Source: Subtercola boreus
Lineage (GTDB): Bacteria; Actinomycetota; Actinomycetes; Actinomycetales; Microbacteriaceae
DNA: 55,177 bases
Direction of reading: 5' to 3'
Assembly (NCBI RefSeq): GCF_003399635.1
Contig: NZ_NBXB01000019.1
Coordinates: 1 to 55,177, forward strand
This document shows, piece after piece, positions 1-55,177 of this stretch; position 1 is the stretch's first letter, and the number at the start of each line of letters is the position of its first letter. A model generated the notes under the pieces. It was given only the letters and a program-made list of their open reading frames with translations. It ran no database searches and was not told the origin of the DNA. Both the position numbers and the translations under genes were made by a program.

Positions 1-2
1 GA

Positions 3-121
3 CAGTGTTTCGGCGGCCATAGCGAGAGGGAAACGCCCGGCAACATTCCGAACCCGGAAGCTAAGACTCTCAGCGCCGATGGTACTGCAAGGGAGACCTT
101 GTGGGAGAGTAGGACACCGCC
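3..121 (+). rRNA. rrf: 5S ribosomal RNA
   Basis: The sequence shows the standard bacterial 5S core: GGGAAACGCCCGG followed by CATTCCGAACCCGGAAG, then CAGCGCCGATGGTACTGC and GTGGGAGAGTAGGAC. The ends TTTCGGCGG and CCGCCGGA can pair to close helix I. No 16S, 23S or tRNA lies in the window before it, so this should be the last gene of an rRNA operon that begins upstream of base 1. The exact 5' end is uncertain by a few bases. Confidence 0.95.
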
Positions 122-134
122 GGACCCTAATTAC

Positions 135-170
135 GAAAGAAGCCCAACCCTCACCGGTTGGGCTTCTTTC
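135..170 (+). terminator. Rho-independent terminator of the rRNA operon
   Basis: A perfect 15-bp stem (135-149 with 156-170) has a 6-nt loop. It starts 14 bases after the 5S gene, and its right arm ends in CTTCTTTC, a short pyrimidine run. Position and strength fit the end of rRNA transcription. Confidence 0.85.
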
Positions 171-298
171 GTTTAACCCACTTCCACCTGCTGCTCAGAG
201 CCGCTCGCATCACCCTTCTCGACGGACCGGGCTTCTGCTGTTTCGACGGGTAGACTCGTTCCACATCTACACAGCGCGCACCAGACGACAGGAGTGTC

Positions 299-1342
299 AT
301 GAGCGATTCGCCAGACAGGGAGAAGCGGCCCGGGCGTCGACAGGACGGTGCGCGATCCGACGGGCCCCGGGGCGGGTCCGATCGGCCGAGAGGCACCCGC
401 CCGCCCCAGAAGTCGGGTGAGAAGAAGCTCTGGACGACTGACGGCAAGCCGGCTCGGAGTGCCGCCCCCGGCGCGAGGGACAAAGCCAACCGCGGAGGCT
501 ACCGCGATGAGGGTCTCACCCCCGAGGAGCTCCGACAGCGTGAGCTCCGCGCCGTGCGGCCGCACCACGACGATCCGGACGTTCCCGAAGACGTCTCGGT
601 GAAGGAGCTCGACAAGGGCGCGTTCAACGAGCTGAAGACACTGTCGAAGGAGAACGCCGACGGCGTTGCCAAACACCTCGTCATGGTGGCCCGGTTGATC
701 GAGAGCGATCCCGAGCTGGCCCACAAGCACGCGACATCCGCGTCCCGTCGGGCTGGCCGCATCGCCATGGTTCGGGAGACCCTGGCGATTACGGCCTATG
801 CCACTGGGGACTATGCCCTGGCGATTCGGGAGCTCCGCACGTATCGTCGTATCTCGGGTTCGAATGAGCAACTCGCTCTCATGGTAGACAGCGAACGCGG
901 TCTCGGACGCCCCGACCGGGCGCTCGAACTCGGTCGGTCGGTTCCCCGTGAGAGCCTGACGCCCGCCACCCAGGTCGCTGTGGCGATCGCCATGTCCGGT
1001 GCGCGACTCGACCAGGGGCAGCCCGAGGCTGCACTCGCCGAGCTGCACATTCCGCAGCTCGATGCCAAGCGTGCCTACACCTACAGCCCTGAGTTGTTCT
1101 GGGCCTATGCGGAGGTGCTCGACGACCTCGGCCGGCAGAGAGAAGCAGCCGAGTGGCGGGAGAACGCCGACCGGGCCGAAGCGGCGCTGTACGCGGCATC
1201 CACCGACGAGGACGACGATCTGGTCGAGGTCTTCGAAGAGGACGGCTCGGACGACGATGCGACGCCTGCCCTGGCGCACGACACGACGGAAGACACGACG
1301 GAAGACACGACGGTTGAACCTGTTCCCGACACGAAGGAGTAG
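299..1342 (+). CDS. TPR-like cytosolic protein (Rv1691-type)
   Basis: The product has 347 residues. The N-terminal ~90 residues are highly charged and disordered-looking (rich in R, G, P, D). The middle, about residues 100-290, is helical with TPR-like spacing of Ala/Leu/Tyr positions, for example TGDYALAIRELRTYRR. The last ~45 residues are acidic, with repeated DTTEDTTEDTT. The ATG start has AGGAG upstream at 290-294. It sits at the head of the block ending at der, the place held by the TPR-like gene Rv1691 in M. tuberculosis. Its function is not established; a scaffold role is only inference from the fold. Confidence 0.85.
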   Translation: MSDSPDREKRPGRRQDGARSDGPRGGSDRPRGTRPPQKSGEKKLWTTDGKPARSAAPGARDKANRGGYRDEGLTPEELRQRELRAVRPHHDDPDVPEDVSVKELDKGAFNELKTLSKENADGVAKHLVMVARLIESDPELAHKHATSASRRAGRIAMVRETLAITAYATGDYALAIRELRTYRRISGSNEQLALMVDSERGLGRPDRALELGRSVPRESLTPATQVAVAIAMSGARLDQGQPEAALAELHIPQLDAKRAYTYSPELFWAYAEVLDDLGRQREAAEWRENADRAEAALYAASTDEDDDLVEVFEEDGSDDDATPALAHDTTEDTTEDTTVEPVPDTKE

Positions 1343-1346
1343 AGCT

Positions 1347-2336
1347 GTGGCATCCACCCCTCTCGATGGAGTCGACGTCATCCTCGCGGATCTCGACGGT
1401 GTGGTCTACACCGGCAGAAACGCGATCGAGCATGCTGTGGAGGCCCTGGGCCGGGCTGTGCGCGATGGTGTGGCTGTCGGCTACATCACCAACAATGCCT
1501 CGCGTACCGACGTGCAGGTGGCAGAACATCTGACCAGCTTCGGGCTCACCGTGGCTCCACGGGATGTCGTCACGAGCCCCCAGGTAGCAGTGCTGCTGTT
1601 GGCCGCGCTGGTGCCCGCTGGTTCGACGATCCTGGTGGTCGGTGGCGAGGGTCTCACGAGCGAGGTCGAGAAGGCCGGTTTCAGTGTCACTCGCCAGGCG
1701 TCCGACAACCCTGCTGCGGTCATCCAGGGCTTCGCGCCGACGGTGGCCTGGAGCGATCTCGCGCAGGCGAGTTTTGCACTGCACACGGGCATCCCGTGGG
1801 TGGCCACGAACACGGACTGGACCATTCCGGTGGAGGGCGGCATCGCACCGGGCAACGGAACCCTCGTCTCGGCCGTGCACACCGCGGTCGGCACACTGCC
1901 GGTCGTCGGCGGCAAGCCCGAGAAGGCGATCTTCGACGTGGCGGTGGAACGATTCGACGCGAAGACGCCGCTCTTCATCGGCGACCGTCTCGACACCGAC
2001 ATCGTGGGCGCCAATCGGGCAGGCATGAGGTCTGTACATGTGCTGACCGGGATCGACGGACCCAAGCAGCTTCTGGCCGCCGACAAGGACTTCCGCCCGA
2101 CGTTCGTTCTGGACGATCTGCGCGGGCTGTTCGAGCCGTACCCCGTGACGGAGTTCTCGAAGGACGGCAACACGGCAACGGTCGCTTCGGCGGTCGTGCG
2201 CCTGAAGGGGAACGCGATCGAGGTCGTGCGACGGGGGGAGAGCCCGGTCGACAGGCTGCGTGCAGCGTCATCGCTCATCTGGGCATCCGGTCGCCCCATC
2301 TACGGTCTGGAGGTCGCGCCTGAGCTCTACAGCTGA
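1347..2336 (+). CDS. HAD-superfamily hydrolase, NagD/phosphoglycolate phosphatase-like
   Basis: The 329-residue product is a probable class IIA HAD sugar-phosphate or phosphoglycolate phosphatase. Motif I DLDGVVY holds the nucleophile Asp15 and the general acid Asp17. The late motif FIGDRLDTDI, with Asp213, supplies Mg2+ ligands. A cap of the NagD type fits between them. The GTG start follows AAGGAG at 1334-1339 and lies 4 bases after the previous stop, so the two genes are probably cotranscribed. About 60 C-terminal residues extend beyond the usual HAD core; they resemble the extension of Rv1692-type proteins and their role is unknown. The physiological substrate cannot be read from the sequence. 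Confidence 0.92.
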   Translation: MASTPLDGVDVILADLDGVVYTGRNAIEHAVEALGRAVRDGVAVGYITNNASRTDVQVAEHLTSFGLTVAPRDVVTSPQVAVLLLAALVPAGSTILVVGGEGLTSEVEKAGFSVTRQASDNPAAVIQGFAPTVAWSDLAQASFALHTGIPWVATNTDWTIPVEGGIAPGNGTLVSAVHTAVGTLPVVGGKPEKAIFDVAVERFDAKTPLFIGDRLDTDIVGANRAGMRSVHVLTGIDGPKQLLAADKDFRPTFVLDDLRGLFEPYPVTEFSKDGNTATVASAVVRLKGNAIEVVRRGESPVDRLRAASSLIWASGRPIYGLEVAPELYS

Positions 2337-2357
2337 GGCGTCGGGTAGCCTGAAGGG

Positions 2358-2531
2358 GTGACGGACGAGAGCAGCGAGGTCGGCGGTGAGGCGCTCGAGG
2401 GTGAGCTGCTGACGCGCCTGCGGGTGATCGAGGACCAGCCGCTCGCGGCGCGTTCGACCGCCTACGTGCAGCTTCACGACGAGTTGCGGAGCCGCCTCGA
2501 GGGCGGAGACGCCCCCGGTTCGCGTGCCTGA
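2358..2531 (+). CDS. small conserved protein (Rv1693-like)
   Basis: This 57-residue protein begins VTDESSEVGG and holds an amphipathic helix-like stretch around ELLTRLRVIEDQPLAARS. Its GTG start is preceded by a -10 box TAGCCT at 2346-2351 and exactly six spacer bases, which suggests a leaderless transcript and an internal promoter for the following tlyA-nadK-recN genes. Its stop overlaps the next start by 8 bases. It lies where M. tuberculosis has the small gene Rv1693. No function is known; the support is position, the promoter and coding-like composition. Confidence 0.75.
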   Translation: MTDESSEVGGEALEGELLTRLRVIEDQPLAARSTAYVQLHDELRSRLEGGDAPGSRA

Positions 2532-3378
2532 GCTGGAGGACGGCGACGGCCAGGCCGTGGGCTTCGCCGAGGGCAGCCGGCTCGATTCCGCGCTGGCGTC
2601 CACCGGTCTGGCGCGCTCCCGCAACCACGCGGCACAGCTGATCGCCGACGGCTTCGTGAGCGTCGACGGCGTCGTGGTGGTCAAGCCGTCGGCGAAGGTG
2701 TTCGGGGGGCAGGAGCTGCGGGTCGAGGGCAGCGACCACTATGTGAGTCGAGGGGCGGGCAAGCTGGTCGCTGCGCTCGACGCGTTCACCGGTGTTGTCG
2801 TCGAGGGGCGGCTGGCTCTGGATGCCGGCGCGTCCACCGGCGGGTTCAGCCAGGTTCTGCTGGAGCGGGGCGCGCGGGCTGTGCTCGCCGTCGATGTCGG
2901 ACACGGCCAGCTGTCGCCGGTGCTGGCGACGGATGCCCGGGTGAGCATGGTGGAAGGGTACAACATCCGCTACGGCACGCGGGAGTCGCTCGCCGCGGCG
3001 TCGGGCGTGACGGAGGCTCCCGCCCTGGTGGTCGCCGACCTGTCGTTCATCTCCCTCGTCACCGTGCTGCCGGCTCTCGTGGCCCTCGCTCGGCCCGATG
3101 CGGACTTCGTGCTGCTGGTCAAGCCGCAGTTCGAGGTGGGCAGGACGGGCATCCGTGAAGGCGTCGTGCGAAACGCCGGGCTTCGGGCGGATGCCATCAC
3201 CGGGGTGCTCTGGGCGGCCTTCGACGCGGATCTCGGCACGGCGGGGCTCATCTCGTCCCCAGTCATCGGAAACGCCGGGAATCACGAGTATCTGGTCTGG
3301 CTGAGCGCCTCGGCCGGAACCAATCCGACAGAATGGTTGCACCGCGCACATTCACTTTCAGGAGTCCAGACGTCGTGA
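2524..3378 (+). CDS. tlyA: TlyA-family rRNA (cytidine-2'-O)-methyltransferase
   Basis: The product is 284 residues, close to the family size of about 270. An S4 RNA-binding domain lies at about residues 18-70 (SRLDSALASTGLARSRN...). A FtsJ-like SAM-dependent methyltransferase domain follows, with the SAM loop DAGASTGGF from residue 100 and the catalytic-type lysine in KPQFEVG near residue 200. The family methylates ribose of cytidines in 16S and/or 23S rRNA, and its loss gives capreomycin resistance in mycobacteria. The GTG start overlaps the small upstream gene by 8 bases. Order before NAD kinase and recN is the same as in M. tuberculosis. Confidence 0.93.
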   Translation: MPELEDGDGQAVGFAEGSRLDSALASTGLARSRNHAAQLIADGFVSVDGVVVVKPSAKVFGGQELRVEGSDHYVSRGAGKLVAALDAFTGVVVEGRLALDAGASTGGFSQVLLERGARAVLAVDVGHGQLSPVLATDARVSMVEGYNIRYGTRESLAAASGVTEAPALVVADLSFISLVTVLPALVALARPDADFVLLVKPQFEVGRTGIREGVVRNAGLRADAITGVLWAAFDADLGTAGLISSPVIGNAGNHEYLVWLSASAGTNPTEWLHRAHSLSGVQTS

Positions 3379-4292
3379 CGACACCCCGCTACTTCCTCGT
3401 CGTGCTGCACACCGGGCGACGCGATTCGGTCGACGCCGCCGTGCAGGTCTGCGACCAGCTGGCGGCCTCCGGGGTGACCCCGGTGCTCTCGCCGAGCGAC
3501 CTCGACGACATCGCGGGGCGTCTGACCGATTCGTCGATCATCGCCCTGCTCGGGGTCGATGTTGAGACGGCCGGGCTCGAATTGGTGATCGTTCTGGGTG
3601 GCGACGGCACCATCCTCCGCGCGGCAGAGGTCGTGCGCGGCTGCCCGGTTCCCCTGCTGGGTGTGAACCTCGGGCACGTGGGGTTCCTCGCCGAGAGCGA
3701 ACGGGAAGACCTGAGGGCATCGGTCGAGCGGGTTCTGCACGGTGACTACATCGTGGAGGAGCGCATGACGCTCGACGTCGTCGTCACGCATCGCTCCGAG
3801 GTGGTTCATACGGGCTGGGCCCTGAACGAGGCGACCGTCGAGAAGGCGAGCCGGGAGCGGATGATCGAGGTGGTCATCGAGGTGGATGGCCGGCCCCTGT
3901 CGAGCTTCGGGTGCGACGGGGTGGTCATGGCCACGCCGACCGGTTCCACCGCCTATGCGTTCTCGGCCGGCGGGCCCATCGTCTGGCCGAGCCTCGATGC
4001 GCTGCTGTTCGTGCCGCTGAGCCCGCACGCACTGTTCTCCCGTGCGCTGGTGATCGGCCCCGAGTCGGTGCTCGCCGTCGAGATGCTCGAGCGCACCCCC
4101 GGTGCCGGTGTGCTCTGGTGTGATGGTCGGCGGGGATTCGACCTGCCCGCGGGCTCCCGCATCGAGTCGCGGAGGTCGGCGGTGCCGGTGCGGCTCGCCC
4201 GGCTGACCCATGGCCCGTTCTCCGACCGGCTGGTGCGCAAGTTCGCGCTGCCCGTCGACGGTTGGCGTGGCCCGGTGGAACGCCATGAGTGA
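3375..4292 (+). CDS. nadK: NAD kinase
   Basis: The 305-residue enzyme phosphorylates NAD to NADP. The nucleotide motif GGDGTILRAAE begins at residue 75. The NE pair in LNEATVEKA lies at residues 151-152, and the glycine-rich GCDGVVMATPTGSTAYAF motif follows. All are diagnostic for the PpnK family. The GTG at 3375 is preferred over the ATG at 3333 because CAGGAG lies at 3359-3364 and because GTGA overlaps the tlyA stop. The gene ends inside the start of recN, so tlyA, nadK and recN look translationally coupled. Confidence 0.95.
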   Translation: MTTPRYFLVVLHTGRRDSVDAAVQVCDQLAASGVTPVLSPSDLDDIAGRLTDSSIIALLGVDVETAGLELVIVLGGDGTILRAAEVVRGCPVPLLGVNLGHVGFLAESEREDLRASVERVLHGDYIVEERMTLDVVVTHRSEVVHTGWALNEATVEKASRERMIEVVIEVDGRPLSSFGCDGVVMATPTGSTAYAFSAGGPIVWPSLDALLFVPLSPHALFSRALVIGPESVLAVEMLERTPGAGVLWCDGRRGFDLPAGSRIESRRSAVPVRLARLTHGPFSDRLVRKFALPVDGWRGPVERHE

Positions 4293-6084
4293 GGCGGCGG
4301 GCGGTGTGATCGACGAGATCACGATCCGCGACCTCGGTGTGATCGCCGAGGCGGTGCTACCGCTCGGCCCCGGGTTCACGGCGGTGACCGGGGAGACCGG
4401 TGCCGGCAAGACGATGGTGGTGCAGGCGCTCGGCCTGCTGATGGGTGAGCGGGCCGTGGCCGGCCAGGTGCGGGTGGGCCGTGCGCAGAGCTGGGTCGAG
4501 GGGCGCTGGCGCGTTCCGCTCGACGGGGTCGTGGCCGACCGGGTGCGGGATGCCGGGGGCGAGGTCGAGCCGATCGAAACCGATCCGATCGAATCCGGGG
4601 CGATCGAAACCGAGGCGGGCGAATCCGGGGCGGGCTCGCCGGATCGCGGTGTGCTGGCCGAGCTGATCCTCTCCCGCTCGGTGTCGGGCGAGGGCCGGAG
4701 CCGGGCGATCGTCGGTGGGCGGAGCGCTCCGGTGGGAGTGCTGGGTGAGCTCGGCGAGAGCCTGGTGGTGGTGCACGGCCAGTCCGACCAGCTCAGGCTC
4801 CGATCATCCACCGAGCAGAGATTCGCGCTTGACCGATTCGCCGGGCGCGCGTTCCGCGAATCGCTCGAGGGCTACGAAGACGCCTTCCGCTCCTGGCAGG
4901 CCCTGCGGGACGAACTCGAGACACTGGTGACGCAGCGCGAAGCGCGCATCCGGGAAGCCGAGACGCTGCGTGTCGCCGTGACCGAGATCGATGCCCTCGC
5001 GCCGGTGGCAGGGGAGGAGGAGTCGCTTGCCGAACGCGCCAGTCGGCTCACGAACCTCGAAGACCTGCGGCTCGCGGCGGCTTCTGCGCGGGAGTCGATC
5101 TCCTCGAACGAGCTCGACGGCCGGGCCGACACGGTGGGCCTGCTCGACTCTGCGCTCCGCCAGCTCGAGCGGGTGGTGGCCCATGACGGTGCACTGCAAC
5201 CGATCGTCGAGTCGTTGGCCAGTGCATCGTTCCTGGTCGCCGAGATCTCGACCCAGCTCTCGAGCTACCTGGCCGAACTCGACACCGATGGCGGCACGGA
5301 GCTCGACGAGGTACAGGACCGCCGCGCGGCCCTGTCGGTGCTGGCGCGCAAGTACGGCCCGACCATCGACGACGTTATCGTCTACTTCGAGGGTGCCGGG
5401 CCGCGCCTGATCGAGCTCGACAACGACTCCGACCGCATCGAGGAACTGACGGATGCCGTCGCGGACGCCCTGGGCCTTGCCGAGACGCTCGCCGCCGACG
5501 TGAGCGACGCACGGATCGAGGCGGCCGGCCGGTTGAGCGGTCTGGTGTCCGACGAACTCACGGCACTGGCAATGGGCGGATCGCGTCTCGTGGTCGAGGT
5601 TCTGCCGGGAACGGAACTCACCCCGACCGGCCGCGACACGGTGCACTTCCTGCTGGCCTCCCACGCCGGGGCCGAGCCGCGGCCGCTCGGCCGGGGGGCG
5701 TCGGGCGGTGAGCTCTCCCGCATCATGCTCGCGATCGAGGTGGTGCTGGCGGCGACCGATCCGGTTCCCACGTTCGTGTTCGACGAGGTCGATGCGGGCG
5801 TCGGGGGAGCATCCGCGATCGAGATCGGCCGACGGCTCGCTCAGCTGGCCCGTGGATCGCAGGTCATCGTGGTGACCCACCTGGCGCAGGTCGCCGCCTT
5901 CGCGACGAACCACCTCTCGGTCGTGAAGGACAGTGAGGGCGCCGTCACGGAGTCGAGTGTGAGGCAGCTCACCGGCGAAGACCGGGTGGCCGAGATGGCG
6001 CGGCTGCTGTCGGGGTTGCCTGACTCCGAGAGCGGGCTCGCGCACGCCCGCGAACTGATCGAGCTGGCAGCGACAGGTCGGTGA
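4285..6084 (+). CDS. recN: DNA repair protein RecN
   Basis: This 599-residue SMC-like ATPase acts in double-strand-break repair. Walker A GETGAGKT is at residues 36-43. A coiled-coil middle follows, then the signature ASGGELSRIMLAIEV near residue 473 and Walker B FVFDEVDAGVGG near 497. The ATG is set by overlap with the nadK stop (ATGAGTGA). Between Walker A and the first arm it carries a low-complexity insert at residues 96-115, made of four 15-bp repeats (4570-4629) encoding variants of PIETD/PIESG. I would not expect this insert in RecN of other groups; the reading frame is otherwise intact. Confidence 0.95.
   Translation: MSEAAGGVIDEITIRDLGVIAEAVLPLGPGFTAVTGETGAGKTMVVQALGLLMGERAVAGQVRVGRAQSWVEGRWRVPLDGVVADRVRDAGGEVEPIETDPIESGAIETEAGESGAGSPDRGVLAELILSRSVSGEGRSRAIVGGRSAPVGVLGELGESLVVVHGQSDQLRLRSSTEQRFALDRFAGRAFRESLEGYEDAFRSWQALRDELETLVTQREARIREAETLRVAVTEIDALAPVAGEEESLAERASRLTNLEDLRLAAASARESISSNELDGRADTVGLLDSALRQLERVVAHDGALQPIVESLASASFLVAEISTQLSSYLAELDTDGGTELDEVQDRRAALSVLARKYGPTIDDVIVYFEGAGPRLIELDNDSDRIEELTDAVADALGLAETLAADVSDARIEAAGRLSGLVSDELTALAMGGSRLVVEVLPGTELTPTGRDTVHFLLASHAGAEPRPLGRGASGGELSRIMLAIEVVLAATDPVPTFVFDEVDAGVGGASAIEIGRRLAQLARGSQVIVVTHLAQVAAFATNHLSVVKDSEGAVTESSVRQLTGEDRVAEMARLLSGLPDSESGLAHARELIELAATGR
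4570..4629 (+). repeat. four 15-bp tandem repeats inside recN
   Basis: Units begin at 4570, 4585, 4600 and 4615 with a pattern close to SCGATCGAAWCCGRK. They encode PIETD, PIESG, AIETE and AGESG. The unit length is a multiple of three, so copy-number changes would keep the frame. Confidence 0.85.
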
Positions 6085-6114
6085 CGGGCATCCGTACTGT
6101 TAGAGTGGAACTCC

Positions 6115-7818
6115 GTGGATGATGATCAAAACGGAACGCTGTTGAACGCTTCGACCAAGTCGGACAAACTGACGAAACATATCTTCGTGACCGGCGGTGT
6201 CGTCTCCAGCCTCGGCAAGGGGCTCACGGCTGCCAGCCTCGGAAACCTCCTCACGGCGCGCGGGCTGCACGTCGTGATGCAGAAGCTCGACCCGTATCTG
6301 AACGTCGACCCGGGAACGATGAACCCGTTCCAGCACGGCGAGGTCTTCGTGACCGACGACGGGGCGGAGACCGACCTCGACATCGGGCACTACGAGCGCT
6401 TTCTCGACATCAACCTGAACCAGGCCGCCAACGTGACGACGGGCCAGATCTACTCGACCGTCATCGCGAAGGAGCGGCGGGGCGAGTACCTCGGCGACAC
6501 CGTGCAGGTCATCCCGCACATCACCGATGAGATCAAACGCCGCATGCGCCTGCAGGCACAGGGCGAGAACGCACCTGACGTGATCATCACCGAGATCGGC
6601 GGAACGGTCGGTGACATCGAGTCGCAGCCCTTCCTCGAGTCGGCCCGCCAGGTGCGCCACGAGCTCGGCCGCAGCAACGTGTTCTTCGTGCACGTGTCGC
6701 TGGTGCCGTACATGAACGCGTCGGGTGAGCAGAAGACCAAGCCCACGCAGCACTCCGTCGCCGCACTCCGGTCGATCGGCATCCAGCCCGACGCGCTGGT
6801 GCTGCGGAGCGACCGGCCCGTCTCCGACCCCAACAAGCGCAAGATCGCGCTGATGTGCGACGTCGACGAAGACGCGGTTGTGAACGCGATCGACGTGCCC
6901 TCGATCTACGACATCCCGACGATGCTGCACGACCAGAAGCTCGACGCCTACATCATCGACCACTTCGGCCTGACGACGAACGACGTCGACTGGTCGGGAT
7001 GGTCCGCCCTCCTCGAAGCTGTTCACGAACCCAAGCACGAGGTCACGATTGGCCTCGTCGGCAAGTACATCGACCTGCCCGACGCCTACCTGTCGGTCAC
7101 CGAGGCGCTGAAGGCCGGCGGGTTCGCCCACCGCACCAAGGTCAACCTGAAGTGGATCGCCTCCGATGAGTGCGAGACGCCCGAGAAGGCCGCGAAGGAG
7201 CTCGGCGATCTCGACGGTATCTGCGTGCCCGGCGGTTTCGGGGTGCGCGGTATCGAGGGCAAGCTCGGCGCGCTGCGCTTCGCCCGCGAGAACGGGCTGC
7301 CCACCCTGGGCCTCTGCCTCGGCCTCCAGTGCATGGTCATCGAGTACGCCCGGAACGTGGTGGGTCTGAGTGACGCCTCGTCGAGCGAGTTCAACCCCGA
7401 CACTCCCTTCCCCGTAATCGCAACGATGGCCGAGCAGGTCGACATCATCGCCGGCGGCGACCTCGGCGGCACCATGCGACTCGGGCTGTACGAGGCGAAG
7501 CTCGCTCCCGGCTCGCTGGTCGAATCGCTCTACGGTGCGCCGACCATCGAGGAGCGCCACCGTCACCGCTACGAGGTCAACAACCACTACCGGGGCCAGA
7601 TCGCCGATGCCGGCCTGTGGTTCTCCGGCACCTCGCCGGACGACCACCTCGTCGAGTTCGTCGAGCTGCCGAAGGATGCCCACCCGTACTATGTGGGAAC
7701 CCAGGCGCACCCCGAGCTCCGGTCGCGCCCGAACCGCGCGCATCCGCTGTTCGACGGGCTCATCTCTGCCGCGCTCGAGCGCCAGGAGGCGACCCGCCTG
7801 TTCCCGACCGACGCCTAG
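6115..7818 (+). CDS. pyrG: CTP synthase
   Basis: The 567-residue enzyme makes CTP from UTP, ATP and glutamine. The N-terminal synthetase domain opens with [13 protein letters not shown]. The C-terminal class I glutamine amidotransferase domain has the nucleophile Cys401 in LGLCLGLQC and a late HPE motif in [10 protein letters not shown]. Length matches the family (about 540-590). The GTG at 6115 is the first plausible start; a -10-like TAGAGT at 6101-6106 lies 8 bases before it, suggesting a very short or absent leader. It follows recN by 30 bases. The two genes that stand between recN and pyrG in mycobacteria (Rv1697, Rv1698) are absent here. Confidence 0.96.
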
Positions 7819-7829
7819 GAAGGCCCGTT

Positions 7830-8477
7830 GTGACCGAGAGCATCCCGTCGCCGCTCCGCGATGAGCCCGACGACCAGCGGATCACGTCGAGCGAGGTCGT
7901 CTTCGACGGCAAGATCTGGGACGTGCGGCGGGAGACGTTCGTCTACAACGGCGCCGACACCGTGCGGGAGTTCGTCGACCACACCGGCGCTGTGGCGATC
8001 GTCGCGCTCGACGAGAACGACCGAATGCTGCTCATCAAGCAGTACCGGCACCCGATCCGGGCCCGGGAGTGGGAGATCCCGGCGGGGCTGCTCGACATCG
8101 CGGGGGAGGACTTCCTGGTGGGTGCAAAACGCGAGCTCGCCGAGGAGGCCGACCTCGAAGCCGACCGCTGGAACGTGCTCACCGACTACGCGACCACGCC
8201 CGGTGGCAACAACGAACTCATTCGCATCTACCTGGCGCGTGAGGTACGGCCGACCGCCGACGCGTTCGAGCGCGAAGACGAGGAGGCCGACATCGAGGTG
8301 CGCTGGGTCGACCTCGACGAGGTGGTGGATGCCGTGCTCAGCCGTGAGCTGCAGAATCCGAATCTCGTGATCGCGTCGCTCGCGCTCGCTGCGAGCCGTT
8401 CACGCGGGTGGGTCTCGCTTGGTGCAGCCGACGCGCCGTGGCCGGAGTACTCGCGGCTGCACCCGACCGCCTCCTAG
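7830..8477 (+). CDS. Nudix hydrolase, ADP-ribose pyrophosphatase type
   Basis: The 215-residue protein carries the Nudix box GLLDIAGEDFLVGAKREL continuing AEEADL from residue 86, with the catalytic REL-EE glutamates. The preceding WEIPAG is typical of ADP-ribose pyrophosphatases. The family splits ADP-ribose to AMP and ribose-5-phosphate. The GTG start has AGGAAGG at 7817-7823 and lies 11 bases after pyrG. M. tuberculosis has its characterised ADP-ribose pyrophosphatase (Rv1700) in the same place. The substrate assignment rests on family and synteny. Confidence 0.92.
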   Translation: MTESIPSPLRDEPDDQRITSSEVVFDGKIWDVRRETFVYNGADTVREFVDHTGAVAIVALDENDRMLLIKQYRHPIRAREWEIPAGLLDIAGEDFLVGAKRELAEEADLEADRWNVLTDYATTPGGNNELIRIYLAREVRPTADAFEREDEEADIEVRWVDLDEVVDAVLSRELQNPNLVIASLALAASRSRGWVSLGAADAPWPEYSRLHPTAS

Positions 8478-8494
8478 CGGCCGGGCGGCTGCCG

Positions 8495-9421
8495 GTGTCG
8501 GCGATCGACGACGTGATCGACGGGTATCTCCGCCACGTCACGATCGAGCGGGGGCTCTCGGCCAACACGCTGGCCGCCTACCGGCGCGACCTCGGGCGGT
8601 ATGCGGCGTGGCTGGCGGCCGCGTGCATCCAGAGCCCGCAGGCGGTCGGTGAGGCGCACATCGCTGCCTTCACGCGGCAGTTGCAGACGCTTCCCGAGGC
8701 GGGAGTCGCCACGAAACCGCTGGCCGCGACATCCGTGGCCCGCATTGTGTCGTCTGTGCGGGGGCTGCATCGGTTCCTGGCCGAGGAGGGCACGACGGTG
8801 ACGAATGCCGCGCGGGAGATCAAGCCGCCGAAGCTCGGTCTGCGGCTGCCGAAGGCGATTACGATCGCCCAGATGACGACACTGCTCGAGGCGACGGCGG
8901 GGGACGATCCGCTTGCGCTGCGGGACAGGGCGCTGCTCGAGCTGCTGTACGCGACCGGCGCGCGGGTCTCGGAGATCGTGGCGCTGAACGTCGACGATGT
9001 GGGGAGCCACGACGACTTCGTGCGGGTGGTCGGCAAGGGCAGCAAGCAGCGGGTGGTGCCGGTGGGGAGCTTTGCGCGGGCAGCGCTCGACGCGTACCTG
9101 GTGCGGGTGCGGCCGCTGTTCTCCGCTCGCGGCCGGGCGACCCCCGCCCTGTTCCTGGGGCTCAGGGGCGACCGGTTGAGTCGGCAGGGCGCGTGGCTGG
9201 TCATCCAGGCGGCGGCGAAGCGCGCGGGGCTAGAGACGCACATCTCCCCTCACACGTTCCGGCATTCGTTCGCGACGCACCTGATCACGGGCGGGGCGGA
9301 TGTGCGGGTCGTGCAGGACCTGTTGGGGCACGCCTCGGTGACGACGACGCAGATCTACACGCAGGTGACCGCCGACACGCTGCGGGACATGTACCAGACG
9401 GCGCATCCGCGGGCGCGGTGA
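8495..9421 (+). CDS. xerD: site-specific tyrosine recombinase XerD
   Basis: This 308-residue recombinase resolves chromosome dimers at dif together with XerC. The N-terminal SAM-like core-binding domain has HVTIERGLSANTLAAYRRDL. The catalytic domain shows all expected residues: Arg157 (ATGARVSE), Lys181 (VGKGSKQR), His253 and Arg256 (PHTFRHSF), His279 (LGHASV) and the nucleophile Tyr288 (QIYTQV). The GTG at 8495 gives the usual length; an upstream GTG at 8408 would overlap the Nudix gene by 70 bases and is disfavoured. No clear Shine-Dalgarno is visible, so the start is the least certain part. Confidence 0.93.
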   Translation: MSAIDDVIDGYLRHVTIERGLSANTLAAYRRDLGRYAAWLAAACIQSPQAVGEAHIAAFTRQLQTLPEAGVATKPLAATSVARIVSSVRGLHRFLAEEGTTVTNAAREIKPPKLGLRLPKAITIAQMTTLLEATAGDDPLALRDRALLELLYATGARVSEIVALNVDDVGSHDDFVRVVGKGSKQRVVPVGSFARAALDAYLVRVRPLFSARGRATPALFLGLRGDRLSRQGAWLVIQAAAKRAGLETHISPHTFRHSFATHLITGGADVRVVQDLLGHASVTTTQIYTQVTADTLRDMYQTAHPRAR

Positions 9422-9445
9422 GTACAGCGCGGTGACGCCGGCGGC

Positions 9446-9507
9446 GTGAGACACCTGCGCGCCGGTGAGACCTGCGCGCGCGTCTCACGTGGGTGCAGGT
9501 GTCTCAC
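9446..9507 (+). repeat. long nested inverted repeat after xerD
   Basis: A perfect 13-bp outer inverted repeat (GTGAGACACCTGC at 9446-9458 with its complement at 9495-9507) encloses a second 7-bp one (GTGAGAC 9465-9471 with GTCTCAC 9482-9488). It can fold into a branched or long hairpin of 62 nt. It lies 24 bases after the xerD stop, so it may act as a transcription end, although no U-run follows. Confidence 0.7.
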
Positions 9508-9510
9508 CTC

Positions 9511-9531
9511 GGGTGGGTGGGGTGGGGTGGG
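9511..9531 (+). other. potential G-quadruplex between xerD and parA
   Basis: Five runs of three to four G are each separated by a single T. Single-base loops give the most stable parallel G-quadruplex class. The run sits on the coding strand, directly after the hairpin and about 80 bases before the parA -10 box. No protein role is apparent. Confidence 0.7.
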
Positions 9532-9610
9532 CGCGGGTGCGGGCGAGAGCGGGGTGGGGCGAGAGGGGCGGCTCGCGGCGCGGTTCGCCGGGTGGGGCGG
9601 CGCGCGCGAG

Positions 9611-9616
9611 TAGAAT
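9611..9616 (+). promoter_or_regulatory. -10 box of parA-scpA-scpB promoter
   Basis: TAGAAT matches the actinobacterial TANNNT -10 consensus. Transcription would start near 9623, giving a leader of about 40 nt that includes GGAG at 9652-9655 before the parA GTG. No good -35 box is visible. Confidence 0.55.
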
Positions 9617-9663
9617 CGTGGCACCGCCCTGGGAGAGGTCGGGGTACGTGAGGAGCACCGCCT

Positions 9664-10572
9664 GTGACGGCCAAGAACAACGCCAGTGCACCCAAGCAAC
9701 ACGGTGCCTCTGAGCTTCCGGGCCTCGAGGCGCCCGTTCTCGGCCCGACCGGCCGCCCGAAGCGGGTGTTCCCGCAGCCCGCGCCGCTGAAGAGCCACGG
9801 GCCCGCGCGCATCATCTCCCTCTGCAACCAGAAGGGCGGCGTCGGCAAGACCACGACCACCGTCAACCTCGGGGCGACGCTGGCGGATGACGGGCGACGC
9901 GTTCTTGCGATCGACTTCGACCCGCAGGGCGCGCTCTCGGCCGGGCTCGGCGTCGACACGCACGACAGCCTGACGATCTACGACCTGCTGCTCGGCACGG
10001 AGAAGGACCCGCGCAAGGTCATCCGGTCGACGAGTGTTCCGAACTTCGACATCATCCCCGCGAACATCGACCTGTCGGCCGCCGAGGTGCATCTCATCAG
10101 CGAGGTGGCCCGCGAGACGATCCTTGCGCGGGTACTGCGGAAGGTCAGCGACGACTACGATGTCATCCTGATCGACTGCCAGCCCTCGCTCGGCCTGCTG
10201 ACGGTGAACGCGCTGACCGCGAGCCACGGCGTGCTGATCCCTCTCGAATGCGAGTTCTTCGCGCTTCGCGGTGTCGCCCTGCTCGTCGAGACGATCGAGA
10301 AAGTGAAAGACAGGCTGAACCCTGCCATCAAGCTCGACGGCATCCTCGCGACGATGTACGACCCGCGCACCCTGCACTCCCGCGAGGTCATGCAGCGGGT
10401 GGTCGACGCGTTCGGCCCCGACGTGCTCGAGACGGTGATCGGGCGAACGATCAAGTTCCCCGACGCGAGCGTCTCCGGCACCCCGATTACCCAGTTCGCC
10501 CCCGATCATCCGGCGGCGACTGCGTACCGCCAGCTGGCCCGAGAACTGGTCTTCCGTGGCGCGGTCGCCTAG
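9664..10572 (+). CDS. parA: ParA/Soj family chromosome-partitioning ATPase
   Basis: The 302-residue ATPase has a deviant Walker A motif KGGVGKTTTTVNLG from Lys57 and the switch sequence IDFDPQGALSAGLGV. Walker B is IDCQPSLGLLTVNAL. The ~45-residue N-terminal extension is proline- and basic-rich. No parB or parS follows; scpA and scpB do, as at Rv1708-Rv1710. It is therefore the ParA-like ATPase of the condensin-loader operon, probably not the main oriC-proximal Soj. It may help position ScpAB-SMC or the chromosome, but that is inference. Confidence 0.92.
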   Translation: MTAKNNASAPKQHGASELPGLEAPVLGPTGRPKRVFPQPAPLKSHGPARIISLCNQKGGVGKTTTTVNLGATLADDGRRVLAIDFDPQGALSAGLGVDTHDSLTIYDLLLGTEKDPRKVIRSTSVPNFDIIPANIDLSAAEVHLISEVARETILARVLRKVSDDYDVILIDCQPSLGLLTVNALTASHGVLIPLECEFFALRGVALLVETIEKVKDRLNPAIKLDGILATMYDPRTLHSREVMQRVVDAFGPDVLETVIGRTIKFPDASVSGTPITQFAPDHPAATAYRQLARELVFRGAVA

Positions 10573-11401
10573 GGCCGTACCGGTTGCTGAGAGTGGGGCC
10601 CCGGATGTCGCGCCCGCCGCTCCCGGGTTCTCGCTGAGTCTTTCGAACTTCGAGGGGCCGTTCGACTTGCTGCTGTCGTTGATCTCGAAGCACGAGGTCG
10701 ACATCACCGAGATCGCCCTGAGCGCGGTGACCGACGAGTTTCTGGGCTACCTCCGGAACCTCGACTCCGAGGAGGAGTTGGAGCGGGCATCCGAGTTCCT
10801 CGTCGTGGCGGCGACGCTGCTCGACCTCAAGATCGTCGGACTGCTCCCGCAGGGTGAGCTTGTGGACGCCGAGGATGTGGCGCTTCTCGAGGCGCGGGAC
10901 CTGCTGTTCGCCAGGCTTCTGCAGTACCGGGCGTTCAAGCAGGTGTCACTGTGGTTCGCCTCCCACTTCGACGACGAAGGTCGTCGGCACGCGCGCGTAG
11001 TGCGGCTGGAGGAGAAGTTCCGGCAGCAGACGCCCGAACTGGTGTGGTCGCTCAGCCCCGACGACTTCGCGGCGCTCGCCGTGCTGGCGCTGACGCCGCG
11101 CGAGGTTCCGGTCGTCGGGCTCGAACATCTGCACGCACCGCTGGTGAGCATCCGGGAGCAGGCGGCGCACGTCGTGGCGACGCTCCGGTCGGGCGAGACG
11201 GTGTCGTTCCGGCGGCTGATCGAGGGGATCGTCGAGAAGGGGATCGTCGTGGCGCGGTTCCTCGCGGTGCTGGAGCTCAACCGGCACGCGGCGATCGCGT
11301 TCGAGCAGCTCGAGCCGCTGGGGGAGCTGACGATCCGGTGGACCGCCGAACACTGGTCGGAAGAGAACCTCTCGAACCTGGGGGCCGACTATGACAACTG
11401 A
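10556..11401 (+). CDS. scpA: segregation and condensation protein A
   Basis: The 281-residue kleisin bridges SMC heads in bacterial condensin. It shows the family opening FSLSLSNFEGPFDLLLSLI and IALSAVTDEFLGYL, a central ELERASEFLVVAATLLDLK, and a C-terminal winged helix (TVSFRRLIEGIVEKGIVVARFLA with ELNRH). The GTG start overlaps parA by 17 bases and no other in-frame start precedes the first conserved residues. The last bases overlap scpB (ATGACAACTGA), which implies translational coupling of the two condensin subunits. Confidence 0.95.
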   Translation: MARSPRAVPVAESGAPDVAPAAPGFSLSLSNFEGPFDLLLSLISKHEVDITEIALSAVTDEFLGYLRNLDSEEELERASEFLVVAATLLDLKIVGLLPQGELVDAEDVALLEARDLLFARLLQYRAFKQVSLWFASHFDDEGRRHARVVRLEEKFRQQTPELVWSLSPDDFAALAVLALTPREVPVVGLEHLHAPLVSIREQAAHVVATLRSGETVSFRRLIEGIVEKGIVVARFLAVLELNRHAAIAFEQLEPLGELTIRWTAEHWSEENLSNLGADYDN

Positions 11402-12029
11402 GACGGTGGCAACTGAGACGGCGTCGACGGAGGCCGCCCCGGCATCGCCCCGCGAGCAGGCTCCGGATGATCATCCGCTCGATCTTGAACGGGCGCTCGA
11501 AGCGATCCTGACGGTCGCCGATGAGCCACAGAGCCTGATGACCCTGGCGACGGCACTCGCGAGACCCGTAGCCGCGGTACGGCAGACCATCGAACGGCTG
11601 GTCGCCGACTACGACGGGGAGAACGGGGGAGTGCGGCGGGGGTTTGAGCTGCGCGAAGTCGCGGGCGGCTGGCGACTGTACGTGCGGAGCGAGTACGACC
11701 AGGTCGTTCGCGACTTCGTGGTGACCGAGAACCCGTCCAAGCTCTCCCAGGCAGCCCTCGAGACGCTCTCGGTGATCGCCTACAAGCAGCCCATCACGAG
11801 GAGCGCGATCGCGTCGATCCGAGCGGTGAACGTGGATTCGGTCGTGCGCACCCTGCTCGGCCGCGGCCTCATCACCGAGGTCTCGACCGACGGCGAGACG
11901 GGCGCCATTTACTATGGAACGACAGACGTGCTCCTGACCCAGCTCGGTATCAACTCGCTTGACGAGCTCCCCAAGATCTCACCACTCCTCGCCGATGGTG
12001 CGGAAGGTTTCGATGACCAGTTCCAGTGA
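11391..12029 (+). CDS. scpB: segregation and condensation protein B
   Basis: The 212-residue ScpB is a tandem winged-helix protein that dimerises and binds ScpA in the SMC complex. Conserved stretches are LERALEAILTVADEP, RGFELREVAGGWRLYVR and LSQAALETLSVIAYKQPITR. The N-terminus has about 30 extra Thr/Ala/Glu-rich residues. The ATG overlaps the scpA stop by 11 bases. Confidence 0.95.
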   Translation: MTTETVATETASTEAAPASPREQAPDDHPLDLERALEAILTVADEPQSLMTLATALARPVAAVRQTIERLVADYDGENGGVRRGFELREVAGGWRLYVRSEYDQVVRDFVVTENPSKLSQAALETLSVIAYKQPITRSAIASIRAVNVDSVVRTLLGRGLITEVSTDGETGAIYYGTTDVLLTQLGINSLDELPKISPLLADGAEGFDDQFQ

Positions 12030-12873
12030 AGACGAACGCACGGGCCCCGAGGGTGTGCGCCTGCAGAAGGTTCTGGCGGCAGCCGGCGTGGCATCCCGTC
12101 GCGTGTCGGAAGAGCTGATCACAGCCGGCCGGGTGCGGGTCAACGGCGAGGTCGTGCGGGAACTCGGGCGTCGCATCGACCCCGACAGCGACAAGGTCGC
12201 CGTCGACAATACGGCCGTGCAGCTCGACACGACCAAGCGCTACGTTCTGCTGAACAAGCCGGTGGGTATCGTCTCGTCTCTCGCCGACCAGCACGGTCGT
12301 CCCGACCTCTCACGGTTCACCTCGCAGTACGAGGAGCGGCTCTTCAACGTGGGCCGGCTCGATGCCGAGACGAGCGGTCTGCTCATCCTGACCAACGACG
12401 GTGAGCTCGCGCACGTTCTGGCGCACCCGTCGTTCGGGGTGCTGAAGACGTACATCGCCCAGGTCGAGGGTCGCGTCGCGCCGCAGACGATCGCGAAGCT
12501 GACGAAGGGCGTCGAACTCGACGACGGGCCGATCGTGGCCGACAAGGCACGCCTGCTCGGCTCGTCGAACTCCTCCAGCCTGGTGGAAGTGACGCTGCAC
12601 TCCGGCCGCAACCGCATCGTGCGCCGGATGCTCGAGGAGGTCGGCCACCCGGTCATCGAACTCGTGCGGCGGCAGTTCGGCCCGTTGCATCTCGGGTCGC
12701 TGAAGGCCGGGGAGCTGCGGGACCTCACGCGCGAGGAGCTCGGGGCGCTGCTGACGCTGTCGCGGGAGGCGAAGGCCGGGCCGGAGGCGGGCGCTGCTGG
12801 CGCTGCTGGCTCGGCGGGAGCAGCCGGCACGGCTGGCGCTGCGGGCTCGAAGGGTGCAGCCGATCGTGGTTGA
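12013..12873 (+). CDS. 23S rRNA pseudouridine synthase, RluB/RsuA family
   Basis: The 286-residue protein has an S4 domain (RLQKVLAAAGVASRRVSEEL) and then the catalytic RsuA/RluB domain with the motif GRLDAETSGLLILTNDG, whose Asp is the catalytic residue. SGRNRIVRRMLEEVGHPV follows near the end. It isomerises uridine to pseudouridine, probably in 23S rRNA. The ATG at 12013 is chosen over 11995 because GGAAGG at 12002-12007 sits 5 bases before it; it overlaps scpB by 17 bases. About 35 C-terminal residues are Ala/Gly repeats (AGAAGSAGAAGTAG), a low-complexity tail. Confidence 0.92.
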   Translation: MTSSSEDERTGPEGVRLQKVLAAAGVASRRVSEELITAGRVRVNGEVVRELGRRIDPDSDKVAVDNTAVQLDTTKRYVLLNKPVGIVSSLADQHGRPDLSRFTSQYEERLFNVGRLDAETSGLLILTNDGELAHVLAHPSFGVLKTYIAQVEGRVAPQTIAKLTKGVELDDGPIVADKARLLGSSNSSSLVEVTLHSGRNRIVRRMLEEVGHPVIELVRRQFGPLHLGSLKAGELRDLTREELGALLTLSREAKAGPEAGAAGAAGSAGAAGTAGAAGSKGAADRG

Positions 12874-13948
12874 GAGCCGGCTCACCGGCTCCGTGCGTGT
12901 CGTCGGCGCCGGATTGCTCGGCACCAGCATCGGTCTCGGCCTCCGCGCCCGCGGCGTCGACGTGATCGTGGCCGACGCATCGCCCACCCACGTGAGCATC
13001 GCGGTCGACTACGGCGCGGGTCGCCCGGCGGCTCCGGATGATCACCCCACCCTCATCGTCGTGTGTGTTCCGCCCGACGTCACTGCTCACGTCGTCGCGG
13101 CCGAACTCGAAGCCTTCCCGCACGCGACGGTCACGGATGTCGCGAGCGTCAAGCTCAGCGTGCTGCACGAACTCCGGGCATCCGGAGCCGACGTCTCGCG
13201 CTACATCGGCACCCATCCGATGGCCGGTCGCGAGCGGGGCGGGCCCCTGCAGGGGCGCGCCGACCTCTTTCTCGGGCGACCCTGGGTCGTCGCCGCGCAC
13301 GACGGCATCTCGTACCAGCGGGGAGGGGTCATCGACGACCTCATCCTCGATCTCGGAGCGACGCTCATCGAGATGACGCCCGAGGCCCACGATGCGGGCG
13401 TGGCGCTGGTCTCGCACGTTCCGCAGGTGGTGTCGACGCTCATGGCGCGGCGGTTGGCCGACGCTCCGGCAGCCGCGGTGAACCTCGGGGGGCAGGGGCT
13501 TCGCGACGTGACCCGGGTTGCGGCGAGCGATCCGGGGCTCTGGGTGCAGATCCTGGGGGCGAACGCGGGGCCTGTGGTGGGCATCCTGAAGTCGTTCCGG
13601 TCGGATCTCGACCGCGTGATCGAGACGCTCGACGCGCCCGAGGCCGTGGGTGCCCGGCGTCGGCTCGCCGAAGAGCTGCTCGGTGGCAATGTCGGAGTGG
13701 CGCGCATCCCGGGCAAACACGGGCAGGACCGGCGGTTTGCCCAGCTGGTGGTGATGGTGGATGACCGGCCAGGCGAGCTCGCCCGGCTGGTGAGTGACAT
13801 CGGTGAGGCCGGCGTGAACCTCGAAGACCTCCGGTTGGAGCATTCGCCGGGCGCACAGATCGGACTGGCGGAGATCGCCGTGGTACCCGAGGCTGTGGCG
13901 GGGCTGACAGAGTGGCTCGGCGGACGCGGCTGGCGGATCGCCGGATGA
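12854..13948 (+). CDS. tyrA: prephenate dehydrogenase
   Basis: The 364-residue enzyme of tyrosine synthesis oxidises prephenate to 4-hydroxyphenylpyruvate with NAD. The N-terminal Rossmann motif is [15 protein letters not shown]. The conserved catalytic motif [12 protein letters not shown] is near residue 118. A helical dimerisation domain follows, and residues ~293-364 look like an ACT regulatory domain ([21 protein letters not shown]), which suggests feedback control by an aromatic amino acid. GTG 12854 overlaps the previous gene by 20 bases; GTG 12866, in frame with AAGGG upstream, is an alternative start. It is cotranscribed with cmk. Confidence 0.93.
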
Positions 13949-14712
13949 CGGATTCAGATGAGGACAACGGACAGGTGCGCGGCATGACGGAACGAGACAC
14001 CCGGGACGGGCATCCGGGAACCCCCGTCGTCGTCGCGATCGACGGCCCGGCCGGCAGCGGCAAGTCGAGCGTCAGCAAGGCCGCCGCGCGAGAACTCGGC
14101 TTCGCCTACCTCGACACCGGGGCCGCCTACCGGGCGCTCGCGTGGATGCTGCTCGACCGGGGCCTCGACGCCGAGAACCCCGAGGTGGTCGTCGCGTCGC
14201 TTCCCGAGTTCGCATTCGCCATCGGCACCGACCCCGACGACTACTTCGTGAAGGTCGGCCCCGATGACGTGACGATCGCCATCCGTGAGCCGTGGGTGAC
14301 GAGCGAAGTGCGGCTCGTGGCGCGGCTGCCGGAGGTGCGTTCGTTCCTCACCGCGCTGTTCAGGAGCACCATGGCGGCGACATCCCGGCCCGGCATCGTC
14401 GTCGAGGGGCGAGACATCACGACGGTCGTCGCACCCGATGCCACGAGCCGGATCCTGCTCACCGCCTCGGAAGACGCTAGAATGAAGAGGCGTTCAGCAG
14501 AAATTGTCGGATCGACAGCCGCCGTTGTCGGCGAACAGCTGAGATCTCGTGACCGGGCTGACTCCCGGGTCGTCGACTTCATGAATGCCGCAGACGGGGT
14601 CACCACCGTCGATTCAACCGAACTCGACTTCGGCCAGACCGTGCAAGCGGTGGTTGCAGTTGTCACTCTTGCACGAACGAAGGCTTCAGATGGTCAATAT
14701 ACACAGCGCTGA
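13945..14712 (+). CDS. cmk: cytidylate kinase
   Basis: The 255-residue kinase phosphorylates CMP and dCMP. The P-loop GPAGSGKSS starts at residue 34, followed by [21 protein letters not shown]. The conserved [17 protein letters not shown] and the lid-like [12 protein letters not shown] come later. ATG 13945 is set by the ATGA overlap with the tyrA stop; ATG 13984 would give 242 residues, nearer the usual ~230, and cannot be excluded. Its end overlaps the der start by 23 bases. Confidence 0.94.
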
Positions 14713-16228
14713 CAAAGACACCGACGGCGAGTACGACGAGTACCCCCAGGTCTCGAACGCGATCGTCGAGCGTCTCAGCGACCTCGACGAAGACCTCGTC
14801 ACGAGGCGTGCGGATGCCCTGCGGAGCGGCCTCGCCGACTACGACCTCGGCGACGAAGACCTCGCGATCCTCCAGGCTGCCAGCGACGACCCCGATGCGA
14901 TCACCTACCTGCCGGCCCTGCCTGTTCTCGCGATCGTCGGGCGACCGAACGTCGGCAAGTCGGCTCTCGTCAACCGCATCATCGGCCGCCGCGAGGCCGT
15001 CGTCGAAGACACGCCCGGCGTGACCCGCGACCGCGTGAACTACAAGGCCGAGTGGGCCGGGCGTCACTTCACCATCGTCGACACCGGTGGCTGGGAGCCG
15101 GATGCCCGCGGCATCGACGCGTCCGTCGCCGCCCAGGCCGAGATCGCGATCGACCTCGCCGACGCCGTGCTCTTCGTGGTCGACGCGAACGTCGGCCCGA
15201 CCGCGACCGACGAGCACGTCGTGCGCATGCTCCGGAAGACCAAACGCCCCGTCTTCGTGGCGGCGAACAAGATCGACGATGTGCGCCAGGAGCCGAACGC
15301 GGCCTCCCTCTGGTCGCTCGGTCTCGGCAACCCGTACCCCGTCTCTGCGCTCCACGGCCGCGGCGTCGCCGATCTGCTCGACCAGATCATGAAGGTGCTC
15401 CCCGAAGTCTCGGCTGTCGCCAAGCAGGAGGTGGGCGGCCCCCGCCGCGTCGCCATCCTCGGTCGGCCGAACACCGGCAAATCGTCGCTGCTCAACCGCG
15501 CTGCGGGCGAGGAACGTGTCGTCGTGAACGAACTCGCGGGCACCACCCGCGACCCCGTCGATGAGCAAGTCGAGATCGCGGGCAAGATCTGGCGCTTCGT
15601 CGACACCGCGGGCATCCGACGCCGTGTGCACCTGCAGCAGGGCGCCGACTTCTACGCGTCGCTCCGTACGTCGGCCGCGCTCGAGAAGGCCGAGGTCGCG
15701 GTCGTCATGATCGACGTGTCGCAGCCGATCAGCGAGCAGGATGTTCGCATCATCGACCTCGTGCTCGAATCCGGTCGCGCACTGGTGCTCGCCTTCAACA
15801 AGTGGGACCTGCTCGACGACGAACGCCGTCGCTACCTCGAACGGGAGATCGAACAGGATCTCGCCCACGTCTCGTGGGCGCCGCGCGTGAACATCTCGGC
15901 GAAGACCGGGCGTCACATGGAGAAGCTGGTTCCGGCCCTGGAACTTGCACTCGAGTCGTGGGACACCCGGATTCCGACCGGAAAGTTCAACGCGTTCCTC
16001 GCCGAGCTCACGGCCGAGCATCCGCACCCCGTTCGCGGAGGCAAGCAGCCGCGCATCCTGTTCGGCACCCAGGCGTCGTCGCGCCCGCCGACCTTCGTGC
16101 TGTTCACCACCGGGTTCCTCGACCCGGGCTACCGCCGATACATCACCCGTCGCCTCCGCGAGATCTGGGGCTTCGAGGGCAGCCCCGTGAACGTGAACAT
16201 GCGGGTGCGCGAGAAGCGCAAGCGCTGA
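14690..16228 (+). CDS. der: ribosome-assembly GTPase Der (EngA)
   Basis: The 512-residue protein has the two tandem GTPase domains unique to Der, with P-loops GRPNVGKS at residue 84 and GRPNTGKSS at residue 258. Each has its own DTGG or DTAG switch, NKID or NKWD specificity motif, and a C-terminal KH-like domain ending in [11 protein letters not shown]. It acts in 50S subunit assembly. The ~80-residue N-terminal extension is acidic and found in actinobacterial Der. ATG 14690 follows GAAGG at 14679-14683. Confidence 0.96.
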
Positions 16229-16264
16229 CGCGCCTCTCCTCCCACCTCCCGCCCACCCCCCTCT

Positions 16265-16328
16265 CAATCGAGTGGGCGGTTTGGGCCCCAAAGTCTGCGA
16301 TTTAGGGCCCAAACCGCCCACTCGATTG
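16265..16328 (+). repeat. perfect 24-bp inverted repeat after der
   Basis: Arms 16265-16288 and 16305-16328 are perfectly complementary over 24 bp with a 16-nt spacer. The spacer can pair further (AAA with TTT), leaving an 8-nt apical loop GTCTGCGA. It starts 36 bases after the der stop and 45 bases before the next gene. There is no U-run, so it is not a classic Rho-independent terminator. It belongs to a class of long intergenic hairpins seen several times in this window. Confidence 0.9.
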
Positions 16329-16373
16329 GCGTTTCGGGGTTGGTAGGGTGGCCTGGAGAGGTCGGAGGCTTTT

Positions 16374-16934
16374 GTGGGCGTGTTGGTGGCGGCGTGCGTG
16401 GTGCAGGGGTTACGGGCCGACGCGGGCAGCGTCGGGGTGACCGCGATCGACAAGCGTGCGGTCGAGGGGCCCGTGCGGGTGCGTCCGCTCGGGCTGCACG
16501 CCGACGTGCAGGCCAGCCGCAAGCATCACGGTGGGCTCGACAAGGCGCTCTACGTGTACTCGGCCGATGACGCCGCGTACTGGGAGTCCGAGCTCGGCCG
16601 GCCGCTGTCGGCGGGCTGGTTCGGCGAGAACCTGCGCGTATCCGGGATCGACGTGTCGGGCGCACGCCTCGGCGAACGTTGGCGCATCGGCGCCACCGTC
16701 GTCGTCGAGGTCACCACGCCGCGGACCCCCTGCCAGACGTTCGCCCGCTGGGTCGGGGGAGCGGATGAACGGGGTTGGGTCAAGCGTTTCGCCGCCGCCG
16801 CGCGCCCCGGCGCCTACCTCCGGGTGGTGACACCTGGCTCGATCGAGGCCGGCGACGAGATCGAGGTCGTCTCGGTTCCCGAGGATGCGCCGACCATCGT
16901 GCAGGTGTTCACGGGCGAAGCCGCGCTGGTCTGA
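16374..16934 (+). CDS. MOSC-domain protein (YiiM-like)
   Basis: The 186-residue protein is a stand-alone MOSC domain. Typical features are the early GLRADAGSVGVTAIDKR, the HGGLDKALYVYS motif, WFGENLRVSGIDVSGARLGERWRIG, and the conserved cysteine in TPRTPCQTFARW. MOSC proteins handle sulfur bound to molybdenum cofactor or similar sulfur-carrier chemistry; YiiM relatives act with molybdoenzymes that reduce N-hydroxylated bases. The GTG start has GGAGG at 16363-16367 at good spacing. It is monocistronic, between a long hairpin and the tRNA promoter. The exact substrate is unknown. Confidence 0.88.
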   Translation: MGVLVAACVVQGLRADAGSVGVTAIDKRAVEGPVRVRPLGLHADVQASRKHHGGLDKALYVYSADDAAYWESELGRPLSAGWFGENLRVSGIDVSGARLGERWRIGATVVVEVTTPRTPCQTFARWVGGADERGWVKRFAAAARPGAYLRVVTPGSIEAGDEIEVVSVPEDAPTIVQVFTGEAALV

Positions 16935-16966
16935 CGCACCGGTTCGCGGGTGCCGCGCGGGTGGGC

Positions 16967-16972
16967 TAATAT
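16967..16972 (+). promoter_or_regulatory. -10 box of tRNA-Pro
   Basis: TAATAT sits 22 bases before the mature tRNA 5' end, consistent with a short 5' leader removed by RNase P. The -35 region is not recognisable. Confidence 0.5.
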
Positions 16973-16994
16973 GGACAAGTTGTCATCCCACCCA

Positions 16995-17068
16995 CGGGCT
17001 GTAGCGCAGCTTGGTAGCGCACCTGACTGGGGGTCAGGGGGTCGCAGGTTCAAATCCTGTCAGCCCGA
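16995..17068 (+). tRNA. tRNA-Pro (anticodon GGG)
   Basis: A complete cloverleaf can be drawn. The acceptor stem is CGGGCTG (16995-17001) with CAGCCCG (17061-17067). The D stem is GCGC/GCGC, the anticodon stem CCTGA/TCAGG, and the anticodon loop CTGGGGG has GGG at 17029-17031. The T arm is GCAGG-TTCAAAT-CCTGT. CCA is not encoded after the discriminator A, so it must be added by enzyme. Confidence 0.96.
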
Positions 17069-17076
17069 CAACACGA

Positions 17077-17107
17077 AAAGGGCCGCCCTCCGGGGCGGCC
17101 CTTTCTT
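17077..17107 (+). terminator. Rho-independent terminator after tRNA-Pro
   Basis: A 12-bp perfect stem (17077-17088 with 17093-17104) has a 4-nt loop TCCG. The right arm runs into CTTTCTT, a short U-rich tail in RNA. Confidence 0.88.
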
Positions 17108-17150
17108 GGTTCCCGGGCTGGGAGGATGGGGGTGACGAAAGGCGGGCGAC

Positions 17151-19175
17151 GTGCAGCGGATCGATGTGGTCGAACTCAGCATCAGCGAGATGAAGGCGGC
17201 GCTCGACGAGGGCCGGGTGACGAGCGTCGAGCTCGTGTGCGCGTACCTCAACCGCATCGCCTACTACGACCGCACGGGGCTGTGCCTGCACGCGATCGCG
17301 GTGCTCGACCCGACCTGCCTCGAGCAGGCGGCAGCCTCGGACGCCCGCCGCGCCGCAGGCCAGCCGGTGGGTGCGCTGGAGGGCATCCCGTTCACCGTGA
17401 AGGACAGCTACAAGGTGAAGGGCCTGACCGTGGCATCCGGCAGCCCCGCGCTCGCCGAGCTGGTGGCGACCGACGACGCGGCATCCGTGGCCCAGCTGCG
17501 TGCGGCCGGGGCGGTGCTTCTCGGCAAGACGAACATGCCCCCGATGGCCGCGGGCGGCATGCAGCCGGGGCTCTACGACTACGCACGGAGCCCGTACCAC
17601 CCGCAGTACCTCACGGCGGCCTATGGATCGGGTTCCTCGAACGGATCGGGTACAGCGACCGCGGCCAGTTTCTGCGCCTTCGGCATGGCCGAGGAGACGG
17701 TGTCATCGGGGCGCGCGCCGGCCTCGAACAACTCGCTGGTGGCGTACACGCCCTCGCGCGGGGTGCTGTCGATCCGCGGCAACTGGCCGCTCAGGCCGAC
17801 CTGCGACGTGGTGGTTCCGCACACCCGCACGGTCGCCGACCTGCTGCTGCTGCTCGATGTGCTCGCTGTCGGGGATCCGGATCGCTCGGGCGACTTCTGG
17901 CGACAGCAGAGCGCGGTGGAGCTGCCGGCACCCGAAGAGGTGCTGCCGCATCCGGTGTCGAGGCCCCGCCCCTCGCGGCTCGACGGCCTGCGGATCGGTG
18001 TGCCGCGCCTCTATATCGGTGAGGATGCCGCGCCCATCGACCCGCCGGTCATCCGGCCGAGCGTGCGGGCGCTCTGGGACCGGGCAGCCGACGACCTGCG
18101 GGCGCTCGGTGCCGAGGTGGTCGAGGTCGATTTTCCGGTGGTGTCGAACTACGAGGAGGACCGCCCCGAGGCCGAGGGTCTTGCAGCGCGCGGCCTGGTG
18201 CCGCAGAACTGGCGGGCGCTCGAGGGCGGGCCGATCACGGCGATGGCGCTCGACGCGTTCCTGCGCGACAACGCCGACCCGCACCTCTCGAGCTGGGCGG
18301 ACGTCGACGGTGACACGGTGTTCCCCCTCGCGGACGCCCCTGTTCCGGTCTGGATCACCCGGGCGCGCGGCGGCTTCGATTGGCAGCGTCTCGCCGAACT
18401 GGTGAAGCAGGGCCTGCCCGCGACCTTCGACGAGGTGCCGGGCCTCGCGCACCTGCTGCGTGGCCTCGAGCAGGCCCGCACGGTCGACTTCGAGGAGTGG
18501 ATGCTCGCCCAGGGGCTCGACCTCGTGGTCTTCCCCGCCGCCGGAGATGTCGGCCGGGTCGATCTGTTCAGCCGTCCGGAGAGCCTCGAGGCGGCGTCGC
18601 GGAATGGCGTCGTGTATTCGAACGGCAACCGCGTGCTGCGGCACCTCGGCATCCCGACCGTGACTGTTCCGATGGGGTTCATGGGCGACATCCAGATGCC
18701 CGTCGGCCTCACTTTCGCGGGTGCCGCCTACAGCGACGACCGGCTGCTCGACTCTGCGTCGGCGTACGAGCAGGCGACGCTGCGGCGGCAGCCCGCGTTC
18801 CTGACGCCGACCCTGCCGAGCAACCAGATCGATGTGGATGTCCCGGGCGACGCGCGGGGCGGGGTTGATGCTCGGGGCGAGGCCGCTTCGGCGGCGATGA
18901 CGTCGACGCTGACCATCGTCTCCGTCGAGGCGCGCGACCGGTCGTGGGAGGTCGACGTGCGCGTCGGTGACGGCGAGGGCCCGGCCCGGGCATCCACCAC
19001 CCGCGTGTGGGCCGACGGGCACATCCTGCGGGCCGACCCAGCGGAACCGGGGCGCTACCGGGGCACGGTGTCGCTCTCGCGGGCCCGCCTGACCGACGAG
19101 CTGATGGTGCTGGTGAAGACCGGCAGGTCGGCGGCGTCGCTGGTCTTCGCGGCGCTGCCACCACTCGCACCGTAG
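17151..19175 (+). CDS. amidase-signature family hydrolase with C-terminal extra domain
   Basis: The product has 674 residues. Residues 1-~560 form an amidase-signature domain: the catalytic Lys in FTVKDSYKVKG, the Gly/Ser-rich GSGSSNGSGTATAASF, and the triad serine region EETVSSGRAPASNN, followed by IRGNWPLRPTCDVVVPHTRT. This variant of the signature differs from the GatA type and fits a catabolic acyl- or aryl-amidase acting on small amides. Residues ~580-674 are an added domain that looks beta-rich (TLTIVSVEARDRSWEVDVRVGDG), which could be a binding or dimerisation module. The GTG start is weakly supported. The substrate is unknown. Confidence 0.87.
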   Translation: MQRIDVVELSISEMKAALDEGRVTSVELVCAYLNRIAYYDRTGLCLHAIAVLDPTCLEQAAASDARRAAGQPVGALEGIPFTVKDSYKVKGLTVASGSPALAELVATDDAASVAQLRAAGAVLLGKTNMPPMAAGGMQPGLYDYARSPYHPQYLTAAYGSGSSNGSGTATAASFCAFGMAEETVSSGRAPASNNSLVAYTPSRGVLSIRGNWPLRPTCDVVVPHTRTVADLLLLLDVLAVGDPDRSGDFWRQQSAVELPAPEEVLPHPVSRPRPSRLDGLRIGVPRLYIGEDAAPIDPPVIRPSVRALWDRAADDLRALGAEVVEVDFPVVSNYEEDRPEAEGLAARGLVPQNWRALEGGPITAMALDAFLRDNADPHLSSWADVDGDTVFPLADAPVPVWITRARGGFDWQRLAELVKQGLPATFDEVPGLAHLLRGLEQARTVDFEEWMLAQGLDLVVFPAAGDVGRVDLFSRPESLEAASRNGVVYSNGNRVLRHLGIPTVTVPMGFMGDIQMPVGLTFAGAAYSDDRLLDSASAYEQATLRRQPAFLTPTLPSNQIDVDVPGDARGGVDARGEAASAAMTSTLTIVSVEARDRSWEVDVRVGDGEGPARASTTRVWADGHILRADPAEPGRYRGTVSLSRARLTDELMVLVKTGRSAASLVFAALPPLAP

Positions 19176-19230
19176 CCTCCGCCTCCAATGACATGAGCGA
19201 ATGTCGGAAGCCTTCGCTAGCATCGGTGCC

Positions 19231-21711
19231 ATGACCGATACCCGCCACGCAGCCGACAGCCACGACCTCATCCGGGTGTTCGGTGCGCGCGAGAACAACC
19301 TCAAAGACGTTTCGGTCGACATTCCGAAGCGACGGCTGACGGTCTTCACCGGGGTCTCCGGATCGGGCAAGAGCTCGCTCGTGTTCGGCACTATCGCCGC
19401 CGAGTCGCAGCGGCTCATCAATGAGACGTATCCGGCGTTCGTGCAGAGCTTCATGTCGAGCCTCGCACGGCCCGACGTCGACGGACTGACCGGTCTCAGC
19501 GCCGCGATCATCGTCGACCAGGAGCGGATGGGGGCGAACTCACGATCGACCGTCGGCACGGCGACCGACGCGAATGCGATGCTGCGCATCCTCTTCAGCC
19601 GCCTGGCCGAGCCGCACGTGGGGCCGTCGTTCCACTACGGTTTCAACAGCGCCGAGGGCATGTGCCCGCGCTGCGAGGGGCTCGGCGAGGTGAACGACAT
19701 CGACGTCGACGAGCTCGTCGACCGGTCCCTGTCGCTGCAGGATGGCGCCATCAAGGTGCCCGGGTACACGGCCGACGGCTGGTACGTGCGCATCTACACC
19801 GAGTCGGGCTTCGTCGACGGGGCGAAGAGGGTCGCCGACTTCACGCCGCAGGAGCTCGACGACTTCCTCTACAAGCCTGCGACGAAGGTCAAGATCGTCA
19901 ACACGAACATGACTTACGAGGGTCTCGTGCCGAAGGTGCAACGGTCGATGCTGTCGAAAGACCGGGACTCCGTGCAGCCGCACATCCGCGCCTTCATCGA
20001 GAGGGCCGTCACGTTCACAACCTGCCCCGAGTGCCACGGCTCGCGCCTGAAGTCGGAGGTGCTCGCCTCCACGATCGACGGGCAGAGCATTGCGGACTGC
20101 ACGGCGATGCAGATCAGCGACCTGAGCGTGTTCGCGCGGGGTATCACCGGCGCATCCGTCGCGCCGATCATCGAGACGCTCAGCCAGACCCTCGACTCGT
20201 TCGTCGAGATCGGGCTCGGCTACCTGAGCCTCGACCGCACCAGCGGATCCCTGTCGGGTGGGGAGGCCCAGCGGGTGAAGATGGTGAGGCACCTGGGCTC
20301 CAGCCTGACCGACGTGACGTACGTCTTCGACGAGCCGACCGTGGGGCTTCACCCGCACGACATCCAGCGGATGAACGGGCTGCTGCTGCGCCTTCGCGAC
20401 AAGGGCAATACGGTGCTGGTCGTCGAGCACAAACCGGAGACGATCGGGATCGCCGACCACGTGATCGACCTGGGGCCGGGGGCCGGCACGAACGGCGGGG
20501 AGATCTGCTTCACGGGCACGGTGACGCAGCTGCGGGCATCCGACACCCTGACCGGGCGGCACCTCGGCGACCGCACGCGGCTGAAGGCCTCTCCTCGCGT
20601 CTCGCGGAAGGTGCTCCAGATCCGGGGTGCGACGCGGCACAACCTCCGGAACGTCGATGTGGATGTTCCCCTCGGTATTCTGACGGTGGTGACGGGGGTT
20701 GCGGGGTCGGGTAAGAGCTCGCTGATCCACGGGTCGATTCCGCGGGGCGCGGATGTGGTGTCGGTCGACCAGGCGCCGATCCGGGGTTCGCGGCGCAGCA
20801 ACCCGGCGACCTACACGGGTCTGCTCGACCCGATCCGCACGGCATTCGCCAAGGTGAACGGGGTGAAACCGGCGCTGTTCAGCGCGAACTCCACCGGCGC
20901 CTGCCCGAACTGCAACGGCGCGGGGGTGATCTATACCGACCTGGCGATGATGGCCGGGGTGGCGACGGTCTGCGAGGAGTGCGGGGGAGCGCGGTTCCAT
21001 GCGCAGGTGCTCGAGTACCGGCTGGGCGGGTCGAACATCGCGGAGGTGCTGGCGATGTCGGTGGCCGAGGCGGCGGCGTTCTTCGGAAGGGTGGGAGTGG
21101 GTGCCGGGGCCACGGCGGGTGTGGGGGCCAGTGCGGGTGGCGGCGCCGGTGCTGAGGCCGGGGCCAGCGCTCGCGCGAGTGGCGGGACCCGGGGTGGCGC
21201 GATGGTGGGTGCGGTGGATGGTTCGGGCGTGGGTGACGGGGCCTGGGTCGGTGCGGGAGCCGCTGACGCGGCGAAGGCCGGGGCCGGTGCTGCGGCGAAG
21301 GCGGCGCACGCGATCCTCCGACGGCTGAATGATGTCGGGCTCGGCTACCTGAGCCTCGGGCAGCCGCTCACGACCCTGTCGGGCGGGGAACGGCAGCGGT
21401 TGAAGCTGGCGATCCACACGGCGGAGAAGGGCGGCATCTACGTGCTCGACGAGCCCACCTCCGGGCTGCACCTCGCCGACGTGGAGCAGCTTCTCGGGCT
21501 GCTCGACCGGCTCGTCGATTCCGGCAAGTCGGTGATCGTGATCGAACACCACCAAGCGGTGATGGCCCACGCCGACTGGATCATCGACATCGGTCCGGGT
21601 GCGGGGCACGACGGCGGGCTCGTGGTGTTCGAGGGCACCCCCGCCGAGCTGGTGGCCGCGAAGTCGACGCTCACGGGCATCCACCTCTCCGAGTACGTCG
21701 GCGCCGTCTGA
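19231..21711 (+). CDS. UvrA-like ABC ATPase (UvrA2/DrrC type)
   Basis: The 826-residue protein has the duplicated ABC ATPase plan of UvrA. Walker A motifs are GVSGSGKSS and GVAGSGKSS, signatures SLSGGEAQR and TLSGGERQR, and Walker B VFDEPT and VLDEPT. Zinc-finger cysteines appear in CPRCEG, CPECHG, CPNCNG and CEECGG. It is shorter than true UvrA (~950) and seems to lack most of the UvrB-binding region, as in UvrA2 and DrrC proteins linked to tolerance of DNA-binding drugs. Residues ~621-690 are a Gly/Ala-rich insert not expected in the family. ATG 19231 is chosen because -10 TAGCAT (19218-19223) lies 7 bases upstream; ATG 19201 is the alternative. Confidence 0.9.
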   Translation: MTDTRHAADSHDLIRVFGARENNLKDVSVDIPKRRLTVFTGVSGSGKSSLVFGTIAAESQRLINETYPAFVQSFMSSLARPDVDGLTGLSAAIIVDQERMGANSRSTVGTATDANAMLRILFSRLAEPHVGPSFHYGFNSAEGMCPRCEGLGEVNDIDVDELVDRSLSLQDGAIKVPGYTADGWYVRIYTESGFVDGAKRVADFTPQELDDFLYKPATKVKIVNTNMTYEGLVPKVQRSMLSKDRDSVQPHIRAFIERAVTFTTCPECHGSRLKSEVLASTIDGQSIADCTAMQISDLSVFARGITGASVAPIIETLSQTLDSFVEIGLGYLSLDRTSGSLSGGEAQRVKMVRHLGSSLTDVTYVFDEPTVGLHPHDIQRMNGLLLRLRDKGNTVLVVEHKPETIGIADHVIDLGPGAGTNGGEICFTGTVTQLRASDTLTGRHLGDRTRLKASPRVSRKVLQIRGATRHNLRNVDVDVPLGILTVVTGVAGSGKSSLIHGSIPRGADVVSVDQAPIRGSRRSNPATYTGLLDPIRTAFAKVNGVKPALFSANSTGACPNCNGAGVIYTDLAMMAGVATVCEECGGARFHAQVLEYRLGGSNIAEVLAMSVAEAAAFFGRVGVGAGATAGVGASAGGGAGAEAGASARASGGTRGGAMVGAVDGSGVGDGAWVGAGAADAAKAGAGAAAKAAHAILRRLNDVGLGYLSLGQPLTTLSGGERQRLKLAIHTAEKGGIYVLDEPTSGLHLADVEQLLGLLDRLVDSGKSVIVIEHHQAVMAHADWIIDIGPGAGHDGGLVVFEGTPAELVAAKSTLTGIHLSEYVGAV

Positions 21712-21740
21712 CCCTCCCGCCGACCACCACGCCGCCTTCG

Positions 21741-21798
21741 GCGCAAGTTCGGCGCATCCGCGCCAGCTCGAACAGGAGCCGATGCGCCAAACAGGCGC
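21741..21798 (+). repeat. imperfect long inverted repeat after the UvrA-like gene
   Basis: Arms of about 24 nt (21741-21764 and 21775-21798) pair with several mismatches. The best core is GGCGCATC (21751-21758) with GATGCGCC (21781-21788). It starts 30 bases after the stop codon. Size and place match the other long intergenic hairpins of the window, but pairing is poorer. Confidence 0.5.
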
Positions 21799-21930
21799 GC
21801 ACGCCACAGGGGGTGGCGGCGGCGGGGGCGTTGGCCGGTGTGGCTGCGGCGGAGGTGTTGGCGACGGTTGCGTCGCGGCGCTCGGCCCGGTGGCCTGAGG
21901 CGGTAGCGGATCCCCAGTAGGCTCGGTAGT

Positions 21931-22893
21931 GAACGGGACGTCATCCTGTTCTCCATCGCGTTCGCGAAGAACGATCGCGGCGGCATCCTGCTCGGCGGGC
22001 TGGCTTGGCGTTCGCGCCTGACGGCCGGCGACCGGGATGCCCTGCCCGCCGAGCTGCTGACGACACGCATGGGCTGGCCGGCCGTCGAGCGGGTCTGGTT
22101 GCCGACCTGGTTGCGCGACCGCGACGCCGAGGTCGAACGCCTTGTGCGTGCGGCCCGGGAAGCTGCGGGGCAGGGTGCAGCGGGGCAGGATGCTGCGGTG
22201 CAGGGTGCAGCGACTCAGGATGCCGCGGGGCCGAGCGATTCGCAGGGTGCCCCGGAGGCGGCTCCCGTCGAAGCACGTGCGGCCACGACTGCCGGATACG
22301 GCGGCCGCGTCTGTGACGGCGGCCGAGCCGCCGACGTTTGGGCCGACGTTCCCGAGAGGCGTGCGTACACGCCGAGCCGTCGCGGCCAGCCCGTCGACCT
22401 CGACCGGCTGCACGATCCGGCGACGCGGGCGCAGCTGACCTTCGCGGCGGCCGAGATCATCCAGATCGAGGGCCCCGTCTCGCCGGAGCGTCTCGTGCAG
22501 CACTGGGGTGCCTCGTTCGGCCTGCAGCAGGTGGTCGCCCGCCGCTCGGGGGATCTGCTCGCGCTCGAGCTGCCCGGCATCGTGCGGGGAGAGGAGGGCT
22601 TCCGGTGCCTCGAGGGAGAGTCCCCGGGCATCCATTCGCACTGGCAGAGGTCCGGCCGGGTTGCCGGGCGCGCCGTCGAAGTCATTTTGCTGGTCGAGCT
22701 CAGCAACGCCATGCAGGCGATCGCCCGCCGCCGATTCGGCGTCAGCCACGCCGACCTCGCGCGGGAGACCGGCCAGGCCTTCGGACTCGCCCGCCTGACG
22801 GCAGGCATCCGAGTACGACTGGAGCGTGTACTCGCCGTAGCGGTCGCACGCGGCCTGCTCACCGAGCGGGCAGAACGCCTCTACGCAGCGTAA
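21931..22893 (+). pseudogene. 3' remnant of a large DUF4011/DUF3320 helicase-like gene
   Basis: The open frame reads ERDVILFSIAFAKNDRGG directly at its upstream end. This is the late helicase motif region of very large (often >1500-residue) superfamily-1 helicase-like proteins with DUF4011/DUF3320. It then continues through GWPAVERVWLPTWLRDRDAEV to a DUF3320-like C-terminus (ELSNAMQAIARRRFGVSHADL). Everything upstream is missing: within ~20 bases of 21931 there is no homology, only spacer and hairpin. An ATG at 22069 could in principle express the last 274 residues. A repeat-rich stretch (GQGAAGQDAAVQGAATQDAA) sits near residues 33-52 of that segment. I call it a truncated remnant. Confidence 0.7.
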
Positions 22894-23368
22894 TGACGTG
22901 CGCATTTCAGGCACAGCCGGCCGTCAGCGCACATTCCGACGTGAAGTGGCCTCTGGCCTGAGTTACGGGTGCCGGGGTGCCGGGTGCGGGCGTGCGTCCA
23001 CGCTGCGATTCCCTGCCACGTCAGCCCGGACAGGAAATCGCTTGGCTCATCGAAAATCCCGATCGACGCATTTCGAAGAAGGCCGCGAGTTGTCAAAGAA
23101 TCAGCGACGCTCTTCACCGTGCAGTGAATCACAAAAGTTTTCGAGGTGAACCTCGGCGGGGTCGTACCGGCAGGAAGGTGGACATCCCGAGGGCCTCACC
23201 GCATGCTGCCTTAGCAAATGCCTGGTGTGGCGCCGGTCGAGAAGATGTCTTCATGCCCCGTGCTCGAGCTTCCGCAGGGCGGTCAAGCGAGCAGCCAGAA
23301 CCATATCACAGAATGAACATCGATCACCAATCCGTGTCTCGACGGACCACCACCACTACCGTGGAACC
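22894..23368. other. 475-base spacer without a recognised gene
   Basis: This stretch is visibly less G+C-rich than its neighbours. Only short open frames occur. One on the minus strand ends in a Cys-rich MCADGRLCLKCARHYAA, which I could not support as a gene. The last 12 bases hold the leaderless -10 box of the next gene. No tRNA, terminator with a U-run or repeat is apparent. Confidence 0.6.
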
Positions 23369-24397
23369 ATGGCAAGCGAAGCGGTGATGCTCGATGTACC
23401 CGGTGTCGGCGACGGTGAGGCGAGACAGGTGCGTCTCTCGAGCCCGGGCCGTGTGCTCTGGCCCGGGCCCGGCATCACGAAGCTCGACCTCGCGAACTAC
23501 ATGATCGAGGTCGGTGAGGCGTTCGTGCGGGCGAACGGCGACCGTCCGGTGTCGCTCCAGCGCTTCCCCGAGGGCATCGACGGCGAGCAGTTCTTCTCGA
23601 AGAACCCACCGAAGGGCGCGCCGGCGTTTGTGCGCTCGGTGATGGTGGTCTACCCCAGTGCGCGCACGCATCCGCAGCTCGTCATCGACGAACCGGCGGC
23701 CGCGGTCTGGGCCGTGCAGATGAACACGGTGGTGTTCCACCCCTGGGCGTCGCGAGCCGAGACCAGCGACTTTCCCGACCAGTTGCGAATCGACCTCGAC
23801 CCGCAGCCGGGAACCGACTTCGACGACGCGATACCCGCCGCGATCGAGCTGCGGAAGGTGCTCGAAGAGGCCGGCCTCGAGGCGTTCGTGAAGACCTCCG
23901 GTAACCGTGGCCTGCACGTCTTCGCGCCCATCGAGCCGACGCACGAGTTCCTCGAGGTGCGGCATGCCGTCATCGCGGCGGCCCGTGAACTCGAACGGCG
24001 GATGCCCCAGAAGGTCACCACCGCCTGGTGGAAGGAGGAGCGCGGCACCCGCATCTTCGTCGACTTCAACCAGGCGAACCGCGACCGCACCATGGCCGGT
24101 GCCTACAGCCCCCGCGCTCTCGCCCATGCGCCCGTGTCGACACCGCTTCAGTGGACCGAACTCGAATCGGCCGACCCGAAGGCGTTCACGATCGGTACGG
24201 TGCCCGAGCGGCTCCGGATGACCGGCGACCCGTGGGAACGGATGCACGAGCATCCGGCGACCATCGACATCCTGCTCGCCTGGTGGGATCGGGACGTCGC
24301 TGCAGGGTTCGGCGAACTGCCGTTTCCGCCCGACTATCCGAAGATGCCAGGGGAGCCGCCACGCGTGCAGCCGAGCCGCGCGAAGAAGACCGAATAG
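23369..24397 (+). CDS. stand-alone primase-polymerase (LigD-Pol / PrimPol-C family)
   Basis: The 342-residue protein is an archaeo-eukaryotic primase-type polymerase of the LigD-Pol family. Recognisable stretches are VVFHPWASRAETSDFPDQLRIDLDPQPG, in which the DLD aspartates bind metal, KTSGNRGLHVFAPI with the catalytic His, and FVDFNQANRDRTMAGAYS. It has no ligase or nuclease domain. Actinobacteria carry such stand-alone enzymes (PolD/PrimPol-C) next to LigC; here an ATP-dependent ligase lies 2.8 kb away, convergent. They fill short gaps in excision repair, often with ribonucleotides. -10 TACCGT at 23357-23362 lies 6 bases before the ATG, pointing to a leaderless mRNA. Confidence 0.93.
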   Translation: MASEAVMLDVPGVGDGEARQVRLSSPGRVLWPGPGITKLDLANYMIEVGEAFVRANGDRPVSLQRFPEGIDGEQFFSKNPPKGAPAFVRSVMVVYPSARTHPQLVIDEPAAAVWAVQMNTVVFHPWASRAETSDFPDQLRIDLDPQPGTDFDDAIPAAIELRKVLEEAGLEAFVKTSGNRGLHVFAPIEPTHEFLEVRHAVIAAARELERRMPQKVTTAWWKEERGTRIFVDFNQANRDRTMAGAYSPRALAHAPVSTPLQWTELESADPKAFTIGTVPERLRMTGDPWERMHEHPATIDILLAWWDRDVAAGFGELPFPPDYPKMPGEPPRVQPSRAKKTE

Positions 24398-24667
24398 CGT
24401 TTCTGAGCGGGATTTCGTGCGCTCTATAGGCATTTGTTCAGGAAGTCGACGTATTTTTGCTGCTTCGCCCGGCTGACAACCCCAGGTCGCGGGCGTTCGG
24501 TGAGATGACCCCCCTGCGTCTCGCCTACGAATCCGACTGACATCCTGTCCGCGTGAGGCCGCTTACCCCGGCTGGTGCGGAGCCTGTTGCGCCCGAGCGG
24601 CCGACACTCAACGGATGCCCGTGTGCCCCAACGCGAGGCGACACCGGTCGGCCGACCATTGGAAGTC

Positions 24668-25585
24668 ATGCAGCCCGAATCATCCGCTTCACCCGTGTCC
24701 GAATCGGCAACACCCGAATCGGCAACACCCGAAACAGCAGTACCCGGATCATCCGGTCCCGCATTCCCCACCCGTCGCTCGCTCCGGAAGCCCGGCAAGC
24801 GGTTCCGGAGCCGCAAGGTGCTCCTCTCCGGCGCGATCGTCGCCACCGGCCTCCTGGTCGGCTCGGGTTTCGTCGTGCAGTCGACCGTGTCGGCGAACCA
24901 GGCCGCTGCCGAGGCCGCTGCATCCACCGCCCGCACCCAGACCGATGTCGTGGCGCGGGTCGAGCAGTCGAAGATCGACGCCGACGCCCAGAACGCCCTG
25001 TCGAAGGCGAACACCGTTGTCGACCAGGCGCAGACGAAGGTCGACGCGACTCCGCTCATCGCCTCGATCGCGACGCTCAACAACTATTCCGAGCTCGACA
25101 TCCAGACGGTGACGGCGCTCACGACGCAGACGGTCTCGCAGGCCGACACCATCGCCGCAGCCACCGCCGAGGCCGACCGGGTTGCTGCCGAGGCCGCCGC
25201 CGCAGCCGCTGCGAAGGCCGAGGCGGATGCCGCCGCCGCTGCCGCAGCTGCAGCCCAGGCGCTCGCCGACGGCAACACCGTCTCGGGCGCCAAGGCCACC
25301 GCCGCGAGCCTTGCCTCCAGCGAATACGGCTGGGGCGACAGCCAGTTCTCCTGCCTCGTGTCGCTCTGGTCGAAGGAATCCGGATGGTCGTACCAGGCCT
25401 ACAACGCGTCCAGTGGCGCCACGGGCATCCCGCAGGCCCTGCCCGGAAGTAAGATGGCGACGATCGCCGACGACTGGAAGACCAACGCCACCACGCAGAT
25501 CAAGTGGGGCCTGGCCTACATCAAGGGTTCGTACGGAACGCCCTGCTCGGCCTGGTCGCACTCGCAGTCGGTGAACTGGTACTAG
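24668..25585 (+). CDS. secreted/membrane-anchored lysozyme-like (transglycosylase-type) protein
   Basis: The 305-residue protein has a cytosolic basic stretch and one membrane segment at about residues 55-75 (LLSGAIVATGLLVGSGFVV). A long Ala/Glu/Thr-rich coiled-coil-like stalk runs to residue ~210. The C-terminal domain begins SQFSCLVSLWSKESGWSYQAYN and contains GATGIPQALPGSKMA. This is the catalytic-Glu pattern of soluble lytic transglycosylase or resuscitation-promoting-factor-like lysozyme folds. The last part, IKWGLAYIKGSYGTPCSAW, supplies a second Cys for a probable disulfide. It is expected to cut peptidoglycan outside the cell. GGAAG lies only two bases before ATG 24668, so the start could be further upstream. 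Confidence 0.85.
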   Translation: MQPESSASPVSESATPESATPETAVPGSSGPAFPTRRSLRKPGKRFRSRKVLLSGAIVATGLLVGSGFVVQSTVSANQAAAEAAASTARTQTDVVARVEQSKIDADAQNALSKANTVVDQAQTKVDATPLIASIATLNNYSELDIQTVTALTTQTVSQADTIAAATAEADRVAAEAAAAAAAKAEADAAAAAAAAAQALADGNTVSGAKATAASLASSEYGWGDSQFSCLVSLWSKESGWSYQAYNASSGATGIPQALPGSKMATIADDWKTNATTQIKWGLAYIKGSYGTPCSAWSHSQSVNWY

Positions 25586-25633
25586 CCCTGGGGTTCCCCA
25601 GGGCGCTGCCGGCACTGCTCGGCCGCTGATTCG

Positions 25634-25699
25634 GGCCCCGAAGTGACCCATATCGCTCCAACCCTACGCGGGCAGAGCGATATGCGTCCCTTCGGGGCC
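25634..25699 (+). repeat. long inverted repeat between convergent genes
   Basis: Arms 25634-25657 and 25676-25699 pair over 24 positions with two mismatches; the spacer is 18 nt, starting CCAACCC. It lies between the convergent transglycosylase-like and LOG-family genes, so it could end transcription from both sides. It has no U-run. Confidence 0.85.
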
Positions 25700-25719
25700 G
25701 AGCCCGCGACATCCGGAGA

Positions 25720-26343
25720 TCAGGGCTGCACGGGCAAGAGGTTGCTCATCTCGCTGCCGGGGGAGACCGCCACTCGGGCGGGCGGCTGGTAGCTCCGGAA
25801 CGACGCCACGAGCTCGTCGATCGAGTCGGAGAACTGCAGCATCCCGGTGTACCGCGGGTGCGTGAATCCGCGATCGCGCATCGACTCCACCAGCACGACC
25901 AGCGGGTCGTAGTAGCCGGACACGTTCAGGAAGCCGCAGGGCTTCTCGTGGATGCCGAGCTGGGCCCAGGTCCACTGCTCGGTGATCTCCTCGAGCGTTC
26001 CGGGGCCGCCGGGCAGCGCGAGGAATGCGTCGGAGAGCTCGGCCATCATCAGTTTGCGCTCGTGCATCGAGTCGACGATGAAGAGTTGGCTGACGGTGTC
26101 GTGGATGATCTCCCGCTCGTGCAGCGCCCGCGGAATCACCCCCGTGACCTGCCCGCCCGCCTCGAGCGCAGCGTCAGCGACCGCGCCCATGAGCCCCACA
26201 TGTCCACCGCCGTACACCACGCCGATGCCCTGCTCGGCGAGCGTCCGGCCGACGGTGTGTGCGGCTTCGAGGTAGACGGGGTCGTTGCCGGTGCTGGATC
26301 CACAGAACACGGCGATCGTGAACGGGCGTGCGGGTTCTGTCAT
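25720..26343 (-). CDS. LOG-family protein (TIGR00730; cytokinin riboside monophosphate phosphoribohydrolase-like)
   Basis: The 207-residue protein shows FTIAVFCGSSTG, VVYGGGHVGLMGAVADAAL, and the family signature ALPGGPGTLEEITEQWTWAQLG with the catalytic Glu. LOG enzymes release free base and ribose-5-phosphate from nucleoside 5'-monophosphates. In bacteria they act as general nucleotide phosphoribohydrolases or make cytokinins. The ATG at 26343 is preferred because AAAGG lies 7 bases upstream; an upstream ATG at 26361 would add six residues. It is monocistronic and convergent with the gene before it. Confidence 0.93.
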   Translation of the reverse strand: MTEPARPFTIAVFCGSSTGNDPVYLEAAHTVGRTLAEQGIGVVYGGGHVGLMGAVADAALEAGGQVTGVIPRALHEREIIHDTVSQLFIVDSMHERKLMMAELSDAFLALPGGPGTLEEITEQWTWAQLGIHEKPCGFLNVSGYYDPLVVLVESMRDRGFTHPRYTGMLQFSDSIDELVASFRSYQPPARVAVSPGSEMSNLLPVQP

Positions 26344-26514
26344 GTGAGCCTTTCGGTGCACCCCGAAACTAGGCCACCGGTGTTACGGCTGCGTTACCGC
26401 CCGGCAAACTCGCCCCTCCCGCGCTGGCACAGGGGGCTGAATATCGCGATTTTCATGTGAAAATGTGTCAATGAATCTCTGTCCTGCTCGTCTCTACGCG
26501 GCTACGCTGCCGGG

Positions 26515-26910
26515 ATGACCGTGGAAGACTTCGTGAACAGCGCCTGGGAATGGATCCGATCCCCGGGATTCGCGGGCTCGGCCGCCGTGGTCGCTGCGGT
26601 CATCGCGTTCACGACGGCTCGGAAGGATCGGCGTCAGAAGGAACGAGCCGAACGAAAGGCCCAGTGGTGGAGCCGTGCGGAGTGGGCGCTGAATCAGGTG
26701 ACAGACCGGGACGATTTCACAGCCCAGATTGGTCTGAATGTCCTCGACGCGCTGGGTAACAGTGAGTGGGCTGGCGAGCACGAGGGGGATGTCATCGCGG
26801 CCGCAACCGCCCCTTTTCTCAGCGAGAACCAATCGGTGGTTGCTGACAATCCGTCACAGATGGGTGATAATGGGGTGAAAACGAGATCGGAGGCCCACGA
26901 TGACGAATGA
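26515..26910 (+). CDS. small membrane protein of unknown function
   Basis: The 131-residue protein has one N-terminal membrane segment (about residues 18-33, GFAGSAAVVAAVIAFTT) followed by a basic juxtamembrane stretch (ARKDRRQKERAERK) and a soluble tail. The ATG is preceded by -10 TACGCT (26503-26508) and six spacer bases, so a leaderless transcript is likely. Its stop overlaps the next small gene by 11 bases. I do not recognise the family. Confidence 0.7.
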   Translation: MTVEDFVNSAWEWIRSPGFAGSAAVVAAVIAFTTARKDRRQKERAERKAQWWSRAEWALNQVTDRDDFTAQIGLNVLDALGNSEWAGEHEGDVIAAATAPFLSENQSVVADNPSQMGDNGVKTRSEAHDDE

Positions 26911-27112
26911 CGACAGAGCGACGTCGACCTCTGCCTCGGTGCGGAGGCTCTCGAGCGTGGCAGAATCGCAGGCGGCGGGCGCGACCGACGCTCGTGTCGG
27001 TGTGAGCCGCGGCACGCGGATTGCTGCCGCCCGCGCCCGCAGGACGGCCGATGTGAAGCGTGGCAAGGTCACACCGCCGTGGATTATCGAGTTGGCGGAA
27101 TCCGCAGGCTGA
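26900..27112 (+). CDS. small hypothetical protein
   Basis: The 70-residue Ala/Arg/Ser-rich protein begins MTNDDRATSTSASVRRLSS and ends PPWIIELAESAG. It has no membrane segment. GGAGG at 26889-26893 before the ATG, and the overlap with the preceding gene, support a two-gene unit. It has no recognised domain. Confidence 0.55.
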   Translation: MTNDDRATSTSASVRRLSSVAESQAAGATDARVGVSRGTRIAAARARRTADVKRGKVTPPWIIELAESAG

Positions 27113-27160
27113 CCCCGAGGGCCAGTGCGCCGCGTCCGCGCGACACGTCTGCGGTCGGCC

Positions 27161-28237
27161 TCAGACCAGCACCTCGGAGAGGTCGTAGGCGATCGGGCGC
27201 TCGAGCTGCTCGTAGGTGCACGAGCGCGCCTCGCGGTCGGGCCTCCAGCGGTCGAACTGCACGGTGTGCCGAAAACGCTGGCCCTCCATCTGGTCGTAGC
27301 GAACCTCGACGACGAGTTCGGCGCGGAGGCGCACGAACGAGACGTCCTTCGATCCCGAGAAGCGGCTGCGTTCGGTCTCGCCGCGCACCATCTCGCCGTC
27401 GGCGTCCCGCTCGACGTAGGGTTCCAGCTCGTCGATGAGTTCCAGGCGGCGGGCGTCGCTGAAGGCGGAAGCACCGCCGACATTCTGCAGGTCGCCGCCT
27501 GAGTTGTAGAGGCCGAGCAGCAGGGATCCGACGCCCCGGCCGCTGGCGTGCATCCGGTATCCGAGCACCACGACATCGGCCTCACGGTGGTGCTTGGCCT
27601 TCAGCATGATGCGTTTGCCGGGCGCGTAGGCTGCGGCGAGCGGTTTTGCGACGACGCCGTCGAGCCCGGCCCCTTCGAACTCGACCAGCCAGCGCCCGGC
27701 GAGGGCCTCGTCGGTGGTGACCTGGCTGAGGTGCAGCGGATGCCCGAGGCCCGCCATCAGCGTCTCGAGGGCTCTGCGGCGCTCACCGAAGGGGCGGATC
27801 GCGTAGTCGACGTTGTCATCGTCGGAGTCGTCACCCGCGCCGACGCTCAACACGTCGAAGGCGACGAACATCGCCGGTGTCTCGGCGGACAGTTTCGCGA
27901 CGCGGCTGGCCGCCGGATGGATGCGCTGGCTGAGTGCCTCCCAGTCGAGGCGTTCGCGACCGGGCTCGCCGGAGCGCACGACGATCTCGCCGTCGAGCAC
28001 GCACGGCCCGGGCAGCAGGGTCTGGAATGCCTCGACCAGCTCCGGAAAGTAGCGCGTGAGCATCTTCGAGCCGCGGCTACCGATCTCGACGTCGGTTCCG
28101 TCGAAGTAGATGATGGCGCGGAAGCCGTCCCACTTCGGCTCGTAGCTGAGGCCACCCTCGACGCGGTCGGCGCCAGGCACGGTCGGGGTGGCCTTGGCGA
28201 GCATGGGGGTGACGGGGTTCTCCGGGCTGTAACGCAT
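27161..28237 (-). CDS. ATP-dependent DNA ligase, LigC type
   Basis: The 358-residue ligase has the adenylation motif EPKWDGFRA with the nucleophile Lys35, then VLDGEIVV (motif III-like) and VAKPLAAAYAPGKRIMLKAKH (motifs IV-V). The OB-fold domain follows. The length equals that of mycobacterial LigC. No polymerase or nuclease domain is fused, and no Ku gene is in the window. The stand-alone primase-polymerase 2.8 kb away makes a PrimPol-C/LigC-like gap-filling and sealing pair likely. ATG 28237 has CATGAT six bases upstream, which fits the leaderless pattern of this window; GTG 28255 is the alternative. Confidence 0.92.
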   Translation of the reverse strand: MRYSPENPVTPMLAKATPTVPGADRVEGGLSYEPKWDGFRAIIYFDGTDVEIGSRGSKMLTRYFPELVEAFQTLLPGPCVLDGEIVVRSGEPGRERLDWEALSQRIHPAASRVAKLSAETPAMFVAFDVLSVGAGDDSDDDNVDYAIRPFGERRRALETLMAGLGHPLHLSQVTTDEALAGRWLVEFEGAGLDGVVAKPLAAAYAPGKRIMLKAKHHREADVVVLGYRMHASGRGVGSLLLGLYNSGGDLQNVGGASAFSDARRLELIDELEPYVERDADGEMVRGETERSRFSGSKDVSFVRLRAELVVEVRYDQMEGQRFRHTVQFDRWRPDREARSCTYEQLERPIAYDLSEVLV

Positions 28238-28286
28238 GCTCCGATCATGCAGCACGCGTCGCCCCGGCGACAGTGGCTTGCCCCGG

Positions 28287-28754
28287 TCAGAAGTCGTGGT
28301 CGCGGGCCCACATGGCGGCGCTGGCGCGGTCGTCGACACCGAGGTGCCGGAAGATGCTGCCGATGTGCGCCTTCACTGTGCGCTCGGCGATGCCGAGCTC
28401 CTGGCCGATCTGCTTGTTCGAAAGTCCGCGGGTGACGAGTCCGAGCATCTCGGACTCGCGTGCGCTCAGCGGGGAGGTGCGCGCCGAGCCCGCGACATCC
28501 TGCGCCGCAGCCGCAGCCGCAGCCGCAGCCGCCGCAGACGGCGCTGGCAGCGCGACCTGCGCACCCGGCAGGAGCGCGCCCGCCACGCGCGGGTCGAGCG
28601 GGGAATGCCCGAGGGCAGCAGAGCGGATCGCCGCCCGGTGCGACGGCGGCGCCTGCAGCACCTCAGGCATCCGCAGCCGCCAGCGCGTGCGGGCGCCCGG
28701 CGCCGTCGACAGAGCCAGCTCGGCACCCGCCTCCGACACGACGTCTGCCATCAC
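28287..28754 (-). pseudogene. fusion remnant of a two-component system: kinase tail + response-regulator HTH
   Basis: The frame starts ADVVSEAGAELALSTAPG and reaches TRWRLRMPEV, which looks like the very end of a sensor-kinase ATPase domain. It continues directly into IRSAALGHSPLDPRVAGALLP, the inter-domain linker of a NarL-type response regulator. An Ala run follows, then a complete LuxR-type helix-turn-helix (LSARESEMLGLVTRGLSNKQ...). The receiver domain with its phosphoacceptor Asp is missing. A deletion therefore seems to have joined kinase end and regulator linker in frame. A 155-residue DNA-binding protein could still be made, but phosphorylation control is lost. Confidence 0.7.
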
Positions 28755-28759
28755 CCGCA

Positions 28760-28872
28760 GCGGTGGCGACCCAGACGAGCAGGCGCCGTCGTGCGACGGG
28801 GGCCTGATCCCGTCGGCCCGCGGGATCCGTCACGACGATCCAGGCGTCGGCGGTGGTCGGGTGAGCTGGCAT
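28760..28872 (-). pseudogene. 5' remnant of the sensor histidine kinase
   Basis: Reading the minus strand from ATG 28872 gives MPAHPTTADAWIVVTDPAG and then RRRLLVWVATA, the basic flank and first turn of a membrane segment as in NarL-partner sensor kinases. The frame then shifts into the kinase tail near 28755-28765. Membrane, dimerisation and most catalytic parts are gone. It belongs with the adjacent regulator remnant. Confidence 0.6.
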
Positions 28873-28953
28873 CGGGTGTCTTGACCCCCTTCTTCGACTC
28901 GCGTTCATGTAGGCGACAGGCGCCGGGCGATCCACTCGGTGCCGCACGGCTCG

Positions 28954-28959
28954 TACAAT
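28954..28959 (+). promoter_or_regulatory. probable -10 box upstream of the zinc-ribbon gene
   Basis: TACAAT is a near-consensus -10. Transcription from about 28966 would give a ~105-nt leader before ATG 29072. No clear -35 is seen. Confidence 0.45.
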
Positions 28960-29071
28960 CTAACTGGCGCGGTTTCGTATTCACGATCGCACAGGTTGCG
29001 ACAGCGGCGCCCTCGCACGGATTCACAACACGAACGCGGCACTCGGTGCGGCACAGAGGGGCACAACAGTC

Positions 29072-29686
29072 ATGGCAGCAAGCACGGGAATGAAGTGTCC
29101 CGTCTGTGGCAAGTCCGTCGGTGTCGGCCTGGTCTCGGGCACGCTGATCCAGCACGAGAACAAGAACGGAGAGCGGTGCGCGGGCACGGGCCAGGCTCCC
29201 GTCGTGGCGGCCCCCCGGGCATCCGCAGGCTCCGGATCGGGTTCGGCGGCGACATCCCGCGCCCGTTCCTCCGCGGGTTCGGCGGCGGCCGAGCGGTACA
29301 AGCCGTCGACCGGCACGAGTGTGACCGGCGCGGGTTCGGGTGCCGGTGCCGGAGGTTCGGCGGCGGCGCGGCAGACCGCTCCGGCGCGTCGCGGCGTCAC
29401 CGTGCGGAAGGTCGAAGTCAACCAGGAGTGGTTGAAGGCCCGCGAGGAGAAGCAGGAACGCCTGCGCCTCGAGCGCGAGGACCGCGCGCGCGCCCGCAAC
29501 GAGATCTACTCGACCGGGATCGGCGAGGAGGGTGCGGGCGCCGATGCCTCCGAGGTTCCGCCCAGCGCCGATGTGCCTGAAGACGACACCGAAACCACCG
29601 AAACCACCGAAACTACCGAAACCACCGAAACCACGACCGACAGCACCACCGAAGAATTCACCGGGGAGCCCTCCGCGACGTCGTAG
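29072..29686 (+). CDS. zinc-ribbon-like protein with low-complexity tail
   Basis: The 204-residue protein starts MAASTGMKCPVCGKSVGVGL and continues with HENKNGERCAGTG. The CxxC...H...C pattern could hold one zinc ion. Residues ~45-110 are Ala/Gly/Ser-rich, a basic charged helix follows (WLKAREEKQERLRLEREDRARARNE), and the C-terminus is acidic with five Glu-Thr-Thr units encoded by 9-bp tandem repeats (29590-29635). No known enzyme domain is visible; nucleic-acid binding would be a guess. It ends on the TAG that forms the -10 box of the next gene. Confidence 0.7.
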   Translation: MAASTGMKCPVCGKSVGVGLVSGTLIQHENKNGERCAGTGQAPVVAAPRASAGSGSGSAATSRARSSAGSAAAERYKPSTGTSVTGAGSGAGAGGSAAARQTAPARRGVTVRKVEVNQEWLKAREEKQERLRLEREDRARARNEIYSTGIGEEGAGADASEVPPSADVPEDDTETTETTETTETTETTTDSTTEEFTGEPSATS

Positions 29687-29695
29687 AGTCGGAAC

Positions 29696-30565
29696 ATGAG
29701 ACTCGGTATCCACTTCGCGAACTTCACCCTCCCCGGCGGCCCCGAAGCCCTCGCCCCCACGCTTGCGGCGACGGCCGAAGCGGCGGAGGCGGGCGGCGTT
29801 TCGCTGTTCACCCTGATGGACCACTGGTTCCAGATGGAGAGCCTGGCGACATCCTTCGATCCGATGCTCGAGGGCTACACCTCGCTCGGGTTCCTCGCCG
29901 GCAAGACGAAGACCATGCGCCTCGGGCTGCTCGTCACCGGAGTCACCTACCGCCACCCCGGGCTGCTGGCGAAGATCGTCACCACCCTCGACGTGCTGTC
30001 GGAGGGTCGCGCGATGCTCGGCATCGGTGCCGCCTGGTATGAGCGCGAGCACCTCGGCCTCGGCGTGCCCTATCCCGACATCAGCGAGCGGTTCGAACGT
30101 CTCGAGGAGACCCTGCAGATCTGCCAGCAGATGTGGAGCGACAACACCGGTCCCTACGACGGCACGCACTACCAGCTCGCCGAGACGATCTGCGTGCCGC
30201 AGCCCCTGCAGAAGCCCGGCCCGCCCATCATGATCGGCGGCAGCGGCGAGAAGAAGACCCTGCGGCTCGTTGCCCAGTACGGCAATGCCTGCAACATCTT
30301 CGACATCGGCGTGGAGGGCGTCGCGCACAAGCTCGACGTGCTGCGCGGGCACTGCGACGCGCTCGGCACCGACTATGACGCGATCGAGAAGACGCTCATC
30401 ACGGGCGCTGACGCTCTGGATGCTCCCGACACGTTCCTCGCCACGATGGAGCAGTACGCGGCCATCGGCATCGAACTCGTGACGACGGCGCCGAGCTCGC
30501 CCGAGCCGGCCGCGTGGGTCGCCCGCACGACGGAGGCCGTTGTGCCGCGCCTGTCCGCGATCTGA
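29696..30565 (+). CDS. LLM-class F420-dependent oxidoreductase
   Basis: The 289-residue protein has the luciferase-like TIM-barrel pattern: MRLGIHFANFTLPGG, SLFTLMDHWFQM, MRLGLLVTGVTYRHPGLLAK, LDVLSEGRAMLGIGAAWYE and PIMIGGSGEKKTLRLVAQY. Family members use F420H2 for two-electron redox steps on varied substrates. TAGAGT at 29684-29689 lies exactly 6 bases before the ATG and contains the stop codon of the previous gene, so this gene probably has its own leaderless promoter. The substrate is unknown. Confidence 0.93.
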   Translation: MRLGIHFANFTLPGGPEALAPTLAATAEAAEAGGVSLFTLMDHWFQMESLATSFDPMLEGYTSLGFLAGKTKTMRLGLLVTGVTYRHPGLLAKIVTTLDVLSEGRAMLGIGAAWYEREHLGLGVPYPDISERFERLEETLQICQQMWSDNTGPYDGTHYQLAETICVPQPLQKPGPPIMIGGSGEKKTLRLVAQYGNACNIFDIGVEGVAHKLDVLRGHCDALGTDYDAIEKTLITGADALDAPDTFLATMEQYAAIGIELVTTAPSSPEPAAWVARTTEAVVPRLSAI

Positions 30566-30632
30566 CGCGCGCGATCTGACGCGCGGCTCGCTCACGCTCC
30601 TCGAGCGCGCCCGCGTGCGCTCGTGCCGAATG

Positions 30633-30698
30633 GCGATCGAGAGGACGCTAAGTGCACCAATCCGCGTCCATGGGAGCACTTGGCGTCCTCTCGAGCGC
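30633..30698 (+). repeat. long inverted repeat after the F420 oxidoreductase
   Basis: The core arms TCGAGAGGACGCTAAGTGC (30637-30655) and its partner (30676-30694) pair over 19 positions with one G-T wobble. Pairing continues outward (30633-30635 with 30696-30698) and inward (CC with GG), leaving an 8-nt apical loop CCGCGTCC. It starts 68 bases after the stop codon. Confidence 0.85.
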
Positions 30699-30710
30699 GG
30701 ATGCGGCGCG

Positions 30711-30756
30711 TGGCGAGCGCGCGCGGCGGGTGGCGAGCGCGCGCGGCGGGTGGCGA
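30711..30756 (+). repeat. 20-bp tandem repeat, 2.3 copies
   Basis: The unit TGGCGAGCGCGCGCGGCGGG occurs at 30711-30730 and 30731-30750, with a six-base partial copy after it. A related degenerate copy (GCGGCGCG) precedes it. Confidence 0.85.
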
Positions 30757-30910
30757 CGGAGGGCTGCGCCAGAGGGAGGTGACTGCCGCAGGGAGAGGGG
30801 GCTACGGCGGAGATAGGGCGAACGGCGGATGCCCGAGGGGGGTCTTAGCGGCGAGCGTGAGGGCATCGATCCGAGAGGCGCCCGAACGGCGCCGACGAAA
30901 GAAGCCGCAC

Positions 30911-31210
30911 ATGCAGATCTCCGAAGCCTCCTTCCTCCACCTCCAGGCCAGTGAGGAGCAGCGGTTCACCCGCGAACTCGAACTCCGGCGCCTCGCCCGT
31001 GAACGCTTCGGTGACCAGGGCGCGCCGCTCGGGCCCTCGGTGCTCGAGCGAATGATCCACGCCCTCGGGCTCGGTGCCGGGCGCCGGGCGACGAGACGGC
31101 TGCACGCGGCCCGCGTCATCGCCGAACGGCGGATGGCGCTCCGCCGCTCATCGGTGGGTGGCGTCGCCCCCGCTGGCCGCCCCGCCGAGCCCGCCTCCGC
31201 CGCCCGGTGA
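30911..31210 (+). CDS. small hypothetical protein
   Basis: The 99-residue protein starts MQISEASFLHLQASEEQRF and continues with a basic, helical middle (RELELRRLARERFGDQ, RMIHALGLGAGRRATRRL) and a Pro/Ala tail. It has no membrane segment or signal peptide. The region upstream of ATG 30911 is repeat-derived, so that ATG is the natural start; GAAAG lies about ten bases before it. Family not recognised. Confidence 0.6.
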   Translation: MQISEASFLHLQASEEQRFTRELELRRLARERFGDQGAPLGPSVLERMIHALGLGAGRRATRRLHAARVIAERRMALRRSSVGGVAPAGRPAEPASAAR

Positions 31211-31282
31211 CGGCGGAGCGGTCGCCCGGCCTCGCCCGTGTCACCCCGTGACGCTGTCGGCGGCCGGTGGCACGATGGGGGA

Positions 31283-34200
31283 ATGCAGACCATCACCCCG
31301 GCATCCCTCGTCGGCCGCGAGTCCGAGCTCGCGGCCCTCGCGAGCGCGTATGCCGATGCCGCAGACGGCGCTTTTCGGGTGGTCATCGTGGGAGGTGAGG
31401 CCGGCATCGGCAAGACGCGACTGATCGCCGAGTTCCTGGCCGACGTGCCGCAATCCTCGTTCGTCGTGCGCGGCCAGTCCGTCGACCTCGGAATCGACGC
31501 CACGCCCTACGCGCCGGTGGTGGCGGTGCTGCGTTCGCTGCGGGAACAACAGGGAGCCGATACGTTCGCCGCTCTCGCCGGGTCGGGATTCCGTGCGCTC
31601 GCCGTGCTGCTTCCGGAGATGCTGGCAGCAGGGGGCGGCGGACCTGATCCCGCCGCAGTCGGCGGAGGCGCGGATCCCGGCGCGAGCGCCGGACAGGGGA
31701 GTGCCGAACGGCTCTTCGGCGCGGTGGCCTCGCTTCTCGAGGCGGCCTCGGTCGAGCATCCACTCGTCGTCGTGATCGAGGACCTGCACTGGGCCGACCA
31801 GGCCACCCTGTCGCTTCTCGGCTTTCTCATCAGGCTCCTCGACGAGGCGGCGCTGCTGTTCGTGCTGACGTTCCGGAGCGATGAGCTGGCCCGAGGCAGC
31901 GCCCTGCGCCGGTGGATGCCCGAGGTCGATCGCAGTCCGCGCGTCAACCGGCTCGAACTCCGGCGGCTCACGCGCAAGCAGGTGCGCCAGCTCGCCACGA
32001 ACATCCGGGGCCGGGCGCCCGACAGTCGGGAGATCTCCCTCGTCGTCGAACGCACTGACGGTGTGCCGTTCTTCGTCGAGGAGCTCTTCGGCTGTGGTCC
32101 GTCGTTCAGCATCGACGGGCTTCCGGAGACGCTCCGCGGTATTCTGCTCGCCCGCTACGACACTCTGACCGCGCCCGCCCAGAAACTGATGCGCCTGCTC
32201 GCGGCTGGCGGCATGCGGATCGAACACGAGCTCCTTCAGGCGGTCACCGACGAATCGCCCGACGCGATCGACTCCGCCGCGCACGAGGGGGTGCTGGCGA
32301 GCATCCTCGTCGTGAACGACACCGCCTACGCGTTTCGGCACGCGCTCGTTCGGGAGGCCATCCACGACCAGCTGCTACCCGGCGAGCGTGTGCGGTTCCA
32401 CACCCGATTTGCCGAGGCGCTGGCGACTCCGGCCGGCGGCTGGTGTGTCGACTCCTCCGTCGTGTCGTACCACTGGATGATCGCCCACAACTCGCGGAAC
32501 GCCTTCGAGTCGGCGATCGCTGCCATGGCCGAGGCGAGAAGGGCCTTCGCGTTCCTCGGCGCAGCCCGCATGGGCGAACGCGCGCTGGAACTCTGGGACC
32601 AGGTCGAGGAGCCTGCCGCCCTGGCAGGCCGATCCCGGGTGGAACTCCTCGCGGACACCGCGCATTCGTTGCGGAATGCGGGCGAGAGCGACCGTGCTGT
32701 CGCGCTGATCGACGACGCGATCGCGCTGGCGGTGGAGGAGGGGCTGGGCCGGTTGCCGGGCGCTGCAGCCGTTGCGAGGCGGACGGGGGTTCCCGGTGAG
32801 TCACTCTCTCCCGAAGTCTTCGCCCGGCTCCTTCGCGACAAGGCCTCGTACCTCGCGAACCTCGGCCAGGTCGGCTCGGTGGAGCTGCTGCGCCAGGCAC
32901 TGGAGGTGCTCGGGGGCAGCCCGCCGAGCGTGCTCCGGGCGAATGTGCTGGGCGAGCTCGCAGCTCGTCTCATGCTCGACGCCCTGTTCGATGACGCGGT
33001 CGACACGGCCGATGCGGCCTACGCGGAGGCCGAACGGGTCGACTCCGGTGCTCGCATGTCGGTCGCGCTGAACATCCGCGGATTCTCCCGCTTCGCCCGC
33101 GGACAGGTCGAGGAGGGCCTCGCCGATCTGGGTCTCTCGGAGGCGCTCAGCCACGGCAACGACTCGGCCCGGCTCCGTCACGCGGTGAACCTCTCAGACG
33201 CGCTCGCGTTGATCGGCCGGTTCGGGGAGGCGATCGAGACAGCGGAGGCGGGTGCCGAGTTCGCCCGCGCCCGCGGCGTGGAGCGCACATCGGGCGTGTT
33301 CCTGACGTTGAGCGTCTCCTCGTCGCTCTTCGCCCTCGGGCAGACCGAGCGCGCCGGCGAGCTCCTCGACCACGCCCTCGAGCTCGATCCGCCCATCGGT
33401 TACCGCGCACCCGTCCAGAGGCTGAAGCTCCATTCCACCCTGTGGTCGGGCGACATCGCCGAAGCGGAACGGCTGCTGCGGGGGTGGCGCCCGGGGCTCC
33501 GGCAACAGTTGCGCATCGACGTCGCGCAGCGCCTCGGGCTGGCGATCGTCGCCGGCGAGATCGCCCTGGCAGTGGGTGCGGTCGAGCGGGCGTGGTCGGA
33601 GGTGGCCGTGCTCCTGGAGCCCGGGCATCGGGCCTTCCCCGCCTACGACCTGCCGTTGGTGTGGGTGGCGGCCCGCGTCGTCGCAACCGCGCGGGCGACG
33701 GGGTTGCAGCTCACCGTGCCGGTTCCGGATGGCGGCGTTCCGCCGCTGGGCGTGGGTGCCGCCGCGCCGGCGGATCTGCTGCGCGTGGATGCTGCCGTGT
33801 CGGCGACGCCGCACCTCAGGGGTGCTGTGGCACCCGCAGACACCTCGATCGCGCTCGAAGAAGGGCTCCGCGGCGTGCTCGCCGCCTCCCTCACCTGGCC
33901 CACAGCCGCACCCTACGCCGCCCTGGTGGAGGCCGAGTTCGGCGGCGCCCGCGGAACCGGAACAGACGCAGCGCTGTGGATGCTCGCCGCCGCTGCCTGC
34001 GAGGTACCGTCCGTGCCGGTGCACCTCCGCGCCTACGCGGCCCTGCGCGCGGCGGAGGCGTTCGCGCTGGCCGCTGACAGGGCATCCGCTCGCCGTTGGG
34101 CGCAGCTCGCCCGCGAGCAGGCGGCACCGATTGGCGCGGTGCTCGTGACCGCCCGCGTCGTGGAGCTCGAGCGGAGGGTCGGCCCGATGGCCGTGGGAAC

Positions 34201-34447
34201 GCGTACCGGGCCGCACACCTCGCCCCGGTCATCCGCAGCTCCCGAACTCACCCTCGAGGTGCCCCTGACGGAGCGGGAGCGGCAGGTGCTCGACCTGCTG
34301 GCCCACGGTCTCACCAACCGCCAGATAGCCGACCGGCTCTTTATCAGCGTGAAGACCGCGAGCGTGCACGTGTCGAACATCCTGCGGAAGACCGGCTCCG
34401 CGAGCCGCACCGAGGCCGCCTACGTAGCCCGCAGCCTGCGCCTCTGA
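31283..34447 (+). CDS. large LuxR-family (LAL) transcriptional regulator
   Basis: The 1054-residue regulator has an N-terminal STAND/AAA ATPase: Walker A GEAGIGKT at residues 38-45 and Walker B VVVIEDLHWADQATLSLLG. A long helical, TPR-like middle follows, and a C-terminal LuxR helix-turn-helix (LTERERQVLDLLAHGLTNRQ...) occupies the last ~60 residues. LAL proteins of the MalT type bind an inducer and ATP, then oligomerise on promoters. CACGAT six bases before ATG 31283 resembles the leaderless -10 pattern. Its target genes are not evident; it stands alone, followed by a small membrane protein. Confidence 0.92.
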   Translation: MQTITPASLVGRESELAALASAYADAADGAFRVVIVGGEAGIGKTRLIAEFLADVPQSSFVVRGQSVDLGIDATPYAPVVAVLRSLREQQGADTFAALAGSGFRALAVLLPEMLAAGGGGPDPAAVGGGADPGASAGQGSAERLFGAVASLLEAASVEHPLVVVIEDLHWADQATLSLLGFLIRLLDEAALLFVLTFRSDELARGSALRRWMPEVDRSPRVNRLELRRLTRKQVRQLATNIRGRAPDSREISLVVERTDGVPFFVEELFGCGPSFSIDGLPETLRGILLARYDTLTAPAQKLMRLLAAGGMRIEHELLQAVTDESPDAIDSAAHEGVLASILVVNDTAYAFRHALVREAIHDQLLPGERVRFHTRFAEALATPAGGWCVDSSVVSYHWMIAHNSRNAFESAIAAMAEARRAFAFLGAARMGERALELWDQVEEPAALAGRSRVELLADTAHSLRNAGESDRAVALIDDAIALAVEEGLGRLPGAAAVARRTGVPGESLSPEVFARLLRDKASYLANLGQVGSVELLRQALEVLGGSPPSVLRANVLGELAARLMLDALFDDAVDTADAAYAEAERVDSGARMSVALNIRGFSRFARGQVEEGLADLGLSEALSHGNDSARLRHAVNLSDALALIGRFGEAIETAEAGAEFARARGVERTSGVFLTLSVSSSLFALGQTERAGELLDHALELDPPIGYRAPVQRLKLHSTLWSGDIAEAERLLRGWRPGLRQQLRIDVAQRLGLAIVAGEIALAVGAVERAWSEVAVLLEPGHRAFPAYDLPLVWVAARVVATARATGLQLTVPVPDGGVPPLGVGAAAPADLLRVDAAVSATPHLRGAVAPADTSIALEEGLRGVLAASLTWPTAAPYAALVEAEFGGARGTGTDAALWMLAAAACEVPSVPVHLRAYAALRAAEAFALAADRASARRWAQLAREQAAPIGAVLVTARVVELERRVGPMAVGTRTGPHTSPRSSAAPELTLEVPLTERERQVLDLLAHGLTNRQIADRLFISVKTASVHVSNILRKTGSASRTEAAYVARSLRL

Positions 34448-34547
34448 ACGGCTTGGCTCCAGCCGACTAGGGCATCTGCCCGATGTGCGCCCGGCACCTC
34501 AGCGACGAATCTCGACACCACACGAGAAACGTCACGAAAGGCGCACC

Positions 34548-34700
34548 ATGTTCTTCCTCATCCTGCTCGCCCTGCTTTCCGCCATCGCCGTCGTGGCCAC
34601 CATCGTCCAGGTGAGGCGCGACGGGTATGCACCTGTCGCCGCCCGGCCGGGAACACCTCCTGCAAGACAACCCTCGCGGCACGTCGGGGGTGGTCGCTAG
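34548..34700 (+). CDS. single-span small membrane protein
   Basis: This 50-residue protein begins MFFLILLALLSAIAVVATIV, a membrane helix, followed by a basic, Pro-rich tail ending RHVGGGR. GAAAGG at 34535-34540 lies 7 bases before the ATG. Function unknown. Confidence 0.65.
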   Translation: MFFLILLALLSAIAVVATIVQVRRDGYAPVAARPGTPPARQPSRHVGGGR

Positions 34701-34759
34701 GCTGACCGCGAAGGTCGGTTCGGGGAGCCACTGCCGGCCACCGTCACGAAGGAGTTCCC

Positions 34760-35236
34760 ATGCAGGCAATCAGTCCGTTCCTCTGGTTCGACAACCAGGC
34801 CGAACAGGCGGCAGAGTTCTACGTCTCCATCTTCGACAACTCGTCGATCACGAGCATCTCGCGCTACCCCGAAGGGTCTCCCTACCCCGCAGGCACTGCG
34901 ATGGGTGTCAACTTCGTGCTCGACGGCCTCGAATTCCAGGCCCTGAACGCGGGCCCGATGTTCCACTTCACCGAGGCGATCTCGTTCTTCGTGCCCGCCG
35001 AGACGCAGGAGCGCATCGACTACCTCTGGCAGGCGCTCCTCGCCGGCGGCGGCACCGAGTCGCAGTGCGGCTGGCTGAAAGACCGGTTCGGGCTGTCCTG
35101 GCAGATCGTGCCCCCGGCCCTCGGGCAGTTGTTGGGCGACCCCGACCCCGAGAAGTCCAGCCGCACGATGCAGGCGATGTTGAAGATGCAGAAGATCGTC
35201 ATCGCCGACCTCCAGCGCGCGCACGACGGGGAGTGA
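34760..35236 (+). CDS. VOC-family protein, PhnB/3-demethylubiquinone-methyltransferase-like fold
   Basis: The 158-residue protein begins ISPFLWFDNQAEQAAEFYVSI, the usual opening of PhnB-like vicinal-oxygen-chelate proteins. It shows GTESQCGWLKDRFGLSWQIVP, also typical. Despite the common annotation it is not a methyltransferase. AAGGAG at 34748-34753 precedes the ATG. It is followed 4 bases later by the DinB-like gene, so the two are probably cotranscribed. The substrate is unknown. Confidence 0.9.
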   Translation: MQAISPFLWFDNQAEQAAEFYVSIFDNSSITSISRYPEGSPYPAGTAMGVNFVLDGLEFQALNAGPMFHFTEAISFFVPAETQERIDYLWQALLAGGGTESQCGWLKDRFGLSWQIVPPALGQLLGDPDPEKSSRTMQAMLKMQKIVIADLQRAHDGE

Positions 35237-35240
35237 GCCG

Positions 35241-35798
35241 GTGACCGACAGCACCGCTCCCGGCTCGGACCAGCCCGACGGGATCTCCGCGGTCGACGTG
35301 CTGGCCGACGCCTTCACACGCGTGCTCGGTTCGGTGCACGGAGTGCTCCGCGGCGTCACGCCGACCGATCTCGCCGCTCGCATCGACCCGGGGGCCAACA
35401 CGATCGCGTGGATCGTCTGGCACATCGGCCGGGGGCAGGATGCCCAGGTCGCCGCCCTCGCCGGCACCGAGGAGGTCTACACCAGCGCCGGGTGGCACGA
35501 GAGGTTCGGGCTGCCCTTCCCCGCCTCCGCGAGTGGCTACGGGCAGAGCGCCTCCGACGTCGCAGCGCTCGACACCGTCACCGCAGACCTTCTCACCGGC
35601 TACGTCGAGGCGGTTCACGCCCGAACGCTCGAGGTCCTGGCCGGGCTCACGCCGGGCGAGCTGTCCCGCATTGTCGACGACTCGTTCGACCCGCCCGTCA
35701 CCCTCGCCGCGCGGCTCGTCAGCGTGGTGAACGACGGCACGCAACACGTCGGGCAGGCCTCGCTCGTGAAGGGGTTCGCGAGGCGCGCCCGGTCCTGA
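35241..35798 (+). CDS. DinB-like (DUF664-type) four-helix metalloprotein
   Basis: The 185-residue protein has histidines at DinB-type metal-binding positions: IVWHIGRGQDAQ, AGWHERFG and GTQHVGQAS. Such proteins include thiol-dependent S-transferases, mycothiol- or bacillithiol-dependent enzymes and proteins of unknown role. The GTG start lies 4 bases after the VOC gene, with GGGAG in that gene's last codons as a likely ribosome site. A detoxification role with the neighbouring VOC protein is inference only. Confidence 0.85.
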   Translation: MTDSTAPGSDQPDGISAVDVLADAFTRVLGSVHGVLRGVTPTDLAARIDPGANTIAWIVWHIGRGQDAQVAALAGTEEVYTSAGWHERFGLPFPASASGYGQSASDVAALDTVTADLLTGYVEAVHARTLEVLAGLTPGELSRIVDDSFDPPVTLAARLVSVVNDGTQHVGQASLVKGFARRARS

Positions 35799-35929
35799 CG
35801 ATCATCCACACGCCGTCCCCTCGCTGAGCGGGCGATCATCCGTTTCCCACCCGGCGTTCAGCCAATCGGGCAGGTTTCGCACTCCGAATGCGTTGGGCAG
35901 AAGGTAGGCAACACGTTGAAGGGAACACA

Positions 35930-36760
35930 ATGAAGGTCTGGTTCATCACGGGAACGTCAAGGGGCTTCGGCCACGAATGGGCTGAGGCTGCCCTCAAGCG
36001 CGGTGACAAGGTCGCGGCGACAGCGCGCAACACCGACTCGCTCAAGGATCTCGTCGAGAAGTACGGCGACAACATCCTGCCGATCTCGCTCGACGTCACC
36101 GACCGTGCGGCAGGTTTCGCCGCCGTCGCAGCGGCGCATGAGAAGTTCGGCCGGCTCGACGTCGTCATCAACAACGCAGGGTACGGTCACTTCGGATTCG
36201 TCGAGGAGATCACCGAAGACGAAGCTCGCGCACAGCTCGAGACAAACGTCTTCGGGGCGCTCTGGATCACGCAAGCGGCGCTGCCGTTCCTCCGCGCGCA
36301 GAAGAGCGGCCACATCATCCAGGTCTCGTCCATTGGCGGCATCTCCGCGTTCCCGCTGGTCGGCATCTACCACGCCTCCAAGTGGGCGCTCGAGGGCTTC
36401 AGCCAGTCGCTCGCACAGGAGGTCGCCGATTTCGGCATCAAGGTCACCCTGATCGAGCCTGGCGGGTTCTCCACCGACTGGGCCGGATCGTCGTCATCGA
36501 CTTCCGCCCCTCTCGCCGACTACGCCGAACTCCACACGAAGGTCGCGGAGGCGCGCACGTCCCGTAACGCAACGCCCGGTGACCCGGAGGCCTCGGCCGC
36601 AGCGATCCTGAAGGTCGTGGATGCCGACGAGCCGCCTCTTCGCGTCTTCTTCGGCAGCGGCCCGCTCGGCATCGCGAAAGCCGACTACGCCTCGCGGATC
36701 GAGACGTGGGAGAAGTGGAACGACGTCTCCGTGCTGGCGCAGGGCGGCTCGGACTCCTAG
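35930..36760 (+). CDS. short-chain dehydrogenase/reductase
   Basis: The 276-residue classical SDR has a TGTSRGFG cofactor loop at residues 8-15 and the NNAGYG motif. The catalytic serine lies in QVSSIGG and the YxxxK motif in YHASKWALEGF. The Arg/Lys-free glycine loop followed by basic residues suggests NADP(H). GAAGGGA at 35918-35924 precedes ATG 35930. It appears monocistronic, with an imperfect hairpin after the stop. The substrate cannot be inferred. Confidence 0.93.
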   Translation: MKVWFITGTSRGFGHEWAEAALKRGDKVAATARNTDSLKDLVEKYGDNILPISLDVTDRAAGFAAVAAAHEKFGRLDVVINNAGYGHFGFVEEITEDEARAQLETNVFGALWITQAALPFLRAQKSGHIIQVSSIGGISAFPLVGIYHASKWALEGFSQSLAQEVADFGIKVTLIEPGGFSTDWAGSSSSTSAPLADYAELHTKVAEARTSRNATPGDPEASAAAILKVVDADEPPLRVFFGSGPLGIAKADYASRIETWEKWNDVSVLAQGGSDS

Positions 36761-36770
36761 CCTGCCAACA

Positions 36771-36827
36771 CCACTGGCGGCCCGCCCGCGCCTCCACCTT
36801 CAGTGGGGCGGGGCGGGTGGCCAGCGG
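36771..36827 (+). repeat. imperfect GC-rich inverted repeat after the SDR gene
   Basis: CCACTGGCGGCCCGCCC pairs imperfectly with GGGCGGGTGGCCAGCGG across a ~12-nt loop. It lies 11 bases after the SDR stop and ends just before the next leaderless promoter. It is similar in size to the other long hairpins but has more mismatches. Confidence 0.5.
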
Positions 36828-36848
36828 ATGTTCGGCTAGCCTTTCGAC

Positions 36849-37349
36849 ATGGCGACACCCGACTTCGTGCTGGACCTCCGCAAGGCCGTCGGCCATGCCC
36901 CGCTCTGGCTGATCGGCACCACGGCCGTTCTGACCCGCGAGACGGAGGCGGGGCCGGAGCTCCTGCTCGTCAGGCGGAGCGACAACGGCGCGTGGACGCC
37001 CGTCACCGGAATCATCGACCCGCGCGAGGAGCCCGCCGACGCAGCGGCCCGCGAGACTCTCGAGGAGGCCGGCATCGTCGCCGTGGCCGAACGGCTCGCC
37101 TGGGTGCACACCATTCCTCGCGTCACCTACCCGAACGGCGACTAGGCCGACTACCTCGATTTCACGTTCCGTATGCGGTACCTCTCGGGCGAGCCGCACC
37201 CGGCCGATGAAGAGAACACGGATGCCCGTTGGTTCAGCGTGGACGCACTCCCGCCGATCTCCGCGAATATTCGGATGCGGATCGACCATGCGCTCGCCGA
37301 TGACGTCGCGACGGAGTTCGTCCGCGCGGTGGCCCGCCCCACGCCCTGA
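36849..37349 (+). pseudogene. Nudix hydrolase interrupted by an in-frame amber codon
   Basis: The frame opens MATPDFVLDLRKAVGHAP and carries a Nudix box (TGIIDPREEPADAAARETLEEAG). At 37143-37145 a TAG follows YPNGD. Reading through it, ADYLDFTFRMRYLSGEP and DARWFSVDALPP continue the fold for 67 more codons to TGA at 37347-37349, with no other damage. Related proteins read NGDQADYLD, so a single C-to-T change (CAG to TAG) explains the stop. The start has a leaderless -10 TAGCCT at 36837-36842, so transcription may continue. The truncated product would lack the last strands and is probably inactive. Confidence 0.88.
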
Positions 37350-37484
37350 CCCGGTCGATCTGACGCGGGCGACGCGGGGGACGCGCACAACCTGACCTGG
37401 GCGACCCCCGCCGGTTCGGCAACCGTTCACCGAACCCTCACCCGCGACATCCCGTGCCGCGGCCACAGAAGCGGCCGGGCTGCC

Positions 37485-37490
37485 TAGCAT
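37485..37490 (+). promoter_or_regulatory. -10 box upstream of a small convergent gene
   Basis: TAGCAT, followed 9-17 bases later by AGGAAGG (37501-37507), forms a plausible promoter plus ribosome site for the short frame at 37517. Confidence 0.45.
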
Positions 37491-37516
37491 CGGAGGCACA
37501 AGGAAGGATGCCCCCC

Positions 37517-37729
37517 ATGCCCGATCGCCCGCTCCCGATTCCTGACCAGCTCCTCCGTGCGCTCTGGCGTGTTGTCGAGCTGTCCGTCTTCATGGTGCTG
37601 ATCGTCAAGGATCGCCGTGTCCCCACCTGGAACAACCCCGCCGTCACCACCGGTCAGACTGTTCCGAACCACTCCGTCAGGGCCTCGACCACGCCCGCGC
37701 TGCTGCCGCAGCCCACCCAGGCCACGTAA
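37517..37729 (+). CDS. possible small membrane protein, overlaps the monooxygenase 3' end
   Basis: Seventy residues begin MPDRPLPIPDQLLRALWRVV, then ELSVFMVLIVKDRR forms a short hydrophobic segment. A -10 box and ribosome site precede it. Its last 25 codons run antisense over the end of the convergent monooxygenase gene, where the sequence looks non-native. The true protein may have been cut short. I do not recognise it. Confidence 0.4.
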   Translation: MPDRPLPIPDQLLRALWRVVELSVFMVLIVKDRRVPTWNNPAVTTGQTVPNHSVRASTTPALLPQPTQAT

Positions 37730-39183
37730 CCGTCGGGGCGCACCAGTACCGCCGTCGGCGGCTCGACGGCACCCAGCTCGGGGAGCTCCCAGCCGCCGCT
37801 GGCCCGAGCCCACACCAGACGCACCCGCTCCCGCCACGGGCCGGACGACTCCACTGAACCGCCGTCGAAGTCGATCAGCAGGGGCCGAGCTTCGTGCAGG
37901 AGGGTGAAGACTCGCACGCTAGACCCATCGGCCAGGAGCAGGTCGAGATCGGGCATCCGGCGCCCAAGAAGTGGATGATCGACACCCTCGGCCTCGCCCG
38001 ACCTGTAGTGCACCCCGAGGCCTGACAGACGCGCGCCGAACCGTCTGCGCCCGGCCTCGGTCGACAGCAGATCGGCCACAGACGCTGCCACCGCCTTCGA
38101 GCGGGCATCCGTCCGGCGGAGCGCCACCTGCGCCAGAGTGTCCTGCAGCACCGCGGCTCCGACCGGGTGACGCTCGCTCTGATACGTGTCGAACAGCGAC
38201 TCGGGCGACACGCCCGACACCACCTGCGCGAGCTTCCAGCCGAGGTTCATCGCGTCCTGCACGCCTATGTTGAGCCCTTGCCCGCCTGCGGGGTAGTGCA
38301 CATGGGCTGCGTCGCCGGCGAGCAGGATGCGCCCCGAGCGATACGTCGTGGCCTGGCGCGCGGCATCCGTGAAGCGCGAGATCCAGGTAGCGGAGCGTGC
38401 GCCAAAGTCGGTGCCCCACACCTCGCGCATCGCCGCGCGCACCTCGTCGAGGGTGGGCTCGCCGCCCTGGCGCAGCTCACTCTCGGTGACGACGACGCGG
38501 ATGGTCGACCGTCCCGGCTCGACGGGGCCGATTCCGTGCGTGCCGCGCTCGCCCTGCACCATGCCCCATGCCGGTTCGTCGGTGTATTCGACTTCGGCGA
38601 CGATGTTGCTGACCGTGGCATCCCACCCCTCGAACCCGATGCCCGCGCCCTTACGCACCAGACTCTGCCCTCCGTCGCAGCCGACGAGGTACTCGGCGCG
38701 CAGGCGCGAACCGTCGGCGAGATGCACGGTGACGCGCGGGTCGGCGTTCGGGGCGGCCTCGCTGGCCGCCGCCCCCTCCGCCTCCGCCCGCCCTGCGACC
38801 GCTTCGACCCCGATCACCTCGCTGCCATACCGGATCGTCACGCCGAGCTGGGCGAGCCACCCCGCGAGGATCGCCTCGACGCGGTTCTGCCAGAGCCCGA
38901 GGCCGTACGGATACCGCGTCGGAAAGTCGCTGATATCGAGAACGGTGCCGCCGAACAGCTGCGTCTGGGCGGGAGAGCCCTCGGCGATCATCCGGTCGGC
39001 GATGCCGCGTTGGTCGAACATCTCGATCGTGCGCGACTGCAGGCCACCCGCGCGCGATCCCTTCAGCATATGGTCGGGCCGGCGTTCGAGTAACGCCACG
39101 GGGATGCCCGCGAGCGCCAACTCGGCCGCGAGTACCATCCCGACCGGCCCCGCGCCGACAATCGCAACTGCACACTCTTCCAT
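37654..39183 (-). CDS. FAD-dependent aromatic monooxygenase (rifampicin-monooxygenase-like)
   Basis: The 509-residue group A flavoprotein monooxygenase has VAIVGAGPVGMVLAAELA at the N-terminus for FAD. The middle motif is YLVGCDGGQSLVRK. The second FAD motif ILLAGDAAHVHYPAGGQGLN and GVQDAMNLGWKLA follow, and the C-terminus is thioredoxin-like. The overall pattern, including SRAGGLQSRTIEMFDQRG, resembles rifampicin monooxygenases and polyketide hydroxylases. It would use NAD(P)H and O2 to hydroxylate an aromatic compound. GGAG lies before the ATG at 39183. Whether it inactivates an antibiotic is not shown by sequence. Confidence 0.92.
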   Translation of the reverse strand: MEECAVAIVGAGPVGMVLAAELALAGIPVALLERRPDHMLKGSRAGGLQSRTIEMFDQRGIADRMIAEGSPAQTQLFGGTVLDISDFPTRYPYGLGLWQNRVEAILAGWLAQLGVTIRYGSEVIGVEAVAGRAEAEGAAASEAAPNADPRVTVHLADGSRLRAEYLVGCDGGQSLVRKGAGIGFEGWDATVSNIVAEVEYTDEPAWGMVQGERGTHGIGPVEPGRSTIRVVVTESELRQGGEPTLDEVRAAMREVWGTDFGARSATWISRFTDAARQATTYRSGRILLAGDAAHVHYPAGGQGLNIGVQDAMNLGWKLAQVVSGVSPESLFDTYQSERHPVGAAVLQDTLAQVALRRTDARSKAVAASVADLLSTEAGRRRFGARLSGLGVHYRSGEAEGVDHPLLGRRMPDLDLLLADGSSVRVFTLLHEARPLLIDFDGGSVESSGPWRERVRLVWARASGGWELPELGAVEPPTAVLVRPDGYVAWVGCGSSAGVVEALTEWFGTV

Positions 39184-39237
39184 CGGAGGCTCCTGTTCCG
39201 GGGCCGGAACCGGCCCTCGGGGCAGTCTGCCGCAGCA

Positions 39238-39262
39238 GTGGGGTCTTGCGGCAAGCCCCCAC
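39238..39262 (-). terminator. short hairpin, possible transcription end
   Basis: Eleven-base arms (GTGGGGTCTTG with CAAGCCCCCAC, one mismatch) have a 3-nt loop. It lies 90 bases after the stop of the minus-strand gene ending at 39352. No U-run follows. Confidence 0.4.
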
Positions 39263-39351
39263 CCGGGCGATAATTTGGGTACGGCAGGGAGATGCTCTCC
39301 CTGCTTCTTCTCGTTGGGGGAACGGCACCTGACACATCCGAGCGTGGTAGC

Positions 39352-40011
39352 TCAGGCCCGGTCAGGCCCGAGGATCTGCTCTGCAACGCTGCTCGGCTCC
39401 GCACCGGCGATCCGCCCCGCCGCGAGCTGGCCGCGCACCTCGTGTTTGAGCGCCGCGAGCTCGTCGACGTCGAGGGTGCCAGCGTCGACCGCGGCGAGAG
39501 CCGCTTGCAGCCCTTGGTGCTGCTCGAAAGCACTCTTCGTGCCAGTCATCGCCGCGACCAGGACCTCGAGACTCCCGAGCTCCGGACGCCTCTGGATGAT
39601 CGCCAGCGCAGTGACACGCTTGCCCTCGTCGCGCGAGGTCGTCAACTTCCTCACGTCATCCCGCCGCAGCGCCGGCCTCTTGGCGAGCCGATGACCGCGG
39701 TCCACACTGGTCTGCAGGGCCGACGTTCTCCCGTTCCCGGTCGGCGCCCCCGCCCCGCCGCGTTCGGCCCCGGCGTGCCCCGCCCCGCCGAGCGCGGCCC
39801 CGGTGCTCACGGCCTGCGAAGCGGGCGATTCGGCTGCGGCGGTGAGACGGAGGGCCTCGTCCCGCAGACGCCGTGCCAGCACGACGTCGCCCGCCCCTTC
39901 AGCGACATCCGCCCCGATCAACCGTCGCCTGACCTCGCCGAGCGTCACTTCTGCCTGCGACAGCCGCGCAGCCGTGTCGTCCCGTCGTTGATCGTCTCTC
40001 CACTTGCGCAC
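39352..40011 (-). CDS. hypothetical helical protein
   Basis: The 219-residue protein starts MRKWRDDQRRDDTAARLSQ. An N-terminal helical part (RRLIGADVAEGAGDVVLARRL) joins through a Gly/Ala-rich link (residues ~70-95) to a second helical part (LGSLEVLVAAMTGTKSAFEQ). It has no membrane segment and no known domain. The GTG start is supported by -10 TAGCCT on the minus strand (40018-40023) with exactly six spacer bases, the leaderless pattern used by many neighbours. Confidence 0.7.
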   Translation of the reverse strand: MRKWRDDQRRDDTAARLSQAEVTLGEVRRRLIGADVAEGAGDVVLARRLRDEALRLTAAAESPASQAVSTGAALGGAGHAGAERGGAGAPTGNGRTSALQTSVDRGHRLAKRPALRRDDVRKLTTSRDEGKRVTALAIIQRRPELGSLEVLVAAMTGTKSAFEQHQGLQAALAAVDAGTLDVDELAALKHEVRGQLAAGRIAGAEPSSVAEQILGPDRA

Positions 40012-40167
40012 CTGCTCAGGCTATCCGCCGGCAACCGCCGAGCACCGCCACTCTTCCCGTTCCCCGCTCGCGGTCGATGCTCATCGGCTCGGGAGTTCCG
40101 GTCTGTGATACGGCTGCGGAGCGACGAAAACTCCCGTGTCGATCCGCCGCGGCCGGCCGGAGGCGGG

Positions 40168-40216
40168 GCGGGTGGCAGGGCGGATGACGGCTGGGCGGCC
40201 GCGGGTGGCAGGGCGG
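40168..40216 (+). repeat. 16-bp direct repeat in spacer
   Basis: GCGGGTGGCAGGGCGG occurs at 40168-40183 and again at 40201-40216 in the G-rich spacer just after the epimerase stop. Nothing else is visible in this 212-base gap. Confidence 0.7.
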
Positions 40217-40223
40217 GTGGGCG

Positions 40224-41183
40224 TCAGGCGAGGCCGAGGGCGCGGAGCGACTCCGCGGTCTCGACGATCGTCTCCTCGGCCGGGCGGGGGCGGAAGCCGA
40301 GCTCCCGCTTCGCGCGGTCGTTGTGGATGACCAGCGGCGCCGGCTCGTCACCCGGCACCTCTTCGGTCGGCACCCGCGACGCGAACGCGCCGAGCCGTTC
40401 GCGCAGAACGTTCGCCACATCGAGGAACGTGCGCGTCGGCCCATCCGCGAGGGCGAGGTAGCGCCTGCCGGCCGCGCCCGGCGTGTTCATCGCCGCGATG
40501 TGGAGGGTGGCGACATCCCGTACGTCCGCGATGCCGAAGCGCTGCCGCGGCACCCGCGCGAGAGCCCCGCTGAGCATCCCGGTGAAGAACTGCAGCGATG
40601 AGCGCGCGTCGACGGTCAGCGTGGGTCCGGCGATCCACGTCGGGTTGACGACGACCAGGGAGGTGTCGCCGCCTTCCCGCTCAACGAAGTCCCAGGCGGC
40701 CCGTTCGGCGACCGTCTTCGACAGGGGGTACGGCGCGAGGCCGGGCGTGGACGGGTCGGTCCAGTCGTCTTCGTCGTAGTCGCGCACGGGTTTCGGCGAG
40801 TATCCGATCGCAGCGAACGATGACGTCAGCACGACCCGGCGCGCACCGGCGTCGCGTGCGGCACGCAGCATCCGCAACGCCCCGTCGCGCGCCGGAATGA
40901 CCACCTCGTCGGGAACCGTCGCCAGCACCATTGGCGACGCCAGGTGGTAGACGTCGGCGATACCGCGGGCGGCGGATGCCCAACCCTCGTCGTCGGTGAG
41001 GCTGGCATACACGATCTCGAGCCCGGCGTCATCGGCTCCAGCCCGAGCGAGCGCCGCCCGCAGCCCCGCTTCGCTCCCGGGGGTGCGGATCGTCGTCCGT
41101 ACCTCGGTGCCCCCCAGCAGCAGATCGGCGATGAGGCGCGTCGCGAGGTACCCGGAGCCGCCGGTCACCAGCACGCGGCTCAT
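40224..41183 (-). CDS. NAD(P)-dependent epimerase/reductase, dihydroflavonol-reductase-like
   Basis: The 319-residue extended SDR begins MSRVLVTGGSGYLATRLIADLL (Rossmann loop). Its catalytic YPLSK motif is preceded by VLTSSFAAIGY, and VVNPTWIAGPTL follows. It resembles aldehyde or dihydroflavonol reductases of the extended SDR group, which reduce a carbonyl with NADPH. The start overlaps the stop of the MerR gene by 4 bases (ATGA), so the regulator and this enzyme form one operon and the enzyme's substrate may be the regulator's inducer. Confidence 0.92.
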   Translation of the reverse strand: MSRVLVTGGSGYLATRLIADLLLGGTEVRTTIRTPGSEAGLRAALARAGADDAGLEIVYASLTDDEGWASAARGIADVYHLASPMVLATVPDEVVIPARDGALRMLRAARDAGARRVVLTSSFAAIGYSPKPVRDYDEDDWTDPSTPGLAPYPLSKTVAERAAWDFVEREGGDTSLVVVNPTWIAGPTLTVDARSSLQFFTGMLSGALARVPRQRFGIADVRDVATLHIAAMNTPGAAGRRYLALADGPTRTFLDVANVLRERLGAFASRVPTEEVPGDEPAPLVIHNDRAKRELGFRPRPAEETIVETAESLRALGLA

Positions 41184-41620
41184 GCGAACACCGCTTCGAG
41201 CTCGCCGAGCATGGCGTTCACCCGCGCGGATGCCGCAGCCTCGGCCTCCGCGTCACCCCGGTCACGGGCATCCCAGAGCCCCGCCTTCGCTTCGAGGTAG
41301 CGGAGGTGCACGTTCAGCGTCGCGATCTCGCGCTCGATGCGAACGGCGTGCCGGTTCAGGATGTCGCGCTGCTCGCCCGCGGCCTCACGGCCCTTGGCGC
41401 GGTTCGCCTGGTACGTGCGCATGTCCTCGATGCCGACGCCCATCGCGCGGAGGCAGGCGAGTACTTGCAGGTCGTCGAGATCGCGCTCGCGGTAGCGGCG
41501 GTGACCGCTCCGCTCGTCGCGGGCGATCGGGCCGATCAGCCCGACCTCTTCGTAGTAGCGGAGCGTCGGTTCGCTGAGCCTGCTGCGCTGCGCTGCATTC
41601 TGGATGGTCACAAGTGTCAT
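41180..41620 (-). CDS. MerR-family transcriptional regulator
   Basis: The 146-residue regulator has the MerR DNA-binding domain TIQNAAQRSRLSEPTLRYYE, then VGLIGPIARDERSGHRRY and an antiparallel coiled coil. The C-terminal sensor part is short and has no Cys cluster, so a small organic inducer is likelier than a metal. The promoter directly upstream has the typical MerR layout: -35 TTGACC, a 19-bp spacer with a dyad, and -10 TCTGAT lying six bases before ATG 41620. Autoregulation of the two-gene operon is therefore likely. Confidence 0.94.
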   Translation of the reverse strand: MTLVTIQNAAQRSRLSEPTLRYYEEVGLIGPIARDERSGHRRYRERDLDDLQVLACLRAMGVGIEDMRTYQANRAKGREAAGEQRDILNRHAVRIEREIATLNVHLRYLEAKAGLWDARDRGDAEAEAAASARVNAMLGELEAVFA

Positions 41621-41626
41621 GCTGCA

Positions 41627-41657
41627 ATCAGAACAGACTTCAAGCGCTTGAGGTCAA
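41627..41657 (-). promoter_or_regulatory. MerR-type operator-promoter (19-bp spacer, SoxR-like dyad)
   Basis: On the minus strand TTGACC (41657-41652) and TCTGAT (41632-41627) are 19 bp apart, the long spacer that MerR proteins need. The spacer region holds the dyad ACCTCAAGC-GCTTGAAGT (41654-41637), with one mismatch between halves. The half-site ACCTCAAG is the one known from SoxR operators. Confidence 0.8.
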
Positions 41658-41721
41658 GCGTGTCGCTACAGGGCTCTGCATGGGCATGCCCGCCCGTGCC
41701 GAGGCTGTCGGGCGGCCGAGA

Positions 41722-41949
41722 TCAGGGATGCTCGCCGTTGGCGGCCTCCTCGATCCAGTCCGTCGCGCGGTCGGAGAGGAAGAACCCGTTCGGCCCGCTC
41801 TCCCCGACCCACCACGCGTCCGAGGTGACGACCCCACCGGCGGCGGTGATCTGCTCCACCAGGTGCGACGGCAGGGCATCGCCGTTGTTCGCCATCAGCC
41901 ATGCACGCGCATCCTCGGCCAGCTTCGGCCACCATTCTGCAATGTCCAT
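41722..41949 (-). CDS. small hypothetical protein
   Basis: The 75-residue protein begins MDIAEWWPKLAEDARAWLM and includes WWVGESGPNGFFLSDRATDW. It is rich in Trp and acidic residues, with no membrane segment. AAGG lies 9 bases before the ATG. Function unknown. Confidence 0.7.
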   Translation of the reverse strand: MDIAEWWPKLAEDARAWLMANNGDALPSHLVEQITAAGGVVTSDAWWVGESGPNGFFLSDRATDWIEEAANGEHP

Positions 41950-42096
41950 GCGCGTAGCCTTGCACGTGCACGCCGACTTCGGTCGGGTCGTGGATGATTC
42001 GCCCCCCGTTGCCCGACAATGGACTCATGAGCGAGCCGCGCCACCGCATCTTCAGCGCCAGTTTCGCGAGCCTCGATCCTACGTGCCTGATCCCCG

Positions 42097-42447
42097 TCAG
42101 CTGCGCGCTGCCAGAACGCAGAACTCGTTGCCCTCGGGGTCGGCCAAAACCACCCACGGCGTATCGCCCTGCCCGATGTCGACGCGCTGGGCACCCATCG
42201 ACAGCAGCCGCTCGACCTCCGCCGCTTGGTCATCCGGCACGAAGTCGAAGTGCAGCCGATTCTTGCCCCGTCTCTCGTCGGGCGAATTCAGGAACAGCAG
42301 TGTCGGCTTCGACCCGTCAGGGTTCTGAAGTTCCAGCTCCCCTTCGCTCTCGTCGATCACGTTCCATCCCAGGGCGGCCTCCCACCAGTGGCCGAGTGTG
42401 CGGAAGTCGTGGCAGTCCACGACGATCTCTTCGAACTTCAGCGTCAT
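42097..42447 (-). CDS. VOC-family (glyoxalase-like) protein
   Basis: The 116-residue single-module VOC protein has the typical VVDCHDFRTLGHWWEAALGW opening, NRLHFDFVPDD and VLADPEGNEFCVL. These supply metal ligands (His, Glu) in related dioxygenases and glyoxalases. ATG 42447 has -10 TAGCGT six bases upstream (42459-42454), a leaderless arrangement. The role is unknown; resistance or detoxification are common in this fold. Confidence 0.9.
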   Translation of the reverse strand: MTLKFEEIVVDCHDFRTLGHWWEAALGWNVIDESEGELELQNPDGSKPTLLFLNSPDERRGKNRLHFDFVPDDQAAEVERLLSMGAQRVDIGQGDTPWVVLADPEGNEFCVLAARS

Positions 42448-42704
42448 GCGTCCACGCTATCCGGCGCGAACGACTTCGGCGAGAGCGCGTGCTACCCGCC
42501 GCAGTCACCCCGCGTGGAGACCACTGCTACAGATTCGCGGAACTCGTCCTCCCTGAGGAGGGCTTTGTGCTCATGATCGCCGGCCACCCGGACATCTTCG
42601 AGAAACGGTACGCGCTCAGGCTTCCGAAGGTCGCCTGACCGTCAAGCGGCGACGACGAGGCCTACCGTCCGAACGCCTCCCTGGCTATCGAGAACGTGAC
42701 AACC

Positions 42705-43238
42705 TCAGTCCCAGTCGAGGTAGTCCTCGATCGCCCAGGCGGTCTCCCCGGCCCGCGTCTCCGGGAACCGGTGACCCCCGCCTTCGATGTCGACGACGCT
42801 CACCAGTCCCGGAGCTGAATCGCGCAGGGCCGTCCCGTTGGACGGGGGAGTGGCGTCGTCGTCGCTCGCCTGCACGACGAGCACGGGAATGCCCTCAGCC
42901 AGCGCCGGCGCCCCCTCAGTCACACCCAGCAGCAGCACGCCGTTCACGCGATCGTGGTTCTCGATGGCGACGGTACGGGCGACGGCTCCGCCGCTGCCGT
43001 GGCCACCGATCCACGCATGTTCGATATCGAGACTGTCGAGCACGTCGACGACATCCTGTGCCGTGTCGGTCTCGATGCGCACCACGCGAAAGTCTGCTGC
43101 GGAGACCAGGTGGGAGATCGTTCCCAGGCCATCGAGGTCGGATCCCTGGTCGGCCACGAGCACGAGTGCGGGGCCCGCCCCTTCAACCGCAAATGCGAAG
43201 GATCGCTCGCCCGACGTGAATATCTGTTTCTCGCTCAT
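42705..43238 (-). CDS. alpha/beta-hydrolase-fold protein
   Basis: The 177-residue protein has the nucleophile elbow GGHGSGGAVAR, with Ser in GHGSG. IPVLVVQASDDDATPP may hold the acid, and GGGHRFPE the catalytic His. It lacks most of a lid domain and is shorter than usual esterases (~250). ATG 43238 has -10 TATATT (43251-43246) with a 7-base spacer, so a leaderless transcript is likely. An upstream TTG at 43247 is disfavoured for that reason. The substrate is unknown. Confidence 0.85.
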   Translation of the reverse strand: MSEKQIFTSGERSFAFAVEGAGPALVLVADQGSDLDGLGTISHLVSAADFRVVRIETDTAQDVVDVLDSLDIEHAWIGGHGSGGAVARTVAIENHDRVNGVLLLGVTEGAPALAEGIPVLVVQASDDDATPPSNGTALRDSAPGLVSVVDIEGGGHRFPETRAGETAWAIEDYLDWD

Positions 43239-43324
43239 TACTCCCAATATACGAGAGCACGCCGCCCGCTGCGCTCACCGATGCCCCTTGCCCTTCCGAC
43301 AGCGGAAGTGGGCTCGTCTCCTGC

Positions 43325-43690
43325 CTACTGCTTGTCGAGCGTGCCGATCCTGTCGCCGCCCGTGCGGTACACAGCGAGAGTCTTGGCGTCGACCTTGGCC
43401 GTCGAGGCCAGGTTGAGCCACGGCGTGACCCCCTCGCAGGCCACCAGCGTCGACGCGAAGGGTCCGAACGTGAAGGTGTCGCCCGAGATCGTGCCCTGAC
43501 CCTTCATCGAGTTGCAGCCATCGGTGCCCGAGAAGGTCCCGTCTGACGAGATCGTGAGCGATGGCTGACCGGCGGTGGCTTCGCCCCAGCTTCCGGTGAA
43601 AGAGGATGCTGAGCTCGAGCATCCGCTCAGCGCCGCAAGCGCGAATGCCGCGGTGACGGCCAGTGCCATTCGAGCTCTGCGGATGTTCAT
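43325..43690 (-). CDS. META-domain lipoprotein (HslJ-like)
   Basis: The 121-residue protein has a signal peptide ending in the lipobox LSGC, so Cys should be lipidated and the mature protein exported. The rest is a META domain: GSWGEATAGQPSLTISSDGTF, then SGTDGCNSMKGQG, as in heat-shock protein HslJ. ATG 43690 places the signal sequence at the N-terminus; an upstream ATG at 43729 would add 13 residues. Its function in actinobacteria is not defined. Confidence 0.9.
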   Translation of the reverse strand: MNIRRARMALAVTAAFALAALSGCSSSASSFTGSWGEATAGQPSLTISSDGTFSGTDGCNSMKGQGTISGDTFTFGPFASTLVACEGVTPWLNLASTAKVDAKTLAVYRTGGDRIGTLDKQ

Positions 43691-43716
43691 GCCTGAAGTG
43701 TCGCTACGAGGATGTC

Positions 43717-44895
43717 TCAGCGCAGCCATTCCCGGGAAGCCGTCACCAGTGCAGCGACCCCGCGATCGAGCGTCGGCTGCGGCTCGGGTGCGAAATGCGG
43801 CGAGTGGTTCGACGGAATGTCGCGGTCGAGAGTGCCGGCGCTCGCAGCGGCGAGGTACTGCTGGGTGTTGGCGCCGCCGAGGATCCAGTAGACCAGCGGG
43901 ACTTCCGCGGCGGTTGCCAGCAGGCCCACGTCTTCGCTCCCCGAGACCTGGCCGGGGTCGAGAACAGCCTCGTCACTGAACGCCGCGCGAAAGGCGCCCA
44001 TCGTTCGTTCGGTCGCGGCACGTTCGTTGACGGTGACCGGAAACGACTCCGCGAACTCGAGCGTCGGCTCAGGCGCCCCAGCTGCCGCGGCCTCGGCCCG
44101 CGCGATGCGCTCGATCGAGTCCAGGATGCGCAGCCGCACCTGCTCGCTGTATGCCCGCATGCTCAGCCCGAGCGTCGCGCTCTCGGGAATGATGTTGTTC
44201 TTCGACCCCGCGTGAATCTGCCCCACCGTCACCACCGCGACATCCTGCGGCGCGATCTCGCGAGCCACGATCGTCTGCAGCCTTCCGACGATTGCCGCAG
44301 CGATCACGATTGGATCGATCGTCGTCTCGGGCCGCGAACCGTGCCCGCCTCGCCCGTGCACCGTGATGTCGAGGCTGTCGGCCGACGCGAACGCCGCGCC
44401 AGGGTGAGCGCCGAGCATCCCGGCCGGCGCGGGCCCGACATGCTGGCCGAGCACCACATCCGGGGTCGGAACCTTCTCGTACAACCCGTCGTCGAGCATC
44501 GCTCGCGCGCCGTGGCCCACCTCTTCCGCGGGCTGGAACACGGCCACCGCGGTTCCGTTCCACTCGGCTCTCGTCGCGGACAGCTCACGCACCGCGCCGA
44601 TCAGGCAGGCGACGTGTACGTCGTGCCCGCAGGCGTGCATGACACCGGGTGTGGCGCTCGCGTAGCCGAGCCCGGTCTGCTCCGCCACCGGTAGCGCATC
44701 CATGTCGGCTCGCAGCAGCACCGTCGGCCCGTCGCCGTTCCGCAGAACCCCGGCCACTCCGGTCATCCCGACGCCCTCGACGACGTCGAACCCTGCCGCC
44801 CGCAATTCGGCTGCGGCAATCGCGGCCGTGCACGTCTCTTCGAATGAGAGCTCCGGATGCTCGTGCAGCTGCCGGTACAGCTCGTCGATCGTCAT
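43717..44895 (-). CDS. M20-family amidohydrolase (hippurate/IAA-amino-acid hydrolase type)
   Basis: The 392-residue metallo-hydrolase has metal-binding motifs HEHPELSFEE, MHACGHDVH, QPAEEVGHGA and a C-terminal HSPHF. The dimerisation domain carries the HGRGGHGSRPE motif. Family members split N-acyl amino acids such as hippurate or N-acetyl-aminopimelate derivatives. The start is preceded by a purine-rich AAGGAG and by CAAGAT six bases before the ATG. It lies immediately after the truncated jetB fragment, so its promoter region is the point where the Wadjet locus breaks off. Confidence 0.93.
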   Translation of the reverse strand: MTIDELYRQLHEHPELSFEETCTAAIAAAELRAAGFDVVEGVGMTGVAGVLRNGDGPTVLLRADMDALPVAEQTGLGYASATPGVMHACGHDVHVACLIGAVRELSATRAEWNGTAVAVFQPAEEVGHGARAMLDDGLYEKVPTPDVVLGQHVGPAPAGMLGAHPGAAFASADSLDITVHGRGGHGSRPETTIDPIVIAAAIVGRLQTIVAREIAPQDVAVVTVGQIHAGSKNNIIPESATLGLSMRAYSEQVRLRILDSIERIARAEAAAAGAPEPTLEFAESFPVTVNERAATERTMGAFRAAFSDEAVLDPGQVSGSEDVGLLATAAEVPLVYWILGGANTQQYLAAASAGTLDRDIPSNHSPHFAPEPQPTLDRGVAALVTASREWLR

Positions 44896-44978
44896 GCCCT
44901 CATCTTGCTCCTTCCCGGCTCACGGTGGGGGGGAAAATCCGGATGATCTTCACCCGTCTCACCCGATCATGGCTAGAT

Positions 44979-45179
44979 TCATCGCATGAGCTCGAGGAAC
45001 AGATCGTTCAGCCGGGAACGGATGCTGCGCTCGTCAGCCACGAGCGCAGACCACAGCCCGGGCTGCTGACGCCCCGTGAGATAGGGGCCCTTCAGAATCT
45101 CGAGCAGCGCCCGCCGGGACGGTTCGAGCAGAGTGCCCGCGTCACCGTCCCAGAGTCCGCGCTGTGGTTCGTCGGTCAT
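44979..45179 (-). pseudogene. jetB: 5' fragment of jetB (DUF4194), truncated Wadjet subunit
   Basis: Sixty-six residues start MTDEPQRGLWDGDAGTL and continue LEPSRRALLEILKGPYL and LWSALVADERSIRSRLNDLF before ending at LELMR-stop. This matches the first third of DUF4194 (JetB, kleisin-partner subunit of the SMC-like Wadjet complex), which normally goes on for over 100 more residues. The break comes right after LEL. Downstream DNA is the M20 amidohydrolase promoter, and jetC (SMC-like ATPase) and jetD (toprim nuclease) are absent. The ATGA overlap with jetA is still intact. It cannot form a working complex. Confidence 0.85.
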
Positions 45180-46633
45180 CCGGCAACCTCTCCTGTGAAC
45201 AGATGCAGCTCGATTTCGGCACGGCGCTCGACCCCGTCGAGGCCGTGCCAGACAACCTCTTCCACGGCACCGGCGCGCCGTTCTCCCTGCTGCGTGGCGA
45301 GCGACAGAAGACCGATGACGCTCGCGACACCCTGGCTGGCGGGGTGCCGCACAAGCAGGGCGCCGACGCTCACCGGCCCCATCGCGGCGAGCGTCTCGTT
45401 GACGTTCGCCGCGAGCTCGGTGAAGTCGATCTCGCTCTCCCGTGCCACGGCCGCGAGAGCTGCGAAGTCGACGACCCCGGGCACATCGTCGGCGAGCTCT
45501 GCACCGGTGTCGAAGTCGGAAGGGTCGAACGGGCTGAGTTCGCCCACACTGCTGAAACGCATCGCCGACAGCTCGAGTTCGCCACCGATCTCGGCGTACG
45601 GCTTCACCCGCTTGCTTGCCGCAACAGCCGCAGCAAGGGCCTCCTGCAGTATTCCTCTCAGAGCGCGATCGCGTTGGAACTCCTGCGAATGCACGTACCG
45701 CCGCAGGCCCCTGGCGAACTCGGTGAGGATGCCCTGCACCTCGCGACTGCCGTCCTTCATCTCCCGGATGAGCCCCCGGAGCCCGCGCCGCGCCTCCACC
45801 GACAGCTCGCCGGCGAACTCTCGCCCCAGAATCGCCGACACGTCAGCTTCGAACGCCGCCGAGCGCTCGGGGTCGCGGATGAGCGCGGAGAAGGCCGAGA
45901 AAGTGCGCCCTTCGTCTGACGATTCGATGAGGTCGACGCCCCGGAAAACATCGTCGAGCACCGCGCCCTGCGACTCGTCGGTGTTCAGGATGCTCTCCCG
46001 CAGCTCGCGGTTGATCTCGCCGAACAGCGCTCGCACTCTGGCGAAGTCGGCGGGCAGCGCTTGGGCCTGCAGAAGCACATCGGTGACCCGTTCGGTGGCT
46101 CGCCGGGTGTCGAGCACGGTGAAGTCGCCTCCCCGGATTCGTTCGATCTCCTCGTCGATCCGCCGCTTCTCCCGTTCCAGCGCGTCGAGGCGACGGGTCG
46201 AGTCGGGGTCGGTGTCGATCGCGAGCTGCTGCAGGGTTGCCGCGAGGCTCACGAGGCGTGACTCGGTCACCGTGCTGCGAGGCGCCTGCAACTGATTGAG
46301 GAGCCGAATCGCGTCGAACCCCGCCGCAGAGAGTTCGTAGGTCTCACCCCGCGCGTCTGTGGCAGGGCGCCGGATCAGGATGCCCGCGTTCCGCCACTCG
46401 TCGCAGTACGCCTTCGCGCGCCGGTTCGACAGATCGAAGTGATCCCTCAGCTCTTCCAGGTCGGCGTCGATCAGCTCGTGAAGATCATCCGCCGGTACGC
46501 GTGTGCCCGGCTGCCCCAGGCGCTCGGCCACCACCGCTGCGATCACGGCCACATTGTCTTTCCGGAGCATCTGCAGCGCCGGGTTCTCATCGATCAGCCT
46601 CTTGTAGGAGAGAGCGGCTGCGAGTGCGGGCAT
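45176..46633 (-). CDS. jetA: JetA, DUF3375 kleisin of a degraded Wadjet system
   Basis: The 485-residue protein matches DUF3375 along its length: LIDENPALQMLRKDNVAVIA, a winged-helix-like part (FDLSNRRAKAYCDEWRNAGI), a long helical centre with LDALEREKRRIDEEIERIRGG, and VLDDVFRGVDLIESSDEGRTF. In Wadjet (JetABCD) it is the kleisin of an SMC-like complex that extrudes and cleaves closed circular plasmids. The frame is complete. jetB is cut to 66 codons and jetC and jetD are missing, so this is an orphan. CAAGAT at 46640-46645 lies six bases before the ATG. Confidence 0.92.
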   Translation of the reverse strand: MPALAAALSYKRLIDENPALQMLRKDNVAVIAAVVAERLGQPGTRVPADDLHELIDADLEELRDHFDLSNRRAKAYCDEWRNAGILIRRPATDARGETYELSAAGFDAIRLLNQLQAPRSTVTESRLVSLAATLQQLAIDTDPDSTRRLDALEREKRRIDEEIERIRGGDFTVLDTRRATERVTDVLLQAQALPADFARVRALFGEINRELRESILNTDESQGAVLDDVFRGVDLIESSDEGRTFSAFSALIRDPERSAAFEADVSAILGREFAGELSVEARRGLRGLIREMKDGSREVQGILTEFARGLRRYVHSQEFQRDRALRGILQEALAAAVAASKRVKPYAEIGGELELSAMRFSSVGELSPFDPSDFDTGAELADDVPGVVDFAALAAVARESEIDFTELAANVNETLAAMGPVSVGALLVRHPASQGVASVIGLLSLATQQGERRAGAVEEVVWHGLDGVERRAEIELHLFTGEVAG

Positions 46634-46656
46634 GGATCCATCTTGGCGTGGTTCTC

Positions 46657-46968
46657 ATGGCTCCCGCTAAACTGATGATAAATCATTGGGCGGCCCTCCT
46701 CGAGCGCACGGTGAACCCGGGGGCGAGCAGTGAATCGGCATCCATCGCGCCGGGCGACGACCTGTCGAGTGGGCCGACGCTGATATTCTATCGGGTGCTC
46801 GAGGCGAAGACGGTGGAGAACCGCATCCACTTCGACCTCGTGACGACCGCGTTCGATGCGGAGCTTGCGCGGGTGGTCGGGTTGGGTGCGACCGTGCGCG
46901 CTTCGTTCGAGTCGTGGACGACGCTTGCCGACCCCGAGGGCAACGAGTTCGACCTCATCCGGGGCTGA
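46657..46968 (+). pseudogene. 5'-truncated VOC-family gene
   Basis: The frame reads HWAALLERTVNPGASSESAS, then IHFDLVTTAFDAELARVVGLG and TTLADPEGNEFDL, the body and end of a VOC/glyoxalase-like protein. The first beta strand, normally with the DCxDP metal site before FWAALLG (~20 residues), is missing. Residues before it (MAPAKLMIN) are unrelated. The break lies only 24-45 bases from the divergent jetA start, so the Wadjet locus boundary seems to have removed it. A 103-residue product from ATG 46657 is possible but would lack a metal ligand. Confidence 0.72.
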
Positions 46969-46992
46969 ACGCGGCGAGCGGGGCACGGCTTT

Positions 46993-47006
46993 GGACAGAT
47001 CTGTTC
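46993..47006 (+). promoter_or_regulatory. candidate TetR operator
   Basis: GGACAGATCTGTTC is a near-palindrome (perfect 10-bp core ACAGATCTGT) placed 14 bases before the TetR-family gene, a typical place for autoregulation. Confidence 0.45.
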
Positions 47007-47019
47007 GATATCACCGATC

Positions 47020-47613
47020 ATGGCCAGATCGTCAGTGACTCCCGAAACGAAGAAGCCGTCGGCGCGCGACCGCCTGCTGGCGGCATCCGATGAGCTCTTT
47101 TACAACGAAGGCATCCACACGGTCGGTATCGACCGGGTCATCGAGAAGGCGGGCGTTGCGAAGGGCTCCCTCTATTGCATCTTCGGGGGCAAAGACCAGC
47201 TGATCGAGACGTACCTCTTCAACCGTCACCAGGCGTGGATGGAGGTCGTGCAGCGGGGAATGGATGCGGCCGACGATCCGCGGGCGAAGATCCTGGCCGT
47301 GTTCGACGAGCTCGGCACGCTGTTCGCCGCGCCCGACTTTCGGGGGTGTGCGTTCGTGAACGCCACCGCGGAGGCGCTGCCCGGTAGCCCGGAGGATCTG
47401 GCGGCGGGGAAGTTCCGGGGGTGGATCCACGAGCTGTTCTTTTCGCTGGCTGTGGCGGCGGGTGCTGTCTCGCCTCGCGTGCTCGCCGACCAGCTGGTGG
47501 TGCTCTACGACGGGGCGAACACTACGGCGCAGATGGATAAGACGGCGGCGCCGGCGGTGGTTGCGAAAGGGATGGTGCGGATGGTGCTCGACTCGAGTTC
47601 GTACGTCTCGTAG
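47020..47613 (+). CDS. TetR-family transcriptional regulator
   Basis: The 197-residue regulator has the N-terminal helix-turn-helix RLLAASDELFYNEGIHTVGI, then DRVIEKAGVAKGSLYCIFGGK. A ligand-binding domain follows (GCAFVNATAEALPGSPEDL). The sequence resembles the group that controls efflux or short-chain dehydrogenase genes. No neighbour in the same direction is an obvious target, so autoregulation through the dyad upstream, or control of the divergent jetA/VOC region, remain open. Confidence 0.93.
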   Translation: MARSSVTPETKKPSARDRLLAASDELFYNEGIHTVGIDRVIEKAGVAKGSLYCIFGGKDQLIETYLFNRHQAWMEVVQRGMDAADDPRAKILAVFDELGTLFAAPDFRGCAFVNATAEALPGSPEDLAAGKFRGWIHELFFSLAVAAGAVSPRVLADQLVVLYDGANTTAQMDKTAAPAVVAKGMVRMVLDSSSYVS

Positions 47614-47756
47614 CAGAGAACGCGCTGGTGAAGGCGTTGGCGGGTCGGGGCTTGGCCTGCGGATTGCTATCGATGGAGGGCAGGAGCGTCGGTGGAGTCG
47701 TCTACCATGACCGGGTTTTCCGGCTATTTTGGACGAGTCCACCGTAGAATTGGTCC

Positions 47757-48176
47757 ATGTCGGTTTCAGAGCTCCGGGCCCCCAGGGGGCTACTGACACC
47801 CACGCGCTCGGCCGATCTCATCCGGAACGAACTCGAGGCGGGCAACACGGATGTTGCCATTCGCGTCATGACGGAAATGGCCGGCCGCTTGCAGTTGGCC
47901 TCAGACGACGGCCTCTCCGAACTCCAATTATCGCCTCCGACTACAGGCCGACCGGAGTGGGACACATTTCTTGCGACCGTAGTCATGTGGGATTCTCACA
48001 AACGCGGTCTGGATGCGCCCTCGTGGACAGACCGTCCGCCCCTGGTGTCGGAATGGTTCGTCGGATACGAACAGTCCACTGAGGCGGGTTGGCGCGAGGT
48101 TGTGCGTTCGGAGACTCCGGCAGAGTTTCTCGGGCGCGGAATTTTGATCCGCGAGAAGAGCCTCGGCATCCGGTGA
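47757..48176 (+). CDS. first gene of a nucleotidyltransferase toxin-antitoxin-like pair
   Basis: The 139-residue protein starts MSVSELRAPRGLLTPTRSAD and continues NELEAGNTDVAIRVMTEMAG, a helical part. A C-terminal part has WDTFLATVVMWDSHKRGL and WFVGYEQSTEAGWREVVR. It overlaps the nucleotidyltransferase gene by GTGA, so the two are coupled. ATG 47757 has -10 TAGAAT (47745-47750) and six spacer bases. Antitoxin identity is inferred from position only. Confidence 0.75.
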   Translation: MSVSELRAPRGLLTPTRSADLIRNELEAGNTDVAIRVMTEMAGRLQLASDDGLSELQLSPPTTGRPEWDTFLATVVMWDSHKRGLDAPSWTDRPPLVSEWFVGYEQSTEAGWREVVRSETPAEFLGRGILIREKSLGIR

Positions 48177-48745
48177 TCGACGACCAGGTTCTCTTCTCGA
48201 GGGACGATCTGATGGAGCTGCTCACCGAGCTGGGGCGGAGATTGGACGCTCGGGGCGTGACCGCCGAGGCATACATCATCGGGGGAACCGCCATGGCGAT
48301 CGGGCTGGGTTCCTCCCGCCGGACAGGAGACGTCGACGGCTGGTTCAAGCCTATGAAGGAAGTCCTAGAGGAGGCGCACACTATGGCCGTCGAACGTGGC
48401 CTAGCGACCGACTGGCTGAACACGCACGCCTCTGGCTTCATGTCGTTCTCGCCCAAAGACGACGTCGGCGCGCAATCGATCACTCTCAGAGGAATGCGGA
48501 TCCGGTTGGCCTCGCCTCGGTTTCTTCTTGCGATGAAGCTGGCTGCTGGCCGCGCCAAAGACGCGGCCGATATCTCGAAGCTGATCAATGAGCTGGGGAT
48601 CAGCGATGCAGACGAACTGGTCGATCTTGCATTTGATGTCTTGGGTGAAGACGGCGTGACGCTCACTGACTCGCGCGAGTCCCTCACCTTCCAGGCTCGG
48701 GATGCGATTGCCGCCGCAGCCCGAGAGCGCAGCCGAGACGCCTGA
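48173..48745 (+). CDS. DUF6036-type nucleotidyltransferase, probable toxin
   Basis: The 190-residue protein has the nucleotidyltransferase core AYIIGGTAMAIGLGSSRRTG followed by DVDGWF (GG...DxD catalytic pattern). SPRFLLAMKLAAGRAKDAAD and ISKLINELGI then resemble MenT/AbiEii-type tails. Such enzymes can modify tRNA or nucleotides and act as toxins with a co-encoded partner. The GTG overlaps the previous stop (GTGA). Whether this is a toxin or an ordinary enzyme cannot be settled from sequence. Confidence 0.82.
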   Translation: MIDDQVLFSRDDLMELLTELGRRLDARGVTAEAYIIGGTAMAIGLGSSRRTGDVDGWFKPMKEVLEEAHTMAVERGLATDWLNTHASGFMSFSPKDDVGAQSITLRGMRIRLASPRFLLAMKLAAGRAKDAADISKLINELGISDADELVDLAFDVLGEDGVTLTDSRESLTFQARDAIAAAARERSRDA

Positions 48746-48815
48746 ACGCCCTACCCCGACGCGTTCCCCGCGAACAGCCTGAGCTTTCAGACGAGCCGAT
48801 GCTCATAATGAAGAG

Positions 48816-50045
48816 GTGTTCACCCCCACCCGCTTGGCCGCACTCGAAGCCCTCACCGATTTCGTTCCCCGCGCGGGGTCGCAGTATGCGCGCGCCCGGA
48901 ACGTCGATATGGGGCCCGGTCGCGACAATGTCTCGTCGCTCTCGCCCTATATTCGGCACCGGCTTCTGACCGAGCGCGAGGTCGTTGCCGCCGTGCTCGA
49001 GCAGCACCGGCTCTCGTCGTGCGAGAAGTTCGTGCAGGAGGTGATGTGGCGCACCTACTGGAAGGGCTGGCTCGAGCAGAATCCCGAGGTGTGGATGCGC
49101 TACCGCCGTGATGTCGACGAACTCGTGCAATCCGGCGAGACCGAGAGCGCTGCATATCGTGATGCCGTCACCGGGCACAGCGGAATCGACGCGATGGATG
49201 CCTGGGCCCTCGAACTCGTCGGGACCGGCTACCTGCACAACCACACGCGCATGTGGTTCGCGAGCATCTGGATCTTCACGCTGGGCCTGCCGTGGCAGCT
49301 GGGCGCCGACTTCTTCTACCGACATCTGCTCGACGGGGATGCCGCATCGAACACGCTGTCATGGCGATGGGTGGCCGGGCTTCAGACAGTCGGTAAGACG
49401 TATCTCGCGTCGCAGTCGAACATCTCCCGGTACACCGATGGCCGGTTCTCGCCGGAGGGGCTGGCTACGACCGCACGAGCTCTGGTTGAGGATCCGCTGC
49501 CGGCGCGCTCGGCTCTCGCGCCGCCGGAAGCGAGTCCCAGCGGGCGACGGCGGGGGTTGATTCTGCACGAGGAAGACCTGGATTGGCCGAGTCTGCTGGC
49601 TGAGCATCCGTTGGCCGGTACAAGCGGCCAGGGGCCGGTGCCCGTGCCTGTGGCCTTTGCCGGTTTCGCCCGAGCCGACGACCGGTCGCCGCTGGGTGCG
49701 TCAGAGGTCGTGCGCGAGTTCACCCGGTCGGCTCTCGTCGACGGGGTGGGGCGAGCCCAGCCTCCGGTGCCGCGCGAGCAGCCACGCGTTCTGGCCGACA
49801 CGTTCGCTTCGACGGTTCTCGAGTGGGCGGCTTCAGAGAAGGTGGATTCGATCGTGATGCCGTTCGCTCCGGTCGGGCCGGTGCGTGAGCGGATCGACTC
49901 TCTTCGGGCGGTCGTCGCTTCGGAGGGGCTCATGCTGACGATGCTGCAGCGGCGGTGGGACACTCTGGCGTGGCCGCACGCGTCACGCGGGTTCTTTCCT
50001 TTTCGGGAACAGATTCCGAAGTTGCTGGCGCAACAGGGTCTCTGA
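48816..50045 (+). CDS. photolyase/cryptochrome-related FAD-binding protein, permuted order
   Basis: The 409-residue protein starts at once with a helical FAD-binding photolyase domain: FVPRAGSQYARARNVDMGPG, SLSPYIRHRLL, CEKFVQEVMWRTYWKGWLEQ, HNHTRMWFASIWIF and LDGDAASNTLSWRWVAGLQ. Classical photolyases have an alpha/beta antenna domain before this; here a Rossmann-like domain (LPAR...VLEWAASEKVDSIVMPFAPVGP) comes after it, residues ~235-409. CATAAT at 48804-48809 plus six bases precedes the GTG, so it is probably leaderless. DNA repair or light sensing is possible; the substrate is unknown. Confidence 0.85.
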   Translation: MFTPTRLAALEALTDFVPRAGSQYARARNVDMGPGRDNVSSLSPYIRHRLLTEREVVAAVLEQHRLSSCEKFVQEVMWRTYWKGWLEQNPEVWMRYRRDVDELVQSGETESAAYRDAVTGHSGIDAMDAWALELVGTGYLHNHTRMWFASIWIFTLGLPWQLGADFFYRHLLDGDAASNTLSWRWVAGLQTVGKTYLASQSNISRYTDGRFSPEGLATTARALVEDPLPARSALAPPEASPSGRRRGLILHEEDLDWPSLLAEHPLAGTSGQGPVPVPVAFAGFARADDRSPLGASEVVREFTRSALVDGVGRAQPPVPREQPRVLADTFASTVLEWAASEKVDSIVMPFAPVGPVRERIDSLRAVVASEGLMLTMLQRRWDTLAWPHASRGFFPFREQIPKLLAQQGL

Positions 50046-50220
50046 CGACCGTCAGGCGTGCGCCGTCGTCGGGGCGCCAAGTGTCGTAGCGGCGGGGGTG
50101 ACTTTGACGACGCCTACCCGGCAGTCCTGGCGGTCAGCTGTGGTGGGTGTGGGTGGCGTCGCTCGAAGACGGTCCCGAGGGAGCCTCAGGTAATGCCGGC
50201 CAGCGGACTAGAATCGGCTC

Positions 50221-50559
50221 ATGATCGAACAGGCACATGTCGTCATCGATGAACGGGTGTTCTACCGTGACATCAAGCCGTACGACGCGCCTCAGGAGCT
50301 GGCCGAGTTGCACGGGCCGTCACAGGGGCAGATGGTGCTGCCGATCAATGTCTACTGGGGGCCAGCGCACACCTTCGATCTCGACAACAAATCGGACGTC
50401 GTTGAGGCTTACCAGGCGGTGCTCCGGGAGGGACGTGTCAAGGATCAGGCCGAGATCCTGAACTCCGGCCTGCTGGTTTCGGTCTGGCCTCAGCTGCTCC
50501 TTCCTGCTCGTGTCCAGGCGCTTTGGGAGAATCGGTTCCCGATTCTGGCCGCGGCGTGA
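50221..50559 (+). CDS. first gene of a second toxin-antitoxin-like pair
   Basis: The 112-residue protein starts MIEQAHVVIDERVFYRDIKP and ends LLLPARVQALWENRFPILAA. It has no HTH that I can see. The ATG has -10 TAGAAT (50209-50214) and six spacer bases. The stop overlaps the nucleotidyltransferase start (GTGA). This copies the layout of the pair at 47757-48745, but the protein is not similar. Antitoxin role inferred from position. Confidence 0.72.
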   Translation: MIEQAHVVIDERVFYRDIKPYDAPQELAELHGPSQGQMVLPINVYWGPAHTFDLDNKSDVVEAYQAVLREGRVKDQAEILNSGLLVSVWPQLLLPARVQALWENRFPILAAA

Positions 50560-51203
50560 GCGATGATCTCCAGCTGCAATGGGATCTCACCCAGCTAGCG
50601 CTGACCGCACTGCGAGATCATGCGTTTGCGCTGGCCGGTTCCGGTGCGATCAGGGAGCACGGCTTCACCAATCGGCACACGCAGGATGTCGACCTTTTCA
50701 CGAACGACCCCGATCCCGAATCGTTCGATGACGCAGTCGACGGGTTGACGTTGGAACTGGAGCTCGTCGGCCTGAATGTGGAAAGTGTGCGTCGGGCACC
50801 CCGGTTTTCGCAACTGCGCGTCACCACCGCGACCGGTCACTCCGTCGACATGGATCTCGCCGTCGATTGGCGTCAGCGCGATCCTGTCGCTCTCGCCGTC
50901 GGGCCGGTGCTGAGTCTTGAGGACGCGGTCGGCAACAAGGTGAGCGCCCTGTACTCGCGGGCCGAGGCGCGCGACTACCTCGACGTCGATGCGATTCGCT
51001 CCAGCGGGCGGTTCACTGATGCTCAGCTTCTCTCAGCCGTCGCGGAGCGGGACGCGGGCTTTGACGTGATGATGTTCGCGAGCCAGCTGGAACTGGTGAC
51101 GCACATCCGTCCAGAACGAGTCGAGAGGTATGGCGTCAGCGCCGAACAGCTTGACGCAATCAGGAAGCGCTTCGTTCGTTGGGCCGCGGAGATCCGCTCG
51201 TAG
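50556..51203 (+). CDS. AbiEii/MenT-like nucleotidyltransferase, probable toxin
   Basis: The 215-residue protein has the AbiEii-type core FALAGSGAIREHGFTNRHTQ followed by DVDLFT, where GS...DVD forms the catalytic site. VLSLEDAVGNKVSALYSRAE and ARDYLDVDAIRSSGRF then give the family's R-D-xxD tail. AbiEii and MenT enzymes transfer nucleotides to tRNA ends or other acceptors and block growth. The partner gene overlaps by four bases. Function as toxin is family inference. Confidence 0.88.
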   Translation: MSDDLQLQWDLTQLALTALRDHAFALAGSGAIREHGFTNRHTQDVDLFTNDPDPESFDDAVDGLTLELELVGLNVESVRRAPRFSQLRVTTATGHSVDMDLAVDWRQRDPVALAVGPVLSLEDAVGNKVSALYSRAEARDYLDVDAIRSSGRFTDAQLLSAVAERDAGFDVMMFASQLELVTHIRPERVERYGVSAEQLDAIRKRFVRWAAEIRS

Positions 51204-51552
51204 CTTCTGTTCTGTTTGGCCTGGTCTGTCTCTAGCCTCGTGCGGCTGCCGCCGCTGAGAACGCTGGTGCCGCGGTCAAGGGTGCGGCTTTGAGCGTAAG
51301 CCGGGCGCTCGGATCGACATCGAAGCGAAAGCCAGACAAGAAGGTCTGAGGCTAGGACGCGCCATCACCGGGCTGAGCGAATTTCACGCCGTGCCTCTGC
51401 GATGAGATGGTCGTGATTGAATCCGACAGCCGTTCTCGAAGCACCATCAGCTCGATCCAGTATCGGGGTGGCTGCGCTGCGGCGGCGTCGAGATATCCGT
51501 TGCACGATCGCGTCATCTGTGACAGCATCGGCTGAGCTAGGGAGCTAGGGAG
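51204..51552. other. 349-base spacer ending in an 8-bp tandem repeat
   Basis: No convincing gene is seen. The last part, 51541-51572, is a tandem array of GGAGCTAG (four units, the last GGAGCCAG) that crosses the 3' end of the next minus-strand gene. The two flanking 8-mers CTAGCCTC and GAGGCTAG (near 51231 and 51345) are complementary but far apart. Confidence 0.6.
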
Positions 51553-51574
51553 CTAGGGAGCTAGGGAGCCAGGG
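51541..51574 (+). repeat. 8-bp tandem repeat over a gene end
   Basis: Units GGAGCTAG start at 51541, 51549 and 51557, then GGAGCCAG at 51565. Eight bases is not a multiple of three, so copy changes would alter the C-terminus of the overlapping gene. Confidence 0.85.
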
Positions 51575-51861
51575 CGCACGGCATCACGGGTGCGTCTGAT
51601 CTCGTCTCGAATGCTGATCACGCTCGAGGTGCAGCGACGGTAGTCGTCTGACTCCGCAGCATCCGGAACCGTTCGGGGCTCCCCGTGGTCGATAAGCGCT
51701 CGTCGGTGGTGGATCTCGTTGATGAGGGACTGCAACGCCTGCCCCTCTGAGCGCCGCCGCTGAACCAAGTAGGTGACGAGCGCGATCGCCACAGTCAGGA
51801 CTGAACCAAACACGGCGCCGATGATCGAGACGACCAGGTCAGGCCCAAAGCTTTCCCCCAT
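51553..51861 (-). CDS. small single-span membrane protein
   Basis: From ATG 51861 the 102-residue protein starts MGESFGPDLVVSIIGAVFGS. One membrane helix (IIGAVFGSVLTVAIALVTYLV) is followed by a basic, cytosolic tail. Its stop codon lies inside the 8-bp repeat array. In-frame ATGs at 51870 and 51894 are possible longer starts. Function unknown. Confidence 0.6.
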   Translation of the reverse strand: MGESFGPDLVVSIIGAVFGSVLTVAIALVTYLVQRRRSEGQALQSLINEIHHRRALIDHGEPRTVPDAAESDDYRRCTSSVISIRDEIRRTRDAVRPGSLAP

Positions 51862-52087
51862 GTAAGCCATCTTCTCAGGTGCGCAGTGGACCACCTTGCG
51901 TTGTGAGGTCCACGTGAACAGCCAGAGCGAAGGGCGTCGGTGGCCACGCTGAGGGTGGCAGCCGTCAATCGGTCACCGTCGAGCGTCACGATCAGAGTGC
52001 TGCTCCCGCGCAGCCGTGTCGTCTATCAGAGGTTCTGGTCACATTGCGGCCCACCTATCGGGATGTAGCGGGCCGCAACGCTCCCCA

Positions 52088-52312
52088 CTACATCGAGGCG
52101 CAGGTCTTACAAAGCCTGTAGCCATTTGTGCCCGGAGCTTTGTTCGCCGCGGGGATCTGTTGTCCGCTTGGGCAGTCGTTGTGATTGTGGTGAACGTCCG
52201 GGTCGGAGATGTTGGTCGAGTAGTACGGGTTTACTAGCAATGGACGCTCCTTGATCTGATGGCCGCCGTCTGACGACACGATCGAAACGTATTCGCTGCC
52301 ACCGACATTCAT
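52088..52312 (-). CDS. small zinc-ribbon-like protein
   Basis: The 74-residue protein ends with DPDVHHNHNDCPSGQQIP, then NGYRLCKTCASM. The His-rich element with C...C-x2-C suggests bound zinc. ATG 52312 is the only convenient start; no ribosome site or -10 box is obvious. I half-recall similar small proteins in actinobacteria but cannot name the family. Confidence 0.6.
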   Translation of the reverse strand: MNVGGSEYVSIVSSDGGHQIKERPLLVNPYYSTNISDPDVHHNHNDCPSGQQIPAANKAPGTNGYRLCKTCASM

Positions 52313-52385
52313 TGGAGCGTTGGGTGTCCAAGGTCAGATCGTCGCTTCGTTCAGAGAGTGGCTGTCACGCGGACACCTCCGCGAT

Positions 52386-53669
52386 CTAGAGAAGCCCGAG
52401 CAGATGGTCTATGCCGACGATCGGGATGCCGTAGTCGTGAGCCTTGCGGGCCTTGCCCGAAAGGCTGTCGGGGTCGGCCGCGACGACGAGCTTGACCTTC
52501 TTCGTGACGGCCGTCCATGGCACGAGTCCTGCTGCGGCGAGTTTGTCCTCGTAGTACGAACGAGGTTCGGGCATCTCGCCGGTCAGAACGACGAGATCGC
52601 CGGGCGCCAGCTGGATGACGTCAGTCTCAGCCGAGCCGGAATGCTTGCCGACGTGGTCGGGCTGCCGCGGTGCGGGTTCGGTCTTGCGCGCGGGCTCGTT
52701 CAGGGCATCCGTCACCGCCTTGTCGGGGATGTCGAGCAACAGGGCGACCTGCGCGATGTCGGCGATCTCGTCGTCGGTCAGGATGCCGTCGGCCCAGGCG
52801 ACCGTGACCAGGTCGTCGAAGTAACGCTGGTGGAGGCGCTCGCGGGTGAAGGCGTCGATGCCGAGTGCGGCTGCCATGTCGTGCAGGGCGTCGGCCTCGC
52901 TGAGCGAGAGGAATCCGTCGGCGAGTGCCTCGTCGAGCAGTGCAAGATAATCCTGCTGACTGGGGTTGGCCCGCGGGTCGATGTCGACGGCGGGCAGGAG
53001 CGCCATCGTCGTGCCGAGGAATGAGCGGGCGTTCGGGGCGTCGGTGTCGTGGCTGCGGGGGTGCCAGGGTGCGCGGGCTGGGGGAGCGCTGAGAGTCGGC
53101 CAGAGGTGCCTGGCCGCGTGTGACTCGTACTGTTTCCAGAGTGGATGCCCGGGGTTGTCGTCGAGGTAGCGGGCCAGTAGCTCAGCGGTGGCGAAGGCAT
53201 CGACGGCGGCCTCGTGCGCGTTGACGAGCTCGATGTCGTAGGCGGCGCAGCAGTCGGCCAGAGAGCGCCCGGCGCCGGGGAGGAACTCGCGAGCCAGCCG
53301 CATGGTGCAGAGGGCGTGGTCGTTCGCGACGGGGCTGGCGGCGTCGATGCGGGCCAGCTCGGCGCGAAGGAAGCGGGCCTCGAAAGAGGCGTTGTGGGCT
53401 ACGAGCACTCGGCCCGCGAGCAGCTCGACGAACTGCGCCGCAACCTGTTCGAAGAGGGGGGCCTGGCGAGCATCCGCCCCTCTGACTCCGTGGATGTGGG
53501 TGGGGCCGAGATCGCGCATCGGATTGACCAGCGTCTGCCAGGTGCCCTCGATGGCGCCGTGCGGATCGACATGCACGACGGCGATCTCGATGACGCGGTG
53601 GTGATATTCGGGGGCGAGGCCCGTCGTCTCGAAGTCGATGACGGCGAAGCCTTGGGAGGGTTTGGGCAC
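52386..53669 (-). CDS. DnaQ-type 3'-5' exonuclease with central TerB-like region and C-terminal BRCT domain
   Basis: The 427-residue protein has the DEDDh exonuclease core with Asp12 and Glu14 (VIDFETTG), VLVAHNASFEARFL, and HEAAVDAFATAELL with the catalytic His and last Asp. Residues ~225-320 are acidic-helical and TerB-like (DYLALLDEALADGFLSLSEA, WADGILTDDEIADIAQV). Residues ~350-427 form a BRCT domain (LVVLTGEMPEPRSYYEDKLA ... KKVKLVVAADPDSLSGKARK). Similar fusions are common in actinobacteria and are thought to serve DNA repair. The GTG start has CAGACT six bases upstream. Confidence 0.92.
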   Translation of the reverse strand: MPKPSQGFAVIDFETTGLAPEYHHRVIEIAVVHVDPHGAIEGTWQTLVNPMRDLGPTHIHGVRGADARQAPLFEQVAAQFVELLAGRVLVAHNASFEARFLRAELARIDAASPVANDHALCTMRLAREFLPGAGRSLADCCAAYDIELVNAHEAAVDAFATAELLARYLDDNPGHPLWKQYESHAARHLWPTLSAPPARAPWHPRSHDTDAPNARSFLGTTMALLPAVDIDPRANPSQQDYLALLDEALADGFLSLSEADALHDMAAALGIDAFTRERLHQRYFDDLVTVAWADGILTDDEIADIAQVALLLDIPDKAVTDALNEPARKTEPAPRQPDHVGKHSGSAETDVIQLAPGDLVVLTGEMPEPRSYYEDKLAAAGLVPWTAVTKKVKLVVAADPDSLSGKARKAHDYGIPIVGIDHLLGLL

Positions 53670-53774
53670 GGTGTGAGTCTGGCAGAGGATGGTCGCTCCC
53701 TATGAAATGCTCGCCCGGCGCCGATGGGACGGTGCGGTCAACCACCGCCGGCGAAGAGACTGCTTGAGATGCGC

Positions 53775-54359
53775 CTAATCGGACCTTCGGAATACAAAGC
53801 GGTTCTCGTTGTCTGGATCACCGTAGATATAGGAGAGTCTCGGGTCGGCGACCGTGCCCGTCACGTCCAGGAAGGTGCCGTACGCGAGGTGGCCAGGCCG
53901 CGCATCTGTCTCGAAATAGATTTGAGGAGTCTCCCATTTTCCATTGTCGATCACGTGCCACGACCCCTCCAATGACACGAGCTCGGTCCAGTCAAGGCGC
54001 TCGTTCCAATGTTCGTCTGACGGGCTCTCAAATACTTGGATCGGAATGCCGTTCACCTCGAACCTTCCGTCACCCCGAAAAACTAGACTTGCGAGGGAAT
54101 GGCTCTGATCGTCGTTCACCCACCGTCCAACCACGTCGGCGGCGTCGGGGGTTCGTGCGGGAAAGATCGAACACGACGTGAGGACGAGTGAGGCGGCCAG
54201 AAGCAACGACGTCAGGCCGACAACTCGACGTCGAGCCCGTGTCGGAACGGTTCTGACGCGGCGCGCAGCAAGATCGTACAGTTGGCTGAAGGAGTGTCTT
54301 CTGCCAGCGGCACTCCTGGCTAATCGCAGCGAATCAAAGTCAGTCCCGCGCGTTGTCAT
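53775..54359 (-). CDS. putative lipoprotein of unknown function
   Basis: The 194-residue protein has a ~45-residue basic N-terminal region, then a hydrophobic stretch GLTSLLLAASLVLTSC ending in a lipobox (LTSC). The mature part begins SIFPARTPDAADVVGRWVND and contains GDGRFEVNGIP, beta-rich. Export and lipid anchoring are likely, although the n-region is unusually long, so the real start may lie inside. It overlaps the preceding membrane-protein gene by 4 bases (ATGA), so the two are coupled. Confidence 0.78.
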   Translation of the reverse strand: MTTRGTDFDSLRLARSAAGRRHSFSQLYDLAARRVRTVPTRARRRVVGLTSLLLAASLVLTSCSIFPARTPDAADVVGRWVNDDQSHSLASLVFRGDGRFEVNGIPIQVFESPSDEHWNERLDWTELVSLEGSWHVIDNGKWETPQIYFETDARPGHLAYGTFLDVTGTVADPRLSYIYGDPDNENRFVFRRSD

Positions 54360-54745
54360 CTTGTTTGCTTGCTACGGGCAGTCGATCGCCGATCTGACCT
54401 GGGCCGCGCCAGGGTTATGGCCAAGCCCCCGACGGCACAGCCCAAGATGAGCAGGGAGATATTCTTCTCGTTGCCGTCCGAGGCTTCGACTGCAAGACGA
54501 ATGGTCGACGCGCAAGGGTTGTAGTCGAACCCGCATCCGGGCTGATCGGCTTCGATTTGACCACTTCCCGGAGAAGCGCGGGGTCCCTCACGGTCAGCAC
54601 GATTTGGACTAGAGGCAATCACCATAATTGCTAATACGGTCAAAACGATAAGGAAGAGTAGAGCGCTGACCTGCCTGCCTCGATGTGTCATTGACGATTT
54701 GTCGGCCTGGTTTCGTCGCTCCGATAGGTGCGCATCCGGTTCCAT
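54356..54745 (-). CDS. two-span membrane protein of unknown function
   Basis: The 129-residue protein has membrane helices at about residues 27-45 (VSALLFLIVLTVLAIMVIA) and 95-112 (ISLLILGCAVGGLAITLA). The loop between them has two Cys (GCGFDYNPCAS), likely outside. -10 TAGGCT on the minus strand (54757-54752) lies exactly six bases before ATG 54745, so the start is well set as leaderless. It is followed by the lipoprotein gene. Confidence 0.75.
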   Translation of the reverse strand: MEPDAHLSERRNQADKSSMTHRGRQVSALLFLIVLTVLAIMVIASSPNRADREGPRASPGSGQIEADQPGCGFDYNPCASTIRLAVEASDGNEKNISLLILGCAVGGLAITLARPRSDRRSTARSKQTR

Positions 54746-55056
54746 CGGCTCAGCCTACTGCGGCATGAGACAAACTCACTAATTTTGGTTGACCGATACA
54801 GGACCTCTGCCTATCAAAGTGCAGGTGATCCGCGCATTTGGGGCTCATCATGGCGTGCCTCTCTTGAAGAGATAGCGGTCGCCATCGTCGATAGAGCCCA
54901 CGATTATGAAGAGCGAGAACGGTGCCGAGCTCGTGTCGATCCACAGCTGTGTGCTCCGGGACATACCTGGGGGAAGATCACCCCCAGACCCCCAAGTGAG
55001 GAGAAGATGGGGGGTCTGATTGGTTTCAAGATCCCCAACGGCCTCCCAAGTGTCAA
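54746..55056. other. spacer up to the terminal repeat array
   Basis: Apart from the -10 box at 54752-54757 no gene is convincing. A minus-strand frame (54848 to ~54990) reads FSLFIIVGSIDDGDRYLFKR and could be the tail of a gene interrupted further right, but it is too short to call. C-runs and G-runs occur at 54971-55016. Confidence 0.5.
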
Positions 55057-55150
55057 TGGCCAATGGTTTGTGCCCATGGGTGGCCAGCGGAAGTGCCCGC
55101 TGGTGGCCATGAAAAGTGCCCGTGTGTGGCCAACAGTTCTGCCCACCTGG
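55057..55150 (+). repeat. 23-24-bp direct repeats, candidate insertion-sequence end
   Basis: TGGCCA recurs at 55057, 55081, 55104 and 55127, each followed ~7 bases later by GTGCCC or a close form (TTGTGCCC, AAGTGCCC, AAGTGCCC, TCTGCCC). Tandem short repeats of this size at an end are typical of IS21-family elements. No transposase is inside the window, so this would be the edge of an element lying to the right. Confidence 0.5.
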
Positions 55151-55177
55151 TTTCTGGTGGTGCTGGCCACGGCTCGC

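Follow-up and report, generated by a model that had tools for sequence, protein, structure and literature searches.

A truncated type I Wadjet locus in Subtercola boreus, probably a remnant left after two deletions had trimmed a defence island

Introduction

When a defence operon is reduced to one complete gene, the survivor may be a passive left-over or may have been kept for a role of its own. This question is raised by a jet locus of Subtercola boreus, in which a complete jetA is followed by only the beginning of jetB. In B. subtilis, plasmids are restricted only if all four Jet subunits are present, of which JetA is the kleisin, JetB the KITE and JetC the SMC subunit (PMC10586767). The locus was analysed within a stretch of 55,177 nucleotides (the window), which is the entire contig C19 of a draft genome of 97 contigs with a listed completeness of 99.97%. 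The truncation of jetB is therefore internal and not the effect of a contig end.

Results

Genes retained and genes missing

The jetA gene (45176..46633, minus strand) was found to be intact, with 0 stops and 0 frameshifts in its reading frame. Its product of 485 amino acids matched DUF3375 in Pfam (E=1.5e-131, 440 bits, profile 1-469/474) and scored 602.6 bits as JetA1 in PADLOC, and it thus represents the kleisin of a type I Wadjet. It was the single JetA at E<=0.01 in the 97 contigs. The neighbouring jetB stub (44979..45179, minus strand) was delimited by its open reading frame, by PADLOC and by alignment with G003, a sister genome whose operon is intact. Its frame of 66 amino acids consists of about 65 jetB codons, one junction codon and a stop; residue 65 is the last jetB-like one, and the 66th residue and the stop are supplied by the junction. 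The two frames share 4 nt (ATGA), as they do in G003, and this order and overlap are those expected of a type I Wadjet operon. Since the stub is a fragment, its DUF4194 match (E=1.5e-6, profile 2-40/165) reached 28.5 bits, below the gathering score of 32.7, and its JetB1 score in PADLOC was 88.5 bits (profile 15-74 of 231).

Of the full-length JetB (DUF4194 KITE) of type I Wadjet, only this stub is present; it was the sole DUF4194 match in the 97 contigs. Neither JetD_C (PF09983, the JetD Toprim nuclease; searched at E<=1) nor the JetC SMC ATPase was found in the same genome, the top match of the G003 JetC query being E=0.147 over 57 residues. The set of kleisin, KITE and SMC without a nuclease, as in an MksBEF condensin, is also not what the locus contains, with the KITE truncated and no SMC recovered by the searches. 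Two weak tblastn matches of G003 proteins within the window were set aside. The JetD-like match at 50775-50888 (38 residues, 34% identity, E=0.008, window searched alone) was taken as chance because it falls in a stretch shared with the related genome G001 and covers one tenth of JetD, and a JetC match at 7683-8024 (E=0.043) was likewise dismissed as chance. The next gene on the jet strand encodes an M20 peptidase (43717..44895, minus strand; Pfam). Thus the complete DUF3375 frame, its ATGA coupling to jetB, the cut after 65 codons, the absence of jetC and jetD and the M20 neighbour, all of which had been proposed by a sequence-only reading of this DNA, were borne out, and searches of the window and the genome did not recover the rest of jetB, jetC or jetD in any other arrangement.

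Intact operons in relatives

An intact jetABCD operon was found in G003, which is also assigned to Subtercola boreus (locus L057, contig C15). Its jetB, jetC and jetD encode 215, 1109 and about 377 amino acids, the last with a start codon chosen by us. It resembles the window in its full-length JetA, in the ATGA overlap and in its orientation towards a shared left flank, and it differs in that the window jetB is cut at codon 65 and jetC and jetD are absent. The two JetA proteins are 97.5% identical over 485 codons. JetA was present in 3 of the 12 genomes of the genus, our own included; in the third (G004, JetA identity 49%) right-sized frames lie in jetABCD order, with JetD_C there. Among 36 loci examined (L057-L091 and L004), which are partly non-independent (L057 is that of G003, and the loci L062 and L066 resemble each other), jetB and the start of jetC adjoin jetA in 35, and in the lone exception, L091, jetA sits at a contig end. 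Around the jet genes, window DNA matched G003 at 44985-46687 with 91.8% identity, and the only other match to those G003 stretches was a glyoxalase-like motif of 92 bp (window 42123-42214). In G001, tblastn with JetA to JetD of G003 detected no jet remnants, the best E values (0.077, 0.17, 0.96 and 0.053) being at chance level.

Junctions on both sides

Alignment with G001 and G003 showed that at the left junction (44979..44988) the upstream region and start codon (44986-44988) of a TMEM175 gene, named from the 32-residue start of its product in Pfam, are joined to jetB codon 65, with a few bp shared at most. The flanking DNA at 44905..44988 (plus strand) is 80% identical to the TMEM175 upstream region of G001. 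On the other side, the DNA upstream of jetA (46634..46686, minus strand) is common to G003, and at the right junction (46686..46687) jet island DNA is joined inside a Glyoxalase_6 gene with about 1 bp shared; G003 homology ends here, and homology to G001, G006 and G004 starts at 46687 (46699 in G010). The glyoxalase gene (VOC; 46687..46968, plus strand) is beheaded. It covers profile positions 16-106 of 106 in Pfam, and in the relatives just named the start codon lies 21 to 23 codons further upstream, a part which the window lacks. Since so few bases are shared at either break, end joining rather than homologous recombination is suggested for both.

Both breaks (44985 and 46687) were thus mapped against an intact operon, and the cut in jetB proved to be a true junction. 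The view of the sequence-only reading that this is a degraded Wadjet locus held, given the intact operon in the sister genome in apparently the same slot. Its further claim that exactly the DNA-cutting part had been lost did not: about 70% of jetB is gone together with jetC, jetD and neighbouring DNA, the losses exceed the operon on both sides, and the right-hand break beheads the glyoxalase gene, which that reading does not mention.

A variable island in a shared chromosomal slot

The left flank of the window (35079-43269) was matched in pieces by G003 C15:40001-46131, where the order is left flank, about 14 kb of other genes and then jetDCBA, so that the flank lies 14 kb from jetD and the jet genes are oriented towards it as in the window. 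The right flank (47292-50095) matches G003 C16:4155-6814, also in pieces. Since this flank is on C16 and the continuity of C15 and C16 is unproven, it is only likely that jetABCD of G003 occupies the same slot as the window remnant.

The corresponding slot of G001 is about 20 kb long (C1:1573651-1593892). Of seven frames given to Pfam, three had no match and four matched a reverse transcriptase, MrcB_N, HSDR_N and a Schlafen group 3 helicase. Over 1639 bp, the helicase region shares 94% identity with a G003 region 2.2 kb upstream of jetA. Pieces of G001 match both jet sides of G003 with their order kept, at 19890-20180 and then 28621-30801 (counted from C15:40001), and the interval between them is about 260 bp in G001 versus about 8.4 kb, including jetDCBA, in G003; one additional piece is out of order. 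Because the pieces flank the jet genes in the same order, the comparison of these sequences indicates that the jet genes occur in some versions of a shared island of variable content and are missing from others.

Several other genes of this region were recorded. The reverse transcriptase of G001 (L048:8658-10133, minus strand; RVT_1, 75 bits) is possibly a defence reverse transcriptase, and G003 also carries McrC and an AAA protein read as McrB-like. The M20 peptidase is missing from G001 at this place, window positions 43743 and 44905 being nearly adjacent there, and has a 79% match elsewhere in G006. At 47757-48745 (plus strand) a 139-aa frame without Pfam match is followed by an overlapping DUF6036/AbiEii-like nucleotidyltransferase, possibly a toxin-antitoxin pair; this DNA matches G003 C16 and not the G001 slot.

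Selection on jetA and age of the breaks

Between the window and G003, jetA showed a dS of 0.34 and a dN of 0.014 (dN/dS 0.042), with 12 amino-acid differences. In the same comparison, three flanking genes had dS values of 0.22, 0.45 and 0.64; this set excludes two further values, 0.42 for a 41-codon TetR piece and 0.79 for a paralogous glyoxalase match. Since the jetA value falls inside the flank range of 0.22-0.64, it is consistent with vertical inheritance. Nine plasmid records carried a similar JetA; their identity reached at most 36% (records near our own genome were possibly excluded), and they therefore gave no indication that jetA came from a plasmid recently. For the jetB stub, counts were too small to interpret the dN/dS of 0.24 over 65 codons (5 nonsynonymous and 7 synonymous changes; 0.19 over 64) or the dS of 0.15, which is below that of jetA.

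The jetA differences were assigned to branches by visual comparison with 13 outgroup JetA proteins, the closest being 68% identical in amino acids. About four were derived on our own branch (positions 2, 18, 79 and 157) and three to four on that of G003, with the remainder unassigned. If a fraction f of the branch had been neutral, about 183f nonsynonymous changes should have accumulated; with 4 to 8 observed, f is below 5 to 8% as a rough bound. The glyoxalase fragment, which has presumably been dead since the right-hand break, carries 5 nonsynonymous and 2 synonymous changes on its own branch, with 1 more ambiguous, and its ratio against G001 is 0.69, with neighbours in the same comparison at 0.13-0.26. 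Set against jetA, which has 4 or 8 changes but fivefold more sites, the fragment gave a Fisher p of 0.008 or 0.045, in a post hoc test on tiny counts. At face value this hints that jetA has been constrained after the break, but the two junctions may differ in age. As jetA has not decayed (dN/dS 0.04), either the loss would be recent or JetA would still be selected, and the small test leans weakly to selection.

JetA without JetD in the family

A JetA-like match was found in 99 of 398 family genomes and JetD_C in 48 of 398. Defined by a best match of at least 225 bits, the close clade of JetA comprises 30 genomes, of which 29 also carry JetD_C, in some cases on a different contig; our own genome is the exception. 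No recurrent lone-JetA form was seen among these 30 of the 398 genomes. G171 stands outside the 30 because only a 113-residue JetA piece is left. In this genome (contig C19, L096:4398-5996) the N-terminal piece of jetA runs into the last jetC codons beside an intact JetD (373 aa, DUF3322 and JetD_C), with jetB and most of jetC absent, and the locus is thus a reciprocal remnant. Deletions in the jet operon are therefore neither unique nor always sparing of jetA, and the surviving gene looks arbitrary, because G171 keeps jetD and our own genome keeps jetA.

Many genomes of the family carry a JetA of a remote clade (about 25% identity). Outside the close set there are 69 JetA-positive genomes (G171 included), 17 with JetD_C (weak in G153) and 52 without. 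In four of the remote loci, those of G323 (L093/L098), G346 (L094), G409 (L095) and G042 (L097), frames like jetA, jetB and jetC follow one another and no jetD-like frame adjoins them, Pfam having been run on the frames of L094 and L095 only. They probably belong to the MksBEF-type condensins known from P. aeruginosa, in which kleisin, KITE and SMC are all retained. MksBEF shares the missing JetD nuclease with the window, where the KITE is a stub and the SMC is gone. In G318 (C1:1560549-1562019) jetA appears as two overlapping matches (residues 3-169 and 167-480), consistent with a frameshift.

Discussion

In our estimate, with a probability of roughly 0.8, the locus is what two deletions have left of a type I Wadjet operon in a defence island that is shrinking, and Wadjet defence has been lost. 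An ancestral operon would have stood in the variable defence island of this Subtercola lineage, which two deletions of the end-joining type, in whichever order, would then have trimmed from either side. One would have run from the TMEM175 start codon to jetB codon 65, removing jetD, jetC and most of jetB, and the other would have begun some 53 bp upstream of jetA and ended within the glyoxalase gene. What is left would be a complete kleisin and a useless KITE stub; because JetB, JetC and JetD are absent, there would be neither a loop-extruding motor nor a nuclease, and plasmid defence would be gone. A comparable loss is known from Clostridium cellulovorans, for which spontaneous loss of jetABCD within a deletion of about 23 kb is reported (PMC12287153). 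There, too, the Wadjet locus went as part of a larger deletion, but jetABCD was lost, whereas jetA and the jetB stub remain in the window.

Several points speak against the two-deletion reading. The jetA gene has not decayed; two deletions flanking a perfectly kept gene are less parsimonious than one event, which could suggest selection on jetA; the glyoxalase pseudogene looks older than the clean record of jetA suggests; in G003 the left flank lies 14 kb from jetD and the right flank is on another contig; and the assembly is a draft. A single event is what would be expected if a jetA-jetB fragment from another place had been taken up and joined into the gap between the TMEM175 and glyoxalase genes, and the little or no homology at both junctions would fit this as well. 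However, the jet operon of G003 shares its contig and orientation with the common left flank, and the dS of jetA matches that of the flanks, which makes capture highly improbable. An assembly artefact joining unrelated pieces, conceivable in a draft of 97 contigs, is hardly credible, for the two junctions are separated by 1.7 kb in the interior of a contig of 55 kb, both flanks match relatives in order, in pieces, and no jetC or jetD was found on any other contig.

The partners may instead have been lost while JetA alone stayed useful, for example by acting on another SMC complex or on an incoming Wadjet, either as adaptor or as competitor. The intact frame, the dN/dS of 0.042 with no excess of change on its own branch, and a glyoxalase fragment changing faster than jetA agree with this, as does the MksF kleisin of C. 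glutamicum, which binds MksE, MksB and MksG (PMC10123090). However, the low dN/dS may mostly date from the time of the whole operon, and a recent loss would look the same; 29 of 30 close-clade genomes have JetD_C, with no recurring lone-JetA form; and a consensus scan of 44850-46900, weak for actinobacteria, found 0 promoters near jetA (0.1 in shuffles). Terminators numbered 0 in the same stretch (0.5 in shuffles). A role of its own for JetA is thus unlikely in our judgement, and its more specific form, a lone Wadjet kleisin selected in trans, for example by poisoning or modulating the SMC complexes of rivals or the host condensin, is more doubtful still, if slightly less so than capture. A shallow search of the literature found no report of a lone JetA. 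From the sequence comparisons, jetA is most likely a recent left-over of the two-deletion history, with a retained function possible.

The locus looks like ordinary defence-island decay, and its value lies in how cleanly the shrinkage can be mapped, both breaks being readable to a few bases against the operon of a sister genome. It also calls for caution, as a defence system that is dead would be scored as present here if JetA were the only query. If jetA proves to be under selection, its product would be unusual among SMC kleisins in having an independent existence; for the strain itself, plasmid restriction by Wadjet has most likely been lost.
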